A DNA stretch of 64,000 nucleotides from positions 3,906,001 to 3,970,000 of the forward strand of contig JAHRBC010000002.1 in the NCBI GenBank assembly GCA_022702545.1, given 5' to 3'. The notes under the pieces were generated by a model. That model ran no database searches. It was not told the DNA's origin and saw only the letters and a program-made list of their open reading frames with translations. A program made the position numbers and the translations under genes. Below, piece after piece: positions 1-64,000 of the stretch; position 1 is the stretch's first letter; each line of letters opens with the position of its first letter. Source of the DNA: Phycomyces nitens (Eukaryota > Mucoromycota > Mucoromycetes > Mucorales > Phycomycetaceae).

Positions 1-3000
1 ACTGAGACCAAGTTGCAGGAAGATATCACTACTGAATCTGAAGTTGTCAAGACCGAGGCCAAGACCAGCATTGGTGAGACCCTTAGCCGTGCCATCTTTG
101 GTTCCGCTGCCGCTGTCGCTGGAACCATTGGCTTGTCCAAGTTGACCAAGGATAAGACTACTACCGAGGAAGTTGTCACTTTCGAGACCACCGAAACTGT
201 CATCGACAACACCAGAACTGAGATTAGCAACTGGTTTACAAAAATGACCAGCCAAGTGATCACAAAGTCGGAGACTAAGAAGACAGAAGACGTTACCGTA
301 GTTGTCGAAAACTATCGTAAAGAGTTGACTGTTATCGTTGAGCGCGCTAGAGTTGAAGGTGTTAAGCATTGCAATTCGAAGCAAGAACGCGAGCAATATC
401 TGGCGCAGTTGACTGTTATTGAGTCTGTTGCTACTACACAGACTTTACAGGTTGAACATGTTGTTATCAAGGCCATTGAAGAGGATGTTGATGTTAAATC
501 CCAGCTCGAGTCGTTGATTGTAACAAGCACAGAAAAGATTAACGAAGGTTTTGAGAAGATCAAGTCTCAAGTGAAGTTTAGCTCTGTTGTTCATGCTGAG
601 GAAGTTGTTGAGAAGACCAAGAAGGCCGCTTCTGCTGTTGAAGCCAAGCGTGTTGCTGCCACAAGCTGGTTCTCTTCCCTTACCGACCGCATCAACACTC
701 GCATCCAGGAAGGTGGTGACAATGTCAAGGAGGACATTACCAAGATTACCGAGAAGGCTGAAGAGGAGATCAGCACTGTCTTGAAGGAGGAAGACGAGGA
801 GGAAGACGAGACTGTCAAGGGATCTGTTGGCACCGCTTTGGTTTCCATCAAGGACTCCATCGCTGCTCAGTTGACTCAGGTCAAGAACGTCATCACTGAA
901 ACCACCGATACCACTGCTCTCCAAGAGAAGTTCACCAAGGTTTCCGAGAAGACCAAGCAGGAGATCGATACCACCTTCACCACTGTTACTGACAAGGTCC
1001 AAAACGATGGTAAGTACTTTGAATATTTTATTCTATTTGTAATATTTATTAACATTAATATATTATAGTCAAGCGCACTGAGAAGGAGAAGTTCACAGTC
1101 AAGGCTGTTGAGACCGCCGTTGTCGATACCACCAAGGAAGCATCTGAGACCGTTCAGAACTGGTACAGCAACCTGACCACCAAGCTGTCTACTCTCGTCG
1201 GTAACGACTCTGAGGAGGCAAAGGCTGAGGCCCAGGTTATCATTGCCGAAGCCGAGGTCGAATTGAAGGAGAAGATCGAAGTTCTCAAGGAGACTTCCAA
1301 GACTGAGTCCAAGACCGAGAGCAACGAGCATTTGGATTCGTACTTCAGCAAGATCACTGATACTGTCAAGAACCAATTGACCGCTGTCAAGACTGCTGTC
1401 GCAGATAATGCTTTCCAGGATCAAACTGTCTTTGAAGAGTCCGTAAAGAAGACCGAGACCAAATTGCAGCAAGATATCACCACTGAATCCGAAGTTGTTA
1501 AAACTGAGGCTAAAAAGCAGAGTCTTTCCGAGACTCTTGGAAAAGTTGTTCTGGGATCGGCTGTTGTAGCTGCGGGTATTTTTGGTGCTGTGTCTTTGAA
1601 CAAGAAGCATGATGAGAAGAAGGCTGCTGAGATCAAGAAGCAAAAGGCTACCGAAACAAAGGAGGTCATCACGTTTGAAACTACCGAAACAGTAATCGAA
1701 AACACAAGAACCGAGATTACTAGATGGTTCTCGACAATGACAACCCAAGTCGTGACGAAGTCTGAGACAAAGAAGACCAGCGATGTTACTGTTACTGTCA
1801 AGCAATACCGCAAGGAGTTGTCTGTCATTGTAGAGCGTGCTCGTGTAGAGGGTGTGAAGCACTGCACTACAAAGAAGGAACGCAAGGAATACTTGGATCA
1901 ATTGGTTATCATTGAGCGCCTTGCCGCATCTCAAACTACTGAGGTTGAGAAGGTTGCCATCCAAGCAATTGAGGAAGACACCGATGTGAAGTCTAAGATC
2001 GAAACTCTTGTCAAGACCACCACTGAGAAGATCAACGAACACTTCGATGAGCTCAAGTCTGCCATCACCTTTACTTCAGTTGTTCATGCCGAGGAAGTTG
2101 TTGAGAAGACCAAGAAGGCCGCTTCTGCTGTTGAAGCCAAGCGCGTCGCTGCCACTAGCTGGTTCTCTTCCCTTACCGACCGTATCAACACTCGCATCCA
2201 GGAGGGTGGTGACAATGTCAAGGAGGACATTACCAAGATTACCGAGAAGGCTGAAGAGGAGATCAGCACTGTCTTGAAGGAGGAAGACGAGGAGGAAGAC
2301 GAGACTGTCAAGGGATCTGTTGGAACCGCTTTGGTTTCTATCAAAGACTCCATCGCTGCTCAATTGACCCAGGTCAAGAACGTCATTACCGAGACCACCG
2401 ATACTTCTGCTCTCCAAGAGAAGTTCACCAAGGTTTCCGAGAAGACCAAGCAGGAGATCGATACCACCTTCACCACTGTTACTGACAAGGTCCAAAACGA
2501 TGGTAAGTACTTTGAATATTTTATTCTATTTGTAATATTTATTAACGTTAATCTATTATAGTCAAGCGCACTGAGAAGGAGAAGTTCACAGTCAAGGCTG
2601 TTGAGACCGCTGTTGTCGATACCACCAAGGAAGCTTCTGAGACCGTTCAGAACTGGTACAGCAACCTGACCACCAAGCTGTCTACTCTCGTCGGTAACGA
2701 CTCTGAGGAGGCAAAGGCTGAGGCCCAGGTTATCATTGCCGAAGCCGAGGTTGAATTGAAGGAGAAGATTGAAGTTCTCAAGGAGACTTCCAAGACTGAG
2801 TCCAAGACCGAAAGCAACGAGCATTTGGATTCGTACTTCAGCAAGATCACTGATACAGTCAAGAACCAATTGACCGCTGTCAAGACTGCTGTTGCAGAGA
2901 ACGCTTTCCAGGATAAGACTACTTTCGAGGAGTCTGTTAAGAAGACTGAGACCAAGTTGCAGGAAGATATCACTACTGAATCTGAAGTTGTCAAGACCGA

Positions 3001-5992
3001 GGCCAAGACCAGCATTGGTGAGACCCTTAGCCGTGCCATCTTTGGTTCCGCTGCCGCTGTCGCTGGAACCATTGGCTTGTCCAAGTTGACCAAGGATAAG
3101 ACTACTACCGAGGAAGTTGTCACTTTCGAGACCACCGAAACTGTCATCGACAACACCAGAACTGAGATTAGCAACTGGTTTACAAAAATGACCAGCCAAG
3201 TGATCACAAAGTCGGAGACTAAGAAGACAGAAGACGTTACCGTAGTTGTCGAAAACTATCGTAAAGAGTTGACTGTTATCGTTGAGCGCGCTAGAGTTGA
3301 AGGTGTTAAGCATTGCAATTCGAAGCAAGAACGCGAGCAATATCTGGCGCAGTTGACTGTTATTGAGTCTGTTGCTACTACACAGACTTTACAGGTTGAA
3401 CATGTTGTTATCAAGGCCATTGAAGAGGATGTTGATGTTAAATCCCAGCTCGAGTCGTTGATTGTAACAAGCACAGAAAAGATTAACGAAGGTTTTGAGA
3501 AGATCAAGTCTCAAGTGAAGTTTAGCTCTGTTGTTCATGCTGAGGAAGTTGTTGAGAAGACCAAGAAGGCCGCTTCTGCTGTTGAAGCCAAGCGTGTTGC
3601 TGCCACAAGCTGGTTCTCTTCCCTTACCGACCGCATCAACACTCGCATCCAGGAAGGTGGTGACAATGTCAAGGAGGACATTACCAAGATTACCGAGAAG
3701 GCTGAAGAGGAGATCAGCACTGTCTTGAAGGAGGAAGACGAGGAGGAAGACGAGACTGTCAAGGGATCTGTTGGCACCGCTTTGGTTTCCATCAAGGACT
3801 CCATCGCTGCTCAGTTGACTCAGGTCAAGAACGTCATCACTGAAACCACCGATACCACTGCTCTCCAAGAGAAGTTCACCAAGGTTTCCGAGAAGACCAA
3901 GCAGGAGATCGATACCACCTTCACCACTGTTACTGACAAGGTCCAAAACGATGGTAAGTACTTTGAATATTTTATTCTATTTGTAATATTTATTAACATT
4001 AATATATTATAGTCAAGCGCACTGAGAAGGAGAAGTTCACAGTCAAGGCTGTTGAGACCGCCGTTGTCGATACCACCAAGGAAGCATCTGAGACCGTTCA
4101 GAACTGGTACAGCAACCTGACCACCAAGCTGTCTACTCTCGTCGGTAACGACTCTGAGGAGGCAAAGGCTGAGGCCCAGGTTATCATTGCCGAAGCCGAG
4201 GTCGAATTGAAGGAGAAGATCGAAGTTCTCAAGGAGACTTCCAAGACTGAGTCCAAGACCGAGAGCAACGAGCATTTGGATTCGTACTTCAGCAAGATCA
4301 CTGATACTGTCAAGAACCAATTGACCGCTGTCAAGACTGCTGTCGCAGATAATGCTTTCCAGGATCAAACTGTCTTTGAAGAGTCCGTAAAGAAGACCGA
4401 GACCAAATTGCAGCAAGATATCACCACTGAATCCGAAGTTGTTAAAACTGAGGCTAAAAAGCAGAGTCTTTCCGAGACTCTTGGAAAAGTTGTTCTGGGA
4501 TCGGCTGTTGTAGCTGCGGGTATTTTTGGTGCTGTGTCTTTGAACAAGAAGCATGATGAGAAGAAGGCTGCTGAGATCAAGAAGCAAAAGGCTACCGAAA
4601 CAAAGGAGGTCATCACGTTTGAAACTACCGAAACAGTAATCGAAAACACAAGAACCGAGATTACTAGATGGTTCTCGACAATGACAACCCAAGTCGTGAC
4701 GAAGTCTGAGACAAAGAAGACCAGCGATGTTACTGTTACTGTCAAGCAATACCGCAAGGAGTTGTCTGTCATTGTAGAGCGTGCTCGTGTAGAGGGTGTG
4801 AAGCACTGCACTACAAAGAAGGAACGCAAGGAATACTTGGATCAATTGGTTATCATTGAGCGCCTTGCCGCATCTCAAACTACTGAGGTTGAGAAGGTTG
4901 CCATCCAAGCAATTGAGGAAGACACCGATGTGAAGTCTAAGATCGAAACTCTTGTCAAGACCACCACTGAGAAGATCAACGAACACTTCGATGAGCTCAA
5001 GTCTGCCATCACCTTTACTTCAGTTGTTCATGCCGAGGAAGTTGTTGAGAAGACCAAGAAGGCCGCTTCTGCTGTTGAAGCCAAGCGCGTCGCTGCCACT
5101 AGCTGGTTCTCTTCCCTTACCGACCGTATCAACACTCGCATCCAGGAGGGTGGTGACAATGTCAAGGAGGACATTACCAAGATTACCGAGAAGGCTGAAG
5201 AGGAGATCAGCACTGTCTTGAAGGAGGAAGACGAGGAGGAAGACGAGACTGTCAAGGGATCTGTTGGAACCGCTTTGGTTTCTATCAAAGACTCCATCGC
5301 TGCTCAATTGACCCAGGTCAAGAACGTCATTACCGAGACCACCGATACTTCTGCTCTCCAAGAGAAGTTCACCAAGGTTTCCGAGAAGACCAAGCAGGAG
5401 ATCGATACCACCTTCACCACTGTTACTGACAAGGTCCAAAACGATGGTAAGTACTTTGAATATTTTATTCTATTTGTAATATTTATTAACGTTAATCTAT
5501 TATAGTCAAGCGCACTGAGAAGGAGAAGTTCACAGTCAAGGCTGTTGAGACCGCTGTTGTCGATACCACCAAGGAAGCTTCTGAGACCGTTCAGAACTGG
5601 TACAGCAACCTGACCACCAAGCTGTCTACTCTCGTCGGTAACGACTCTGAGGAGGCAAAGGCTGAGGCCCAGGTTATCATTGCCGAAGCCGAGGTTGAAT
5701 TGAAGGAGAAGATTGAAGTTCTCAAGGAGACTTCCAAGACTGAGTCCAAGACCGAAAGCAACGAGCATTTGGATTCGTACTTCAGCAAGATCACTGATAC
5801 AGTCAAGAACCAATTGACCGCTGTCAAGACTGCTGTTGCAGAGAACGCTTTCCAGGATAAGACTACTTTCGAGGAGTCTGTTAAGAAGACTGAGACCAAG
5901 TTGCAGGAAGATATCACTACTGAATCTGAAGTTGTCAAGACCGAGGCCAAGACCAGCATTGGTGAGACCCTTAGCCGTGCCATCTTTGGTTC
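1..5992 (+). repeat. Tandem duplication inside the giant gene, 2,944-bp period
   Basis: Bases 1-3048 reappear at 2945-5992 (offset 2,944), covering two repeat units with both introns. By eye I see no difference until base 3049/5993, although I did not check every base. This is a recent duplication or conversion within the array, or an assembly duplication. The other units (from 5506, 6956, 8404, 9887 and 11338) are clearly related but more diverged in their central part. Confidence 0.85.
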
Positions 5993-8900
5993 AGCTGCCG
6001 TTGTCGCTGGAACCATTGGCTTGTCCAAGTTGACCAAGGATAAGAAGACTACTGAGGAAGTTGTTACTTTTGAGACTACCGAGACCGTCATCGAGAACAC
6101 TAGAACTGAGTTGACACAGTGGTTTACCACTATGACTACCCAGGTCGTGACCAAGTCGGAGACAAAGAGAACAGAGGATGTAACAATCGTAGTCAAGAAC
6201 TACCGTAAGGAGCTGACTGTTATTGTCGAGCGCGCTCGAGTTGAAGGTGTGAAGCACTGCACAACCAAGAAGGAACGCAAGGAGTACTTGGCCCAGCTTG
6301 CTACAATTGAGCATGTCGCTTCTACTCAAACATTCGAAGTCGAAAAGGTTGCCATTCAGGCAATTGAGGAAGACACCGATGTGAAGTCGAAGATTGAGAC
6401 TCTTGTCAAGACCACCACTGAGAAGATTAACGAGCGTTTCGATGAGCTCAAGTCTGCCATTACCTTTACTTCAGTTGTTCATGCCGAGGAAGTTGTTGAG
6501 AAGACCAAGAAGGCCGCTTCTGCTGTTGAAGCCAAGCGCGTCGCTGCTACTAGCTGGTTCTCTTCCCTTACCGACCGTATCAACACTCGCATCCAGGAAG
6601 GTGGTGAAAATGTCAAGGAGGACATTACCAAGATTACCGAGAAGGCTGAAGAGGAGATCAGCACTGTCTTGAAGGAGGAAGACGAGGAGGAAGACGAGAC
6701 TGTCAAGGGATCTGTTGGCACCGCTTTGGTTTCTATCAAAGACTCCATCGCTGCTCAATTGACCCAGGTCAAGAACGTCATCACCGAGACCACCGATACT
6801 TCTGCTCTCCAAGAGAAGTTCACCAAGGTTTCCGAGAAGACCAAGCAGGAGATCGATACCACCTTCACCACTGTTACTGACAAGGTTCAAAACGATGGTA
6901 AGTACTTGGAATATTTTATTGTATTTGGAACATTTTTAACATTAATATATTATAGTCAAGCGCACTGAGAAGGAGAAGTTCACAGTCAAGGCTGTTGAGA
7001 CTGCCGTTGTCGATACCACCAAAGAAGCTTCTGAGACCGTTCAGAACTGGTACAGCAACCTGACCACCAAGCTGTCTACTCTCGTCGGTAACGACTCGGA
7101 GGAGGCAAAGGCCGAGGCCCAGGTTATCATTGCCGAAGCCGAGGTTGAATTAAAGGAGAAGATTGAAGTTCTCAAGGAGACTTCCAAGATTGAGTCCAAG
7201 ACCGAAAGCAACGAGCATTTGGATTCGTACTTCAGCAAGATCACTGATACAGTCAAGAACCAATTGACCGCTGTCAAGACTGCTGTCGCAGAGAACGCTT
7301 TCCAGGATAAGACTACTTTCGAGGAGTCTGTTAAGAAGACTGAGACCAAGTTGCAGGAAGATATCACTACTGAATCTGAAGTTGTCAAGACCGAGGCCAA
7401 AACCAGCATTGGTGAGACCCTCAGCCGTGCCATCTTTGGCTCTGCTGCCGCTGTCGCTGGAACCGTCGGACTTTCTAAGTTAACCAAGGACAAGAAGGTC
7501 GCAAAGAAGGAGACTACAACTTATGAGGCTACTGATATTGTGGTTGAGACTACCAAGACTGAGGTGACAAAGTGGTTCTCAACTTTCACTAGCGAAGTGG
7601 TGTCCAAGTCAGAGACCAAGAGAACGGAAGAAGTCACTGTCGTCGTGGAAAGGTCTCGTAAAGAGTTGAATGTTATTCTCGAACGCGCGAGAATTGAAGG
7701 TGTAAAGCATTGTTATACCGAGGTTGAGCGTCAAGAGTATCTTTCACAGTTGACGGTTATTGAGCAGACCGCTTACGTTCAAACTACCAAGGTCGAGCAG
7801 ATTACTATTCAGGCCATTAAGGAGGATACTGATGTTAGAAGCCAAATTGAGACTCTTGTGAAGGAGAGCACTCAGTCTATTAATGAAGGATTTGAGCAAC
7901 TGAAGTCCCGTATTACATACCACTCTGAAGTACGCGCTCAGGCTATTGTTGAGAAGACCAAGAAGGCCGCTTCTGCTGTTGAAGTCAAGCGCGTCGCTGC
8001 TTCTAGCTGGTTCTCTTCCCTTACCGACCGTATCAACGCTCGCATCCAGGAAGGTGGTGAAAATGTCAAGGAGGACATTACCAAGATTACCGAGAAGGCT
8101 GAAGAGGAGATCAGCACTGTCTTGAAGGAGGAAGACGAGGAGGAAGACGAGACTGTCAAGGGATCTGTTGGAACCGCTTTGGTTTCTATCAAAGACTCCA
8201 TCGCTGCTCAATTGACCCAGGTCAAGAACGTCATTACCGAGACCACCGATACTTCTGCTCTCCAAGAGAAGTTCACCAAGGTTTCCGAGAAGACCAAGCA
8301 GGAGATCGAGACCACCTTCAACACTGTTACTGACAAGGTTAAGACTGATGGTAAGTTTTTTATTCTTTTATTTTCCTGGTTTTGATTCTAACATTTTCAA
8401 TAGTTAAACATACAGAAACTGAGAAGGTGACTGTAAAGTCTAACGACACTATCTATGTTGACACTGTCGAGGTTGATAATACAACCAAGAAGGCCACGGA
8501 GACTGTTGAAAGCTGGTATAGCAACCTCAAGACAAAGTTGTCTACTCTTGTCGATCGTGACAGTGAGGAAGCAAAGGCCGAGGCCGAAGTTATTATTGCT
8601 GAAGCCGAAGTTGAATTGAAAGAAAAGATTGAAGTTTTGAAGGAAACTTCGAAGAGCAATACCAAGACAGATTCCACTGAACACATTGATTCTTACTTTG
8701 GTCAAATCACGAATACTGTAAAGAATCAGTTGACTGCTGTCAAGACTGCGGTATCTGAGAATGCTTTCCAGGACAAGACTACTCTCGAGAACTCTCTTAA
8801 CAAGACTGAGACCAAGCTGCAGGAAGAGCTTGCTACGCATACCGAAGTTGTCAAGACCGAGGCCAAAAAGAAGACCATTGGAGAGACTATTGGTAACGTC

Positions 8901-11900
8901 GTTCTGGGATCAGCTGCAATTGCAGCTGGTGTCATTGGTGTCATTGGAATTACGAAGAAGCACGATTCCGAGAAACCTAAGAAGACTGAAGAAGTTACTT
9001 TTGAGACTACTGAGACCGTAATCGAAAACACCAGATCTGAAATCAACAAGTGGATCTCTGCCATGTCTACCCAGGTTGTGACCAAGTCTGAAACCAAAAA
9101 GACTGAGGAAGTTACCGTCGTTGTCAAGAACTACCGCAAGCAGTTGACTGTCATTGTGGAGCGCGCTAGAGTTGAAGGCGTTAAGCATTGCACTACAAAG
9201 AAGGAGCGCAAGGAATATCTTGCACAGCTTGTTGTAATTGAACGTCTTGCCACAACTCAGACAACAGAGGTTGAGCAAGTTGCAATTCGTGCTATCGAAA
9301 CTGATACTGATGTAAAGAGTCAAATTGAAACACTTGTCAAGTCCACTACCGAGAAGATCAACGAACATTTTGATGATCTCAAGTCGACAATTACCTTTAC
9401 TTCAGTTGTTCATGCCGAGGAAGTTGTTGAGAAGACCAAGAAGGCCGCTTCTGCTGTTGAAGCCAAGCGCGTCGCTGCTACTAGCTGGTTCTCTTCCCTT
9501 ACCGACCGTATCAACACTCGCATCCAGGAAGGTGGTGACAATGTCAAGGAGGACATTACCAAGATTACCGAGAAGGCTGAAGAGGAGATCAGCACTGTCT
9601 TGAAGGAGGAAGACGAGGAGGAAGACGAGACTGTCAAGGGATCTGTTGGCACCGCTTTGGTTTCTATCAAAGACTCCATCGCTGCTCAATTGACCCAGGT
9701 CAAGAACGTCATTACCGAGACCACCGATACTTCTGCTCTCCAAGAGAAGTTCACCAAGGTTTCCGAGAAGACCAAGCAGGAGATCGATACCACCTTCACC
9801 ACTGTTACTGACAAGGTTCAAAACGATGGTAAGTACTTGGAATATTTTATTGTATTTGGAACATTTTTAACATTAATATATTATAGTCAAGCGCACTGAG
9901 AAGGAGAAGTTCACAGTCAAGGCTGTTGAGACTGCCGTTGTCGATACCACCAAAGAAGCTTCTGAGACCGTTCAGAACTGGTACAGCAACCTGACCACCA
10001 AGCTGTCTACTCTCGTCGGTAACGACTCTGAGGAGGCAAAGGCCGAGGCCCAGGTTATCATTGCCGAAGCCGAGGTCGAATTGAAGGAGAAGATCGAAGT
10101 TCTCAAGGAGACTTCCAAGACTGAGTCCAAGACCGAAAGCAACGAGCATTTGGATTCGTACTTCAGCAAGATCACTGATACAGTCAAGAACCAATTGACC
10201 GCTGTCAAGACTGCTGTTGCAGAGAACGCTTTCCAGGATAAGACTACTTTCGAGGAGTCTGTTAAGAAGACTGAGACCAAGTTGCAGGAAGATATCACTA
10301 CTGAATCTGAAGTTGTCAAGACCGAGGCCAAGACCAGCATTGGCGAGACCCTTAGCCGTGCCATCTTTGGTTCCGCTGCCGCTGTCGCTGGAACCATTGG
10401 CTTGTCCAAGTTGACCAAGGATAAGAAGACTACTGAGGAAGTTGTTACTTTTGAGACTACCGAGACCGTCATCGAGAACACTAGAACTGAGTTGACACAG
10501 TGGTTTACCACTATGACTACCCAGGTCGTGACCAAGTCGGAGACAAAGAGAACAGAGGATGTAACAATCGTAGTCAAGAACTACCGTAAGGAGCTGACTG
10601 TTATTGTCGAGCGCGCTCGAGTTGAAGGTGTGAAGCACTGCACAACCAAGAAGGAACGCAAGGAGTACTTGGCCCAGCTTGCTACAATTGAGCATGTCGC
10701 TTCTACTCAAACATTCGAAGTCGAAAAGGTTGCCATTCAGGCAATTGAGGAAGACACCGATGTGAAGTCGAAGATTGAGACTCTTGTCAAGACCACCACT
10801 GAGAAGATTAACGAGCGTTTCGATGAGCTCAAGTCTGCCATTACCTTTACTTCAGTTGTTCACGCCGAGGAAGTCGTAGAGAAGACCAAGAAGGCCGCTT
10901 CTGCTGTTGAAGCCAAGCGCGTCGCTGCCACTAGCTGGTTCTCTTCCCTTACCGACCGTATCAACACTCGCATCCAGGAGGGTGGTGACAATGTCAAGGA
11001 GGACATTACCAAGATTACCGAGAAGGCTGAAGAGGAGATCAGCACTGTCTTGAAGGAGGAAGACGAGGAGGAAGACGAGACTGTCAAGGGATCTGTTGGA
11101 ACCGCTTTGGTTTCTATCAAAGACTCCATCGCTGCTCAATTGACCCAGGTCAAGAACGTCATCACTGAGACCACCGATACTTCTGCTCTCCAAGAGAAGT
11201 TCACCAAGGTTTCCGAGAAGACCAAGCAGGAGATCGATACCACCTTCACCACTGTTACTGACAAGGTCCAAAACGATGGTAAGTACTTTGAATATTTTAT
11301 TCTATTTGTAATATTTATTAACGTTAATCTATTATAGTCAAGCGCACTGAGAAGGAGAAGTTCACAGTCAAGGCTGTTGAGACTGCCGTTGTCGATACCA
11401 CCAAGGAAGCTTCTGAGACCGTTCAGAACTGGTACAGCAACCTGACCACCAAGCTGTCTACTCTCGTCGGTAACGACTCTGAGGAGGCAAAGGCCGAGGC
11501 CCAGGTTATCATTGCCGAAGCCGAGGTCGAATTGAAGGAGAAGATCGAAGTTCTCAAGGAGACTTCCAAGACTGAGTCCAAGACCGAAAGCAACGAGCAT
11601 TTGGATTCGTACTTCAGCAAGATCACTGATACAGTCAAGAACCAATTGACCGCTGTCAAGACTGCTGTTGCAGAGAATGCTTTCCAGGATCAGACTACTT
11701 TCGAGGAGTCTGTTAAGAAGACTGAGACCAAGTTGCAAGAAGATATCACTACTGAATCTGAAGTTGTCAAGACCGAGGCCAAGACCAGCATTGGCGAGAC
11801 CCTTAGCCGTGCCATCTTTGGTTCAGCTACCGCTGTCGCTGGAACCATTGGCTTGTCCAAGTTGACAAAGAACTCCAAGGATACTAAGGTTATTAACACT

Positions 11901-14900
11901 GGTGATGTTGTTGTTACATACGAGACTGCCGACTCTGTTATTGAGAAGACCCGAACTGAGATTACCAAGCGTTTCACGACCATGACTACTCAAGTCATCA
12001 CTACTTCTCGTACCAAGAAGACCGAGGAAGTTACTGTTGTTGTCGAGAGTTACCGCAAGGAGCTTACCGTCATCATCGAGCAGGCTAGAACTGAAGGTGT
12101 CAAGCACTGCACAACCAAGAAGGATCGTGAAGAGTACCTTGCTCAGCTCGCTATCATTGAGAAGACCACATCCACTCAGACTGTTGAAGTTGAGCATGTC
12201 GCTATTCAAGCCATTGAAAGTGACACTGATGTCAAGAGTCAGCTCGAGACATTGGTTAAGTCCACTACACAGAAGATTAACGAGCATTTCGACGAACTCA
12301 AGTCCCGTGTCACATTTACTTCTGTTGTCCACGCTGAGTCTGTTGTGCAAAAGACCAAGAAGGCTGCTTCTATTGTTGAAGCCAAGCGAGTTGCTGCCAC
12401 TAGCTGGTTTGCTTCTCTCACTGACCGTATCAACACTCGCATCCAGGAAGGTGGTGAAAATGTCAAGGAGGACATTACCAAGATCACCGAGAAGGCCGAG
12501 GAAGAGATCCACACTGTCTTGAAGGAGGAAGACGAGGAGGAAGACGAGACTGTCAAGGAATCTGTTGGCAGCGCTTTGGTTTCCATCAAGGACTCCATCG
12601 CTGCTCAGTTGACCCAGGTCAAGAACGTCATCACTGAGACTACTGATACTTCTGCTCTCCAAGAGAAGTTCACCAAGGTTTCTGAGAAGACCAAGCAGGA
12701 GATTGATACAACCTTTGCCACTGTGACCGAAAAAGTCAAAACGGATGGTAAGTAGTTGAATATTCTTTTATTAATTTGATAACTAATTTGTTTCTGGTTA
12801 TTAGTCAAGCGCACTGAGAAGGACAAGGTTTCTATCCAAGTTGAGGATGTCGAAGTTGTAGATACAACTGTTGTTGATACTACAAAGAAAGCCAACGAGA
12901 CCGTCAAGAGCTGGTATACCAACCTCAAGACCAAGCTTTCTACCCTTGTTGATCGTGACAGCGAGGAAGCCAAGGTCGAGGCTGATGTGATTATTGCCGA
13001 AGCTGAAATCGAGCTGAAGGAGAAGATCGATGAGTTGAAGAAGACCTCTAAGACTGACTGTACTTCAGAATCCACTGAGCATGTTGAATCTTACTTTGGT
13101 AAGCTTACAAACAGTGCCAAGGAGCAGTTGACTGCCGTCAAGACCGCTGTGTCCGAGAACGTTTTCCAAGACAAGACTACCTTTGAGGAAACCATGACCA
13201 AGAACGAGACAAAGTTGCAGGAGGAGATTACTTCCCATACTGAGGTTGTAAAGACTGAAACCAAGAAGAATAGCCTTGGAAAGCAGCTTGGAAAGGCTGT
13301 TTTGACCTCTGCTGCCGTGGCTGCTGCCGCTGCCGTTGCTTACTCTACCTACAAGGATCACGAAGAGAATAAATCCGAGGCAATCAAGATTGAGCAAAAG
13401 GTTCAAGTTGTTGAGAAATCAACTGTCGAAGAAGTCCAGAAGACTGTAAATGTCTGGTACACAACATTGACTGAGAAGATCATTGTTCGTACCCAGCAAG
13501 GTGGAGAGAATGTTGCCCGCGATGTTAGTGAGATTGTTGACGAGGCACAGGAGGACCTGAACAAGACATTGAAGAAGGTTCAGCACGGTTGTGTCGAAAA
13601 ATCGGAGAACAGACAGTCTTTCTACAAGACCATTGAATGGATTCGCACAACTACCGTAACTCAGACTACCCAGATCAAGACCCTGGTTACCGAAAGCTCT
13701 ACCAGCTCTGTAACATTGAAGAACCAGATCGAGAACTACACTCTGATTTCCAAGAAGCAGCTCGAGAAGGCCCTTGCTGTTCATATTAGTTCCGAATCGA
13801 CCAAGGTTACCAAGGGCACTGATGAAAAGACAGTTGTTGTTCTTCAGGAGACCCGTGAGCAGACCATCAAGCGTACTCGTGTTGAAGTCCAAATCGTTGT
13901 TGAGGAGACCAAGACTACCCTTACCCGCTGGCTCGACACCCTTCACGAAGACATTCGTGTTGTTACCCGTCGTGGTGGTCCCAATGTCAGACAGGAAGTT
14001 ATTACTCTTATTACCGAAGCCGAGAAGAAGAAGGCCATCTTGATCCAAGAGGCCAAGTTGAAGTTTGTGTCGATCGATCAAACCTCTGCTACTTCCCAGA
14101 CCACTACTGAAGTTACAACATTGGTGACAACAGCCCACAAGCAGGCCCTCGATTGCATTGACAACGTAAACACTACCATGGATTTCCAGATTACACTTGT
14201 AAACGAAGCAGTCAGCCGTGTTGATGTTGAAGAATACCAAGTCGTAGAAGAGAGATTGACCACCATTATCACTCGTACCAAGGAGCGCGTTTTCCATATT
14301 CTTGATACTGCCACCCGCACTGCTATCAGCACTGCTTTTGAAGGCAAGACTGCCACCTGGGTTGAGACTTCTGAGCTTCCCAAAGCATTCGACAATGTCC
14401 GTGCGTTTGCTTTCGATGTAGTTGATACTGTTGTTGATTACCGCAAGACACTCTCTGTTACATGGCAAAAGATTGTTTTGAGCAAGAAGGAATCAAAGTT
14501 GTCCCAATTTGATTTCAACTCGTTTGTCGCTCGTTGGTATACTCTATTCCACCAGCACAAGATCAATCATGCCAATGCAACTGATGATGAAGCTATCCGT
14601 TCTGTTCTTATCTGTGAACTCAAGGCTGCCCATATTGAAAATCTGCTCTCTGAAACCGATATTGAGCAGCTTATTGTCAGCTGGCATAACCTGGTTTTGT
14701 TTGGCGAATCTACTTCTTCCATTCACCGCATCAAGAAGCAACAGACTGTCCGTTACAAGACTGTTGCCATCTCAGATACTCTCTCTACTTCGTCCATGGT
14801 CGATCTTGCCATGAGTGGTTGTATGTGCTGGCATGCCCAGTTCTCATCTGAAATGTTTGGTCAGTCCAAATCAGCCGCCGAGACCTTGGTGACTGGAACA

Positions 14901-15209
14901 TCTCGATTCCTTGGACTCCAGAGCCCTCAACAGCTTGCCGTTGTCTCTGCCAGCCATCGCGTCCTCGATGCTGCCAAGAAGGCTGGTTCCCTTACCATTC
15001 TTGTCCAGCGTGGTGATTCCACCCATACCACCCATACCACTGCCGAATATGACCTTGAGATTGACGGTTTGGATGTTCTCGCCGAAAGTGTTCAAACTTT
15101 CTTGGAGCACAAGCAAGTTACTATTGACCATGAAACAAAGCCTGCTCGCGGTTGGTTCCAAAGAGTGATCTCAAAGACTGCTGATGCTTTTGATGGAATT
15201 GTCGGCTAA
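1..15209 (+). CDS. Giant modular repeat protein with C-terminal HAD-like domain (5' end outside window)
   Basis: I do not recognise a named family. The coding sequence enters the window in frame 1 and joins ten exons: 1-1009, 1069-2502, 2562-3953, 4013-5446, 5506-6897, 6956-8350, 8404-9828, 9887-11278, 11338-12747, 12805-15209. This gives 4,895 residues plus stop. All nine introns are 53-59 bp, phase 1, and sit at the same place in the unit. Each exon encodes one ~465-478-residue unit with three W-anchored helical segments (NWYSNL..., NWFTKM... and SWFSSLTDRI...), an acidic EEDEEEDE tract and a Gly/Ala-rich hydrophobic stretch that could be a membrane segment. Heptad-like spacing suggests long alpha-helices or coiled coil. 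The last exon has diverged repeats and then a haloacid-dehalogenase-like fold from about 14385. The conserved blocks look strongly codon-biased, the variable blocks less so. Start unknown; function unknown. A structural or membrane-organising role is inference only. Confidence 0.9.
14385..15150 (+). other. Degenerate HAD / 2-haloacid dehalogenase-like domain of the giant protein
   Basis: Seen in the last exon. Motif I is FAFDVVDTVVDYR, with the putative nucleophile Asp codon at 14415-14417. It aligns with the FDxxGTLxD motif of type II haloacid dehalogenases, but the usual Gly is Asp. A SWHNLVLF...LSTSSMVDLA stretch corresponds to the motif II region, FSSEMFGQSK keeps the motif III Lys context, and SASHRVLDAAKKAG followed by ILVQR matches the motif IV region. 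A YDLEIDGLDVLAE tail matches the usual end of the fold. Several catalytic positions look altered, so the domain may be a pseudoenzyme. The family assignment is from pattern recall, without a search. Confidence 0.7.
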
Positions 15210-15388
15210 ATGCCTTGAATTTGATTAGTTTAGTTCATATCTTAGCTTAGTCTATCATGAATAGTTGTTTTATTATATTGAAGTGCAATTATACGCAATA
15301 AAATTTGAATGAAACACATATATTTTGTTGATGTCTTTGGTCAATGTAGTAGAAGATTATTATTATTATATGATTTATTACAGCCTAA

Positions 15389-16784
15389 TCAGACATCCTT
15401 GTCTTTTGTTTGATTCAATTGATATACTTCGACGGTTTGGTCTATTAATCCAAGCACAAGTTCGTCTTGACCATCTGCGTTTACATCGCCCATTGTCATG
15501 GCATGAGGCCAATCTGCGGTTGTAATCTCCCCAATTTTCTAATAAATCCGTGAGTTCATCGTTTATTAGATAATGATAGTTTACCTTTCCACGGTGATAT
15601 ATAAAAACGGCATTTGTTTGGCCAGCACATATTATAATATCCGGCTCTTCTTCAAGAAGCCACGGTGGACGGAATGTGAGGATGCTGGTCAGACAAACTC
15701 CAACTTTAAACCACAAATGTGCCTATCAATATGTGTTATGAAATATAGCGTTTGATCTTATTTCTTACCTCATAATTAACCAAAATATAAACATTTCCGT
15801 CTTGGCCAGCTAACAATACTTGTTTTGAATGTATTTTTGAATCAGGACCGGCATGGATCTTTGCGGGAGGCTGATTACTTAATAATCTTTCTGTAGAAGT
15901 TGTGAGGAAATGGCCTGCACACATCTTTAGAGACTTGGTTAACAAGGTGGAATTAGACATTAATTGCATTGACCTACTGAATGGATAACTGAAGGTACGC
16001 GCAAGGTCATAATTTTTTCTCCTTCTTGTACAAAATGGACAAGTGGCCAGCCATCGCATACAAGTAGACAAGACACATCTAACCCGAATTGATCTTTTAA
16101 AGTAGTCGATAATACACATCGAATATAAGGAGACCGTCTTCCTGCGGTTTGTAAAGTAGCTAATTTTGCCGACTCCTCTGCGATGTTCAACTTCCATAAA
16201 GCATCGTGTTGCTGAAAACTGGTAAGAGTGCCGTGCATATCGCCTGCAATTATCTCATATCCCCCAACTTGATGTGGATTGTATATTAATAAATAGAAGC
16301 AAGAATACAATAGAAATGTACCTTGATCCTCATAAATCTCGATTTGCATAACTGCAACACCCAACTCGCGCTTACTGAGGATCTGCTGGCGAGAAAACAA
16401 GGTCACTACACCATCAGAGTCCCCAACAACCAAGTCAAGCGCGCCATAGCCTGTTAAATCGTGTAATTTGAGAGCTTGTATAGAATTTCCTTTGGTGTCC
16501 AAGAGGCCCTCTACAGGCTGTCATTTGGAGATTAATATCTGAATGACCGATTGTGTTTGTACCTTTGTCTGATTCAAAATGAGTACACGTCCAGCAGTAG
16601 TCCCCACCAACACATCATTCTCCTCGCTCAATTCTTCCAGAAATGGCTTTCCGACAGCTAGGCAGTTGATAGGGTCGTCAAGTTGGCTTGCCCAAAGCTT
16701 TTCGTAGCAAAGGCGCCAATGGTTAGCATCATTCAGATCCATGATGTATGTGTCTTTGGGAAAGCCTTTAGAAGCACAAGTCAC
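15389..16784 (-). CDS. FG-GAP / beta-propeller protein (ITFG2-like?)
   Basis: Six exons on the minus strand: 16784-16563, 16517-16322, 16267-15978, 15933-15769, 15722-15585, 15538-15389. They join in frame to 386 residues. Repeated blade-like strings of the type GALDLVVGDSDGVVTLF, YEIIAGDMHGTLTSF and GQDGNVYILV, and a last one DVNADGQDELVLGL, are FG-GAP/propeller signatures with Ca-loop-like Asp runs. The general pattern recalls ITFG2, a subunit of the KICSTOR complex that recruits GATOR1 to lysosomes, but this is a tentative match. A second in-frame ATG (16742) is an equally good start. The 5' end is only 47 bp from the divergent IMPACT-family gene, and the 3' end converges on the giant gene with 179 bp between stops. 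Confidence 0.7.
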
Positions 16785-16831
16785 AGTTCTTCATTTTTTT
16801 TCCCCTCTGCATTCCACCTTTCACTCAAACA

Positions 16832-17392
16832 ATGCTTCCCTCTTGTTCTGTTAGAGCCAGAGGATTCTATATTTCCAAACGCTGGTTGAGTTCTCAGAAC
16901 GATATTCCAATCTACTCTAGCAAAGAGCCTTTGGTTGATAGAAAGTCTGTTTTTGTAGCTCATGTAGCTCAAGTTCAGAATGTAGAAGAAGTCCGAGCAG
17001 TGCGTGCTAGACTACTTCAAAACAAGAAAATTGCAAAGGCCACTCACAATATTATGGCATATCGTATTACAAGTGGACAGAATATTTTGGAAAGGGGTGA
17101 TGATGATGGCGAGACTGCTGCAGGTGGTAAGAAACTATCGATTTGTTTATTATTTTACCCAAGGTTATCTTAGGCCGTCTATTACATCTATTGCAAATGG
17201 CTAATGTGGAAAACGTAATGGTGGTCGTGAGTCGCTGGTTTGGAGGTATATACTTTTGTGTATATATGTACCAGCTTTGTTTATTTATTTGACTATAAAG
17301 GCACACAACTGGGTGCAGATAGATTTAGAGATATCAATAAATGTGCTCAAGTAGCACTCAAGGCGTGTGGGCATATCAAAGGAAAGCAATAA
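16832..17392 (+). CDS. IMPACT/YigZ-family protein (UPF0029)
   Basis: Exons 16832-17126, 17174-17245 and 17301-17392 give 152 residues. The core carries the IMPACT N-domain signature: FVAHVAQVQ, then KATHNIMAYRI, then a DDDGETAAGGR turn, then VMVVVSRWFGGTQLG. In eukaryotes the full IMPACT/Yih1 protein has an N-terminal RWD domain and restrains the Gcn2 kinase. Here the RWD domain is absent, so the protein resembles the short bacterial-type YigZ form. The first ~30 residues are basic and lack acids (SVRARGFYISKRWLSS), which fits a mitochondrial presequence, but that is inference. It shares a very short divergent promoter with the FG-GAP gene. Confidence 0.88.
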
Positions 17393-17472
17393 AGAGAATA
17401 GCACACGGGCATAATATTTCCCGGGTGACGTTGAGAATCATTCAAAAGGCATAGAACTGTCGTTTTCAGTAA

Positions 17473-19122
17473 ATGGCTTTTTCTCACATGTTTGTCAATC
17501 ATCGACATGCAATGGGACGTCCTCTACAACGCCTCTTAAATTATCGTCTTCTTCATTCAACCTCGTCTCGCTTCAATGTCCAACAAGCTGCTAAGCCTGA
17601 GAGTAAGTGGTCACTCATAAACCATTGTATTGACTTGTGGTGCCTTAGGTACTCCTCCTAAAGATATGCGTCGTAGTCGCTTTTGGATGGATAAGATCAT
17701 GGAAAGAGAGAATCTGAAGCCATTAGGCCCTCCAACTGCATTTAAAAATCGTATCCTGGTAAAGAAAACTGTAAGTGATATCTCGACGCGTCTCCAGTCA
17801 ATTAATCCTAACGTTAAATTGTCTCATTAGATGTCAGATAGTTATATCGAGGAGTTCCTTCCTTTCAAGTCATCCCCGGATTTGATGGATCAATACATAT
17901 TTGTGGATGGGCGAATTCGAACAGGAAAGCTGTTGGAAGGTATAGTATAGTTATACTCAGGAAAAGTATTCAACTTGATATTTTTTAGATCTGGATTCTT
18001 TGGCAGGAGCTATTGCATACAAGCATGTGGATACTGGAGACCCGGATGCCCCTCCAACCACAATCGTAACTGCGAGTGTTGATAGATTAGATCTTATGAT
18101 GCCTGATGCCGTTGAGAACTATAAGCTCAGTGGCCATGTTTCGTACGTGGGAAATAGTTCGATGGAGAGTAAGTCGGTAGGGTTTATAATATTTTATCTA
18201 ATACAAAGAACAACAAGTCTTTATCAAGGCAGAGACTATTAGCGAGGATTATGACATGTCAGAGAATACGCCAAAGACTGTAATTAAGCCAGAGGATATT
18301 GGTATGCTTGGACCCAACACTATTTTGGCTACGCGCTTCACTATGGTTGCTCTTGACGCATATACCAATAAGCCAATCAATGTCAATCCTCTTATCACAA
18401 CCTCGCCTGCCGAAAAACGTATGTTTGAGTTTGCAAAGGCCAACAAGAGGCGTAAACAAAAGACCGCGGAAAATGCGCTCACAAGACAGCCCCCAACTCC
18501 TGATGAGCGACTGGCAATTCATGATATATTTCTTCAATATTCCCAATATTGTGATGCATCAGAAGATAGCTTTACCAGCACAACTTTACCTGATGGTCGA
18601 ATGCCTTTACCTGACAATTTGATGTGGATGTCAGATACCCGTCTACAGAGTAATTTCTTGATGCAGCCTCAGGATCGTAATATTCACAATAATATCTTTG
18701 GTGGATACTTGATGAGGAGAGCTTTTGAGCTGGCTTATGCTGAAGCTGCTTTGTTTACTAATACACCTGGCAACAACCTGTTGGCAATGGACCAAGTCAT
18801 ATTTCGAAAGCCGGTTCATGTTGGCGCTGTACTGAATCTAAAAGCAGGTGTTGTACATGCAGAGGGCTACCCACATCGAACACTTCAACTACGTGTCGTA
18901 GCCCAGGTGGTTGACATTCATAGTGGAAAACGAGAGACTACAAATGTATTCTACTTTACTATGGCATGCACTGACGATTCAGTAAAGGTCAAGAGAGTTT
19001 TACCAAGAACATATGCAGAAACAATGCTTTGGTTGGCTGGCCATCGCAGGAGGATCCAAGGTATCAAGGCACGACAGCTTTTACTAGACGAATTGTCTGA
19101 CCACTACCATGGAAAACAGTAA
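17473..19122 (+). CDS. Mitochondrial acyl-CoA thioesterase, ACOT9 type (double hotdog)
   Basis: Exons 17473-17602, 17649-17770, 17831-17939, 17989-18168 and 18218-19122 give 481 residues. It hydrolyses acyl-CoA to free acid and CoA. An Arg/His-rich N-terminus (about 1-35, with LLHSTSSRF) looks like a mitochondrial presequence. The first hotdog unit has VDGRIRTGKLLEDLDSLAGAIAYKH. The second has NIHNNIFGGYLMRRAFELA, the typical acyl-CoA hydrolase N-I-x-GG motif, and FRKPVHVGAVLNLKAGVV. Order and length fit the ACOT9/Bfit family. The start is the first ATG after the IMPACT gene. The stop is TAA at 19120-19122. Confidence 0.92.
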
Positions 19123-19644
19123 TATCAACCGTTTTAATTTACATTAAAAATCGCCAAGATTTCCTTCTAACATGCTTTTTTATTTCAATTTCTAGTTGAC
19201 GTACAACATTCTATCCATAGTCGCTAAACAGAATATGAAGCCTAGTCTGGACATACGAACAAAAAAAAAGTTGAATAATCGGCCAACAATGTTTTTTGAG
19301 ATTATTCAAACATGAATGTTTAGCGAAATATATCAGCCCTTGTTAAACTGCCATGTTCTTCCAGATATTTATTTGGTATTTTGAAGAACGATCAAAAGTG
19401 AGATTTAAGGATATCTTTATAAACAATATTTTCACATATTCTTTACAAAATATTAATTTGAATTATTTAAACATGTTTTCAATAAATAAATAAAAGTATG
19501 GTTTAAACTACTCGTAAAGTTATCTTATATAATGCATTCAGTTAATACACTAAAAGCATAGTTTATTGATTGGTAATATGCATAAAATTTTAACCATCTT
19601 TTTTGAAATATTGACTGAATCGTGACTATTCGCACAAAATTCCA
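19123..19644. other. AT-rich intergenic DNA
   Basis: No open frame or family signature could be supported. It runs from the thioesterase 3' end to the outer inverted-repeat arm. Confidence 0.6.
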
Positions 19645-20687
19645 AGCTCTGGCCTAAATTAATTCAATGTAATTTTGAAGAAAAAAAAGAGATTTCATGA
19701 ACGTTTAATAATAATCAACGTCTGTTGACAAATAAAAACCATGACTAGATGGTAAAGTAAGAGTGAGAGAATACATGTACATGATATTAATGTTTTTAAT
19801 AAAAAGTGAACCACTCTTGATTTTTAATGAGTTTTCAAAGCTGCATTGGTATTGATCTATAATTTATTTTCACTCCTTTATACTTTCACCAATTGTTATG
19901 ACAAGATGTATTATCTTTCAAGTATATTTTCCGTGCTTATTATGGTCAATATTTATACACTAGGATACGGACTTTTGGCTTAAGATACTTGTGGTAAACT
20001 AGCGTACTCATTTCACGTATATGGCCCAAATATATTTTCAAACCAGCACTAAGACTCTTTCTTCTTGCATTGTTGGCATCATATAGCTATTTTCAACTTT
20101 TATATAGCAGTGGGCTACATAAGAATACTTTCAATCATTTACTCCATAAACCTGGTCTCATTACTCCTGATTACCATAATACACAACTAAATACAACAAA
20201 GTATTATTTGAAAGCTTCTGATGTTTTTTTTTTTTTGGTATTTATAAATTGCCTTTCTCTTGATTTGTATATCTAGAAATATCTGAATTACGTTTGGAAT
20301 TGTGCCAATGTTACGATTGGCTCATTACATGGAATGGGGTTTCATAACAATAAAAGTATTTTATTTCAAAAGAGGGTATATTTCTTTGTGTATTCAAAGT
20401 AAGAACAGTGTCAGTTTTCTTTATTTCTGGTATATTACTTGTTTGTGTAGTATATTGCGCACATTTTTTATCGTAATCTTGATCATAAAAGCAAGACGGT
20501 AATGTGTATCAGTAATCTTGGCTTTCAGGTAATTGTTAAGGTAGGTCTTGTTTTAATGGCCACGATGCTTTTGCGGAATGTAAAAATAATTAAACATGGA
20601 GAAAAGAGAATAGAATAAATATAATTTTATTCAAAATATTCTAGTATGTAAAATGTGTTGAATTAATCTAAGGTAAAAGTACAACGG

Positions 20688-20719
20688 CTTTAATATATCG
20701 ATTAAGTGAGCGTAATACT
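20688..20719 (+). repeat. 32-bp direct repeat, copy 1
   Basis: Identical to 21648-21679 in the same orientation, flanking or overlapping the palindrome ends. It is longer than a usual target-site duplication. Confidence 0.85.
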
Positions 20720-20728
20720 CTTATATGC

Positions 20729-21150
20729 AAAGTTAATGCTGGTATCGGACATTTAAAATCGCTATTAAGAATGGGATTTCTTGTCTGATGAAATATTAAG
20801 GTTTCGGACAGAATTACGATGAATTAATCGAAGTCTCTGCTATTTTGGCAGTAAGGTAAAATAAATCATGGTGTACTATTACTATTTGTTTTTGATCAGT
20901 TGGATAAAATAAAACATTATATTTTGTAATATATTTAAAACAAGGGATAAAATAGACAAAAAAGAGTGGGATTTTTCGTCTTGAAAATTATTAAGGTTTC
21001 AGACGGAATTACGATGAATTAATGAACATCCCTGCTATTTTGGCAGCAAGGTCAAATAAATCATGGTATACTATTACTATTCGTTCTTAACTATTTGGAT
21101 AATACAACTAATGACATACTGAAACAGATCGAAAAAGGGGTAATAAAAAA
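20729..21150 (+). repeat. Inner palindrome, left arm
   Basis: This 422-bp arm is the near-perfect reverse complement of 21231-21651. Transcripts through it would form a long hairpin. Confidence 0.88.
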
Positions 21151-21230
21151 TGAATAAAAAAAAACTAAAAAAGGGTTCATTCTACCTATATTTGTTAATA
21201 GATGATGAGAAAATATGAGAAAGTTTTATT

Positions 21231-21651
21231 TTTTTATTACCCCTTTTTCGATCTGTTTCAGTATGTCATTAGTTGTATTATCCAAATAGTTAAGAACGAA
21301 TAGTAATAGTATACCATGATTTATTTGACCTTGCTGCCAAAATAGCAGGGATGTTCATTAATTCATCGTAATTCCGTCTGAAACCTTAATAATTTTCAAG
21401 ACGAAAAATCCCACTCTTTTTTGTCTATTTTATCCCTTGTTTTAAATATATTACAAAATATAATGTTTTATTTTATCCAACTGATCAAAAACAAATAGTA
21501 ATAGTACACCATGATTTATTTTACCTTACTGCCAAAATAGCAGAGACTTCGATTAATTCATCGTAATTCTGTCCGAAACCTTAATATTTCATCAGACAAG
21601 AAATCCCATTCTTAATAGCGATTTTAAATGTCCGATACCAGCTTTAACTTT
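21231..21651 (-). repeat. Inner palindrome, right arm
   Basis: Partner of the arm at 20729-21150 with few mismatches visible by eye, separated from it by 80 bp. Confidence 0.88.
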
Positions 21652-21679
21652 AATATATCGATTAAGTGAGCGTAATACT
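21648..21679 (+). repeat. 32-bp direct repeat, copy 2
   Basis: Second copy of the 20688-20719 repeat, offset 960 bp. Confidence 0.85.
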
Positions 21680-22317
21680 TGGACGATAGCATATATTGTC
21701 ATAACAATTAGCAAAAGTATATTCATAACGTTATATCTAATAATAATAATAAACAAGAAAATTAACAAAAGTATAAATGAGTTAAAATAAATTGTTCACC
21801 AATACCAATACAGCTTTAAAAACTCGTTAACTAATCAAGAGTGGTTCACTCTTTATTTAAAACAAAAATAACATGTACATGTATTCTCTCACTCTTATTT
21901 CAGCAACTAGTTATGGTTTATATTAGTCAATAGACGTATATTATTATTAAACGTTCATGAAATCTTTTTTTAAAAAAAATACATTGGATTAATTCAAGCT
22001 ATGAAAAGTCCCATTACCAGTTCTCTCGAACACACGATTTATCCGTCTATTTGATCATCCAGAATACAAAACTCAAGCAAGTATTAATTATTTCAACAAT
22101 TTAGAGTTCTTATGCATAGACATTTAGCCAATTGATATAAACCATGTGCCTGTATCGCTAAAGGTGGTTTTAGCGACTAAAACAAGGCATTTAAGCCGTC
22201 GCTTGTTTTTCCCTTTTAGAGCGCTCTATAATTCCACACGTCTTTTAATATACTGCGGCAAAACAACGGTTTCACGACTTGTACCGTTCTTCAAGGTTGA
22301 AATTATCTCAAAACAAC

Positions 22318-23108
22318 ATGACTGTGGATCAAGAGTTTATTGCATCATTGCCAAGATTACCCAAGCTAATTGTGTTTGATCTGGATTATACAATCTGGCC
22401 GCAATGGTAGGTTGAACAAGATGAGCAATCATCAACTGAATCTGATGCTTGATCTACTCACATTTATATAGGATCGACTACACTTATGGTAGGATCGTTG
22501 ACACGTAATTAAAAATATCATCATGCCAACAACATATCTCTAGGGCCTCCTTATACATACATTGAAGAGAGAAATTCTCTTGTAAACAGGTACACTTCAA
22601 GTAAATCGATATTTATAAATACAATTTAATCGTGAATGCCACCTTTTTATAGTTATAAAGAAGAACTTGAACTGTATCCGGATTTCACTGCAATCATAGC
22701 ACTTATTCAATCTTTTCCTGACACCAAAATAGCTGTTGCCTCGCGAACAGCCACGCCAGATTGGTACGAGAGTTCATAGATAATTTATTAAGCTGGGCCA
22801 TGGATTTATTTTTCTTCCTTAGGGCCAAGATAGCCCTCGAGACATTGGTTGTTCCAGAGCTGGATAATATACCGTTATACAACGTCTTTTCTTTTATCGA
22901 GATGTTTCCGGCCAGAAAACTTGAGCATTTTGCAGCGATTAGTGAAGCCTCTGGAATTGACTGTAAAGATATGCTATTCTTTGATGATGAGTCACGTAAC
23001 AAAGAAGTAACTCGTCTCGGTGTGCATTTCGTTTTACTAAGCCAGCGCAACGGTATCACCTGGGCTCTCTTTAAAAAAGGCTTGGAAGAGTTTGCTAGGA
23101 AGGCATAG
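22318..23108 (+). CDS. MDP1: Magnesium-dependent phosphatase 1 (HAD superfamily)
   Basis: Exons 22318-22406, 22472-22488, 22544-22589, 22653-22763 and 22823-23108 give 182 residues, the usual MDP-1 length. Exon 2 has only 17 nt. HAD motif I is VFDLDYTIWP near residue 20, where the first Asp is the predicted nucleophile and the second the acid/base. VASRT is motif II and FFDDESRN is motif IV. The early LPKLIVFDLDYT followed by W is diagnostic of MDP-1 rather than other HAD enzymes. In mammals the enzyme acts on phosphotyrosine and glycated-protein phosphates; the fungal substrate is unknown. It stands alone between transposon-rich stretches. Confidence 0.93.
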
Positions 23109-23444
23109 ATTGATTACTTGATATATTTATAACAACGTTTTGTTCTTTTGGAACAATAGACTGAGTATATCAATAGAGAAGTGAATATTCAGTTGGTAAA
23201 TAGACGAATGTATTCAATAAAGTGAACTTTATTTTACAGAGTCGGATCAAATATATTGGTCATTTAATGTTCGTTATGCAAGCAAACTAAATGCAATTGT
23301 TTCAAAACTGCGTTAAGATGTATATAAAGATTATGCGTAAACGATATATATGTGTGTATAAGCAGTATCCCAAGTTGCAAAGATAATTCTGACAAGAGCC
23401 TTATATAATTTTGATATGGAATATGCTTATAGTTATGGACCTTT
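23109..23444. other. AT-rich intergenic DNA
   Basis: 3' flank of the phosphatase gene, with AATAAA-like signals (for example around 23216). Nothing else seen. Confidence 0.5.
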
Positions 23445-24090
23445 AGTTTCTATAAGAGATTCTCCATATTTAAGCAGAAAGTTCTGAAAATATCTACCGA
23501 TATTCCATTCCATCCTTCTAATAAAACTTCTTTTAGTCCACTCACACTGCTTGGTTTAGAGGGTCTTGCATTGAGACGGCCATCAAGCAAACCACATATG
23601 TTCTCAATTAGGCTGAGATTGGGCCTGTTTGGAGGCTACTTTATCATATTGAGTCCAAGTTCTTTCTTGAATTTATCTGCAATAGCTGTCTTGTGTAGCC
23701 TGGAATTGTCTTGCTAAAAAATATAGCCACTTTATTGATGGGAAGACTCTCATAGAAAATGCCAAAGTGAGTCTTTAGTATCTGCTTTATTGAATGCCTC
23801 ATGTCGTCCAGAGTTTGAGGTTGATTTTTCTGTATCTCGCAAAGTATATGGCACCTATTTCTGGGGACAAGGATTGATGGTCTACAAGAGGATGAACCGT
23901 TTTTAATGGATCTCGTTTTCTTGAACTTTTTCAGAATTCGAGCAACTTTTGTTCTTTGTACATTTATTTCCATTAAATTGACTGATGCATTTTTCTACTA
24001 CATAAAGCCCAATTAGTATGGCTTTGTCACCATCTAGGAGCCTCTTATAGCTGTCATGAGAGTTATAATTTTGTATGTTCTGCAGTATAT
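23445..24090 (-). pseudogene. Decayed Tc1/mariner transposase
   Basis: Reading the minus strand, an N-terminal helix-turn-helix-like stretch (RILKKFKKTRSIKN, then RNRCHILCEIQKN) is followed, in shifted frames, by QDNSRLHKTAI and then PPNRPNLSLIENICG. These recall the second-Asp region and the third-acid region (WPxxSPDLNPIEN) of Tc1/mariner DDE transposases. Frames change and stops interrupt. The middle of the catalytic domain, including the first Asp, is missing, so the copy is internally deleted and dead. I found no clear terminal inverted repeats around it. Confidence 0.7.
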
Positions 24091-25394
24091 TAGAGATGTT
24101 TATTGAATTTAAAGATTGTGATGAATATAAAAGCAATGGTTTATGAGAATATGAACATGACTACGTTTGACCAATATTTTTGGGCGGGCCCTATAGCAAC
24201 CGAAAATTGGGATTATTTGTAGATATAATAAAACGGATCACTATTATTTAGGCTCGAATATTTGGGGTGTGTTTACGGCTTGTGGTTTTATTTGCCAACA
24301 GTCCAAGTCTATACTTTGAAAAAGAATACTTTTATACTATCAAGATGATATTGTCTTGGTTCATGGCTCCAACTTTATTATAAAAAAGAGACTTGTACAC
24401 TCTTCCAGCACTCTTGTTGGAGAGAATGTGTGTTGGTTCTTTTAATATCATATTGAAATATTCCCCTAAATTATGACAGATAGAAATCTATCCCAAGATT
24501 TTATTGGCTTAATACCCATAAGAAAGTATTCCCAACTTTAACCACATTTAACAAACTACCATGTATCTCGAGTATTCGGACTACTCGTCAGTTTATTCCA
24601 AACAGGATGATTATTGTCTAGCAAGTATACAAACACTGTATATTATTACCGTCTAAATCTATTTGCTATCTTTAAAATGGCTATTCAAGCAACAATGTTC
24701 CTATTGTTTTTACCTTTATTCTCCTAGACGAAACTTTATCTATGCGCGCTCGTATTTAAGCTTGGCTTTCTGGATCATAAAACCTATATGCCTTTTTTTT
24801 GTTTAATTCGGGGATACATTGCTTTTGTTTGTACCGCAAGTTGTAGTCTTTTCTGACAAGGATACTATGATTAACCTGGCCAGTATTTCGATGACTGAAA
24901 TATATCATAAATGAGGACAGATTATAGTGCTTGGAGATTTTAATTTCAACGCGTTGCTTACCTTGATTTGGGAATATGTTTGTAAAGAATAGCTGGTAAT
25001 CGAAACAGTGAGTGTATTACACAAATGGCTCACCACACCTTTTTTTATTTGCACATGTCCTTAGCCCCAATATCAAATGGGACTTTATAAGGTGGTTTGA
25101 TAAAGATCTATAAGAGTAAAGGGTTGGTTAAAGTGGCATTCTTGTAGTCAAGTTGGCCATTAATGGGCAAGAGGACGATCTTGTCCAAAAGACTCAAAGA
25201 TGGGTCTGCATGTCAGCCAAGGACGGGATGATAGCCAAGATTTTATTATGTATAATTCCGGCCATGGACATAACCTCCAAATGTTTGTATTTCAGTATCG
25301 ACTTGTCCTCTCATCTATTAAAAAGGGTTTGCAAGACGGTTATGTATCTCTTGTACTGAATTATTCCTCCTTTTTTTAATTTTTTGATCGACTC
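24091..25394. other. Gene-poor AT-rich DNA
   Basis: No supported gene. A stretch near 24920-24950 reads IIVLGDFNFN, which is reminiscent of a LINE endonuclease motif, but stops surround it. Confidence 0.5.
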
Positions 25395-26690
25395 ATGGTT
25401 TTTGTAAAGACTTGCTTTGCCAAGCGCATTGGCATTGTCAGCGCAATCTTGCTGTTCTTGTCTACCGTAAACGCTGGATGTGCAGGTGAACTCAAGGCAA
25501 CTTCCCAAGGCGAACTAGATTCTATCCGTGGGTGCAAAGTATACAGCGGTAGCATTATTGTCGACAACTCTGGCGCAACAGATCTGACTCTCAATGGAGT
25601 TGAGATGGTGGAGGGCGATGTTATCTTTAGTGGAAACAATGGACTCCTTCGTCTGACCATGCCAGTTCTTCAGAGTGTGAATGGTAAACTCTCATTGTCA
25701 AATAACAAACTTTTGGCATCAATTGAGATGCGTCAATTGGCAAGCGTACGGGGATTTGAGGTCTCTGTTCACCCTGCTTTGAACTCTCTTGCATTCCCTG
25801 CTGGTCTTGGGAGTGCTGAGCGATTTAGTGTAACCGACACCACCGTAACCCGAATAGACGGCCTAAAGATGCCAGCAGTAGGCGAACTGGTGATCTCAAA
25901 TAACATTTATCTCAAGAACCTGTCGTTTGGAAACATGACCCAACTGACTGGCAGTATAACCATGGCAGCCAACTCTCCTTCTCTGAGCTTAGATGTAAGT
26001 ACCTAATGCTGCTCGAAATATTCTGACGTCTGTTGTATAGCTGGCATCTCTGATCAACATGAACCAAGGCTCTTTCCGTAATGTGGCCAACGTTGCCTTT
26101 GATAACCTTGAGAAGATCAGTGGCGATGTGTTTTTTATCTCCAATTCCTTTTCTACACTTTCTTTGCCAAAGATTACCGGGATCGAAGGCACCCTGACAA
26201 TCACGGACAATAGCCAGCTCTCCACACTGTCTATGCCCGAATTGACCCATTTGGGAGGTGCTCTGTCTCTGGGTAACAATAATCACTTGACTTCTGTGGA
26301 TGCCTTTCCAAAACTAGAGGAAGTGGACGGCACTCTTGATATCACTGGCACATTTGATGAAGTAATGCTACCAGGCCTTATGGATGTAAGTCAATTTAAC
26401 TCTAGTCTTCAAAGGCTCAAGTACAACTGCTGTAGGTTCGTGGAGGGCTTAATGTCCAGACATCCAGTTCCCACTTTTCGTGCGATGGAATTAGCAAGCT
26501 AAAGAGCGAGGTCATCAAGGGAAATGCCTATGTCTGCAAATCAGCCGTCAGCAAACCAAAGTCGGGTATGCCAGGCAAAGGTGGAAGTAATTCGTTTGAT
26601 GACTCGAGCAGTGCTATATCTATCAAGGCTGGCTGGGCGGGTATTCTGACTGCCCTGGGCTTATCCTCTGCCTTGATCCTTTGTGTTTAA
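25395..26690 (+). CDS. ECM33/SPS2-family GPI-anchored cell-wall protein
   Basis: Exons 25395-25994, 26041-26385 and 26436-26690 give 399 residues. A signal peptide (about residues 1-27: basic start, then IVSAILLFLSTVNA) leads into receptor-L-domain-like repeats with the rhythm LTLNGVEMVEGDVIF, LRLTMPVLQSVNGKL and LSLPKITGIEGTLTI, alternating short beta strands. A Ser-rich linker (SNSFDDSSSA) and a hydrophobic C-terminal tail (WAGILTALGLSSALILCV) form a GPI-addition signal. Family members (yeast Ecm33, Pst1, Sps2) keep the cell wall intact. Cys pairs flank the domain, with a late SCDG...YVCK. Confidence 0.92.
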
Positions 26691-26740
26691 TATTTAAGCT
26701 TATAATAGATCCTAGACCTTTTTTTATATAAATATAAAAT

Positions 26741-26765
26741 ACTACTACTACTACTACTACTACTA
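26741..26765 (+). repeat. ACT trinucleotide microsatellite
   Basis: About eight ACT units just downstream of the ECM33-like stop codon. Confidence 0.9.
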
Positions 26766-26896
26766 ATATAATACGTGCATAATAAGCATTTAATTCAAAT
26801 AAAGCGCATGAATTAACCACTCCAACCTACATTGAGAGTCCGTTTTATTCTCTTTCTGTTTTCTCTCTTTAACCATGATTTCCGAATCACCTGCTA

Positions 26897-28538
26897 ATGC
26901 TGCAAGTATTAAAGGTCTGGATTGTCTAATGACTAATCTAATAGGTCAATAGGGCCATGCTTTTGTCAATGATGCCGAAGATTACGAAGAACGAGGTGAC
27001 TGGGTAAATGCAGCCGAAGCACATTTACATGCTGCAGGTAAGGCTATCAATCATTTATTCAATCCTTACAATGATTCTCTAGAACAATTCCAAAGAGCAA
27101 TGGAGTTTGCTCAAGACACAGTGGTAAATAACAAATCATCAATCGACAATTCAGCCAACCCTTTTCTCAACTAGGCATCCAAGGCTCTCTCTCTCTTGAC
27201 GAATGCCCATCGACAGAAAGCTCAAGACATTCAGCGCAGACAGCTCAGAGTACAGGCAAAAGATAACCCATCTATTGTCCAGAGTGTTACCAATACAGGC
27301 TACACGACTATGCGAGACCTAAACATGAACGGACTTCGGAATGCCCTTCCAGATGCCAAAAGACTAGACCCAACCCAAACCAACGTCTCGACAGGTGCCA
27401 TTGGGGATTCGTATGCACTTTTATCGAATGATACGGTAAACTAAAAAAGACTTTGCAGCATCAAATTGAGTATGATTTAAATAGGACGAGGAAGATGACT
27501 CTGATCCTTTCAACAAATTTTGGCAAGTGGTCGAGACCCTGGTAGAGAAACTATCGAACCCGGTCGCGTTTGCATCGGCCCCACTCAGTGAGAACGATAA
27601 GCCAACACCCACTAGAGCAGGTGTAGAGCAGGACGATAGTCAGGGAAAGCAGGAAATATCGGCCATGTTAGAGTCATATTTTGTCGTCCCTGATCATACA
27701 AATATGGAAAACACACGCATATTACCAGAGAGGCAAAAGGATAGCACTCGAGACAAAAAAAGGTTAGGAGGTCTTGGGGGTCCAGAGCACCGACTAACTG
27801 GTTTTTTTTAGGGAGGTTGGCAAAGAAGAAGAAAATGAGCAGTTGAAGCTCAAGGTCGAGCAGCTGACAAAAAAGATCAGAGCCTTGGAAAAGGTATTTT
27901 GTTTGGTTAAAACTGTCCAGGAGCCTAAATATCTGGGTCTGGTCTGGTCTAGACAGCCGAAGAGAGCAACATGTTGAAGAGCAGCATCCTTCAATTCCGC
28001 AACGATGTACAGAAGCAGGCTAAACGGATCATGCTCAACCATGATTCGACAATGCGGTCCTCTGCATTTGGAGCAGGAAGTACGATGGCAAGTACCTATG
28101 GAAGCTACACTCGAGGCTCCACTGGACCTTCCCCGGACATAGGTAGCGTCTTGTCTCCAAATCATTCTCTATGCACGACTCAATGGCTCTCTTCCTCTGA
28201 AGCACAAAGGCTAAAGGAACTCGAGGAAGAAAATCGTCAGCTACGATTACAGAATGACAAGCAACAGACGCTTGTAAATAAATACAGAGAGAGATGGGAA
28301 AAGCTCAAAGAAAGTGCCAAGAAGCGACGTTCTCAGCCATCAGAAGAAGTAAAAATGGAATCCCTACTATCTGCTGTTGCGAGTTATTTGTTTTACTGAT
28401 TCACAATATAAATATATAAATATATAGGATTCCCTCAACATTTCTGCTACAAGACAGCCAACCTTGCTCCAGTCTCTGGCCCAGCAATCGTCTAGCCAAT
28501 CTTCTTACCTTGCTTTTGCCAGTTCACGTCACAAATAA
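26897..28538 (+). CDS. MIT-domain/coiled-coil protein, Atg38/NRBF2-like
   Basis: Exons 26897-26914, 26953-27037, 27083-27123, 27175-27435, 27485-27762, 27812-27893, 27953-28348 and 28428-28538 give 423 residues. The first ~60 residues form a MIT-like three-helix unit (VNDAEDYEERGDWVNAAEA..., FQRAMEFAQDTV, LLTNAHRQKAQDIQR). Two coiled coils follow (about EEENEQLKLKVEQLTKKI, and near the end RLKELEEENRQLRLQN). MIT plus coiled coil is the plan of Atg38/NRBF2, an accessory subunit of the autophagy PI3-kinase complex; other MIT proteins remain possible. The first ATG (26875) does not splice in frame with exon 2, so I chose the ATG at 26897, which does. Its 38-bp first intron is short. Confidence 0.75.
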
Positions 28539-28638
28539 TAATAAAACGAGAAAGAGAGAGAGAGAGAGATTTATCACAATTTATAGAGATATTCATAAGC
28601 AGTCTTTATTTATATGAAAGTGTATATGATGGGATAGC

Positions 28639-31047
28639 CTAGGGATTATAGTCATATTTTGCCTTCCAGGTATCGCACACCCTGACTTCATTGCCAAGAG
28701 TGCCCGAATTGCGTTCAAAGGTAGCTTCCTCGTCCAAGAGACCCTCACTTGGGCCGGGAATACGCGAGATCTCGTTGAACATATGGAGCCATGACATGGC
28801 GTTCCAGACTGTAAAGTATTCTTCGGTGAGGTTCTCTTTGGCGGCAATGCTGACACTTTCATGGAGCTCGCTATCAGAGAACAGTTTAAATAGGATGTCT
28901 GCCACACCAACGACATCGCCAATGGGCACCAGGAAGCCAGTCTCGTTTTCCTTGATCTGTAGAGGGATACCGCCAGCCCGATAGGCAACTACAGGTACTC
29001 CCTTTGCCAAGGCCTCGGTGACCTTGACCTCAAAGCCTTCTCGGTGAGAGAGCTGCAAAGCCACATGGGCGCCACTCATAATCATGTCCAGAAGCTGGTC
29101 AGAGGGAGGCAGACGGGCGACAATGATATCTTCGGTGATATTGGCAAACGATGGGTCCTGGGTAACCTCATGAGTCTGCTCATAGATGATGGTGCCATCA
29201 GGGTCATCGATACTTCCGTGACCGCAGATAACCAACTGAGGAATGGTGTATTCTTCCCAGCCTTCGGCTTCCATTCGTTCGCGCAAAAGGCGGTAAGACT
29301 CGAGCACGTCGGGAATACCTGAGATTGGTGTGAGTACAAACCATAAATGGTCTAGCACACTTACCTTTGGAAGGATCGAAACGAGCTACCTGGACAATGT
29401 ATGGCCGGTGCCAGTTCACCTCCATGGCACCCTGGTCTACGCAGACACGGTTGAACACACCGCGGTAGTAGGCCATGCACCAGCCGTTCAAAGGCTTGTT
29501 GAGGCCATCGAGAGGGTCTGTACAGGCAGGAAGCTGGACGACGTTTCTTCGGGGCACAACATCAGGCACGAAGTTCTTGATAGGGTGAGAAACAAAAAGA
29601 TCTGCGTGCTGGATAAAGTTCCAGAGGAAGCTAGAGACAAGATTTAGCAGAGGCACTCCATGCAAAACACTTACTTCCATGTCTCTGCTTGAGGGCCTTC
29701 TGGATAGTCGCGAATCAGGTCGGCACGCATTTCAATGTGAGAACGGAAGATGATTCTGACATTGGGGGCATGCTTCTTGATATGAGGGATGATACCAGAC
29801 ACTGTGGGGTATCAGATTAATTGGTTGGTCTGTAAAGATTGCAAACACCTACACTGTGGGTCATCGATGACAATTACATCTGAGTTTAGGATGGGACCCT
29901 TGTTATCGACCCAAAATCGGTTTGCATTATCGTCAGACCAGTCTGTAAAGATCTGCTTCTCTTCTTCGGTCAAACAGACATCAGGATTTGCGACACCCTG
30001 TAGAACATTGTGGAACTTGCGCTTGGTGATATCAAACACCTCTGGCTTGGGACGTGAGACATACCCTATAATCGAGTCAATAATACTGACAATTGATTGG
30101 AGACAACTTACAGTGGACCTTGATATCATTGAGATGAAGGAAGCGCAGCAAGGCATGGCGCATGAGGGCAACTGTAGAGAGATGATTAATCGCAGCCCAA
30201 GACAAAGATAATCAGTACCTCCTCCACCCTGGGGTGTTGAATTGAAATAGCTGACCCGGAGCTTTCTTTCCTTGAACTCTGATGAGATCTCTTCCCAGAC
30301 TCTCCATGTCTCTGCACAGACAGTTTGCTTGTAGTCAAACAGGTCGACGAGATGGATAATATTATCAAAATCGACTAGACAATGAAGGTTAGCCGACAAT
30401 CCGGAGTTCTACCTTTTCAGGTTTACCTTCGACCTATGTTACAATGAGTGAGAAATTCAGGCTTTCTTAATTGATGTACTATTTACCTCATGCTTAAAGC
30501 CAACCGAGACTCGAGGAATATTTCCTGGGTACTGGGGACTCAACCTACAAGCGTTAGTTATTTATCACAATCACCAGCAGCCTTACCACATCACTGATTT
30601 ACGGACAGCAGAACTGGCACGTTCATCTGAGGTCTCGCCATGGGTCTTTACACAAAAGGGAATGGCATCAAGTTCCTTCCAGAAGCTGCTCATTGCAGTC
30701 TCTTTGTTGATGTCCAGCTGGAGAGAGGCATCGGCCAGACGCTTGGAGCAGGCAATGATCTGGACCTTGTAGTGCTGGGTAGTAGAGAAGGCCAGGACAA
30801 TCTCGCGCAGACGGTCAAGGGCATCAGCAGTGCACTCCTCCCGGGTGGCATCCGGGTCATGCTTGAGTAGCTCACCCGTATAAAAGTCAGTGGTGTAGGA
30901 ACCATCATGGACAGAGATTGCATAGTACGAGGTGTTCTCATCAGTAATCTCAATGTCTACACCCAGATAAACGGGCTGAGGGATATGAGCAATAGAGAAG
31001 CGTCTTGCTGGAGGGGCACAGGGGACGTGATCAGGGTTGGGAGGCAT
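28639..31047 (-). CDS. Trehalose phosphorylase (retaining, GT4; CCG-9 type)
   Basis: Nine exons on the minus strand: 31047-30587, 30544-30487, 30433-30427, 30374-30219, 30171-30112, 30065-29853, 29801-29675, 29630-29365, 29318-28639; 675 residues. The enzyme reversibly splits trehalose with phosphate to glucose and glucose-1-phosphate. Landmarks in order: VGFKHEVEVD around the tiny third exon, FNSTPQGGVALMRHAL, IDDPQLSGIIPHIKK, FRSHIEMR, VQVARFDPSKG, and the GT4 nucleotide-sugar site HREGFEVKVTEALAKG with its two Glu. Exon 3 is a 7-nt microexon needed to keep the frame. An in-frame ATG at 31128 would add 27 residues, but the MPPNPDH start is preferred. Divergent from the methyltransferase, with 229 bp between starts. 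Confidence 0.93.
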
Positions 31048-31276
31048 GGTAAAGTTATGAAGAACAGAAAGACGACTGCTTAAACTCACTGGCCTATTTA
31101 TTCTAAAAATATTAATTCTCCGTCGCATGAATTCTGCTTTTTCATACTTTGCTTATTTGGAACTTTGGTGTAAATTCCATCTTGGGTGTACGAATTTTTT
31201 TGTTAATTTTAATCTTGCGTTGTTTTTTTGCAGTCCCGATGCTGCTCTTTGTATACTTCTTTTACCCTGATTCAAC
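31048..31276. promoter_or_regulatory. Shared divergent promoter, trehalose phosphorylase / methyltransferase
   Basis: A 229-bp gap between opposite start codons with T-rich tracts. No specific factor site recognised. Confidence 0.55.
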
Positions 31277-32829
31277 ATGGGTAACATTCCATCGCACCAT
31301 TCAAACCTTGACAAGACGCAGACCGACACAAGACTCTACCCTCCTCGGACGGCAAATTCCAGCACCTCCAAGCCACCAGCATTACTGGCCAGGTTCGGTG
31401 CTGCAAAAGCCCGTATACACCGCACCCTTTGTCACAAAACCAAACCCAAAACCAAGAAACACAGTCAGAACAGCCACACATACCCTACAGATGTAACCAC
31501 AAATCAACCAGGCGCCCAGAATAGCCCAGACAACGACAAGCGCCAATACCGCAAGTACCAATACCCTATCGACGAACAGGAACAAGATCGTTTGATACAT
31601 ATGGTGAGTTTGAAATCAGAACAATAGCCCACAATTAATATTTATTTTATTTAGCACTTTCTGCTCAAACAGTGCTTTGATGGCAATTTCTCTGCCCCCG
31701 TCAGAAACCTCCTGTCCCGTACAGCCCTTACTTCTTGGGACTCCTCGTCAATTAACCGTGTGTCCTGGGCCACTTCGGCTACTGCTCACTCCACACAGTC
31801 TTCGCTTCGAAACACGTGGGTGCGCCAGTCGGTGCCGCCCCGGGTGCTTGACATTGCATGCGGCACAGGAACCTGGGCAATGGAGATGGCCGTCGAGTTT
31901 CCATTTGCAGAGGTCCATGGCATCGATAGTTCGGAGATGTATCCTCTCGCGATCAAGCCGCCCAATGTCTGGTTCACCAAGGCTGATGTTCTCGATCCAG
32001 CCGGGCTTCCTTACCCTAGCGAGTACTTTGACTATGTCCACATGCAATTGGTCTATTGCTGCTTCTCTCGGCCGGATTGGACAGTAAGTAAATCCATAAC
32101 GACCGGTTTTCTTTTATAATATATATATATACTTGTCTTTAGACGATCATCAAGGAAATTCGGCGAGTCCTTAAACCCGGTGGCTATGTGGAGTTCCGGG
32201 AATTGGACCCCATACTCCACAATCCGGGTCCTGTCACGGATGGTTTCCTGGGAGCACGCAAGTTGACTGATGGCTAATCGAATCATTTTCTCCACATCTT
32301 ATGCGTGCCTTTTTCTTTAAACGCCTCAGTTACCAAGGGCATGGGGTTGCACGGCATCAACTCATTTTGGAGCCGATATCTTTGCCAATACATCGAACGA
32401 CCAGGCGATATGACTGATGTCCACCATCAGATAGTCTCGGTCGGAGTGGGATGGGGCAGGACTCTGGCCGACATGACGTACCAAGCAGTCGAGCAAGACT
32501 TTCGGGCCGCCAAACGTCTTGTACGCACGGCCCTCTCTATTTCGAGCGAGGAATACGATTCCACAGTTACTATGATGATGAACGAAATGAGGCCCCACAA
32601 GACATATGAAAACTACCACATGTGCTGGGGTCGCAAGCCCTTGCTTGACCTGGACTGCTTATTCTATGACCGCCAGATCAATATACCACGCGCAGAACAG
32701 CTTCATCCTCGTCTGCGCAGGATGTCTTCCATGTCTTGTCTGGAAGGGAAGATGTCTGAAGAAGAAAGGAGGAGAAAGGACACGGTGTCTGACATTTACC
32801 AGTTTGTAGAAGGCTACAATGGATTCTAG
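31277..32829 (+). CDS. Class I SAM-dependent methyltransferase
   Basis: Exons 31277-31603, 31655-32083, 32143-32257 and 32330-32829 give 456 residues. Motif I is VLDIACGTGTWAMEMA (SAM-binding Gly loop), followed by the acidic VHGIDSSEM, then ADVLDPAGLPYPSEYFDYVHMQ (motif II/III) and IRRVLKPGGYVEFREL (post-motif). The N-terminal 90 residues are Ser/Thr/Lys-rich and probably disordered, ending in YPIDEQEQDRL, which many fungal LaeA/UMTA-like methyltransferases carry just before the domain. The substrate is not predictable. The start MGNIPS has a Gly2 that could be myristoylated (weak). Intron 3 (32258-32329) must use a GC donor (GCAAGT); no GT donor gives a good in-frame join there. Confidence 0.88.
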
Positions 32830-33420
32830 GCCTCTTACTACTACTACTTCTTTTTTTTTGTTAAATGCTTCTTTAAGCGTTGTTATAATCACCAAGTCAC
32901 CAATTATCTCTGGTCATACTAGCAGTTCACTTGTAAAAAAATAATAGCAATCAATAATACACTCATCTCTAAAAAAGAAACCTGGGCATCCTTATCTAGG
33001 CCATCGCATCGAACCATTAGGCTGGACCAGGAATCGTTTCTTTATCCCAGAGTCCCACATTCAACACACTTTGGCGTCATTCATGGGTCCCTTTTTACTT
33101 TCTAACTTTGGATCCAAGCGAGCCATCTGGACTGTACCTCCAAGACCATCATGTCTGCCCATTCCCACCCCAGGTTAATTGAGCATTGTGGGCCAATAGA
33201 AATTAATATCAAGTCTAGCCTATTTGAATGATCGATAAGAGACTAGGAATATCTTTATTTCTTGTTACATGGCAACAAATTACACACTGGATAAAGACAA
33301 TGTATTCACTTTCTTTCACCACATCCGGTCAGTATCTTTGCAAATCATCTCTTATTTTGATTAAATGCCCAAAAATGCCTGGGCAATATAAGAAAGAAAA
33401 AGATGGGGAATAATGGGTTT
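32830..33420. other. Convergent 3' intergenic region
   Basis: 591 bp between the methyltransferase and ARP1 stop codons. Only short spurious frames. Confidence 0.6.
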
Positions 33421-35019
33421 CTAAAAGGTCTTTTTATGAATGATATCTGGGTCTTCTTGGTATTCTTCTGCGGAAACCCACATCTACAGACACTGTCAGC
33501 ACTTTGATGAGCCCAGCCCATGGACATACCTTTTTAAAGGTGCTGAGCGAAGCAAGAATGGAACCACCAATCCAAGTACTGTATTTGCGCTCAGGAGGTG
33601 CGTAAATCTTGATCTTACTGTCCTTGAGTGCAAGACGCTTGATCTCGGACAGCAATCTTTCACCAAAGCCTAGACAATAAAATGTGAGGACTCATCAGAT
33701 GTGTCTTTAATAATTTACCTTTGCACAAGGTAGATCCGCCAGAGAGCACAACATTGGAGTACAGGGACTTTCTCAGGTCAAGATCGGCACGGCTGATACA
33801 GTCCACGATCACTTGGTGGATACCTGGGTACTCCTCACCAATCAATTCGGGTTGGAAGAGGATCTCTGGGGCTCTGAACCGCTCGGCTCCCAACTGGTGA
33901 TAAAAAGGGGTCAATAGATGTGTATTTAAATAAACCGGGCTTACTTTGATAATGTTACCGTCTGGCAACTGGAAATCGTCCATCTTTCCACTGGTCTCCT
34001 TTTCTTCCTTGACCGGATTGAGTGCAATGTAACATGTCTTTTCTTTAATGATTCGGACAACCTCCTTTTCTGCAGTGGTGTGGAAGTTGTAGCCTGACTT
34101 GCGCAACAAGAGCTGGAGGTATTCTGTCACGTCTCTAGAGTTTTGTGGTATCAGATGGGTCTTGACATATTTGCTGGTAATTCATACCTTCCTGCAATGT
34201 CAATGCGTCTGATGGCATGAGGAATGGCAAATCCCTCGTAGACAGGCACAGCATGAGTTACACCGTCACCAGAATCAAGCACAATTCCAGTGGTGCGTCC
34301 AGAAGAGTACCTATTTGGTTCAAATCAGCCCAAACCTGAAATTTGATTTAGCAAGGACATACAAACTCAGCACTGCCTGGATAGATGTAAAGAGAGCTGG
34401 GACGTTAAAGGTATCAAAGAAGATCTGGGCAGCTGTATCGCGGTTAGCACGAGGATTCAGGGGAGCCTCGGTCAACAGGACAGGATGCTAATGATGGTCA
34501 GAACCAATTGATGCCTATTGTCTTTAACCCACCTCTTCCGAAAGTGTCTTGAGTTCGTCAGTGTAGATATACTGCCAGATACTCTCCATGTCTTCCCAGT
34601 CTGTCACAATGCCATGTTCAATAGGGTACTTGATCTTCAATAGACCACGCAGTTCCTGGGCCTTGCGACCAATAAATGTGTCGCCTTCGACAGCACCTGC
34701 CATTATGCGAACATGCTTCGGGTGACCGACGCTAAACAAGCAGTTTGAATAATAGGGCCTTTATTGTCTAGTTGTACCTTACAAAGACGGGAAAAAACAC
34801 TTTGGCTGTTCCTCACCGGCAAAGCCTGCCTTGATTACACCAGATCCCTAACAAAGATAGAGATGGTTTAGATGGATGGCTGGGACGGGGGTGATGGAAG
34901 ACATACATTGTCAATGACAACGGGTTGGTTGGTCAGTACCTAGATGGCAAAAAAAGAGAGAATAAGATGATGCAAACATCTTGGCCTTGTCTTTTTACAT
35001 CATCAAACTCTGAATTCAT
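33421..35019 (-). CDS. ARP1: Actin-related protein 1 (centractin, dynactin filament)
   Basis: Ten exons on the minus strand: 35019-34999, 34939-34907, 34847-34783, 34731-34533, 34487-34363, 34310-34188, 34134-33945, 33893-33719, 33669-33530, 33483-33421; 377 residues, the usual Arp1 size. Arp1 polymerises into the short filament of dynactin, the dynein activator. Actin-fold marks are present: [16 protein letters not shown] (phosphate 1), [15 protein letters not shown] (phosphate 2), [17 protein letters not shown] and the adenosine-site [12 protein letters not shown]. Identity is given by [26 protein letters not shown] and the C-terminus [11 protein letters not shown]...HKKTF, all Arp1-like rather than conventional actin. 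Exon 1 has only 21 nt. Divergent from CDT1. Confidence 0.95.
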
Positions 35020-35827
35020 TTTATGTGCTTTGAAGAAGAGCGAATAGGAATCGCCTCAGGACAGCAAGAGAACAAAGGGGGTAAAGCGGCACGTAAAAAA
35101 ATAAAATAAAAAGGAAAAATAGCCTTTGTGCAAAGAATTGAATGCTACAAGTGGACTGGATGAAAAGGAGGAGGGGCTTAATTCGCAACAGGCACAATGA
35201 TTGAACATCCGCGTTCCTTTTTATTTTTATTTTTTTGCTACGTCACAAGAAGTCCAAAGGCAACACTTCTTTAACTATATGCCTACCAAAGCCAACTAGA
35301 ACCACTAGATAATTAAGTTATTTGGTCAATTTTGGCCTCGACTCTTTTTTTTTCTTTTTTAAAAAACACACATCTTGGACCTTAAGATCAGAATCTGCTG
35401 TTTATGGCCAGGTTTCTATAAATCTGTCTTACAGGCCTTGCTTTTGCTGCTCTTGTATCGAGATCAAGTAGGCTGCTTGGATTCGTAGTGGGTTCAATCT
35501 GTTTGGCCAATTGGATACCCACCATTCCTTGGTAAACAAAAAAATTGAACCTAATTAAAATAGTGTCACATACACTACTTTAGGATTTGTCAAGGTATCT
35601 TGTTGCCACCCATCAATTGACTCGGACAAATGGTCCACACAAGATCAGCCAAGGTCGCGTTCACAATGCACTCTGCAGACACGGTCTAGTCAAATAGCAC
35701 CACTTGTATAAATATTTATTTTACTTTATATATATAAATTATTTTTAATTTGACTAGTAGAAATTTGTTTACTGATTACCAAATTAAAAATTTGTGCTTC
35801 TTTTTTTTGTTGTATTGTTCTTTAACC
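35020..35827. promoter_or_regulatory. Divergent promoter region, ARP1 / CDT1
   Basis: 808 bp with poly-pyrimidine runs (35217-35234 and 35345-35360) and an AT-rich block at 35715-35760. It probably carries both 5' UTRs. No specific site recognised. Confidence 0.5.
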
Positions 35828-37672
35828 ATGCAATCACGAATCTCTTACCCAGTCCAAGTAATCAGTTGCTTTTATTTCTATCAAGACAATAACAATTGTG
35901 TGTATTAGAAACGTGCGTTGGGCATCCCACAAGACATATCTCAAAAACAACGAGTGTCTTTCCATCAAATCACTGACAACAAACAAAATGTCGACACCAA
36001 ACCAGTGAAGAATCCAGACCAAGAGAAATGTGAATCTGTATGTCTTTAGATTCAATATTAGCATAAATTCATTGATTTTCAATTTATAGAATGTGTCCAA
36101 GCAAAAGCAGATTCCAATGGTAAATTGACCATCAAAACAGCCCAACTCATTCTCATTCACCCAAAGTCTTTTGTACCCAATCACAGCAACATTGAATTAC
36201 CACGACGAAAAAGTGGACGATTGGCTTTGAAATCTACTCTAGAAAAGTCCATCTTTGATATCATTTCACAGGAAAAGACAACCAAACAAACTACGATTGA
36301 GAATGTTCAAACAACAGTCGATGCACCCGTAGGAAAATCAATCAATATCTTGCCTCAAAAGAACCTTTTGGCTCAAAAGACACTCGGCACAAACAAGAGA
36401 ACAAAAATACAACACGTAGATAGCGAGCTACAACAGCCAGTCGAGATTCAAACAGACAATACCTTTGAAACGCCCGGTCCTTTTGAAAAAGTCAATGATG
36501 CACCTATTGTTGAACCCCAAACACTAGAAGCACGTTCTATTAAAGATACCTGTATCAAGACACCCGAGATCAAGCATGTAGAAAACACATTTGTCGAACC
36601 ACAGGCAATCGTTGTCGAAACAGAAACGCTTGATATCAAGAGTGTTGAAGATATACCTTTAAACCCACAGACCTTTGAAAACAAAGAAGATGTTGTAAAT
36701 CACCAGCAGGAACCTTTAAAGTCTGTCAGTAGCTCTAAAATTACCGTGAGTACATTAATCAGACCACCGTAGGACATCAATTGACTTTCTTAAACATGAT
36801 TTCAGACTACAAACGATCGTATCGAAGAAGAGAAACTGACGCTTACTAGACTACGCGATGCATTGGATATCAAACTGACTTTCCATGCTGCACAGAATCA
36901 GCCTGTTATTTTCCACAAGATTCAACAATCATTGTGCAATTCAACAAGAAAGTATGTAGATAAATAGACGTTGTATATTATCAAATCATTAATGACAAGA
37001 ATGAACGGTTTCAGGAGCATTTCATTGTCTCATATTGCAAAGCTCATCTATCTTGCACCTGATCTCTATGTCATCCAAGCAAAGGCGCTTCGTGAACTAG
37101 GAAGAACACTCGAAGCATACCTTTTGGAATTCGGAAAGTCCTGGATTCCACCTCTGACAGGAAAGAATCTTCAGGATCGCAAGGAGATTCTTGCCTCAAA
37201 AATCAAGCTGTTCTTTGGTGTAAACCCAAAGGTAGATTCAAGATACTTTATTTTTATTTTGTAAACTATCCGTACTAATTGTCTTTTTTTTCATTTTCAA
37301 TATAGCCCGATGCATCTGTACCTGAAGCCCAATTACCAAAGATTGAATCAGTAGTTGACAAGGAAAAGTGGTTGGAAAGAGCAAACTTGCCTCCTAGTGT
37401 GAGTATAATAAGAATTTTACAAGAGCTGTTTACTCATCAATTGCATCTACAGGTCCGTGCTGTCTTGGAGAAACAGGAACAAAGAAAAGAAGCAACATTG
37501 GCAGCACAGGGCCCAAAGCAAACACCGGCAGGATCAGTAAAGGATAGAGCCAGTGCTCTTCTTGAACGTGTAAGTTTTTATATATATATAAAGAGAATAA
37601 TATAGGCTCTCCAAGACTAAATATTGATTCTTCATCTAGTTACGAGCAAAGGCAGCAGCAAAGAAAAAGTGA
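35828..37672 (+). CDS. CDT1: DNA replication licensing factor Cdt1
   Basis: Exons 35828-35857, 35909-36037, 36090-36119, 36167-36745, 36806-36951, 37015-37231, 37306-37398, 37453-37569 and 37640-37672 give 457 residues. Cdt1 loads the MCM helicase at origins together with ORC and Cdc6. The winged-helix region reads LTLTRLRDALDIKLTFHAAQ, NQPVIFHKIQQSL, ISLSHIAKLIYLAPDLY, the Cdt1/geminin-binding-domain pattern. A second helical domain near the C-terminus (RAVLEKQEQRKEA...RASALLERLRAKAAAKKK) would be the MCM-binding part. The N-terminal 240 residues are Thr/Gln/Glu-rich and disordered, with a basic LPRRKSGRLALK patch. The first four exons are less certain because similarity there is low. Confidence 0.85.
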
Positions 37673-38624
37673 ATACAATATCCAAAGTTTAACTGATCAA
37701 ATTCATAATTTCAAAATAAAACTCTATTAAGCATTGCAGATTAAACAACCTAATAGATCCCAATGATGGCCATGTTATTATTGTTATCAATTGTTAAAGG
37801 TGAATGTGGTATATTGCAGTCTGGCTAATTGTTTTTGGGATTGTTAGGGCTGGATAATAATGTTATTTCTGTCAATGTTCTTTAACGAGGCCAACGCCAT
37901 TTTAATTAAATCAACCATTTGGTTTTACAAAAATAAAGATATAGGAGCCTCTTCGTTTAAACGATTACGCGTTTATTGGATCAAATAGGCAAATAGTACC
38001 ATGTGGCTCAATTAAAGATGATAAACTTTGATGAGAATATGAGCAATCATCACCCACAATACCTTTTAAACATTTGGGAATGTCTAAAATATTACCAAGA
38101 GTTATAAGCCCAAAATTAACTTGCAAGAAATGGCTGTGTTATCATGTGTTTCAAAGTAAACCCGAATGATACATTCAGCTTTCTTTAGCCAAAGAGGAAA
38201 ATAATAATACTCTTAAAGATATGGTCAGAATTGTCTAAATGTTTTTTGGCACCCTAATAAAATTGATTACCAAGCAGTGCTCTTTTTTTGTTTTAAACCA
38301 ACTTATTTGTGCTATAATTCAAGGACAATATAACTTTAAACAGACCTTGATGTCAAATATTTAAAAGTAGCCACCAAATAGCCATGATATATGAGCCTAA
38401 TCAATCGCACCTATTTTCATTCTATTGTGAAAAAAAATTGTGTATTATCCCACACTTATGGCGGTATGAACATTATCCCCACCCAACAATTCACTCTATA
38501 GCTCTTGGATACTATTCAATCAATCTAAATGTGCGCGGAAATAGATGACTGGTGTACATTGTAGACTGTGTATTTTATGTAATATATATATATATATATG
38601 TGAGTGTACAAGATACTTTATATT
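37673..38624. other. AT-rich convergent intergenic region
   Basis: 952 bp between CDT1 and the kelch gene. A short TA tract at about 38582-38600 is the only notable feature. Confidence 0.55.
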
Positions 38625-40544
38625 TTATATTTTATATTTTTCTAGAGCTTCAGCCGTATTTTCATCGCTAAGCTGTGAGAACTTTTGACGTCTGCGGCTA
38701 TCATTTCGTCTTCTCACACAATAAAACACAATAAATCCAGAAATAATAAGAACCTTTAGATTGAGTATTAGTTGGTAAGCATGCCAAGTATTATCTTGTA
38801 TTCGACTTACTACACATATCACACAGACTATAATGCCAGTAATAACTTTTGTTGAAAGACCAGAGCTTCCGGCTGTACTTGGAGCTGTAGTGGCTTCTTC
38901 GATTGAAAGTTTCTCAGTTACAGGTGGAGATCCAAATACGGGCTGGGACGTCCATGTCCATGTAGTCATGTCCAGAGCCACACCAATTTCATCAGAGGAA
39001 ACCCCGTTTTGTTCGCCAAACAGTACAAGCATATAGCTTTCAACTACCAAAGCTGATAACCATATTATAAGTATTGGTCTGTTGTATACATATAGTTTAT
39101 AAACTCTTACCAGAGTGCCAGCATCTCGGAGTTGGTGCCACTCCACTTGTGTTCTTTTGTTCCCAACTTTTGTCCTTGATATTGTACAGCCAAAGATCAT
39201 TCATTCCATTCTTATTATCTATAAATCAAGAAAGTTAAACCTCAAGTACATCTTGGCATTCTGACCAAATCTACTTGCCATCACAGCCACCAAACATAAC
39301 AATGTTTTCGTTGGAAGGATCTATAAAGGTTGGGTTAGATGACTATCGATCAAAAGCTTATATAAATCTTACCCATAACTGTAGAATGGCCTTGTCTAGA
39401 TAAAGGTAGCGATGAGCCAATATAAGATGTATCTTTGAATTTGCTGTATTTTTGGTTTTTAATGTCAATGGTGATTATGTCGTCCATCTTGACTAGTACT
39501 GATCCCTCCAAATATTCATATCCTCCAATAATAACAAGCATATGATCCAATGGAGCATAGACCATGGATGCAGACCATGTTGCTTGAGGATATTTACTAC
39601 GCTTGTCAGTAAATTGGTTATGGACCCAGGTCTACAACACATATTAGATCGCCAAACCAAAATACACAATAGCCTCTTTACAAAGCCATAAATCAAACGT
39701 ACGGTAGTATTTATTCTTACTGCTACGTTATACAACATAGTGATGTCCTGGACTAAGCCTATATCCGAGGTTCTAGAAATAATTATGATAATATTTTGTT
39801 CAGAAAGCTTTAGATATTTGAATAATCTGCCTTACGTTTTTCCTCCAAATGACCAGATTGATCCACTGGCATATAATGCAGTAGTGAGCAACCTGTTGAA
39901 AACACATGGCATCAGCATTCAATTTCCTATTTACAAAAGCTATATTCTACTAGCAATATATATTTTATATACTTGCGTAGGTTTATAATTGTTCACTTGT
40001 TTCCATTCTTTTGTCGAGATGGAAAATATATAACCATAGTTGGGATGGCATCCAGGGCAAACCTTTCCACCTTCTACATATAGTGTGTCATTGTCTCCAG
40101 TGCTCGAAAAGAGAAAATTAGACGCAGCCTGGGGAGCCACATCATCTGCTGATTTTTCAATGATTTGCCACTCTGCAGTCTGGAGATCCATCATGCTATT
40201 TTCATTGACATTCAGACTATATACTGGCATATCATTTGAAGCACTCGAAAATGGGTTTCCTCCTATATACCAAACGTGATGAATGTAAGTACGATACCAT
40301 TGACTATTTGATCCAAGTATTTAGATTACCCATGCAATAAATCTCCCTGGTTTGAGAAAAGTAAGCACATCCTTTGAGAATAAGAAATGTTATTAATACC
40401 AGTAGCAAGATATTCAGTCATAATTCATATGTTTTTGATCCAAAGATGAATATATCAAAATATACCTTGTCCGGAACGAGACTCAATAGCATGAGCAAGA
40501 CCAACAAGGCCAGTAAAAATTAGACCTAGGATTGGTATATACAT
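38625..40544 (-). CDS. Kelch-repeat protein with signal peptide and C-terminal membrane anchor
   Basis: Ten exons on the minus strand: 40544-40466, 40371-40330, 40262-39977, 39892-39836, 39772-39721, 39631-39373, 39320-39279, 39218-39111, 39043-38811, 38753-38625; 428 residues. The signal peptide is MYIPILGLIFTGLVGLAHA. Kelch blades follow, with signature ends such as SIWSFGGKT, HMLVIIGGYEYLEGS, RQGHSTVMD, NIVMFGGCD, DLWLYNIKDKSWEQ and PRCWHSV. After a Ser/Thr linker comes one membrane span (VITGIIVCVICVVLIISGFIVF by position) and a short basic tail (RRRNDSRRR). Topology: propeller outside or lumenal, tail in the cytosol. The partner is unknown. Two introns (39976-39893 and 39278-39219) need GC donors with GCAAGT to stay in frame. 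Confidence 0.87.
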
Positions 40545-41373
40545 CAAGAAAGAAATAAGAAAAATAGGACAAGAAAACAGTGTGAAAAAGTGAACCGAAC
40601 ACTCTAAACCATTTTATACATAATGTTCGTACAACCTGCTGTTCGTTATAAAAAGTTTTTTTTTCTATTATATACCGGCGTGTAACCTTGGGGCTCTCGT
40701 TTGTTAAGCCCAATCAGTTAATGGAAATATTCGCAGTACAAGCTGGGCTGTTTCGAATTATTATTTTTTACTCTTCATCAAAGCCAGGTTGTGGCTAAGA
40801 TCTCATTTAATAAAAATGCTACATTTGTTAACAACATTTGACTGCAAAATCAAATATTTCTATTTCCATCCAATTTTTCCTTAAAGAATAACTTCAATTA
40901 AACTGGTAAACTACTTCTTTTTCTGAGATCCTTATTTTTAGGTATTAATAAAAATGTAAAACTAGTGATTTTAATACAATTGAATATATGAGTAAATAAT
41001 AAGATATGTTTGAATAGCATTATATATAGATCAATTAAAGTATAAATTTAGAAAAGGGACTCTACCAGGATACTGGTAACAGCAAGTTTATTCCAAGCCA
41101 TAATACAAAAGTGACACCAGTAATCCATTGTAAGCTGACCGTAGTATTTTTACACCGACAACAAATATAAGGACAATTTTTGCAGCCAAGATAATATAGT
41201 GGATCAAGATACTCCCATAGCAACAAAAAAAAAGGGTGACGTGAACCAGTTGGTATAGGAGACAGACCATTTTCGATTTTCGATAGGGGGAAACTATAGA
41301 TCAAGGATCATGATCATGGATTTTGGCTGTGGTTTTGGAGATCAGGATTTTGGGTGTATTTTCCGATAGATGC
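40545..41373. other. Intergenic DNA upstream of the kelch gene
   Basis: 829 bp, AT-rich, ending at the retroelement target site. No gene supported. Confidence 0.5.
41369..41373. repeat. Target-site duplication, left copy (GATGC)
   Basis: Matches 47096-47100 immediately outside the other LTR. Confidence 0.9.
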
Positions 41374-41599
41374 TGTAGCAAAATTAATCAAAACACGATA
41401 TGTCAATTTTACTTGTAATTTATTTCCAAAGTAAAAGAGAAACTAAACTTCTGTATATTCTAGAATTTGTGTTTAAGTATCTGGCTGAGTGTTAATATGA
41501 TAATAATTGGTAGCTTAGTTTAAATCTACTTGTGTAGATTTCACTATGTAGCTTTTGTTATCCCATAATAAATTATTGTACTATGGTGGTTTTACCACA
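41374..41599 (-). repeat. LTR (3' LTR of the minus-strand element)
   Basis: 226 bp with TG...CA ends; appears identical to 46870-47095. Confidence 0.95.
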
Positions 41600-41610
41600 C
41601 TCCCCCCAGC
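41600..41610 (-). other. Polypurine tract
   Basis: Minus strand reads GCTGGGGGGAG directly against the 3' LTR, where Ty3-type elements start plus-strand synthesis. Confidence 0.75.
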
Positions 41611-41665
41611 CAGGTTCAACTATCGTTGAAACGACTTGTTGTTAGAAAATATCAAAAAAAAAAAT

Positions 41666-44600
41666 TTAAGCCTTGCGTGGACGTCCTCTTTTTCGAGTAG
41701 GCTGATCCTGAGTAACAGTAGTGACTGTTGTTGCTCTTGATCGTTTTGTTCCCAGTTCAATCGCATTGGAATTTGTAGTCGGTACTTGGTTATCGACTTT
41801 CCTTGGTCGACCTCTCTTACGAATAGGTTGGATGACATTCGGAGTATTGGTGAGCAAAGCTTTAGTTTTTTGCTCCTCTACTCGTTTCCAATATTTTCGA
41901 ATAGGTTCGGGTGATCTAAACTCTCCCGCATGGATCCATGAATTTTCACGCTCCCCTAATCCTTTCCATTTTACCAAGAATAGACGCGAATGTCCTGATC
42001 CTTTATGATCACGGATTTCATCCACTTCTACATATTCATCTTCAATGGCGGTTTCGTCGATATTCACAACCTTTAGTTCTGAAGGAGTATAGTCCCTATG
42101 CAAGAGTTCATTGGTTTCGTCTCTTAATACATAGTTGTTGCTTTCAGTTTTGCGCACCACTACGAATGGTCCTTCAAACAGTGGTGATAATTTTGTGTCC
42201 CTAGACGGTAGTCGTACCATAACTGTTTGTCCCAGTGGTATATCGATCAGATAATGTTTCTTGTTAAACTTTTTATCATATTCTTCGATCAATTGCATTG
42301 TACGTTTCTTTATCGCAGGGAATACCACTGTTGACATTTTCTCGGCACGCTGTAGTAATTCTTCTTCAGTTATACATCTTTTGGTTGTAGACGATTCTGC
42401 GTTGTCGTTAGAGTAATCTCCAACTTTGTTAACTTTTCGAGCGAACATCAGCGAAAATGGGCTTGATCCAGATCTCGTACGGATCTTCAAATTGCAGCAT
42501 AGTTGAGCTGTAGGCAATATTTCATCCCAGTTTCTGAAGTCTTGTCCGCATAATTTACGCAGCGTGTTTGTTATCATCTTGACGCTGGTTTCGGCAATCC
42601 CATTTCCTTGTGGGTAGTAAGCCGTTGAGAACTTATGCTTTATGCCTAGGATTTGTGTAATGGATTGCATCAAGCTGTTTCTGAATTCTCGTCCGTTATC
42701 GGATTGGATAAACCGTCCCACAATCGCAATACCATAATCTCCAAACACCCCAGTCAATGCCTTGGCAACAGTGTCACTTTGTTTGTTTGGTAATGGTCTT
42801 GCGATTATGTATCTGGTTGCTATGTCCACCACCACCAATATGTACATGTTTTGGTTCTCGGTGACAGCAAATGGTCCTGCCAGATCCATCGCAATATGAT
42901 CAAATACATCCCAAGCAACTATGCTTTTCTTAGGATTATATCCACGTTTCACGATGGTATGTTGAGCACAGGGTATACAGCTTGATATTACTTCCTTGCA
43001 TTCTTTATACATTGATGACCAATACACACCATCACTTAGTAATGATCGCACTACTCCTTCTATGCCAAAGTGCCCCATTTTATGAGCTTCTTCCATCAGA
43101 GTTTTTCTGTCTGCTCGCGGTGGAATCAAGTAGTCCAGGGTTGCTTCTTTGAATTGTTCATTGTTGAGTTTTACGGCTAGGATATGTAGGTCTTTGTCTT
43201 TACTATGCACTATTTGTCTTTTGGTAAAGTGCTCTCCTCTTTTCTTAACTGCAGAGGTTGTGTTGTCATCGTGTTCGATGTTCTGCCTTTTAATCATGAT
43301 GTACTTTAGCATCTTACGAATTACTTGATCCTCCTCTTGTTTCTGTTGAATGTCTACTTCAACAGGAGGGTAAAGTCGACTCAGCGCATCTGGTAGGGTA
43401 TTGTCTACTCCTTTGACATAGCTAATTTTGAGTCGCCCATATTCATTGAGAGTATCAACATAATTTTGTAAGTTGCTGGACAGGTAGCTGCTAGAATATA
43501 AATAGATCAGGGCTGAATGATCCGTGCGAATTTCTAAATTTGGATTTCCCAAGAGTAGAGGACGGAATCTTTCTAATCCGAATATAATAGCGTAGATTTC
43601 ACGGCGGTTAGTTGACCACAGCCGTTGGTGTTTGTTTAGAGACTTGGATATGAACGCAATATGCTTGTTACGTCCATCCTCCGCTTTCTGGTACAGAATG
43701 GCAGATATTCCATATAATGATGCATCTGTTTGCATGAAGAACTTTTTGCTCATATCTGGGGCGTGTAAGATTGCACTTGACAATAGTACTTTCTTTATAG
43801 CCTCTAGACATTCTGTATGTTTATCATTCCATTTGGCCTTTACGTTGGGTTCATAGCGCAGTTGATCCAACGGTGCAGTTAACTTGGCACTCATCGGAAT
43901 ATAGTCTCGCATAAAGGTGATGGTTCCCATCAGTTTCCTTACTTGTTCTGCAGACTGACAGATTGGCCATTCCTGAATATTGGACAGTTTTCGGAAATCG
44001 ATCTTTGTAATACCAGGGCCAACTACGAATCCCAAGGTGAAAATTGTTGTTTGGAAAAATTTGCACTTTTGTACATTGAGTTTCAAATTAGCAGCAGTGA
44101 GTTTGTTGATTACTGTTTGTACGAGTTTGGCATGTTGATCAGGAGTACTGAATAGAATACAGTCATCGACATAAGATTCTACACCTTCCGTATCTCCCAA
44201 AATAATTTTAATAACTCGGCAGAACAAACTTGTAATTGTTTTTAATCCAAAGCAACATGCTTGCCACTTATAAGTTTTGTTTTCAAAAGTAAATGAGAGT
44301 ACTTCTTGATCAGACTCTTTAACTTTAAATGAGTGATACGCATTTTTCAAGTCCAACTTTGAGAAAACCATTCCTGGTTTTGCTACCTTTCGAAAGATGT
44401 CTTGAATGCAGTTCACCGCATAGTCTTCTTTATATGAGTCCGAAATATTGACATTAATCCGGCGTAAGTCTTGTACTATACGAAGCTTTGTCAAGGCTCC
44501 ATCATCTCCTTTCTTGGGGATTACCAACAAAGGAGAATTATACCTAGCACTAGGCTCGGCTGGCACAACTAATCCACTCTGTAACCACTCATTAAGTTGC

Positions 44601-46807
44601 TTCTGTATTTCAGGCATGTATTTATAGGGCAACGGGTATTGCCTAATATAACAATTGGTCCCATCTTGTTTCATAGGAATACATACTTCAGAGGCAGGTA
44701 CATTACAGAATGTGCCTGGTTTAATGGCCTCATTCTTTTGAATAGCATCAGAGATATCATTATGGAATTGTTGTTTTTCTATTTCGTTGCCATAATCACT
44801 GTTTTCAGGATTATAGTAATTGTGTGTATCGAAGTTGAGATCTTGGGGCTCTGTCAAGTTCTCTTCGAACTCTATGGGATAGCGATAAGCAATACCCGTC
44901 AATCTAATATCTAGTTTGTCAAATATATCTGTTCCTAGTAATATATCAGCTTCTGCAGCTATATGATCAGGGAAGTCAACAACTTCAAATTGATGAGAGC
45001 AGCGAAAAGGAGCATCGCCATACACCACAGACAATGGTTCTGTACGACCTACTCGCTTAGGATAGCTATTACTCTCGTGTGCAAAGTTTTTTATCACCCC
45101 CTGTACTTGGAAAATTTTTTTGTTTGCAAAATGTTTATTGATTGTGAAGCGATTTATGCAGCTGGTGTCCGCGCCAGAATCGCACATTGCCATAAGCTTG
45201 ATGTGTTCTATGACAATGGGTGTCAGTATCTTTCTACTGGGAGAGCATAATTCCTCTTTGGTTTCGATCAACTTACAATCATCATTGTCATATGGGTCAG
45301 GGTTGGACTCCATGTTCATGGCATCGTTAATCTGCCTCTGGCTTGGTTCTTTAAAGCCACTATTGTTGCTGCCGCTGTTGTTATTGTTGTTGTTGGGGCG
45401 GTTTGGTCTTGGAGCCCATTTGCTCTTGAACAGGCCTTTGCCTGTGGAAGCCATGTTCACCGCAATGTTCTTGTGGAGAACCTTGTTCTCGGGCCTCTTT
45501 TCAGGGTTTGCCAGATAGTATTGCTCGCAAACATGTCCTCGAAAGAACGGGTTGCTGCAGTATCGGCACGCTCGGTCTCTTGGAGCTGTTGCTTCCAAAT
45601 GCCGAGGGCCGTTGTTGGTGGCCCTGAATGGCAGGTTCTTGGCACCCAAGTTGCCTGGTCTGATTATGGCAACTCTGCCTTGCTCTGCCTTTGCCTTCTT
45701 GCTCTGTTGAGCCTGTAGGCAATCTTCTTCGTCGTGATCAGCCGCATACGCGCCATGGTCCGGGCAGAAGAAGTCTCCAGAATTCCCAGTGAACTTCCTT
45801 TTTCCACCCTTGTTTGTGGCCACAATGGCGACCTTCTTGGCAGCCTTGGTTATCTGCTCGACTGTCTTCTCAAAACTCGCATCCTCTGGTTCATTGCTCA
45901 GATTGGTGAATATGAACTGATACCAAGCATGAGGTAGCCCCGACAGAAAGATTTCTGCCAGCGTGGTGTCTTCACCACTGAAGCCCGCCTTTGCGGCTTC
46001 CTTGAGGAATCTCATGGAGTATTCCTCCACGCTCTCACCGTCCCCGATCTTCATGAAGCACATGTTCAAACGTGCTTTGCCCCTGGAGATATTGGAGTTG
46101 AACTTCTCCTCCAATATCTTCTTGGCTTCTGGCCATGTCTTTGCCAGGTCCAACTTATTCTTCACCCAGAAGTCGAACGAAGAATGGAAGGCTACGTTGA
46201 GGTAGAGCTTCCAGCCCTCATCGTTCTCCAGACCTGCCACCCGCAGGAACAACTCATACGCCACCGTGAATGAGTTCACGTCTTCAAACATCACTCTTCC
46301 CGGAAAGTACTCCTTGTTCATGGCCTTGATTTGGAATCTTGGCACATCATCCATCGAAAACGTCAAGTTTCCCTTCTTCGGTCCACTTGACTTAGCGTTT
46401 CCTCCTCGACGCTCGTTTGCTTCCTCCTCTTCCATGGCCTTCTCATCATTGAGAATCTCCAGCCTATTCTTCAAGCGCTTGGCTTGCTCCTGCAGCAAAT
46501 CCTCCTCCCGCAAGCTTTCCTGCGTAGGATTTCCCTGCATTCTCACGAACTTCCGCATGTCCTGTTGGACTTTCTTCAGTTCCTCCTTTGTAGCTTGGAT
46601 ACAGTCATGTACTGACATGACATTCTCCTCGCTGTTCTTCACACCAGAGTTTAACATCTCTCTTTGAGAGTTATCCTCATTCGCAGCTTTAGTCCTCTCT
46701 GTCTGAAGCGTTTCAGTCATCTCTACGTCCTCTGCCATTGATAGCTTAGCTACCTGGCTATTGAGAGCAGCATCAATAACATCTGGCTTTTCGAACTGGT
46801 TGGACAT
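41666..46807 (-). CDS. Gag-Pol polyprotein of the chromovirus
   Basis: A single 1,713-residue frame. Order: coiled N-terminus; Ty3-type capsid (retrotransposon gag) at about residues 170-320; a Cys/His knuckle-like CRYCSNPFFRGHVC; aspartic protease with CDSGADTS near 541; reverse transcriptase with YVDD near 877; RNase H starting FMQTDASLYG near 1027; integrase with an HHCC finger (H-x3-4-H...C-x2-C) and the DDE core (SDNGREF near 1370); then a chromodomain (about 1592-1650, FLVKWKGLGERENSWIHAGE). The protein ends with two AT-hooks, RKRGRPRK, near 1664 and 1706. The chromodomain places it among chromoviruses. No internal stop or frameshift separates gag from pol, so processing presumably relies on the protease. 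Confidence 0.96.
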   Translation of the reverse strand: MSNQFEKPDVIDAALNSQVAKLSMAEDVEMTETLQTERTKAANEDNSQREMLNSGVKNSEENVMSVHDCIQATKEELKKVQQDMRKFVRMQGNPTQESLREEDLLQEQAKRLKNRLEILNDEKAMEEEEANERRGGNAKSSGPKKGNLTFSMDDVPRFQIKAMNKEYFPGRVMFEDVNSFTVAYELFLRVAGLENDEGWKLYLNVAFHSSFDFWVKNKLDLAKTWPEAKKILEEKFNSNISRGKARLNMCFMKIGDGESVEEYSMRFLKEAAKAGFSGEDTTLAEIFLSGLPHAWYQFIFTNLSNEPEDASFEKTVEQITKAAKKVAIVATNKGGKRKFTGNSGDFFCPDHGAYAADHDEEDCLQAQQSKKAKAEQGRVAIIRPGNLGAKNLPFRATNNGPRHLEATAPRDRACRYCSNPFFRGHVCEQYYLANPEKRPENKVLHKNIAVNMASTGKGLFKSKWAPRPNRPNNNNNNSGSNNSGFKEPSQRQINDAMNMESNPDPYDNDDCKLIETKEELCSPSRKILTPIVIEHIKLMAMCDSGADTSCINRFTINKHFANKKIFQVQGVIKNFAHESNSYPKRVGRTEPLSVVYGDAPFRCSHQFEVVDFPDHIAAEADILLGTDIFDKLDIRLTGIAYRYPIEFEENLTEPQDLNFDTHNYYNPENSDYGNEIEKQQFHNDISDAIQKNEAIKPGTFCNVPASEVCIPMKQDGTNCYIRQYPLPYKYMPEIQKQLNEWLQSGLVVPAEPSARYNSPLLVIPKKGDDGALTKLRIVQDLRRINVNISDSYKEDYAVNCIQDIFRKVAKPGMVFSKLDLKNAYHSFKVKESDQEVLSFTFENKTYKWQACCFGLKTITSLFCRVIKIILGDTEGVESYVDDCILFSTPDQHAKLVQTVINKLTAANLKLNVQKCKFFQTTIFTLGFVVGPGITKIDFRKLSNIQEWPICQSAEQVRKLMGTITFMRDYIPMSAKLTAPLDQLRYEPNVKAKWNDKHTECLEAIKKVLLSSAILHAPDMSKKFFMQTDASLYGISAILYQKAEDGRNKHIAFISKSLNKHQRLWSTNRREIYAIIFGLERFRPLLLGNPNLEIRTDHSALIYLYSSSYLSSNLQNYVDTLNEYGRLKISYVKGVDNTLPDALSRLYPPVEVDIQQKQEEDQVIRKMLKYIMIKRQNIEHDDNTTSAVKKRGEHFTKRQIVHSKDKDLHILAVKLNNEQFKEATLDYLIPPRADRKTLMEEAHKMGHFGIEGVVRSLLSDGVYWSSMYKECKEVISSCIPCAQHTIVKRGYNPKKSIVAWDVFDHIAMDLAGPFAVTENQNMYILVVVDIATRYIIARPLPNKQSDTVAKALTGVFGDYGIAIVGRFIQSDNGREFRNSLMQSITQILGIKHKFSTAYYPQGNGIAETSVKMITNTLRKLCGQDFRNWDEILPTAQLCCNLKIRTRSGSSPFSLMFARKVNKVGDYSNDNAESSTTKRCITEEELLQRAEKMSTVVFPAIKKRTMQLIEEYDKKFNKKHYLIDIPLGQTVMVRLPSRDTKLSPLFEGPFVVVRKTESNNYVLRDETNELLHRDYTPSELKVVNIDETAIEDEYVEVDEIRDHKGSGHSRLFLVKWKGLGERENSWIHAGEFRSPEPIRKYWKRVEEQKTKALLTNTPNVIQPIRKRGRPRKVDNQVPTTNSNAIELGTKRSRATTVTTVTQDQPTRKRGRPRKA

Positions 46808-46869
46808 ATTATCACAGAAATTTAGTTTCGTTTTACAGGTATGAAAAGAAATTTAGAAATTGAAAAAAG

Positions 46870-47095
46870 TGTAGCAAAATTAATCAAAACACGATATGTC
46901 AATTTTACTTGTAATTTATTTCCAAAGTAAAAGAGAAACTAAACTTCTGTATATTCTAGAATTTGTGTTTAAGTATCTGGCTGAGTGTTAATATGATAAT
47001 AATTGGTAGCTTAGTTTAAATCTACTTGTGTAGATTTCACTATGTAGCTTTTGTTATCCCATAATAAATTATTGTACTATGGTGGTTTTACCACA
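46870..47095 (-). repeat. LTR (5' LTR of the minus-strand element)
   Basis: 226 bp, appears identical to 41374-41599. The sequence just inside (46869 downward) starts CTTTTTTCAATTTC on the minus strand and has no TGG-type tRNA primer site. Confidence 0.95.
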
Positions 47096-47100
47096 GATGC
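47096..47100. repeat. Target-site duplication, right copy (GATGC)
   Basis: Matches 41369-41373. Confidence 0.9.
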
Positions 47101-47209
47101 CAACCATCAGATTTGATGGCCCCTTGTCTTGGGCCTAAAAATGGCAATAAAGTGATAAAGAAGCATGAAACCCTTGATTCCACCCAAAAGCACGGGCCTT
47201 TCTGGATAG

Positions 47210-47218
47210 TATATAAAG
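47210..47218 (+). promoter_or_regulatory. TATA box of the small gene at 47312
   Basis: TATATAAAG lies 94-102 bp before the ATG, followed by the CA tract. Confidence 0.6.
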
Positions 47219-47264
47219 ACTCGACATTTTTGCACTTTCCTTTAATATTACACATCTTCACATC

Positions 47265-47266
<2 letters not shown>

Positions 47267-47305
<39 letters not shown>
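47267..47305 (+). repeat. CA dinucleotide microsatellite in a 5' leader
   Basis: 39 nt of alternating CA ending 6 nt before the start codon of the small gene, so it probably lies in its 5' UTR. Confidence 0.92.
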
Positions 47306-47308
<3 letters not shown>

Positions 47309-47311
47309 ACA

Positions 47312-47665
47312 ATGCAAATCTTCTCTATCCAAAAGCGCATCCTCTCAAAGTGCCAGCGTCGCCAGTCCCAAAAGACCTCCAACACCACCACCAAAGGCCT
47401 TTCTTCATTCACATCTTCCATGGGCCAATGCATCAAAAGTCTCACTTCAGTCAAGAAAGCCTTTAGCTGCAGCAAAGTACAAAACACAGTCCCACCTTCT
47501 TTGATCTCATCCTCATCGACGATTTCCAATGACTCCTATCTTTCAGACTTTTCTGATGACGAGCACTTTCAAGCATCTGAAAAATCCATGGCTCTCGATG
47601 CACTTATCTTTGATCACCCCTCGGTCACTGTCTGCATTCGCCCAGCTGTCTATCGCTCATCATAA
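47312..47665 (+). CDS. Small Ser-rich protein, paralogue A
   Basis: An intronless frame of 117 residues with no family I recognise. Its closest relative is in this window, the minus-strand gene at 51715-52083. They share the start MQIFS-x-QK, a Ser run (PSLISSSSTIS), and the conserved end ALIFDHPSVTV-x-I followed by P and a late R. The middle is basic and Cys/Ser/Thr-rich, probably disordered. A TATA box and a normal stop (TAA 47663-47665) support a real gene. The conserved C-terminus suggests a short binding motif; function unknown. Confidence 0.75.
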   Translation: MQIFSIQKRILSKCQRRQSQKTSNTTTKGLSSFTSSMGQCIKSLTSVKKAFSCSKVQNTVPPSLISSSSTISNDSYLSDFSDDEHFQASEKSMALDALIFDHPSVTVCIRPAVYRSS

Positions 47666-49064
47666 GCCAATTCAATATCTGTATATATATCTTGTAAAAA
47701 TTGTAAAATAGACAACCTCCAAAAAATTATCCTCTCTATACATTAGACATCATCAAAATATCAAATCATGATAATAATCTCCTTGAAATAAATCATTTTA
47801 AAAAGAGAGAGAACCACAAGCATCTTTTGCAGTGGTTCCTTTTTTGTTTCCAATACCAACAAATACATTGCTTTCAGTTATGGTGATTAAAACATGTCTT
47901 TTTTTCTTAATTGATAAACCTATATAACCGACTATTATATCTGCAAGTCTACAACCACTTTACAAATAGATTATATAACTAAGATATGTTTATTCACCCT
48001 TTTAACTATCTCTCAGAATATTCTTGGTATAGCTTCCTGAAAGTCTATTCAAGTAGCCAATACAAATTATACAACTTATGAATTATTCAAAGCTTTTCTT
48101 TTATTCACTATTGATATTTACTAGCAATGAGTCATAGGTAGAGTTAAAGTCAATAAAATGTGGAAATGCCGTAGAAATTTATACATATATTTAAAAGGAG
48201 TAAGTCACTCTCGACCAAGGATTTTAGGAGTAAAATACATTGAGCAGGACATCAAGTATCGCTTTGAGAGATCTTATTAACGTTAGGCCAAGGCTAATAT
48301 ATTGAAACTATCAAATATATTTATTCAGTGGTAACTTAGAGTTTCTAGTGAGCTTCTTCATCTTGTACGTCTCTTTTACAAAAAAGCCTTGCACGCCTGA
48401 CAGATAAAATTCTGATTCTGTCTCCAATTTTCATGAGGATTTCATCCATACGTTGGGATATAGATTCCAAGTATAATATATGTAACATGTTGTCAGGTAC
48501 AAATCTAGGTTTATATTATCTTGTTATCTTTTTTCTCACATTCAGTATCATCTTTTTTTTTATCATTTTGTTCTTGGTTTGAATGAACAGAATCAACTAA
48601 ACCGATACTAGATTCAAGACTCCAAATGGTTTTTATAGAGAAGACAAGAGTGACAAATAGTCGCAAGGTCATTGTTTCTTGTCTTTTTGTACATTAGCCA
48701 ATGCAAGAAATATGTTGGTATTTTTTTTATTGGTGACAGCCCAAGGTTTGTTGCGCGTCTGTTGATTGCAGGATGTTGATCAAGTAGAATGTGTATAAAA
48801 AAGTAATCTCAATGGTAATCTACTACATTAGAGCTAAAGACTTTATATATATTTAAGATTCAATAAGAACTGTAGCAGCAGAAGGAGAACTGTAGTTGGA
48901 TTGACATGAGAGTTGGTGAATGATTAGTTACAGGCATAAAGAATATATTATTTTGAGTGGCGGGACATTACCTGGTAGAAAATGGCTGGTAAGTACTAGA
49001 GTATTTAGACTTCCATGACGGTAACAAAAGAGCTGTACGTATCCAGTTTTTGTATAACCCAACT

Positions 49065-49141
49065 GAGCTACTTAATCAGAGCTCAGTTGGTCTGGCGTCG
49101 AAATTGGAAGAAGGGTCCTGAGTTCGATTCGCGCTACGGGA
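49065..49141 (+). pseudogene. tRNA-like remnant
   Basis: An A-box-like GAGCTCAGTTGGT (49079-49091) and a B-box-like GAGTTCGATTC (49120-49130) are at tRNA spacing. The 3' CTACGGG has no pairing partner on the 5' side and the T-stem does not pair, so the cloverleaf fails. It may be a dead tRNA or the head of a SINE. Confidence 0.35.
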
Positions 49142-49495
49142 ATCTTTAGATATTTGAGTTGCGATTCAATAAAATATACTTCTTCTTCATCTGAGACCTT
49201 GTAAATTGACGCTCTTCTTCTTGAGTCGAGTTAGTTCTTTTATTTTTAACCAAGACTTTTACATTTTATCTGTGTGGACAATTTTTTTGAGAAAACCACA
49301 AGTTTTGGGCTTCACTATCAGCAGTAATTTTTAGAGTTTTTAAAGAATAAAACATTAATTCTACATCATCAACAAGGAGTATGCCACTCGCGTATATACG
49401 TACTTTGAATAAAAATAGCAAAAAACATACACACTTCGGAGTTGTTCCCGAAGCGCCAACGATCACACACCAGCCAATACCCATACCATTGACGC

Positions 49496-49575
49496 GCCGA
49501 AAGGCGCACGCCGGGATTCGAACCGGCGCCGACGGAGTAAAAGCTAAGTGTACAACCGATTGGACTATCGATGTG
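49496..49575 (-). pseudogene. tRNA-like remnant with adjacent hairpin
   Basis: On the minus strand an A-box-like TAGTCCAATCGGT and a B-box GGTTCGAATCC are correctly spaced. The T-stem is one G short and the anticodon stem does not pair. A perfect GCGCC-GAAA-GGCGC hairpin (about 49497-49510, + strand) abuts the 3' end. Probably not a working tRNA. Confidence 0.35.
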
Positions 49576-49731
49576 TGGTGTAACCAGTAAATAAAAAATA
49601 TCGCTCATATATAATATTTCAGTTACTAAATAAAGAAAGTCGGACCATGACTCACTTTGAGTAACTAATACCCAGAATAATATGGGTTTCAATAGCTTAT
49701 ATTTTAACATTCAGAATATTTTATTTTATTA

Positions 49732-50286
49732 GAGACATTTGGGGATTAAACCCAGACACCCAAATTTCAGATTTATCGCAATCCTTATTTTAGAAATATG
49801 AGTTGTCGTCATAACTTTCAATCGCTACCCTTTTTAAGAAAATTTTTAGGCAATGTAATTTGCCAATATAATTACTGCGATTTAAAAAATACATTCTGAG
49901 ATTATAGTTCTTCCTCTTTTGCTTTTTATACATATACAAAAATGTCAGGATACGGAAACAAATTATGCAACAAGCTCCACCGAGTCAATATAGAACGTCT
50001 TGGTAAAATTTTTGGTGATTCCAGAGTCCTTAATAATGAGAACCAACATGTTATGGAAGACGATACACCACTTAATGAGCAAACTTTCAAACTTGCATTA
50101 TATTCGGCGATATACAAGCCAGACTATAACATATCTGATTGGTTTATTTTAAAAAGCAGAATAACGCCTGTACTGTCGCTATTAGCGATGAAATCTGCTT
50201 GAATTGTCGCTATTTTCGTGTAACATTCAGCGCAAATTTCTTTTTATAGTAGTTGACGCTATCTGGGTTTAATTCCCAAATGTCTC
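49732..50286. mobile_element. 555-bp hAT-like mini-element (MITE)
   Basis: Terminal inverted repeats of about 25 bp read GAGACATTTGGGGATTAAAC at the left end and, reversed with one mismatch, at the right end (50261-50286). Flanks TTTTATTA (49724-49731) and TATTATTA (50287-50294) agree at 7 of 8 positions, fitting an 8-bp target duplication. Too short for a transposase. Confidence 0.7.
49942..50202 (+). CDS. Small open frame inside the mini-element (86 aa), doubtful
   Basis: Starts MSGYGNKLCNKLHRVNIERL and ends with LAMKSA before TGA. A TATACATATACA stretch lies about 10-15 bp upstream of the ATG. No family recognised. It may be a leftover of the parent element's protein or chance. Confidence 0.3.
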   Translation: MSGYGNKLCNKLHRVNIERLGKIFGDSRVLNNENQHVMEDDTPLNEQTFKLALYSAIYKPDYNISDWFILKSRITPVLSLLAMKSA

Positions 50287-51714
50287 TATTATTAGCCACC
50301 CTGTTATCTCAGGGATATTTAGAATTTCCATGGGTCTGGGGTTAAACTAGGTTTTAAAAATCAAAAATGCTCCCTGTTCTGTTTCAGTTGTGGAAAGTCT
50401 GTGGACAAGAACAGGAAAATGTTCTCAAATTTTAGAGAGTGATTTATGCTTGCTTTATAATACATTACTAAAAAAGGAGTTGTGTGTTACAATGACTGTC
50501 TTGAATTGGGATCCCGACACATCACTATACAAATGGAAATATGACTGGTATACACACCACAGCTGAGTGAAATACAAACTCCAGAACTGATATCTGGTTC
50601 CTCTTTGCTAATGACCATGGCAAGGTAACATCCCAGGAGCAGTTACACACCAGGCACACGTACACTTCACACTACTACAGTGATAAACAACCATTACACA
50701 ATAGAGATTAATAGAACAAGGGAACTAGAATAATAACTATATAAATCACCATAATATTCTTTCTTCAATAAATAACACCCTCACGGTATCTATAAGTTCC
50801 CAACCCCAAATTACCACAGATATTATGGTAGTTTATATACTTATTATTCCAACTCCCTTGTAACTTCTATTTTGTAATAGTAGACTCTTACTGTTGAAGT
50901 GTGAAATGTATATACACATGGTTTGTAACTGGCCCTGGGATATTAGTCTCCCGTACTCATTAGCAAAGAGTAACTAGCAATCCGTTATAGAGTCCGTATT
51001 TTACTCAACTGTAGTGTCTATACCACATATATCATCTTGTCAAGTATATATTTAATGTATGGTTGTTGAACAGACAACGACCTGTTTTTTAAAACTAGAT
51101 ACTCAATTTTGTTTTGATAATGGGGCTGTGAACGGATCAATCGTATTAATCATTTTGGTTTTTATCCCTTGAACTTTCAACAAAGTTAAGCTTAAAATGA
51201 TCTAGGTTCAATTGTGTAGTGTTATTAACCAATAGGTCCTGGTGGCAGGATTCTGTTTGTTGTAATCACGGAGAACTCTAGATGTATTAAAATTAATATA
51301 ACAGTTGATCTCCATATCCCAATATCCAAATATTCAAGAAACCTTTGTAGAATTGTATAGGACAATATTAGCTACAAATTCATTTGCTTTTCAGCTAAAA
51401 AAAAACAATTCTGTGAAAAGAATAACTATATAATACACATAGTATTATCATTTGATATATTAACAATCAGTACACATGGTTTAAAGTGACAACAAATGGA
51501 TGATTATTTTTATTTGATGTGATCATGAAAATGCAATTGGGAATGAGTTGTTATACAGTGAAATGTCAATAGTGCGCGTAAAGGTAATTTTTGGGGATAT
51601 AAAAGCATAGTGTGGCATGAAATTCATAAATGATGCATATAAAGTGAAATATAAGTTTTTGATGGGTTTTGATACATGTATGTACAGAATTCATAAGATA
51701 TATACAAATGCGCT
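50287..51714. other. AT-rich intergenic DNA
   Basis: About 1.4 kb without a supported gene or clear repeat. Confidence 0.5.
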
Positions 51715-52083
51715 TTAGAAGCAGCGATGAGATGATGGGCTAATGCGAACCGTCACTGAAGGATGGTCGAATATGAGGGCCTCCAGCTCCATTGATTTGC
51801 TTGATCCAGTGCGAGATAGTGTGCTTGACTTGGAAAGATAGGGTCCAGAGACAAATGACTCGTATGACAGGGTTGATGATGATGAGGCAAGGGAAGGTGT
51901 GATTGAGTTTGTCTTTTTCTTGCGGCCAAGTGTCTTTTTGACAAAGGAATATCCTCGAATGTGAGTTGCCAAAGATTTGGCAATGTTGGAGGCGCGACTT
52001 GACTTTGTATTGCAAGGTGTTTCTGTTTTTAAATCAACTTGGGCATTTGGGCAAGTGGATTTTTGAGTGGAGAAGATCTGCAT
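51715..52083 (-). CDS. Small Ser-rich protein, paralogue B
   Basis: An intronless frame of 122 residues, paralogous to 47312-47665. It shares MQIFS-x-QK at the start, PSLASSSSTLS in the middle, and SKSMELEALIFDHPSVTVRI near the end. The middle is basic (VKKTLGRKKKTNS) and differs from paralogue A. The two genes face each other across 4 kb. A TATA-like TCTATAAATA (minus strand, 52150-52141) lies about 60 bp upstream of the ATG. Function unknown; conservation is concentrated at the two ends. Confidence 0.75.
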   Translation of the reverse strand: MQIFSTQKSTCPNAQVDLKTETPCNTKSSRASNIAKSLATHIRGYSFVKKTLGRKKKTNSITPSLASSSSTLSYESFVSGPYLSKSSTLSRTGSSKSMELEALIFDHPSVTVRISPSSHRCF

Positions 52084-52907
52084 TGTGAAGTAAGGAAGCT
52101 TTTGGAGTTAAGTAGAGAGAAAAAGAGTAGGAAAGAAGGGTATTTATAGACAAAAGCAAAATCCTGGTTCCTGGCTAAATGGCAGGTAGAAACAGACCTC
52201 TTCTTCGTTGAACTTTCCTTTTTGATATATTTTCAAGGGAGACTACTGGATTTGAGCATTGTCATTTATCGATCAATACATACCAAATCATGATCCACCA
52301 AAAATCCAGTCTGATTGTGAGCAAAAAAGTAAATAGGACAACCTGGAACCCCTTTTGTCAATTGTGGCTAATGGCCAGCTTTCGAATTCAACTTATTTTA
52401 GTGGGTAGTAGGTCTATCGGTCGATTTGGCTCATCGAGCCTTTATAAATTTTGTAGAGAGAACGAGTAAGCGTTAAAGGGTCTATCCACCTTGCCTCCTG
52501 GGAACATTGACCATCGAGTATATTCTGGCTACGGCTCGATCTTGGCGGTCAGAGACTATCACCATTTCCCTGGCTCATCTCCCACACATTCATTTTCCCA
52601 TTTTAATCTCTTTAACACCATGAAACTTGGATTCTGATCAAAGATCCAGCACTTTCCATGCTAAATAACCAGTCGTGTTCCTATATCGCCATGAGTCAGG
52701 AATAAAAGATCACCAGAGATCCTAAAGACAATCAAGATCTATAGCCATTTTGACGATTTGACTCATTTAAAGGCCAACCCATCGCTTATGACTTTTAATG
52801 GTCTACCAATATACCAAAACAGCACATCTTTCTGAGTTTGGATTCTTTTGAGAGTTTTCTTATTTTTTCGAGTAGTTCACATCTCTTTATTCGTCAACCC
52901 CTTTACC
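52084..52907. promoter_or_regulatory. Divergent upstream region, paralogue B / zinc-domain protein
   Basis: 824 bp including the TATA-like site at 52141-52150. No other recognisable element. Confidence 0.45.
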
Positions 52908-54309
52908 ATGTCAAGATCAGATTCTGACTCGGATGTCGCAACATCTCTCCTAGGAACCTATATGCTCCAAGGATGGGTAATGTCCATTGGTTTCCAAGAT
53001 CACCAAACCTAATCAATACTCATCTAATCCTTAGGTATTGACAGACGAGCTCTGTCAACAATCAGGCTGCTCGGTCCCAATGATGCGCTCAAAAGACGGT
53101 TTGATCAAGTTTTGTGTGTCTCATGATTCCTTGCCAACTTCCTCAGCCAGCCAACGCAGACCTACTACTGCTACTGCTATTACTACTACTACTCCACCTC
53201 CCGTGGCACCTCCACCCAAGGCTTCGGCCCCCCGTACCGAGGATGTGAGCAAAATAATGGAGGGTGGTGTTGATAGCGAAGTTGACACTGAAGATGATGA
53301 ATGGACCAAGATTAAGAGCATGGACAAGATGCGTGAGCAGAGTGAACGTAGAGAGCAGTCTTCAAAGGCATCCCAGTTGATTGGCCAGAAGCTCTTGCAG
53401 CGCTGGACTCTATTAAACGACATTTGCCCCAACAGCAGCTGTTATGCCGTAAGTACATTTAATATAAACGGGGCGATGGAATGATAAAGAAGGTCAAGAC
53501 TGATGGAACGAGGTGTTTATTAGGTCCCATTGATGAGAAATCCAGTCAACAAGCATATGGTGTGCGTCATCTGTGACCAGACTTATGTTACCGAAGAAGA
53601 TGCTTCTGCTATGAACTTGACCGAGAAACCAGCCAGTGCACTTAAATCTAAACCTGCTTCTGAAACTGATGTCAAGTCTGTGTCTGTGTCTAATTCTGTG
53701 TCTAATTCTGATTCTGATTCTGATTCTGATTCTGAGCTTGAGCTTGATGCCGAGGTGGATATGTCAAAGGTGAGTATTTCTGAATAGATATAGCGATGGG
53801 TAATTTGGATATTTATTACCATCATTATATATAATATAATATATGGATATAAAAGGCACCACGCAAGAAGCAAAAGGTTGAACTCTCTACCCTTTGCTGC
53901 CAGAATGGACGAATTATCGATATTAAAGACATTTCCTAACCATTTGTTTCTACAGACCACCGAGACCCGCAGTTTCCGCTTTGAAGACGCTCCTGAAGAA
54001 GCAGCCAAAGAAAACCCTGCCAATATTGATACTCAAAGAACCCAACACACATCCAAACCTCTCTCACCAAAACTCAATTGTACAGATTCTGCTCAAAAGA
54101 ATGATTTCGAGAAAGAGTATTTTGGTCAGAATGGTATTGTCCAGATGCTTTCCTCTAAGCTTAGCAAGATGACAGATGCGGCTATGGAATGCAATGATTC
54201 TGCTAAAGCCATAGATATGTTTGGTGCTATTGCAGCCTGTGCAAAAGCTGTAGAAGCATGCGTCCAAGCAGGTGAGGCTTGCTCAGGGGTAGTCAAGAGA
54301 AGAAAGTAG
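52908..54309 (+). CDS. Protein with two ZNRD2/SSSCA1-type zinc domains
   Basis: Exons 52908-52976, 53035-53448, 53524-53769, 53856-53876 and 53956-54309 give 367 residues. Domain 1 (about residues 15-55) reads LLGTYMLQGWVLTDELCQQSGC-VPMMRS...FCVSH. Domain 2 (about 135-185) reads LLQRWTLLNDICPNSSC-VPLMRNPVNK...CVICDQTY. Both match the Sjogren's syndrome/scleroderma autoantigen 1 (ZNRD2) zinc-binding pattern with Cys pairs. A poly(Ser-Asp) tract separates them from an Ala-rich C-terminal helix. A 21-nt exon inserts APRKKQK, a likely nuclear-localisation patch; skipping it also keeps frame. Human ZNRD2 is poorly understood (centromere/mitosis links). Confidence 0.85.
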
Positions 54310-54918
54310 GGTTCAATCAAATCTTAGTACATGTATATCTATCTCAATCTTTCTGTCATTTCATCCAATACATACAAGAGAACCATTTCTCTGAAGCTGT
54401 TTTTTTTTTCAATATATTAAAGAGTCAATCATATCTATGCAACTAGAGACGGTTGGATCTTTTCAACAAGTTTTCAAGTATTAGTGGGTCAATCTTTTAG
54501 TTCTCTAATATCTATAATGAAAGATGCCCTGAACAAAAGGGTTCTAAAGAGCTGTTCAATAAAGTCAAGATATCTCTACATATTATCATTTGCTCCTATA
54601 GCTGACCTTGTAGGAGATGTGTATTCAAACAAGGCAATGTTCATTTATTTAATAAAAAGCACAACCCCAATTTGGGTGAAGTTGTCTCTGATTGGCCTAC
54701 TTTATAATGCAATTGCATTCCCAAGAAGAACAAAGTAGTACGCACTTGAAGGAGCATATGATAGATTTCTTATTCACCCCTAAAGATGTGGACTGCAGCA
54801 CGTTTTGGCGGACTATGATTTTCTGAATGTGGCGCAGATACCACATTGACCCAAATGGACTTCTCCCAGGTCAAGGGCCAGTCGTGGCACCTACATCCGA
54901 TCGGGAAAGAAGTTATTA
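54310..54918. other. Intergenic DNA
   Basis: 609 bp between two same-strand genes. It holds the terminator of one and the promoter of OMA1. No gene supported. Confidence 0.5.
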
Positions 54919-56560
54919 ATGTTAATTCAGCTATTGAGATCCAGGGCAGCAATCTATCGTTATTCAAGGCTGGCCACTAGAATATCGGCCAGCCGTAATT
55001 ACCAGCCCAACAGCCATAAACACATCATTCAGCAAGCCTGTCGTCATCATTCACCATTAGTTAACCAACGATCTTTCCATTCCAGTCGATCTACACTTAC
55101 TCCACTTATACCAATACCTGCAATGATATTAGCTGTCATCAAAACAGGAAACCTTGTCAGCTTTGTTTCCTTGTCCTCAAAGACTTCCCTTACTCTCTTG
55201 CCACACACCTTTCGGCGAGACAGGGGAAAGTTGGTAGCAAAACTTTTGGCAAGTGTCCCCATTCTCGGCATGACACTCTTACTTCTCATTGGTCTTGATC
55301 AAGTAAATATCGTTCTTGCTACCCAATTCGACGGATATGTGAAAGAGGACACATTTACCCATACTTTTTTCTTAAAAGGCACCCAACACATCACGGCTGC
55401 GATTTATTTATCTGACCGAAGAAGAAGAGCAAGAGATTGTCGAACTAGAGATTGATCAACTATTAGAAGCACACTATGGTATCGTTGCGCCCAAAGATAA
55501 CGAATATGTGCAGTGGCTACAGACAATCGCAGACAATATTGCAGCTGTAGCGGAGGATGACATTCGTACGCCTGTACGACCCTACTCACATAATCCAGGG
55601 GAAACAGAAGATGGAGCAAGGCGGCATTATGATGTGAATATTATATGCGACTCGAGTACAATGAATGCCATGTGCGCTGGTTCGCGTGTGTTGATGTATG
55701 ACTTGATGATTCAATATATGGATTATGATTCCACCAAGATCGCTGTTATCATTTCGCATGAAATTGCTCATTCAATTCAACGACACTTTGTTGAAGCCCA
55801 TGGATTTGCATCGCTAATGTTTATGCTCGGAGACATCACTAGAGGTGTCTTTTGGATGTTTACAGAATCCCTTGGACCGTGAGTGATTGTGGAAAATAAC
55901 CTGTTAAACTAAAGAATCCTGACAAGGATATCGTTTTTATAGATACGTCAACCAAAAGATCAATGAGACTATATCTACCTTTATCACAATGGAGACCCAG
56001 ACGACCTACAACCGAGTGCTCGAGAAAGAGGTAAGGAATCTTGGTTATGACTGATTATTAATGATTGGCAGGCTGATTTGGTAGGCCTAAAATTATTAGC
56101 CAAGGCTGGCTACGACCCCATAGTTGCACTGGAAGTGTGGACAAAGATGGCAGAACTAGAGGAAAAATTAGAATATCAGACAATTAAGCCAGTGACTGGA
56201 TCAAGCGGAAGACACAGTTCGATTGGACATGTTCCATTAACCCATAATCCGCAGTACGAAGACCTAGAAATGAACGTCCACCTGTTTATTGAATCCCTCC
56301 TTCGATCATGGTTTGGATCCAGCCACCCACCCAGCCAAGAACGCCTCGAGTACATGAAGGATCATATGGAAGATGCACAAAAACTCTACCAAGAGGCCCT
56401 CAGGGTCAATGGACCAGCCAAAGAATACATCTTTAGAAGCAGAAGGGACAGTCTATTTGAGGATAATGGATTGCCCACTGGGTTTGGGGCCATCAAGCAA
56501 TGGGCCTATTCTGTATTCTCATGGACCATTTTACCATTCCATTTGCTTTCGGGCACATGA
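54919..56560 (+). CDS. OMA1: OMA1-type mitochondrial inner-membrane metalloprotease (M48)
   Basis: Exons 54919-55302, 55379-55878, 55943-56030 and 56072-56560 give 486 residues. OMA1 is a stress-activated zinc protease of the inner mitochondrial membrane. The Arg/Ser-rich N-terminus without acids (about 1-60, ending RSFHSSRS) is a presequence. A hydrophobic span follows (LLASVPILGMTLLLLIGLD, about 105-127). The zinc site is HEIAH at 255-259, with the third ligand in EKEADLVGLKLL. CDSSTMNAMCAGSRVLMYD and GYDPIVALEVWTKMAE are typical of the family. A C-terminal SQERLEYMK segment matches the RxxxL tail of M48C proteins. Confidence 0.94.
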
Positions 56561-56913
56561 TTTAGACTATAATATACATCATTACATGCACAGACCATTA
56601 CAAGACATTAAAGCATCAATATATACTTTTTGGGCTGCTTAAAAGTGGTTAATTTAAATACAAATATTGTGTAGTGTCTAGAGTAACCGATATCATGTAT
56701 TTTTTTAATGGTTACAAGCCATGTAGATGGAATTATAATCGACAGAAGCACGTTTGTCTTTAATCATCGATATTCCAACACAAACGAGCTCCAGATCCGA
56801 CAACGCACAGATCATCAGACACACTATCTTGTCCTATGTGGTACAGTTGACTAAATTCAAAATGAGGTTGAAAACATTGAACCGTTTCTTTCTTTCTTTA
56901 ACCAATATTTGCC
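56561..56913. other. Intergenic DNA
   Basis: 353 bp between OMA1 and the next gene on the same strand. No feature beyond a T-run at about 56700. Confidence 0.5.
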
Positions 56914-59542
56914 ATGGACCCACTCGAAGAAGGCACGACCGAACGGCTTCTTGAACGCCTCAAAGGGTGGAACAAAGGAATCAGTTACTCTGGAACCGTA
57001 GCAGACTCGCCATGTTTTGTCCAAAAAGACATGCCAAGAATTACTCCTCTTTCCCAAGACCAATCTGTTGCCATGGTTATAACTCAAAGCGACTGGACCT
57101 CATCTTTGGTCGACACAGGTGTCCTGTGGAACATGCACAACGATACAACGATGCATGCTTTGTCAGAGTGCCAACTCTTGTTCCATACACCTCAAACAGC
57201 TCTTGATTCCGAGTCTACAAAAACTCTTCACCTTTTAAGTTACGACACCTTTGCATGGTTTCCAGTCAATCGAATCTTTAGACCAACCCAGCGGCTCCAG
57301 ACCGCCCTAGATATCTCACTAGATTATTGGCCCAAAAACCCTTTGTTGGCATGGGAAGGGCTGTGCAAGATATGGAAAGAGTTTGGGTTTTTCTGGCCCC
57401 AAAAGATAGTTCTAGGTAATTCTTCTTCTTCTATAAAGTAATAGTCTTTTTTTTAATATTATGTATAGGGAGAATAATACATGTCAAAAAGACATACAAA
57501 GTGCCTTTGGTAAAGGATGGGCTATTGTATCTAAGTCTTGCTAAAGATGAATGCTTGATGAAGCTGGAAAAATTAAAGGCATCGAAAATCACTGCTGATT
57601 TCCAAGAGGTGGGTTTTATTGCTTATTTGGCCTACTTTATTAGGGCTATATAAAAGGTATTCCATGCTTACTATACATTATTAAAAAAAAAAAGAACAAT
57701 ATGCTGGATCAATGGAAAATAATTAAACGTAATGATGTCTGCCCTATCCACGAGTTCTTACCTCAACCAAGCCGAGATATAATTAACAGCATCATCAATT
57801 ATCGATTCAAACGAATATCTACGCAGGACTCCTTTAAGCTACGAAGTCTATCTACCTCTGGCTACCTAAGCTGGTGCTCAAGCCAGAGACTCGCTGAAGA
57901 AAGAAACAAGCACAATTCACATTACACAATGCACTGGAATCACAAGATAGATACTTCTGCGGATCAATCACCACGTTTTGTATTTGCTACATTGCCTTTG
58001 GAGGCCATGTATCCTACTGGTAGCAAATACCTCTGGAAATTTTCTTGGACTCTTGACCATCTTAACCAGCCAGTCATCTATTCACCAACATTTCCTGTCT
58101 ATCAACCACGGTCAATACGGTGCTCTAGCCAGATATTTCTTTTGCCAGATCATAAACTGTCTGGTGCTCAAGTCAACGAGACCACGTTCGAGGATCCACA
58201 TGAACAGAGCACACAAGCACACAAAGACATCTCTGGTGATAATCTAGACAGTCAGCTGATTTTTACCAGAGTAGACCATCAAAACAGCCTTTCAAAGGAA
58301 AAGCAGGCCATGGCATCACGATTACAAGCACTGGGATTCATTGCACCTGATGATCTCCATACCCTTGATTGCTATACCGCTGACCGCCATCGTTGGACAG
58401 TCGAGGTCACAGGCTTAGGACTCTGTCATAATAATTCTGTAGCAACCGAAGAAGGACTTAATGCCGATATAATTATCGGACGAATGAAGCCTATCATTGA
58501 CGGTGACATAATTAGCCTTCGCCAAGTACTTTACCTTTGTTCAGTTCTTAATTCAAACACCCTAATTAACAAGGCCAAATCTACCGCAAACAGTCCTACT
58601 TCTCCTTCTCAATCATTCCTACAAAAACTCCATAACAATCCTCCTTCTGCCCTAGAAGATAATTCACCTACCTTGCCAATAGACACAAAAGACCAATTTT
58701 CACTCAACTTTCTAATGCCACGAAAGAGATTGGTTCGCCCGAAAGCAACCCAAGAAGAAATAAATTCGGACCACAGTCTTCCTTCTCCATCCTCTATATC
58801 CTCTCAAAACATCTCTGATCAAATGCCTCACCCTATACTTGCAAAAGAAAGCTCACTCATCAGCACTCCACGCGAAAATTGCTGGATCATTCAATTGGCT
58901 ACAGAACAGGAAATACAAGATAATGTTCATCGACAACCACACACTTTTGAATTACATCCCCAAAGATCTCTCGTAAATATCCCAAAGACCACACCCAGCC
59001 TCAATAATGTGCCTAATAACAATTCCAATCTACGCAACCACCCGCCTTTGAATATAAACGAGATTGCAAACGGGCATGCTGATATAGACTATCACCCAGT
59101 CTATCCGTATAAAGGCTCTCGCTTAAAGTCCTTCATCAGTTCAGAGTCTCTTCACATAAAGGCAGAATCCCCCGTCTCGTTACGAAGAGCCAGATCATTT
59201 GATTCAAGCTATTCTCGCCCACCAAACGCCCTTTCACCACTTCCAGAAGACGATGAATACGATTCAGTGTACCAACCACCAAATAGTGGTACCTTGAGTA
59301 GGCGAAAACTGCAAGAACTACCTTATCTTGCCCCTCTAGAGACAAATATGATGAGAACTCCTGATACTGATACAACTGATATCGGAGTCATCAACACCAG
59401 AGAACTTCCGTACCTTGAACTCCATGCTTCAAAGCAAACCACAAAGACATGGTCTAGTATACTTCGGGGTGCTTCTCTAGCAAGACTCGGAAGATTTGTG
59501 CATGCCAATAACTCCCTCTCATTACAAAAACTAAAAAAATAG
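56914..59542 (+). CDS. Uncharacterised large protein (possible MACPF-like N-terminal region)
   Basis: Exons 56914-57415, 57469-57608 and 57695-59542 give 829 residues. Not recognised with confidence. The N-terminal third reads LDISLDYWPKNPLLAWEGLC, then KEFGFFWPQKIVLGR, then ITADFQE, and then DQWKIIKRNDVCPIHEFLP. I associate this order with MACPF-like proteins of Glomeromycotina/Mucoromycotina, but cannot test it. A beta-rich middle (about 260-500) is followed by a Ser/Pro/Asn-rich disordered tail with RRARSFDSSYSRPPNALSPL, a possible phosphorylation cluster. No signal peptide or membrane span. Converges on CBP20. Confidence 0.75.
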
Positions 59543-59710
59543 CTCTGAGAAATAGAAGAGTAGTTTATAAATATTAATCCACACTTATCCTTGTCTATAA
59601 CTTTTATTTATTTATTTCTTTATTATATGAAGAGGCAATGTGTATATATAAGAGGAGAATATAAAACTGATAAAGAAGCCCAATCCAATAATCAGTCGGG
59701 TAGAGAGAAC

Positions 59711-60522
59711 CTAGTCCTCGTCGTCTTCTCCTTCGTTCTCTCTGAAACGAGGGTTCTATTTTTTTTTTAAAAAAAAAAGATATTTCATTAGTACATTCTA
59801 TAGAATCCAGCCCCAACTATCTGTTCATCATGACAACACATTGCTTACTTGTTCCTTGTGTCGCTTTCTGTTTTCTGGCTGCTCGTAATCGCGTCCTCTC
59901 TTGTTCATGCCTGTCATAGGAACTCTGCTTTTGTACTCGCCTGCACCCTGAGGAACCTCCTTGATAGGCTCGTAGTTCTCCTTGATGTCTATCTCTCTCT
60001 CGCGCTCTAATTGGGCGCGTGTACGATGACCCCATCCACCACGGCCAGAATCATATTCTGTACGATACTCATCGCGTACCTGCCCTCCACTTCTTCCACG
60101 ACCAAACTGTCGGCCTTCTTTGAAGCCGGGATCCAAATCACAACGAATCACACGTTCATCGAGTTTGCTACCATTGACATACTTCATGCAGTCCAAGGCA
60201 TCTGTACGATGATAGTACCTAGAATTTTTTTTATAAGCCGCCAAGCCTCATCAGATGAAGAATCCACAATCCAACTCACTCTACAAAACAGAAACCGCAT
60301 GGTGTCTTTTGATTCCGGTCCAAGCCCATAATAATACGTTTGATCTCACCACATTTTGAAAATAATTCGTAAATCTGTTCTTCGGTAGTATAGAAAGACA
60401 GGTTTCCAACATAAAGTGTGGTGGTGGCAGAGAGATCATCAACAAATTGATTTGAAGTGCCCTATGGAAAGTTTGTGTGCGCGTTTCGGTGGTTGTAATG
60501 AGGAACAAGCTTATTCGTAATT

Positions 60523-60560
<38 letters not shown>

Positions 60561-60658
60561 GTGTTCGTGGTGAATTTTGTTTCTTGGCTATATTTTACCT
60601 GGTAGAGCTGATCGCGGTATGATGATGGTACGGCGAGAGAATTAACGAGTGTAGCCAT
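59711..60658 (-). CDS. CBC2: Nuclear cap-binding protein subunit 2 (CBP20)
   Basis: Four exons on the minus strand: 60658-60599, 60461-60280, 60218-59849, 59755-59711; 218 residues. CBP20 binds the m7G cap of nascent RNA together with CBP80. RNP2 is LYVGNLSF and RNP1 is CGFCFVEYY, with [19 protein letters not shown] between them. The cap-sandwich region [20 protein letters not shown] and the GGQVRDEYR stretch are diagnostic. The tail has RG-type residues ([11 protein letters not shown]) and an acidic end (ENEGEDDED). Intron 1 (137 bp) carries a TA microsatellite. Divergent from the CoA-binding protein gene. Confidence 0.96.
60528..60556. repeat. TA microsatellite in CBP20 intron 1
   Basis: About 14 TA units. 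Confidence 0.9.
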
Positions 60659-61066
60659 TGTAGGTTAAATGGAGAGAACGATTGACAAAGATGTAGACTG
60701 CATTTTCCGTTCTTATGGTAAAAGGGGCAGTCACATGGTTTTCTTTACCATGGACCGCAAGATTGGAGTATTCCAACTGGTAATCCTATGATCAAAAGCT
60801 CACATACGTATATGTAGACTGAAATCAACAAGACATGTTTATTTATCTGTTTAGAAGCCTTAATAATAAATAACATCTTGATGATATCTGCTGTAATTTG
60901 ATCAAGAAGCCTGTCAAAAATATTATATTATACATGTATATTTCATCGGTTAAATGATTATCTTTGCCTCCATGGATTCAAATGATATTGTAATAGTCGA
61001 CTGTCACGTTATATAGAGAGCTAATGAAAGGCAGGGCTGTGTTACATTGCTCCTTTTCTGTTTGTC
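60659..61066. promoter_or_regulatory. Divergent promoter region, CBP20 / CoA-binding protein
   Basis: 408 bp between opposite start codons. No specific site recognised. Confidence 0.5.
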
Positions 61067-61595
61067 ATGTCCACAGTTCAACGATTCATTCAATGCAAGC
61101 AATTTGCTGTTGTTGGTGCAAGTCCTTCTAGAGAGAAATTTGGCAACCGGATCTTGAGATGGTATTGTTGATATAATAATCATAAACATTGGCTCATCGC
61201 CATTACAATAGGTACCAATCTAATCAACTCCCGGTGATTCCTATTAATCCCGTAAGAAGCTCATTTATACATTTGACCTATTTTCACATTGCTTTTTATT
61301 AAAATGAAAATCGTAGAAAGAACGTTCTATTGAAAACTTGGTTACCCTTGCTTCGATCGATGGACTACTAGACCCTCAACATACCGGCCTGTCTATCATC
61401 ACTCCTCCAAAAGTTACTCTTGATATTCTCAAAAAGGCAAAAGCTCTTGGTATCAAAAACATCTGGATCCAGCCAGGTGCAGAGGATACTGAAGTAATCG
61501 ATTATTGCAAACAGGAAAATCTGGATGTAATCGCAGGTGGTCCTTGCCTGCTTGTCCAAGGCCCTGCTCTCTTACCTCAGCGTAGTCGTCTCTAA
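61067..61595 (+). CDS. CoA-binding Rossmann-fold protein (YccU type)
   Basis: Exons 61067-61161, 61212-61251 and 61317-61595 give 137 residues, the size of single-domain CoA-binding proteins. FAVVGASPSREKFGNRILRW is the nucleotide-binding first strand and loop. PVIPINPKERSIENL, LSIITPPKVTLDILKKAKAL and IKNIWIQPGAEDTEVIDYC follow in family order, and AGGPCLLV is the usual late motif. Relatives are the N-terminal part of succinyl-CoA synthetase alpha and bacterial YccU; the partner or reaction of the stand-alone form is unknown. Converges on ESA1. Confidence 0.92.
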
Positions 61596-61757
61596 GACAG
61601 AGGGGGGTGTGTTTTTTTTTATATAAATACAAATAAACGAAACAAAAAGGTTGTACAGATATCTTTAGTTATTTGTGGGCAAGATACATTAGTGAGTGGT
61701 GGAATTGGTTGAGTGCGTGAGTGAATAGGTGGATGTGTGAGTATATGTATAGGTTGT

Positions 61758-63552
<1,795 letters not shown>

Positions 63553-64000
63553 ATGATGGCCACTCGCTCCCTCCTCCAGACTGTCGCTCAGAGTAAGTCT
63601 CCTGGACGACTTTGGGCTTGGGAATAAATGTTGATATGATTTGCACTTTTGTCTTTATAGACCCCGTTGCCCGTTCTGCTCTCTTTAGAAACACTGCGGT
63701 CAGTTCCATGGGTGTCAGGTAGATATTCTTGTGGCTAACCAGCAACAAATTCTCATCGACACCTCCAACTTATCCGACTCAAATAGACGCTTCAATGCTT
63801 CCCCTGCCAGCAAAGAGCAGTGTGCTGCTGCCGAATCTGAAATTTTGCGTCAACAGCGCAAGGTTCGTCCCGTATCTCCTCATTTGGAGATCTACCAGCC
63901 CCAGATTACCTGGTACTTGTCTGCTCTTCACCGTATTACTGGTGCTGCAGTCGGTGGTGGTAAGAGAATGCATGATTTACCAGCCAAAGATCGGTACAAA
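63553..64000 (+). CDS. SDHC: Succinate dehydrogenase cytochrome b subunit (3' end outside window)
   Basis: Exons 63553-63592, 63661-63718 and 63787-63959, then a GTAAGA donor at 63960, so an intron runs to the window end; 90 residues are visible. An N-terminal mitochondrial presequence ([20 protein letters not shown]) precedes the signature [18 protein letters not shown] and [13 protein letters not shown]. The latter holds the quinone/heme-proximal Ser and Arg of complex II subunit C. Two adjacent ATGs (63553 and 63556) are possible starts. Divergent from ESA1. Confidence 0.93.

Follow-up and report, generated by a model that had tools for sequence, protein, structure and literature searches.

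A giant Phycomyces nitens gene built from unit-sized exons apparently belongs to the Gellin family

The stretch of Phycomyces nitens DNA analysed here (the window, 64,000 nucleotides, C4:3906001-3970000) begins inside a coding region in which exon after exon encodes the same unit, raising the question of what kind of gene is built in this way and how its units arise and persist. A repeat search of positions 1-17000 found nine in-register copies of a 1.45-1.49-kb unit filling the first 13 kb of the window, and the 11 other aligned units share 60-100% identity with unit 22, a level at which chance need not be considered. Reading 30 kb upstream and splicing out GT-AG introns, all of them predicted, placed the gene at C4:3885003 to 3921209, with the first in-window base lying 21 kb downstream of its start. 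The resulting model has 24 exons encoding 11,567 residues (1.29 MDa) with zero internal stops, and 22 of its 23 introns are in phase 1. The preliminary description, made from the window, had proposed a single giant gene with one unit per exon, a start beyond the window and a product that could exceed 500 kDa, all of which agree with the model; its 4,895 in-window residues are likewise exact (4,896 codons, stop included). It had also counted at least nine consecutive exons of the same unit. That run is real, but the full number is 14, namely exons 10-23, each holding one unit, each a multiple of three in length and joined by phase-1 introns. Five whole unit exons come before the window, and ahead of them the gene has a further 13.1 kb of other exons with their introns; the in-window part runs from the partial exon 15 to exon 24 (Table 1). 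A P. blakesleeanus protein matches the last exon at 84% identity across 99% of the exon.

A paralogue of similar architecture was found at C1:6900817-6866928 (-), with nine exons encoding 11,082 residues (1.23 MDa) and phase 1 in all eight introns. Comparison with this gene bears on exon 7 of the 24-exon model, which lies upstream of the window and is probably two exons. Within it, a 54-bp stretch (window coordinates -15670 to -15617) reads through in frame yet looks like a further phase-1 intron; the paralogue carries an intron at the matching site, and the extra residues are absent in every relative readable there (9 of 13 examined, paralogue included). With this intron the gene would have 25 exons, phase 1 in 23 of 24 introns and 11,549 residues (1.288 MDa). 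Exon and residue numbers throughout are those of the 24-exon model. In both paralogues intron 1 is long, at 192 and 225 bp compared with 49-79 bp for all other introns of the two models, and intron 1 of the C4 gene is rich in AT repeats.

Each unit might conceivably be a small gene of its own, as every in-window unit exon sits within an open frame of 475-514 codons that meets a stop at or shortly past the donor site. However, the first methionine occurs at residue 74 or later in each unit exon, unit 20 is free of methionine altogether, and neither ATG nor AATAAA is present in any of the 14 introns that follow unit exons. Furthermore, units are fused in the P. blakesleeanus database proteins P0002, P0006 and P0007. 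Four joins in them all read D-V-K, the residues that predicted splicing gives here; they are database annotations, not RNA reads, and were located using the D-V-K pattern itself. Exon 8 is a single open frame containing the second half of the tenth beta-trefoil and a long helical stretch, and one 25,119-bp exon of the C1 paralogue likewise spans the trefoil end and a helical stretch. We therefore consider separate unit-sized genes extremely improbable.

Table 1 Features of the giant gene within the window (positions counted from the first base of the window).
Feature	Position	Strand	Basis
Exon 15 (unit exon; first 383 bases upstream of window)	1..1009	+	gene model, repeats
Intron 15, phase 1, 59 bp	1010..1068	+	gene model, intron comparison
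Exon 16, one unit (three helical modules)	1069..2502	+	gene model, module profile
Intron 16, phase 1, identical to introns 13, 14, 18, 22	2503..2561	+	intron comparison
Exon 17, one unit	2562..3953	+	gene model
Intron 17, phase 1, identical to intron 15	3954..4012	+	intron comparison
Exon 18, one unit, identical to exon 16	4013..5446	+	gene model, sequence comparison
Intron 18, phase 1	5447..5505	+	intron comparison
Exon 19, one unit	5506..6897	+	gene model
Intron 19, phase 1, identical to intron 21	6898..6955	+	intron comparison
Exon 20, one unit; middle pairs with second unit of P. blakesleeanus P0006	6956..8350	+	gene model, tree
Intron 20, phase 1, diverged	8351..8403	+	intron comparison
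Exon 21, one unit; C-segment silent sites and next intron match unit 19, middle does not	8404..9828	+	gene model, silent sites
Intron 21, phase 1	9829..9886	+	intron comparison
Exon 22, one unit (used for structure prediction)	9887..11278	+	gene model
Intron 22, phase 1	11279..11337	+	intron comparison
Exon 23, last full unit	11338..12747	+	gene model
Intron 23, phase 1, diverged	12748..12804	+	intron comparison
Exon 24: three helical modules, then HAD-like domain and stop codon	12805..15209	+	gene model, module profile
HAD (type II haloacid dehalogenase)-like domain, catalytic motifs apparently degenerate	14358..15182	+	profile matches, motif alignment
Apparent recent two-unit tandem duplication	1..5992	+	exact repeat at 2,944-bp offset

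Elsewhere in the window, a 1,728-codon open frame at 41669-46852 (-) matches reverse transcriptase, RNase H, integrase and chromodomain, and its domain order suggests the polyprotein of a Ty3-type retroelement. A MYST-family histone acetyltransferase (MOZ_SAS, zf-MYST and Tudor-knot matches) is encoded at 61761-63329 (-), and a 632-codon open frame without a Pfam match at E 1e-4 lies at 57644-59539 (+), in a region of strong negative GC skew.

Iterated profile searches revealed ten beta-trefoils in both the C4 gene and its C1 paralogue. Of 22 database relatives, 17 likewise have ten, and the remaining five gave 8 or 9 matches. Trefoil 1 of the C4 gene matches PDB 6LCI 'mdaA-1', which we take to be a solved Gellin (Gll) domain, at E 2.7e-65, and the paralogue does so at E 1.1e-69; exon 7, scanned with Pfam, scored above the Ricin_B_lectin (PF00652) cut-off (85.5 bits vs 29). 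Scoring was confined to candidates whose length was 0.55-1.75 times that of the query and which shared most words, and all 22 relatives obtained in this way bear names of Mucorales or Mortierella kin. In the databases they are called 'hypothetical', 'uncharacterized' or 'unnamed', or ricin B lectin-domain or CBM13 proteins. Gellins are reportedly Mucoromycota proteins with ten beta-trefoil 'Gll' domains, and are not known from outside the Mucoromycota. Their trefoils are said to unfold under flow, form sheets and bind membranes, whereupon leaking protoplasm gels after wounding, and wounded hyphae that have lost Gellin are said to bleed. A review states that Mucorales possess Gellin proteins causing protoplasmic gelation on disturbance (PMC12712441). 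The C4 gene resembles the Gellins in its ten related beta-trefoils and in the 6LCI match of trefoil 1, and the names of the scored relatives would fit a restriction to Mucoromycota; it differs in that the trefoils make up about one-sixth of some 11,550 residues. As ten trefoils together with a 6LCI match are taken as the Gellin signature, the gene apparently belongs to a known family. The preliminary description's view that no named family has this plan is not supported, although a profile search found no curated family for the unit alone at its cut-off.

At the opposite end of the product, a PDB profile links the last ~275 residues to haloacid dehalogenases and cis-epoxysuccinate hydrolase (E 3e-15). 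The similarity to type II haloacid dehalogenases and cis-epoxysuccinate hydrolase (TIGR01428; PDB 8wnh, 8wbm, 3umg) extends over most of the domain, but the TIGR01428 match (E 1.3e-10) reaches 41.6 bits, far below the cut-off of 125.4, and the C4 domain terminates a giant protein. In haloacid dehalogenases the motif I Asp is the nucleophile, and the motif IV Asp is a residue of the catalytic motifs. The nucleophile is retained in all seven aligned rows, whereas the motif IV Asp, at a site placed by alignment to PDB chains, is replaced in all seven (V, V, V, F, M, L or I), and the domain looks catalytically dead. Trefoils and a HAD-like end occur together in the single database models P0018, P0019, P0025 and P0027 (3,725-4,665 residues), that is, in 4 of the 22 trefoil relatives and 4 of the 6 longer than 3,700 residues; the HAD domain is missing from the models of the other 18, in a set of which 12 of 22 are labelled partial, and from 2 of the 6 long ones.

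Between the two ends lies the helical middle. An AlphaFold model of unit 22, built with 12 aligned units as input, is of moderate quality (mean pLDDT 72, pTM 0.35) and predicts 12 helices in three sets of four, so that each unit would consist of three 4-helix modules. A module profile found 57 copies of ~126 residues each in the C4 protein and 14 in the C1 paralogue. At least one copy is present in 28 of the 32 sequences examined, P0001 among them being the gene's own last exon; the same profile found none in P0026, P0028, P0029 and P0030. Proline is scarce, with 10 in the 9,180 residues from 2,101 to 11,280. Foldseek returned no significant match to the unit model, the best rows being vinculin, alpha-catenin and talin at E 0.011 and worse, and the VIA rows were a mix of helical bundles. 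Talin, vinculin and alpha-catenin rods are, like the predicted middle, strings of helical bundles, but no sequence relation to the units is shown and a generic bundle likeness could explain the Foldseek rows.

The C1 paralogue resembles the C4 gene at both ends and is nearly equal in length, yet it is built from different repeats: its 25,119-bp exon consists largely of tandem repeats of 1,317 and 1,824 bp, both multiples of three. In the genome searched (11 contigs, 49 Mb), these were the only two multi-trefoil genes seen among the best-scoring candidates, and two other places gave single lectin-like matches.

Returning to the unit array, the nine in-window introns are 53-59 bp long and all in phase 1, as had been described. 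Conservation of their sequence was described as well, and this holds for part of the set. Among the 14 introns following unit exons, 13, 14, 16, 18 and 22 are identical, 15 equals 17, 19 equals 21 and 12 is close, but 10, 11, 20 and 23 have diverged. We divided the unit into an N, a middle (V) and a C segment, using 181 residues of V for silent sites and its last 146 for trees and identities. Over the 91 pairs formed by the 14 units, the mean fourfold-site difference for N/V/C is 0.348/0.538/0.159 and the mean protein difference 0.225/0.304/0.038. In the pair 19 and 21, 35 of 66 silent sites are changed in V compared with 0 of 61 in C, and identical introns follow the two units; in the pair 22 and 23 the counts are 0 of 66 for N and 43 of 74 for V. 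Because conserved introns go together with near-identical silent sites in the adjoining C-segment, a special intron function is not needed, and the intron conservation is, as these sites indicate, a by-product of recent copying or homogenisation.

Phylogenetic trees of the segments included the 14 units and four of seven P. blakesleeanus pieces, the latter as protein only; P0002_b (last exon) was left out, as were P0006_c and P0007_b, both of which end before the C-segment. In the V tree the four P. blakesleeanus units each group with different units of the C4 gene, three of them on starred branches, and the species do not cluster (4 changes of the species label, as low in all 500 shuffles). 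The C tree separates the species (97/96; 1 and 3 of 500 shuffles as low), and four columns in C, compared with zero in V, are fixed differently between them. Mean C-segment identity is 96.2% within the genome carrying C4, 89.0% between species and 90-92% within P. blakesleeanus. Judged from these comparisons, the parts flanking the splice junctions are homogenised within species, while the middles appear to keep identities older than the species split. The order of units is not kept in every detail, since the third unit of P0006 (P0006_c) matches exon 21 in its N segment (79%), but in the part of its middle that is present it is closer to exon 12 (78%, vs 68% for exon 21).

A stretch of 3,099 bp that ends at base 3048, and starts no more than 51 bases upstream of the window, exactly matches the sequence 2,944 bp downstream. 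This exact run fits a recent duplication of two units, unless the assembly is in error, and it supports the earlier suggestion that units can be gained without breaking the frame. A misjoined or duplicated assembly would yield the same exact run, and doubt is highest for exons 15-18. Even so, an artefactual array, or an array with an artefactual copy number, seems quite improbable, as many units have distinct middles and high silent-site divergence, and four have counterparts in P. blakesleeanus. The kringle IV array of apolipoprotein(a) offers a parallel in having tandem intron-bounded units within one gene and frame-neutral changes of copy number, in another protein and organism and with two exons per unit compared with one here.

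From this architecture we propose, with a probability of roughly 0.7, that the window holds the 3' part of a giant Gellin-family gene whose product comprises ten trefoils, 57 predicted four-helix modules and a HAD-like end, with the middle serving as a tether. The helical middle would be a very long, almost proline-free rod or rope linking the trefoils to the C-terminus. With such a length the molecule may sense the pull of cytoplasm jetting out of the cell, pass this tension on to the trefoils and also bridge organelles; the trefoils, if they behave as reported for Gellins, would gel under flow when protoplasm leaks. The near-identical splice-junction regions would seed unequal exchange and gene conversion, by which whole units would be added or removed in frame, making the length of the tether tunable.

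The chief rival to a tether is a membrane coat, in which the helical middle would act in the manner of apolipoproteins and crosslink organelles instead of sensing force, with organelle membranes bound by its numerous amphipathic helices and by the single uncharged Ala/Gly/Val stretch of each unit. Apolipoprotein profiles do match below threshold (P0006 at E 3.1e-5, 24.2 bits vs a cut-off of 90; the last exon of the C1 paralogue at E 0.0056), and the most hydrophobic 19-residue stretch begins at residue 156-165 in 13 of the 14 unit exons. Yet no family reaches its cut-off except for a short HLH match in P0006 (22.8 bits vs 20.7), taken as chance, and the helices are modelled in groups of four. 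Moreover, in 500 shuffles of unit 22 the maximum hydropathy had a mean of 1.26 and a 95% value of 1.83, which only 5 of the 14 unit exons attain, the other nine lying below. We hold the coat to be possible but doubtful.

It is also conceivable, and in our judgement rather unlikely, that the units are passive bulk expanded neutrally by recombination, with only the trefoils and the C-terminus mattering. Their homogenisation and recent duplication are in keeping with this, as are the different repeat that the paralogue carries at the equivalent place and the modest size, just 3,725-4,665 residues, of the four database models with both ends. Bulk of this kind is harder to reconcile with 14 units that are all open and in frame, with a mean protein difference in the C-segment of 0.038 against a silent difference of 0.159, or with the tree of the middles, where each of the four P. 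blakesleeanus units joins particular units of the C4 gene, three on starred branches.

A bolder reading is that Gellins are megadalton ropes under selection for total length. This idea, which we offer speculatively and think unlikely, follows from the two paralogues, which share the same ends, ten trefoils at one and modules with a HAD-like cap at the other, and have reached about 11,550 and 11,082 residues by different repeats, one through 14 intron-bounded exons and the other through alternating 1,317/1,824-bp repeats in a single 25-kb exon. Were it true, how weak a flow can still trigger gelling would depend on the number of units, by analogy with concatemer length in von Willebrand factor, and recombination between exon units would be the means of adjusting it.

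What would be new here, subject to the content of Nguyen et al. 2021 (Curr Biol 31:271), the primary paper on Gellins, is how the gene is laid out, its megadalton size, its degenerate cap and the split way in which its units evolve. Many database models of the trefoil family are fragments, as the partial labels on 12 of 22 indicate. The array provides a clean natural case of concerted evolution that appears centred on splice junctions and that the unit middle escapes. An anonymous repeat array is now the body of a probable wound-gelation protein, and with it one can ask by experiment whether the flow sensitivity of a biological clotting material depends on protein length.
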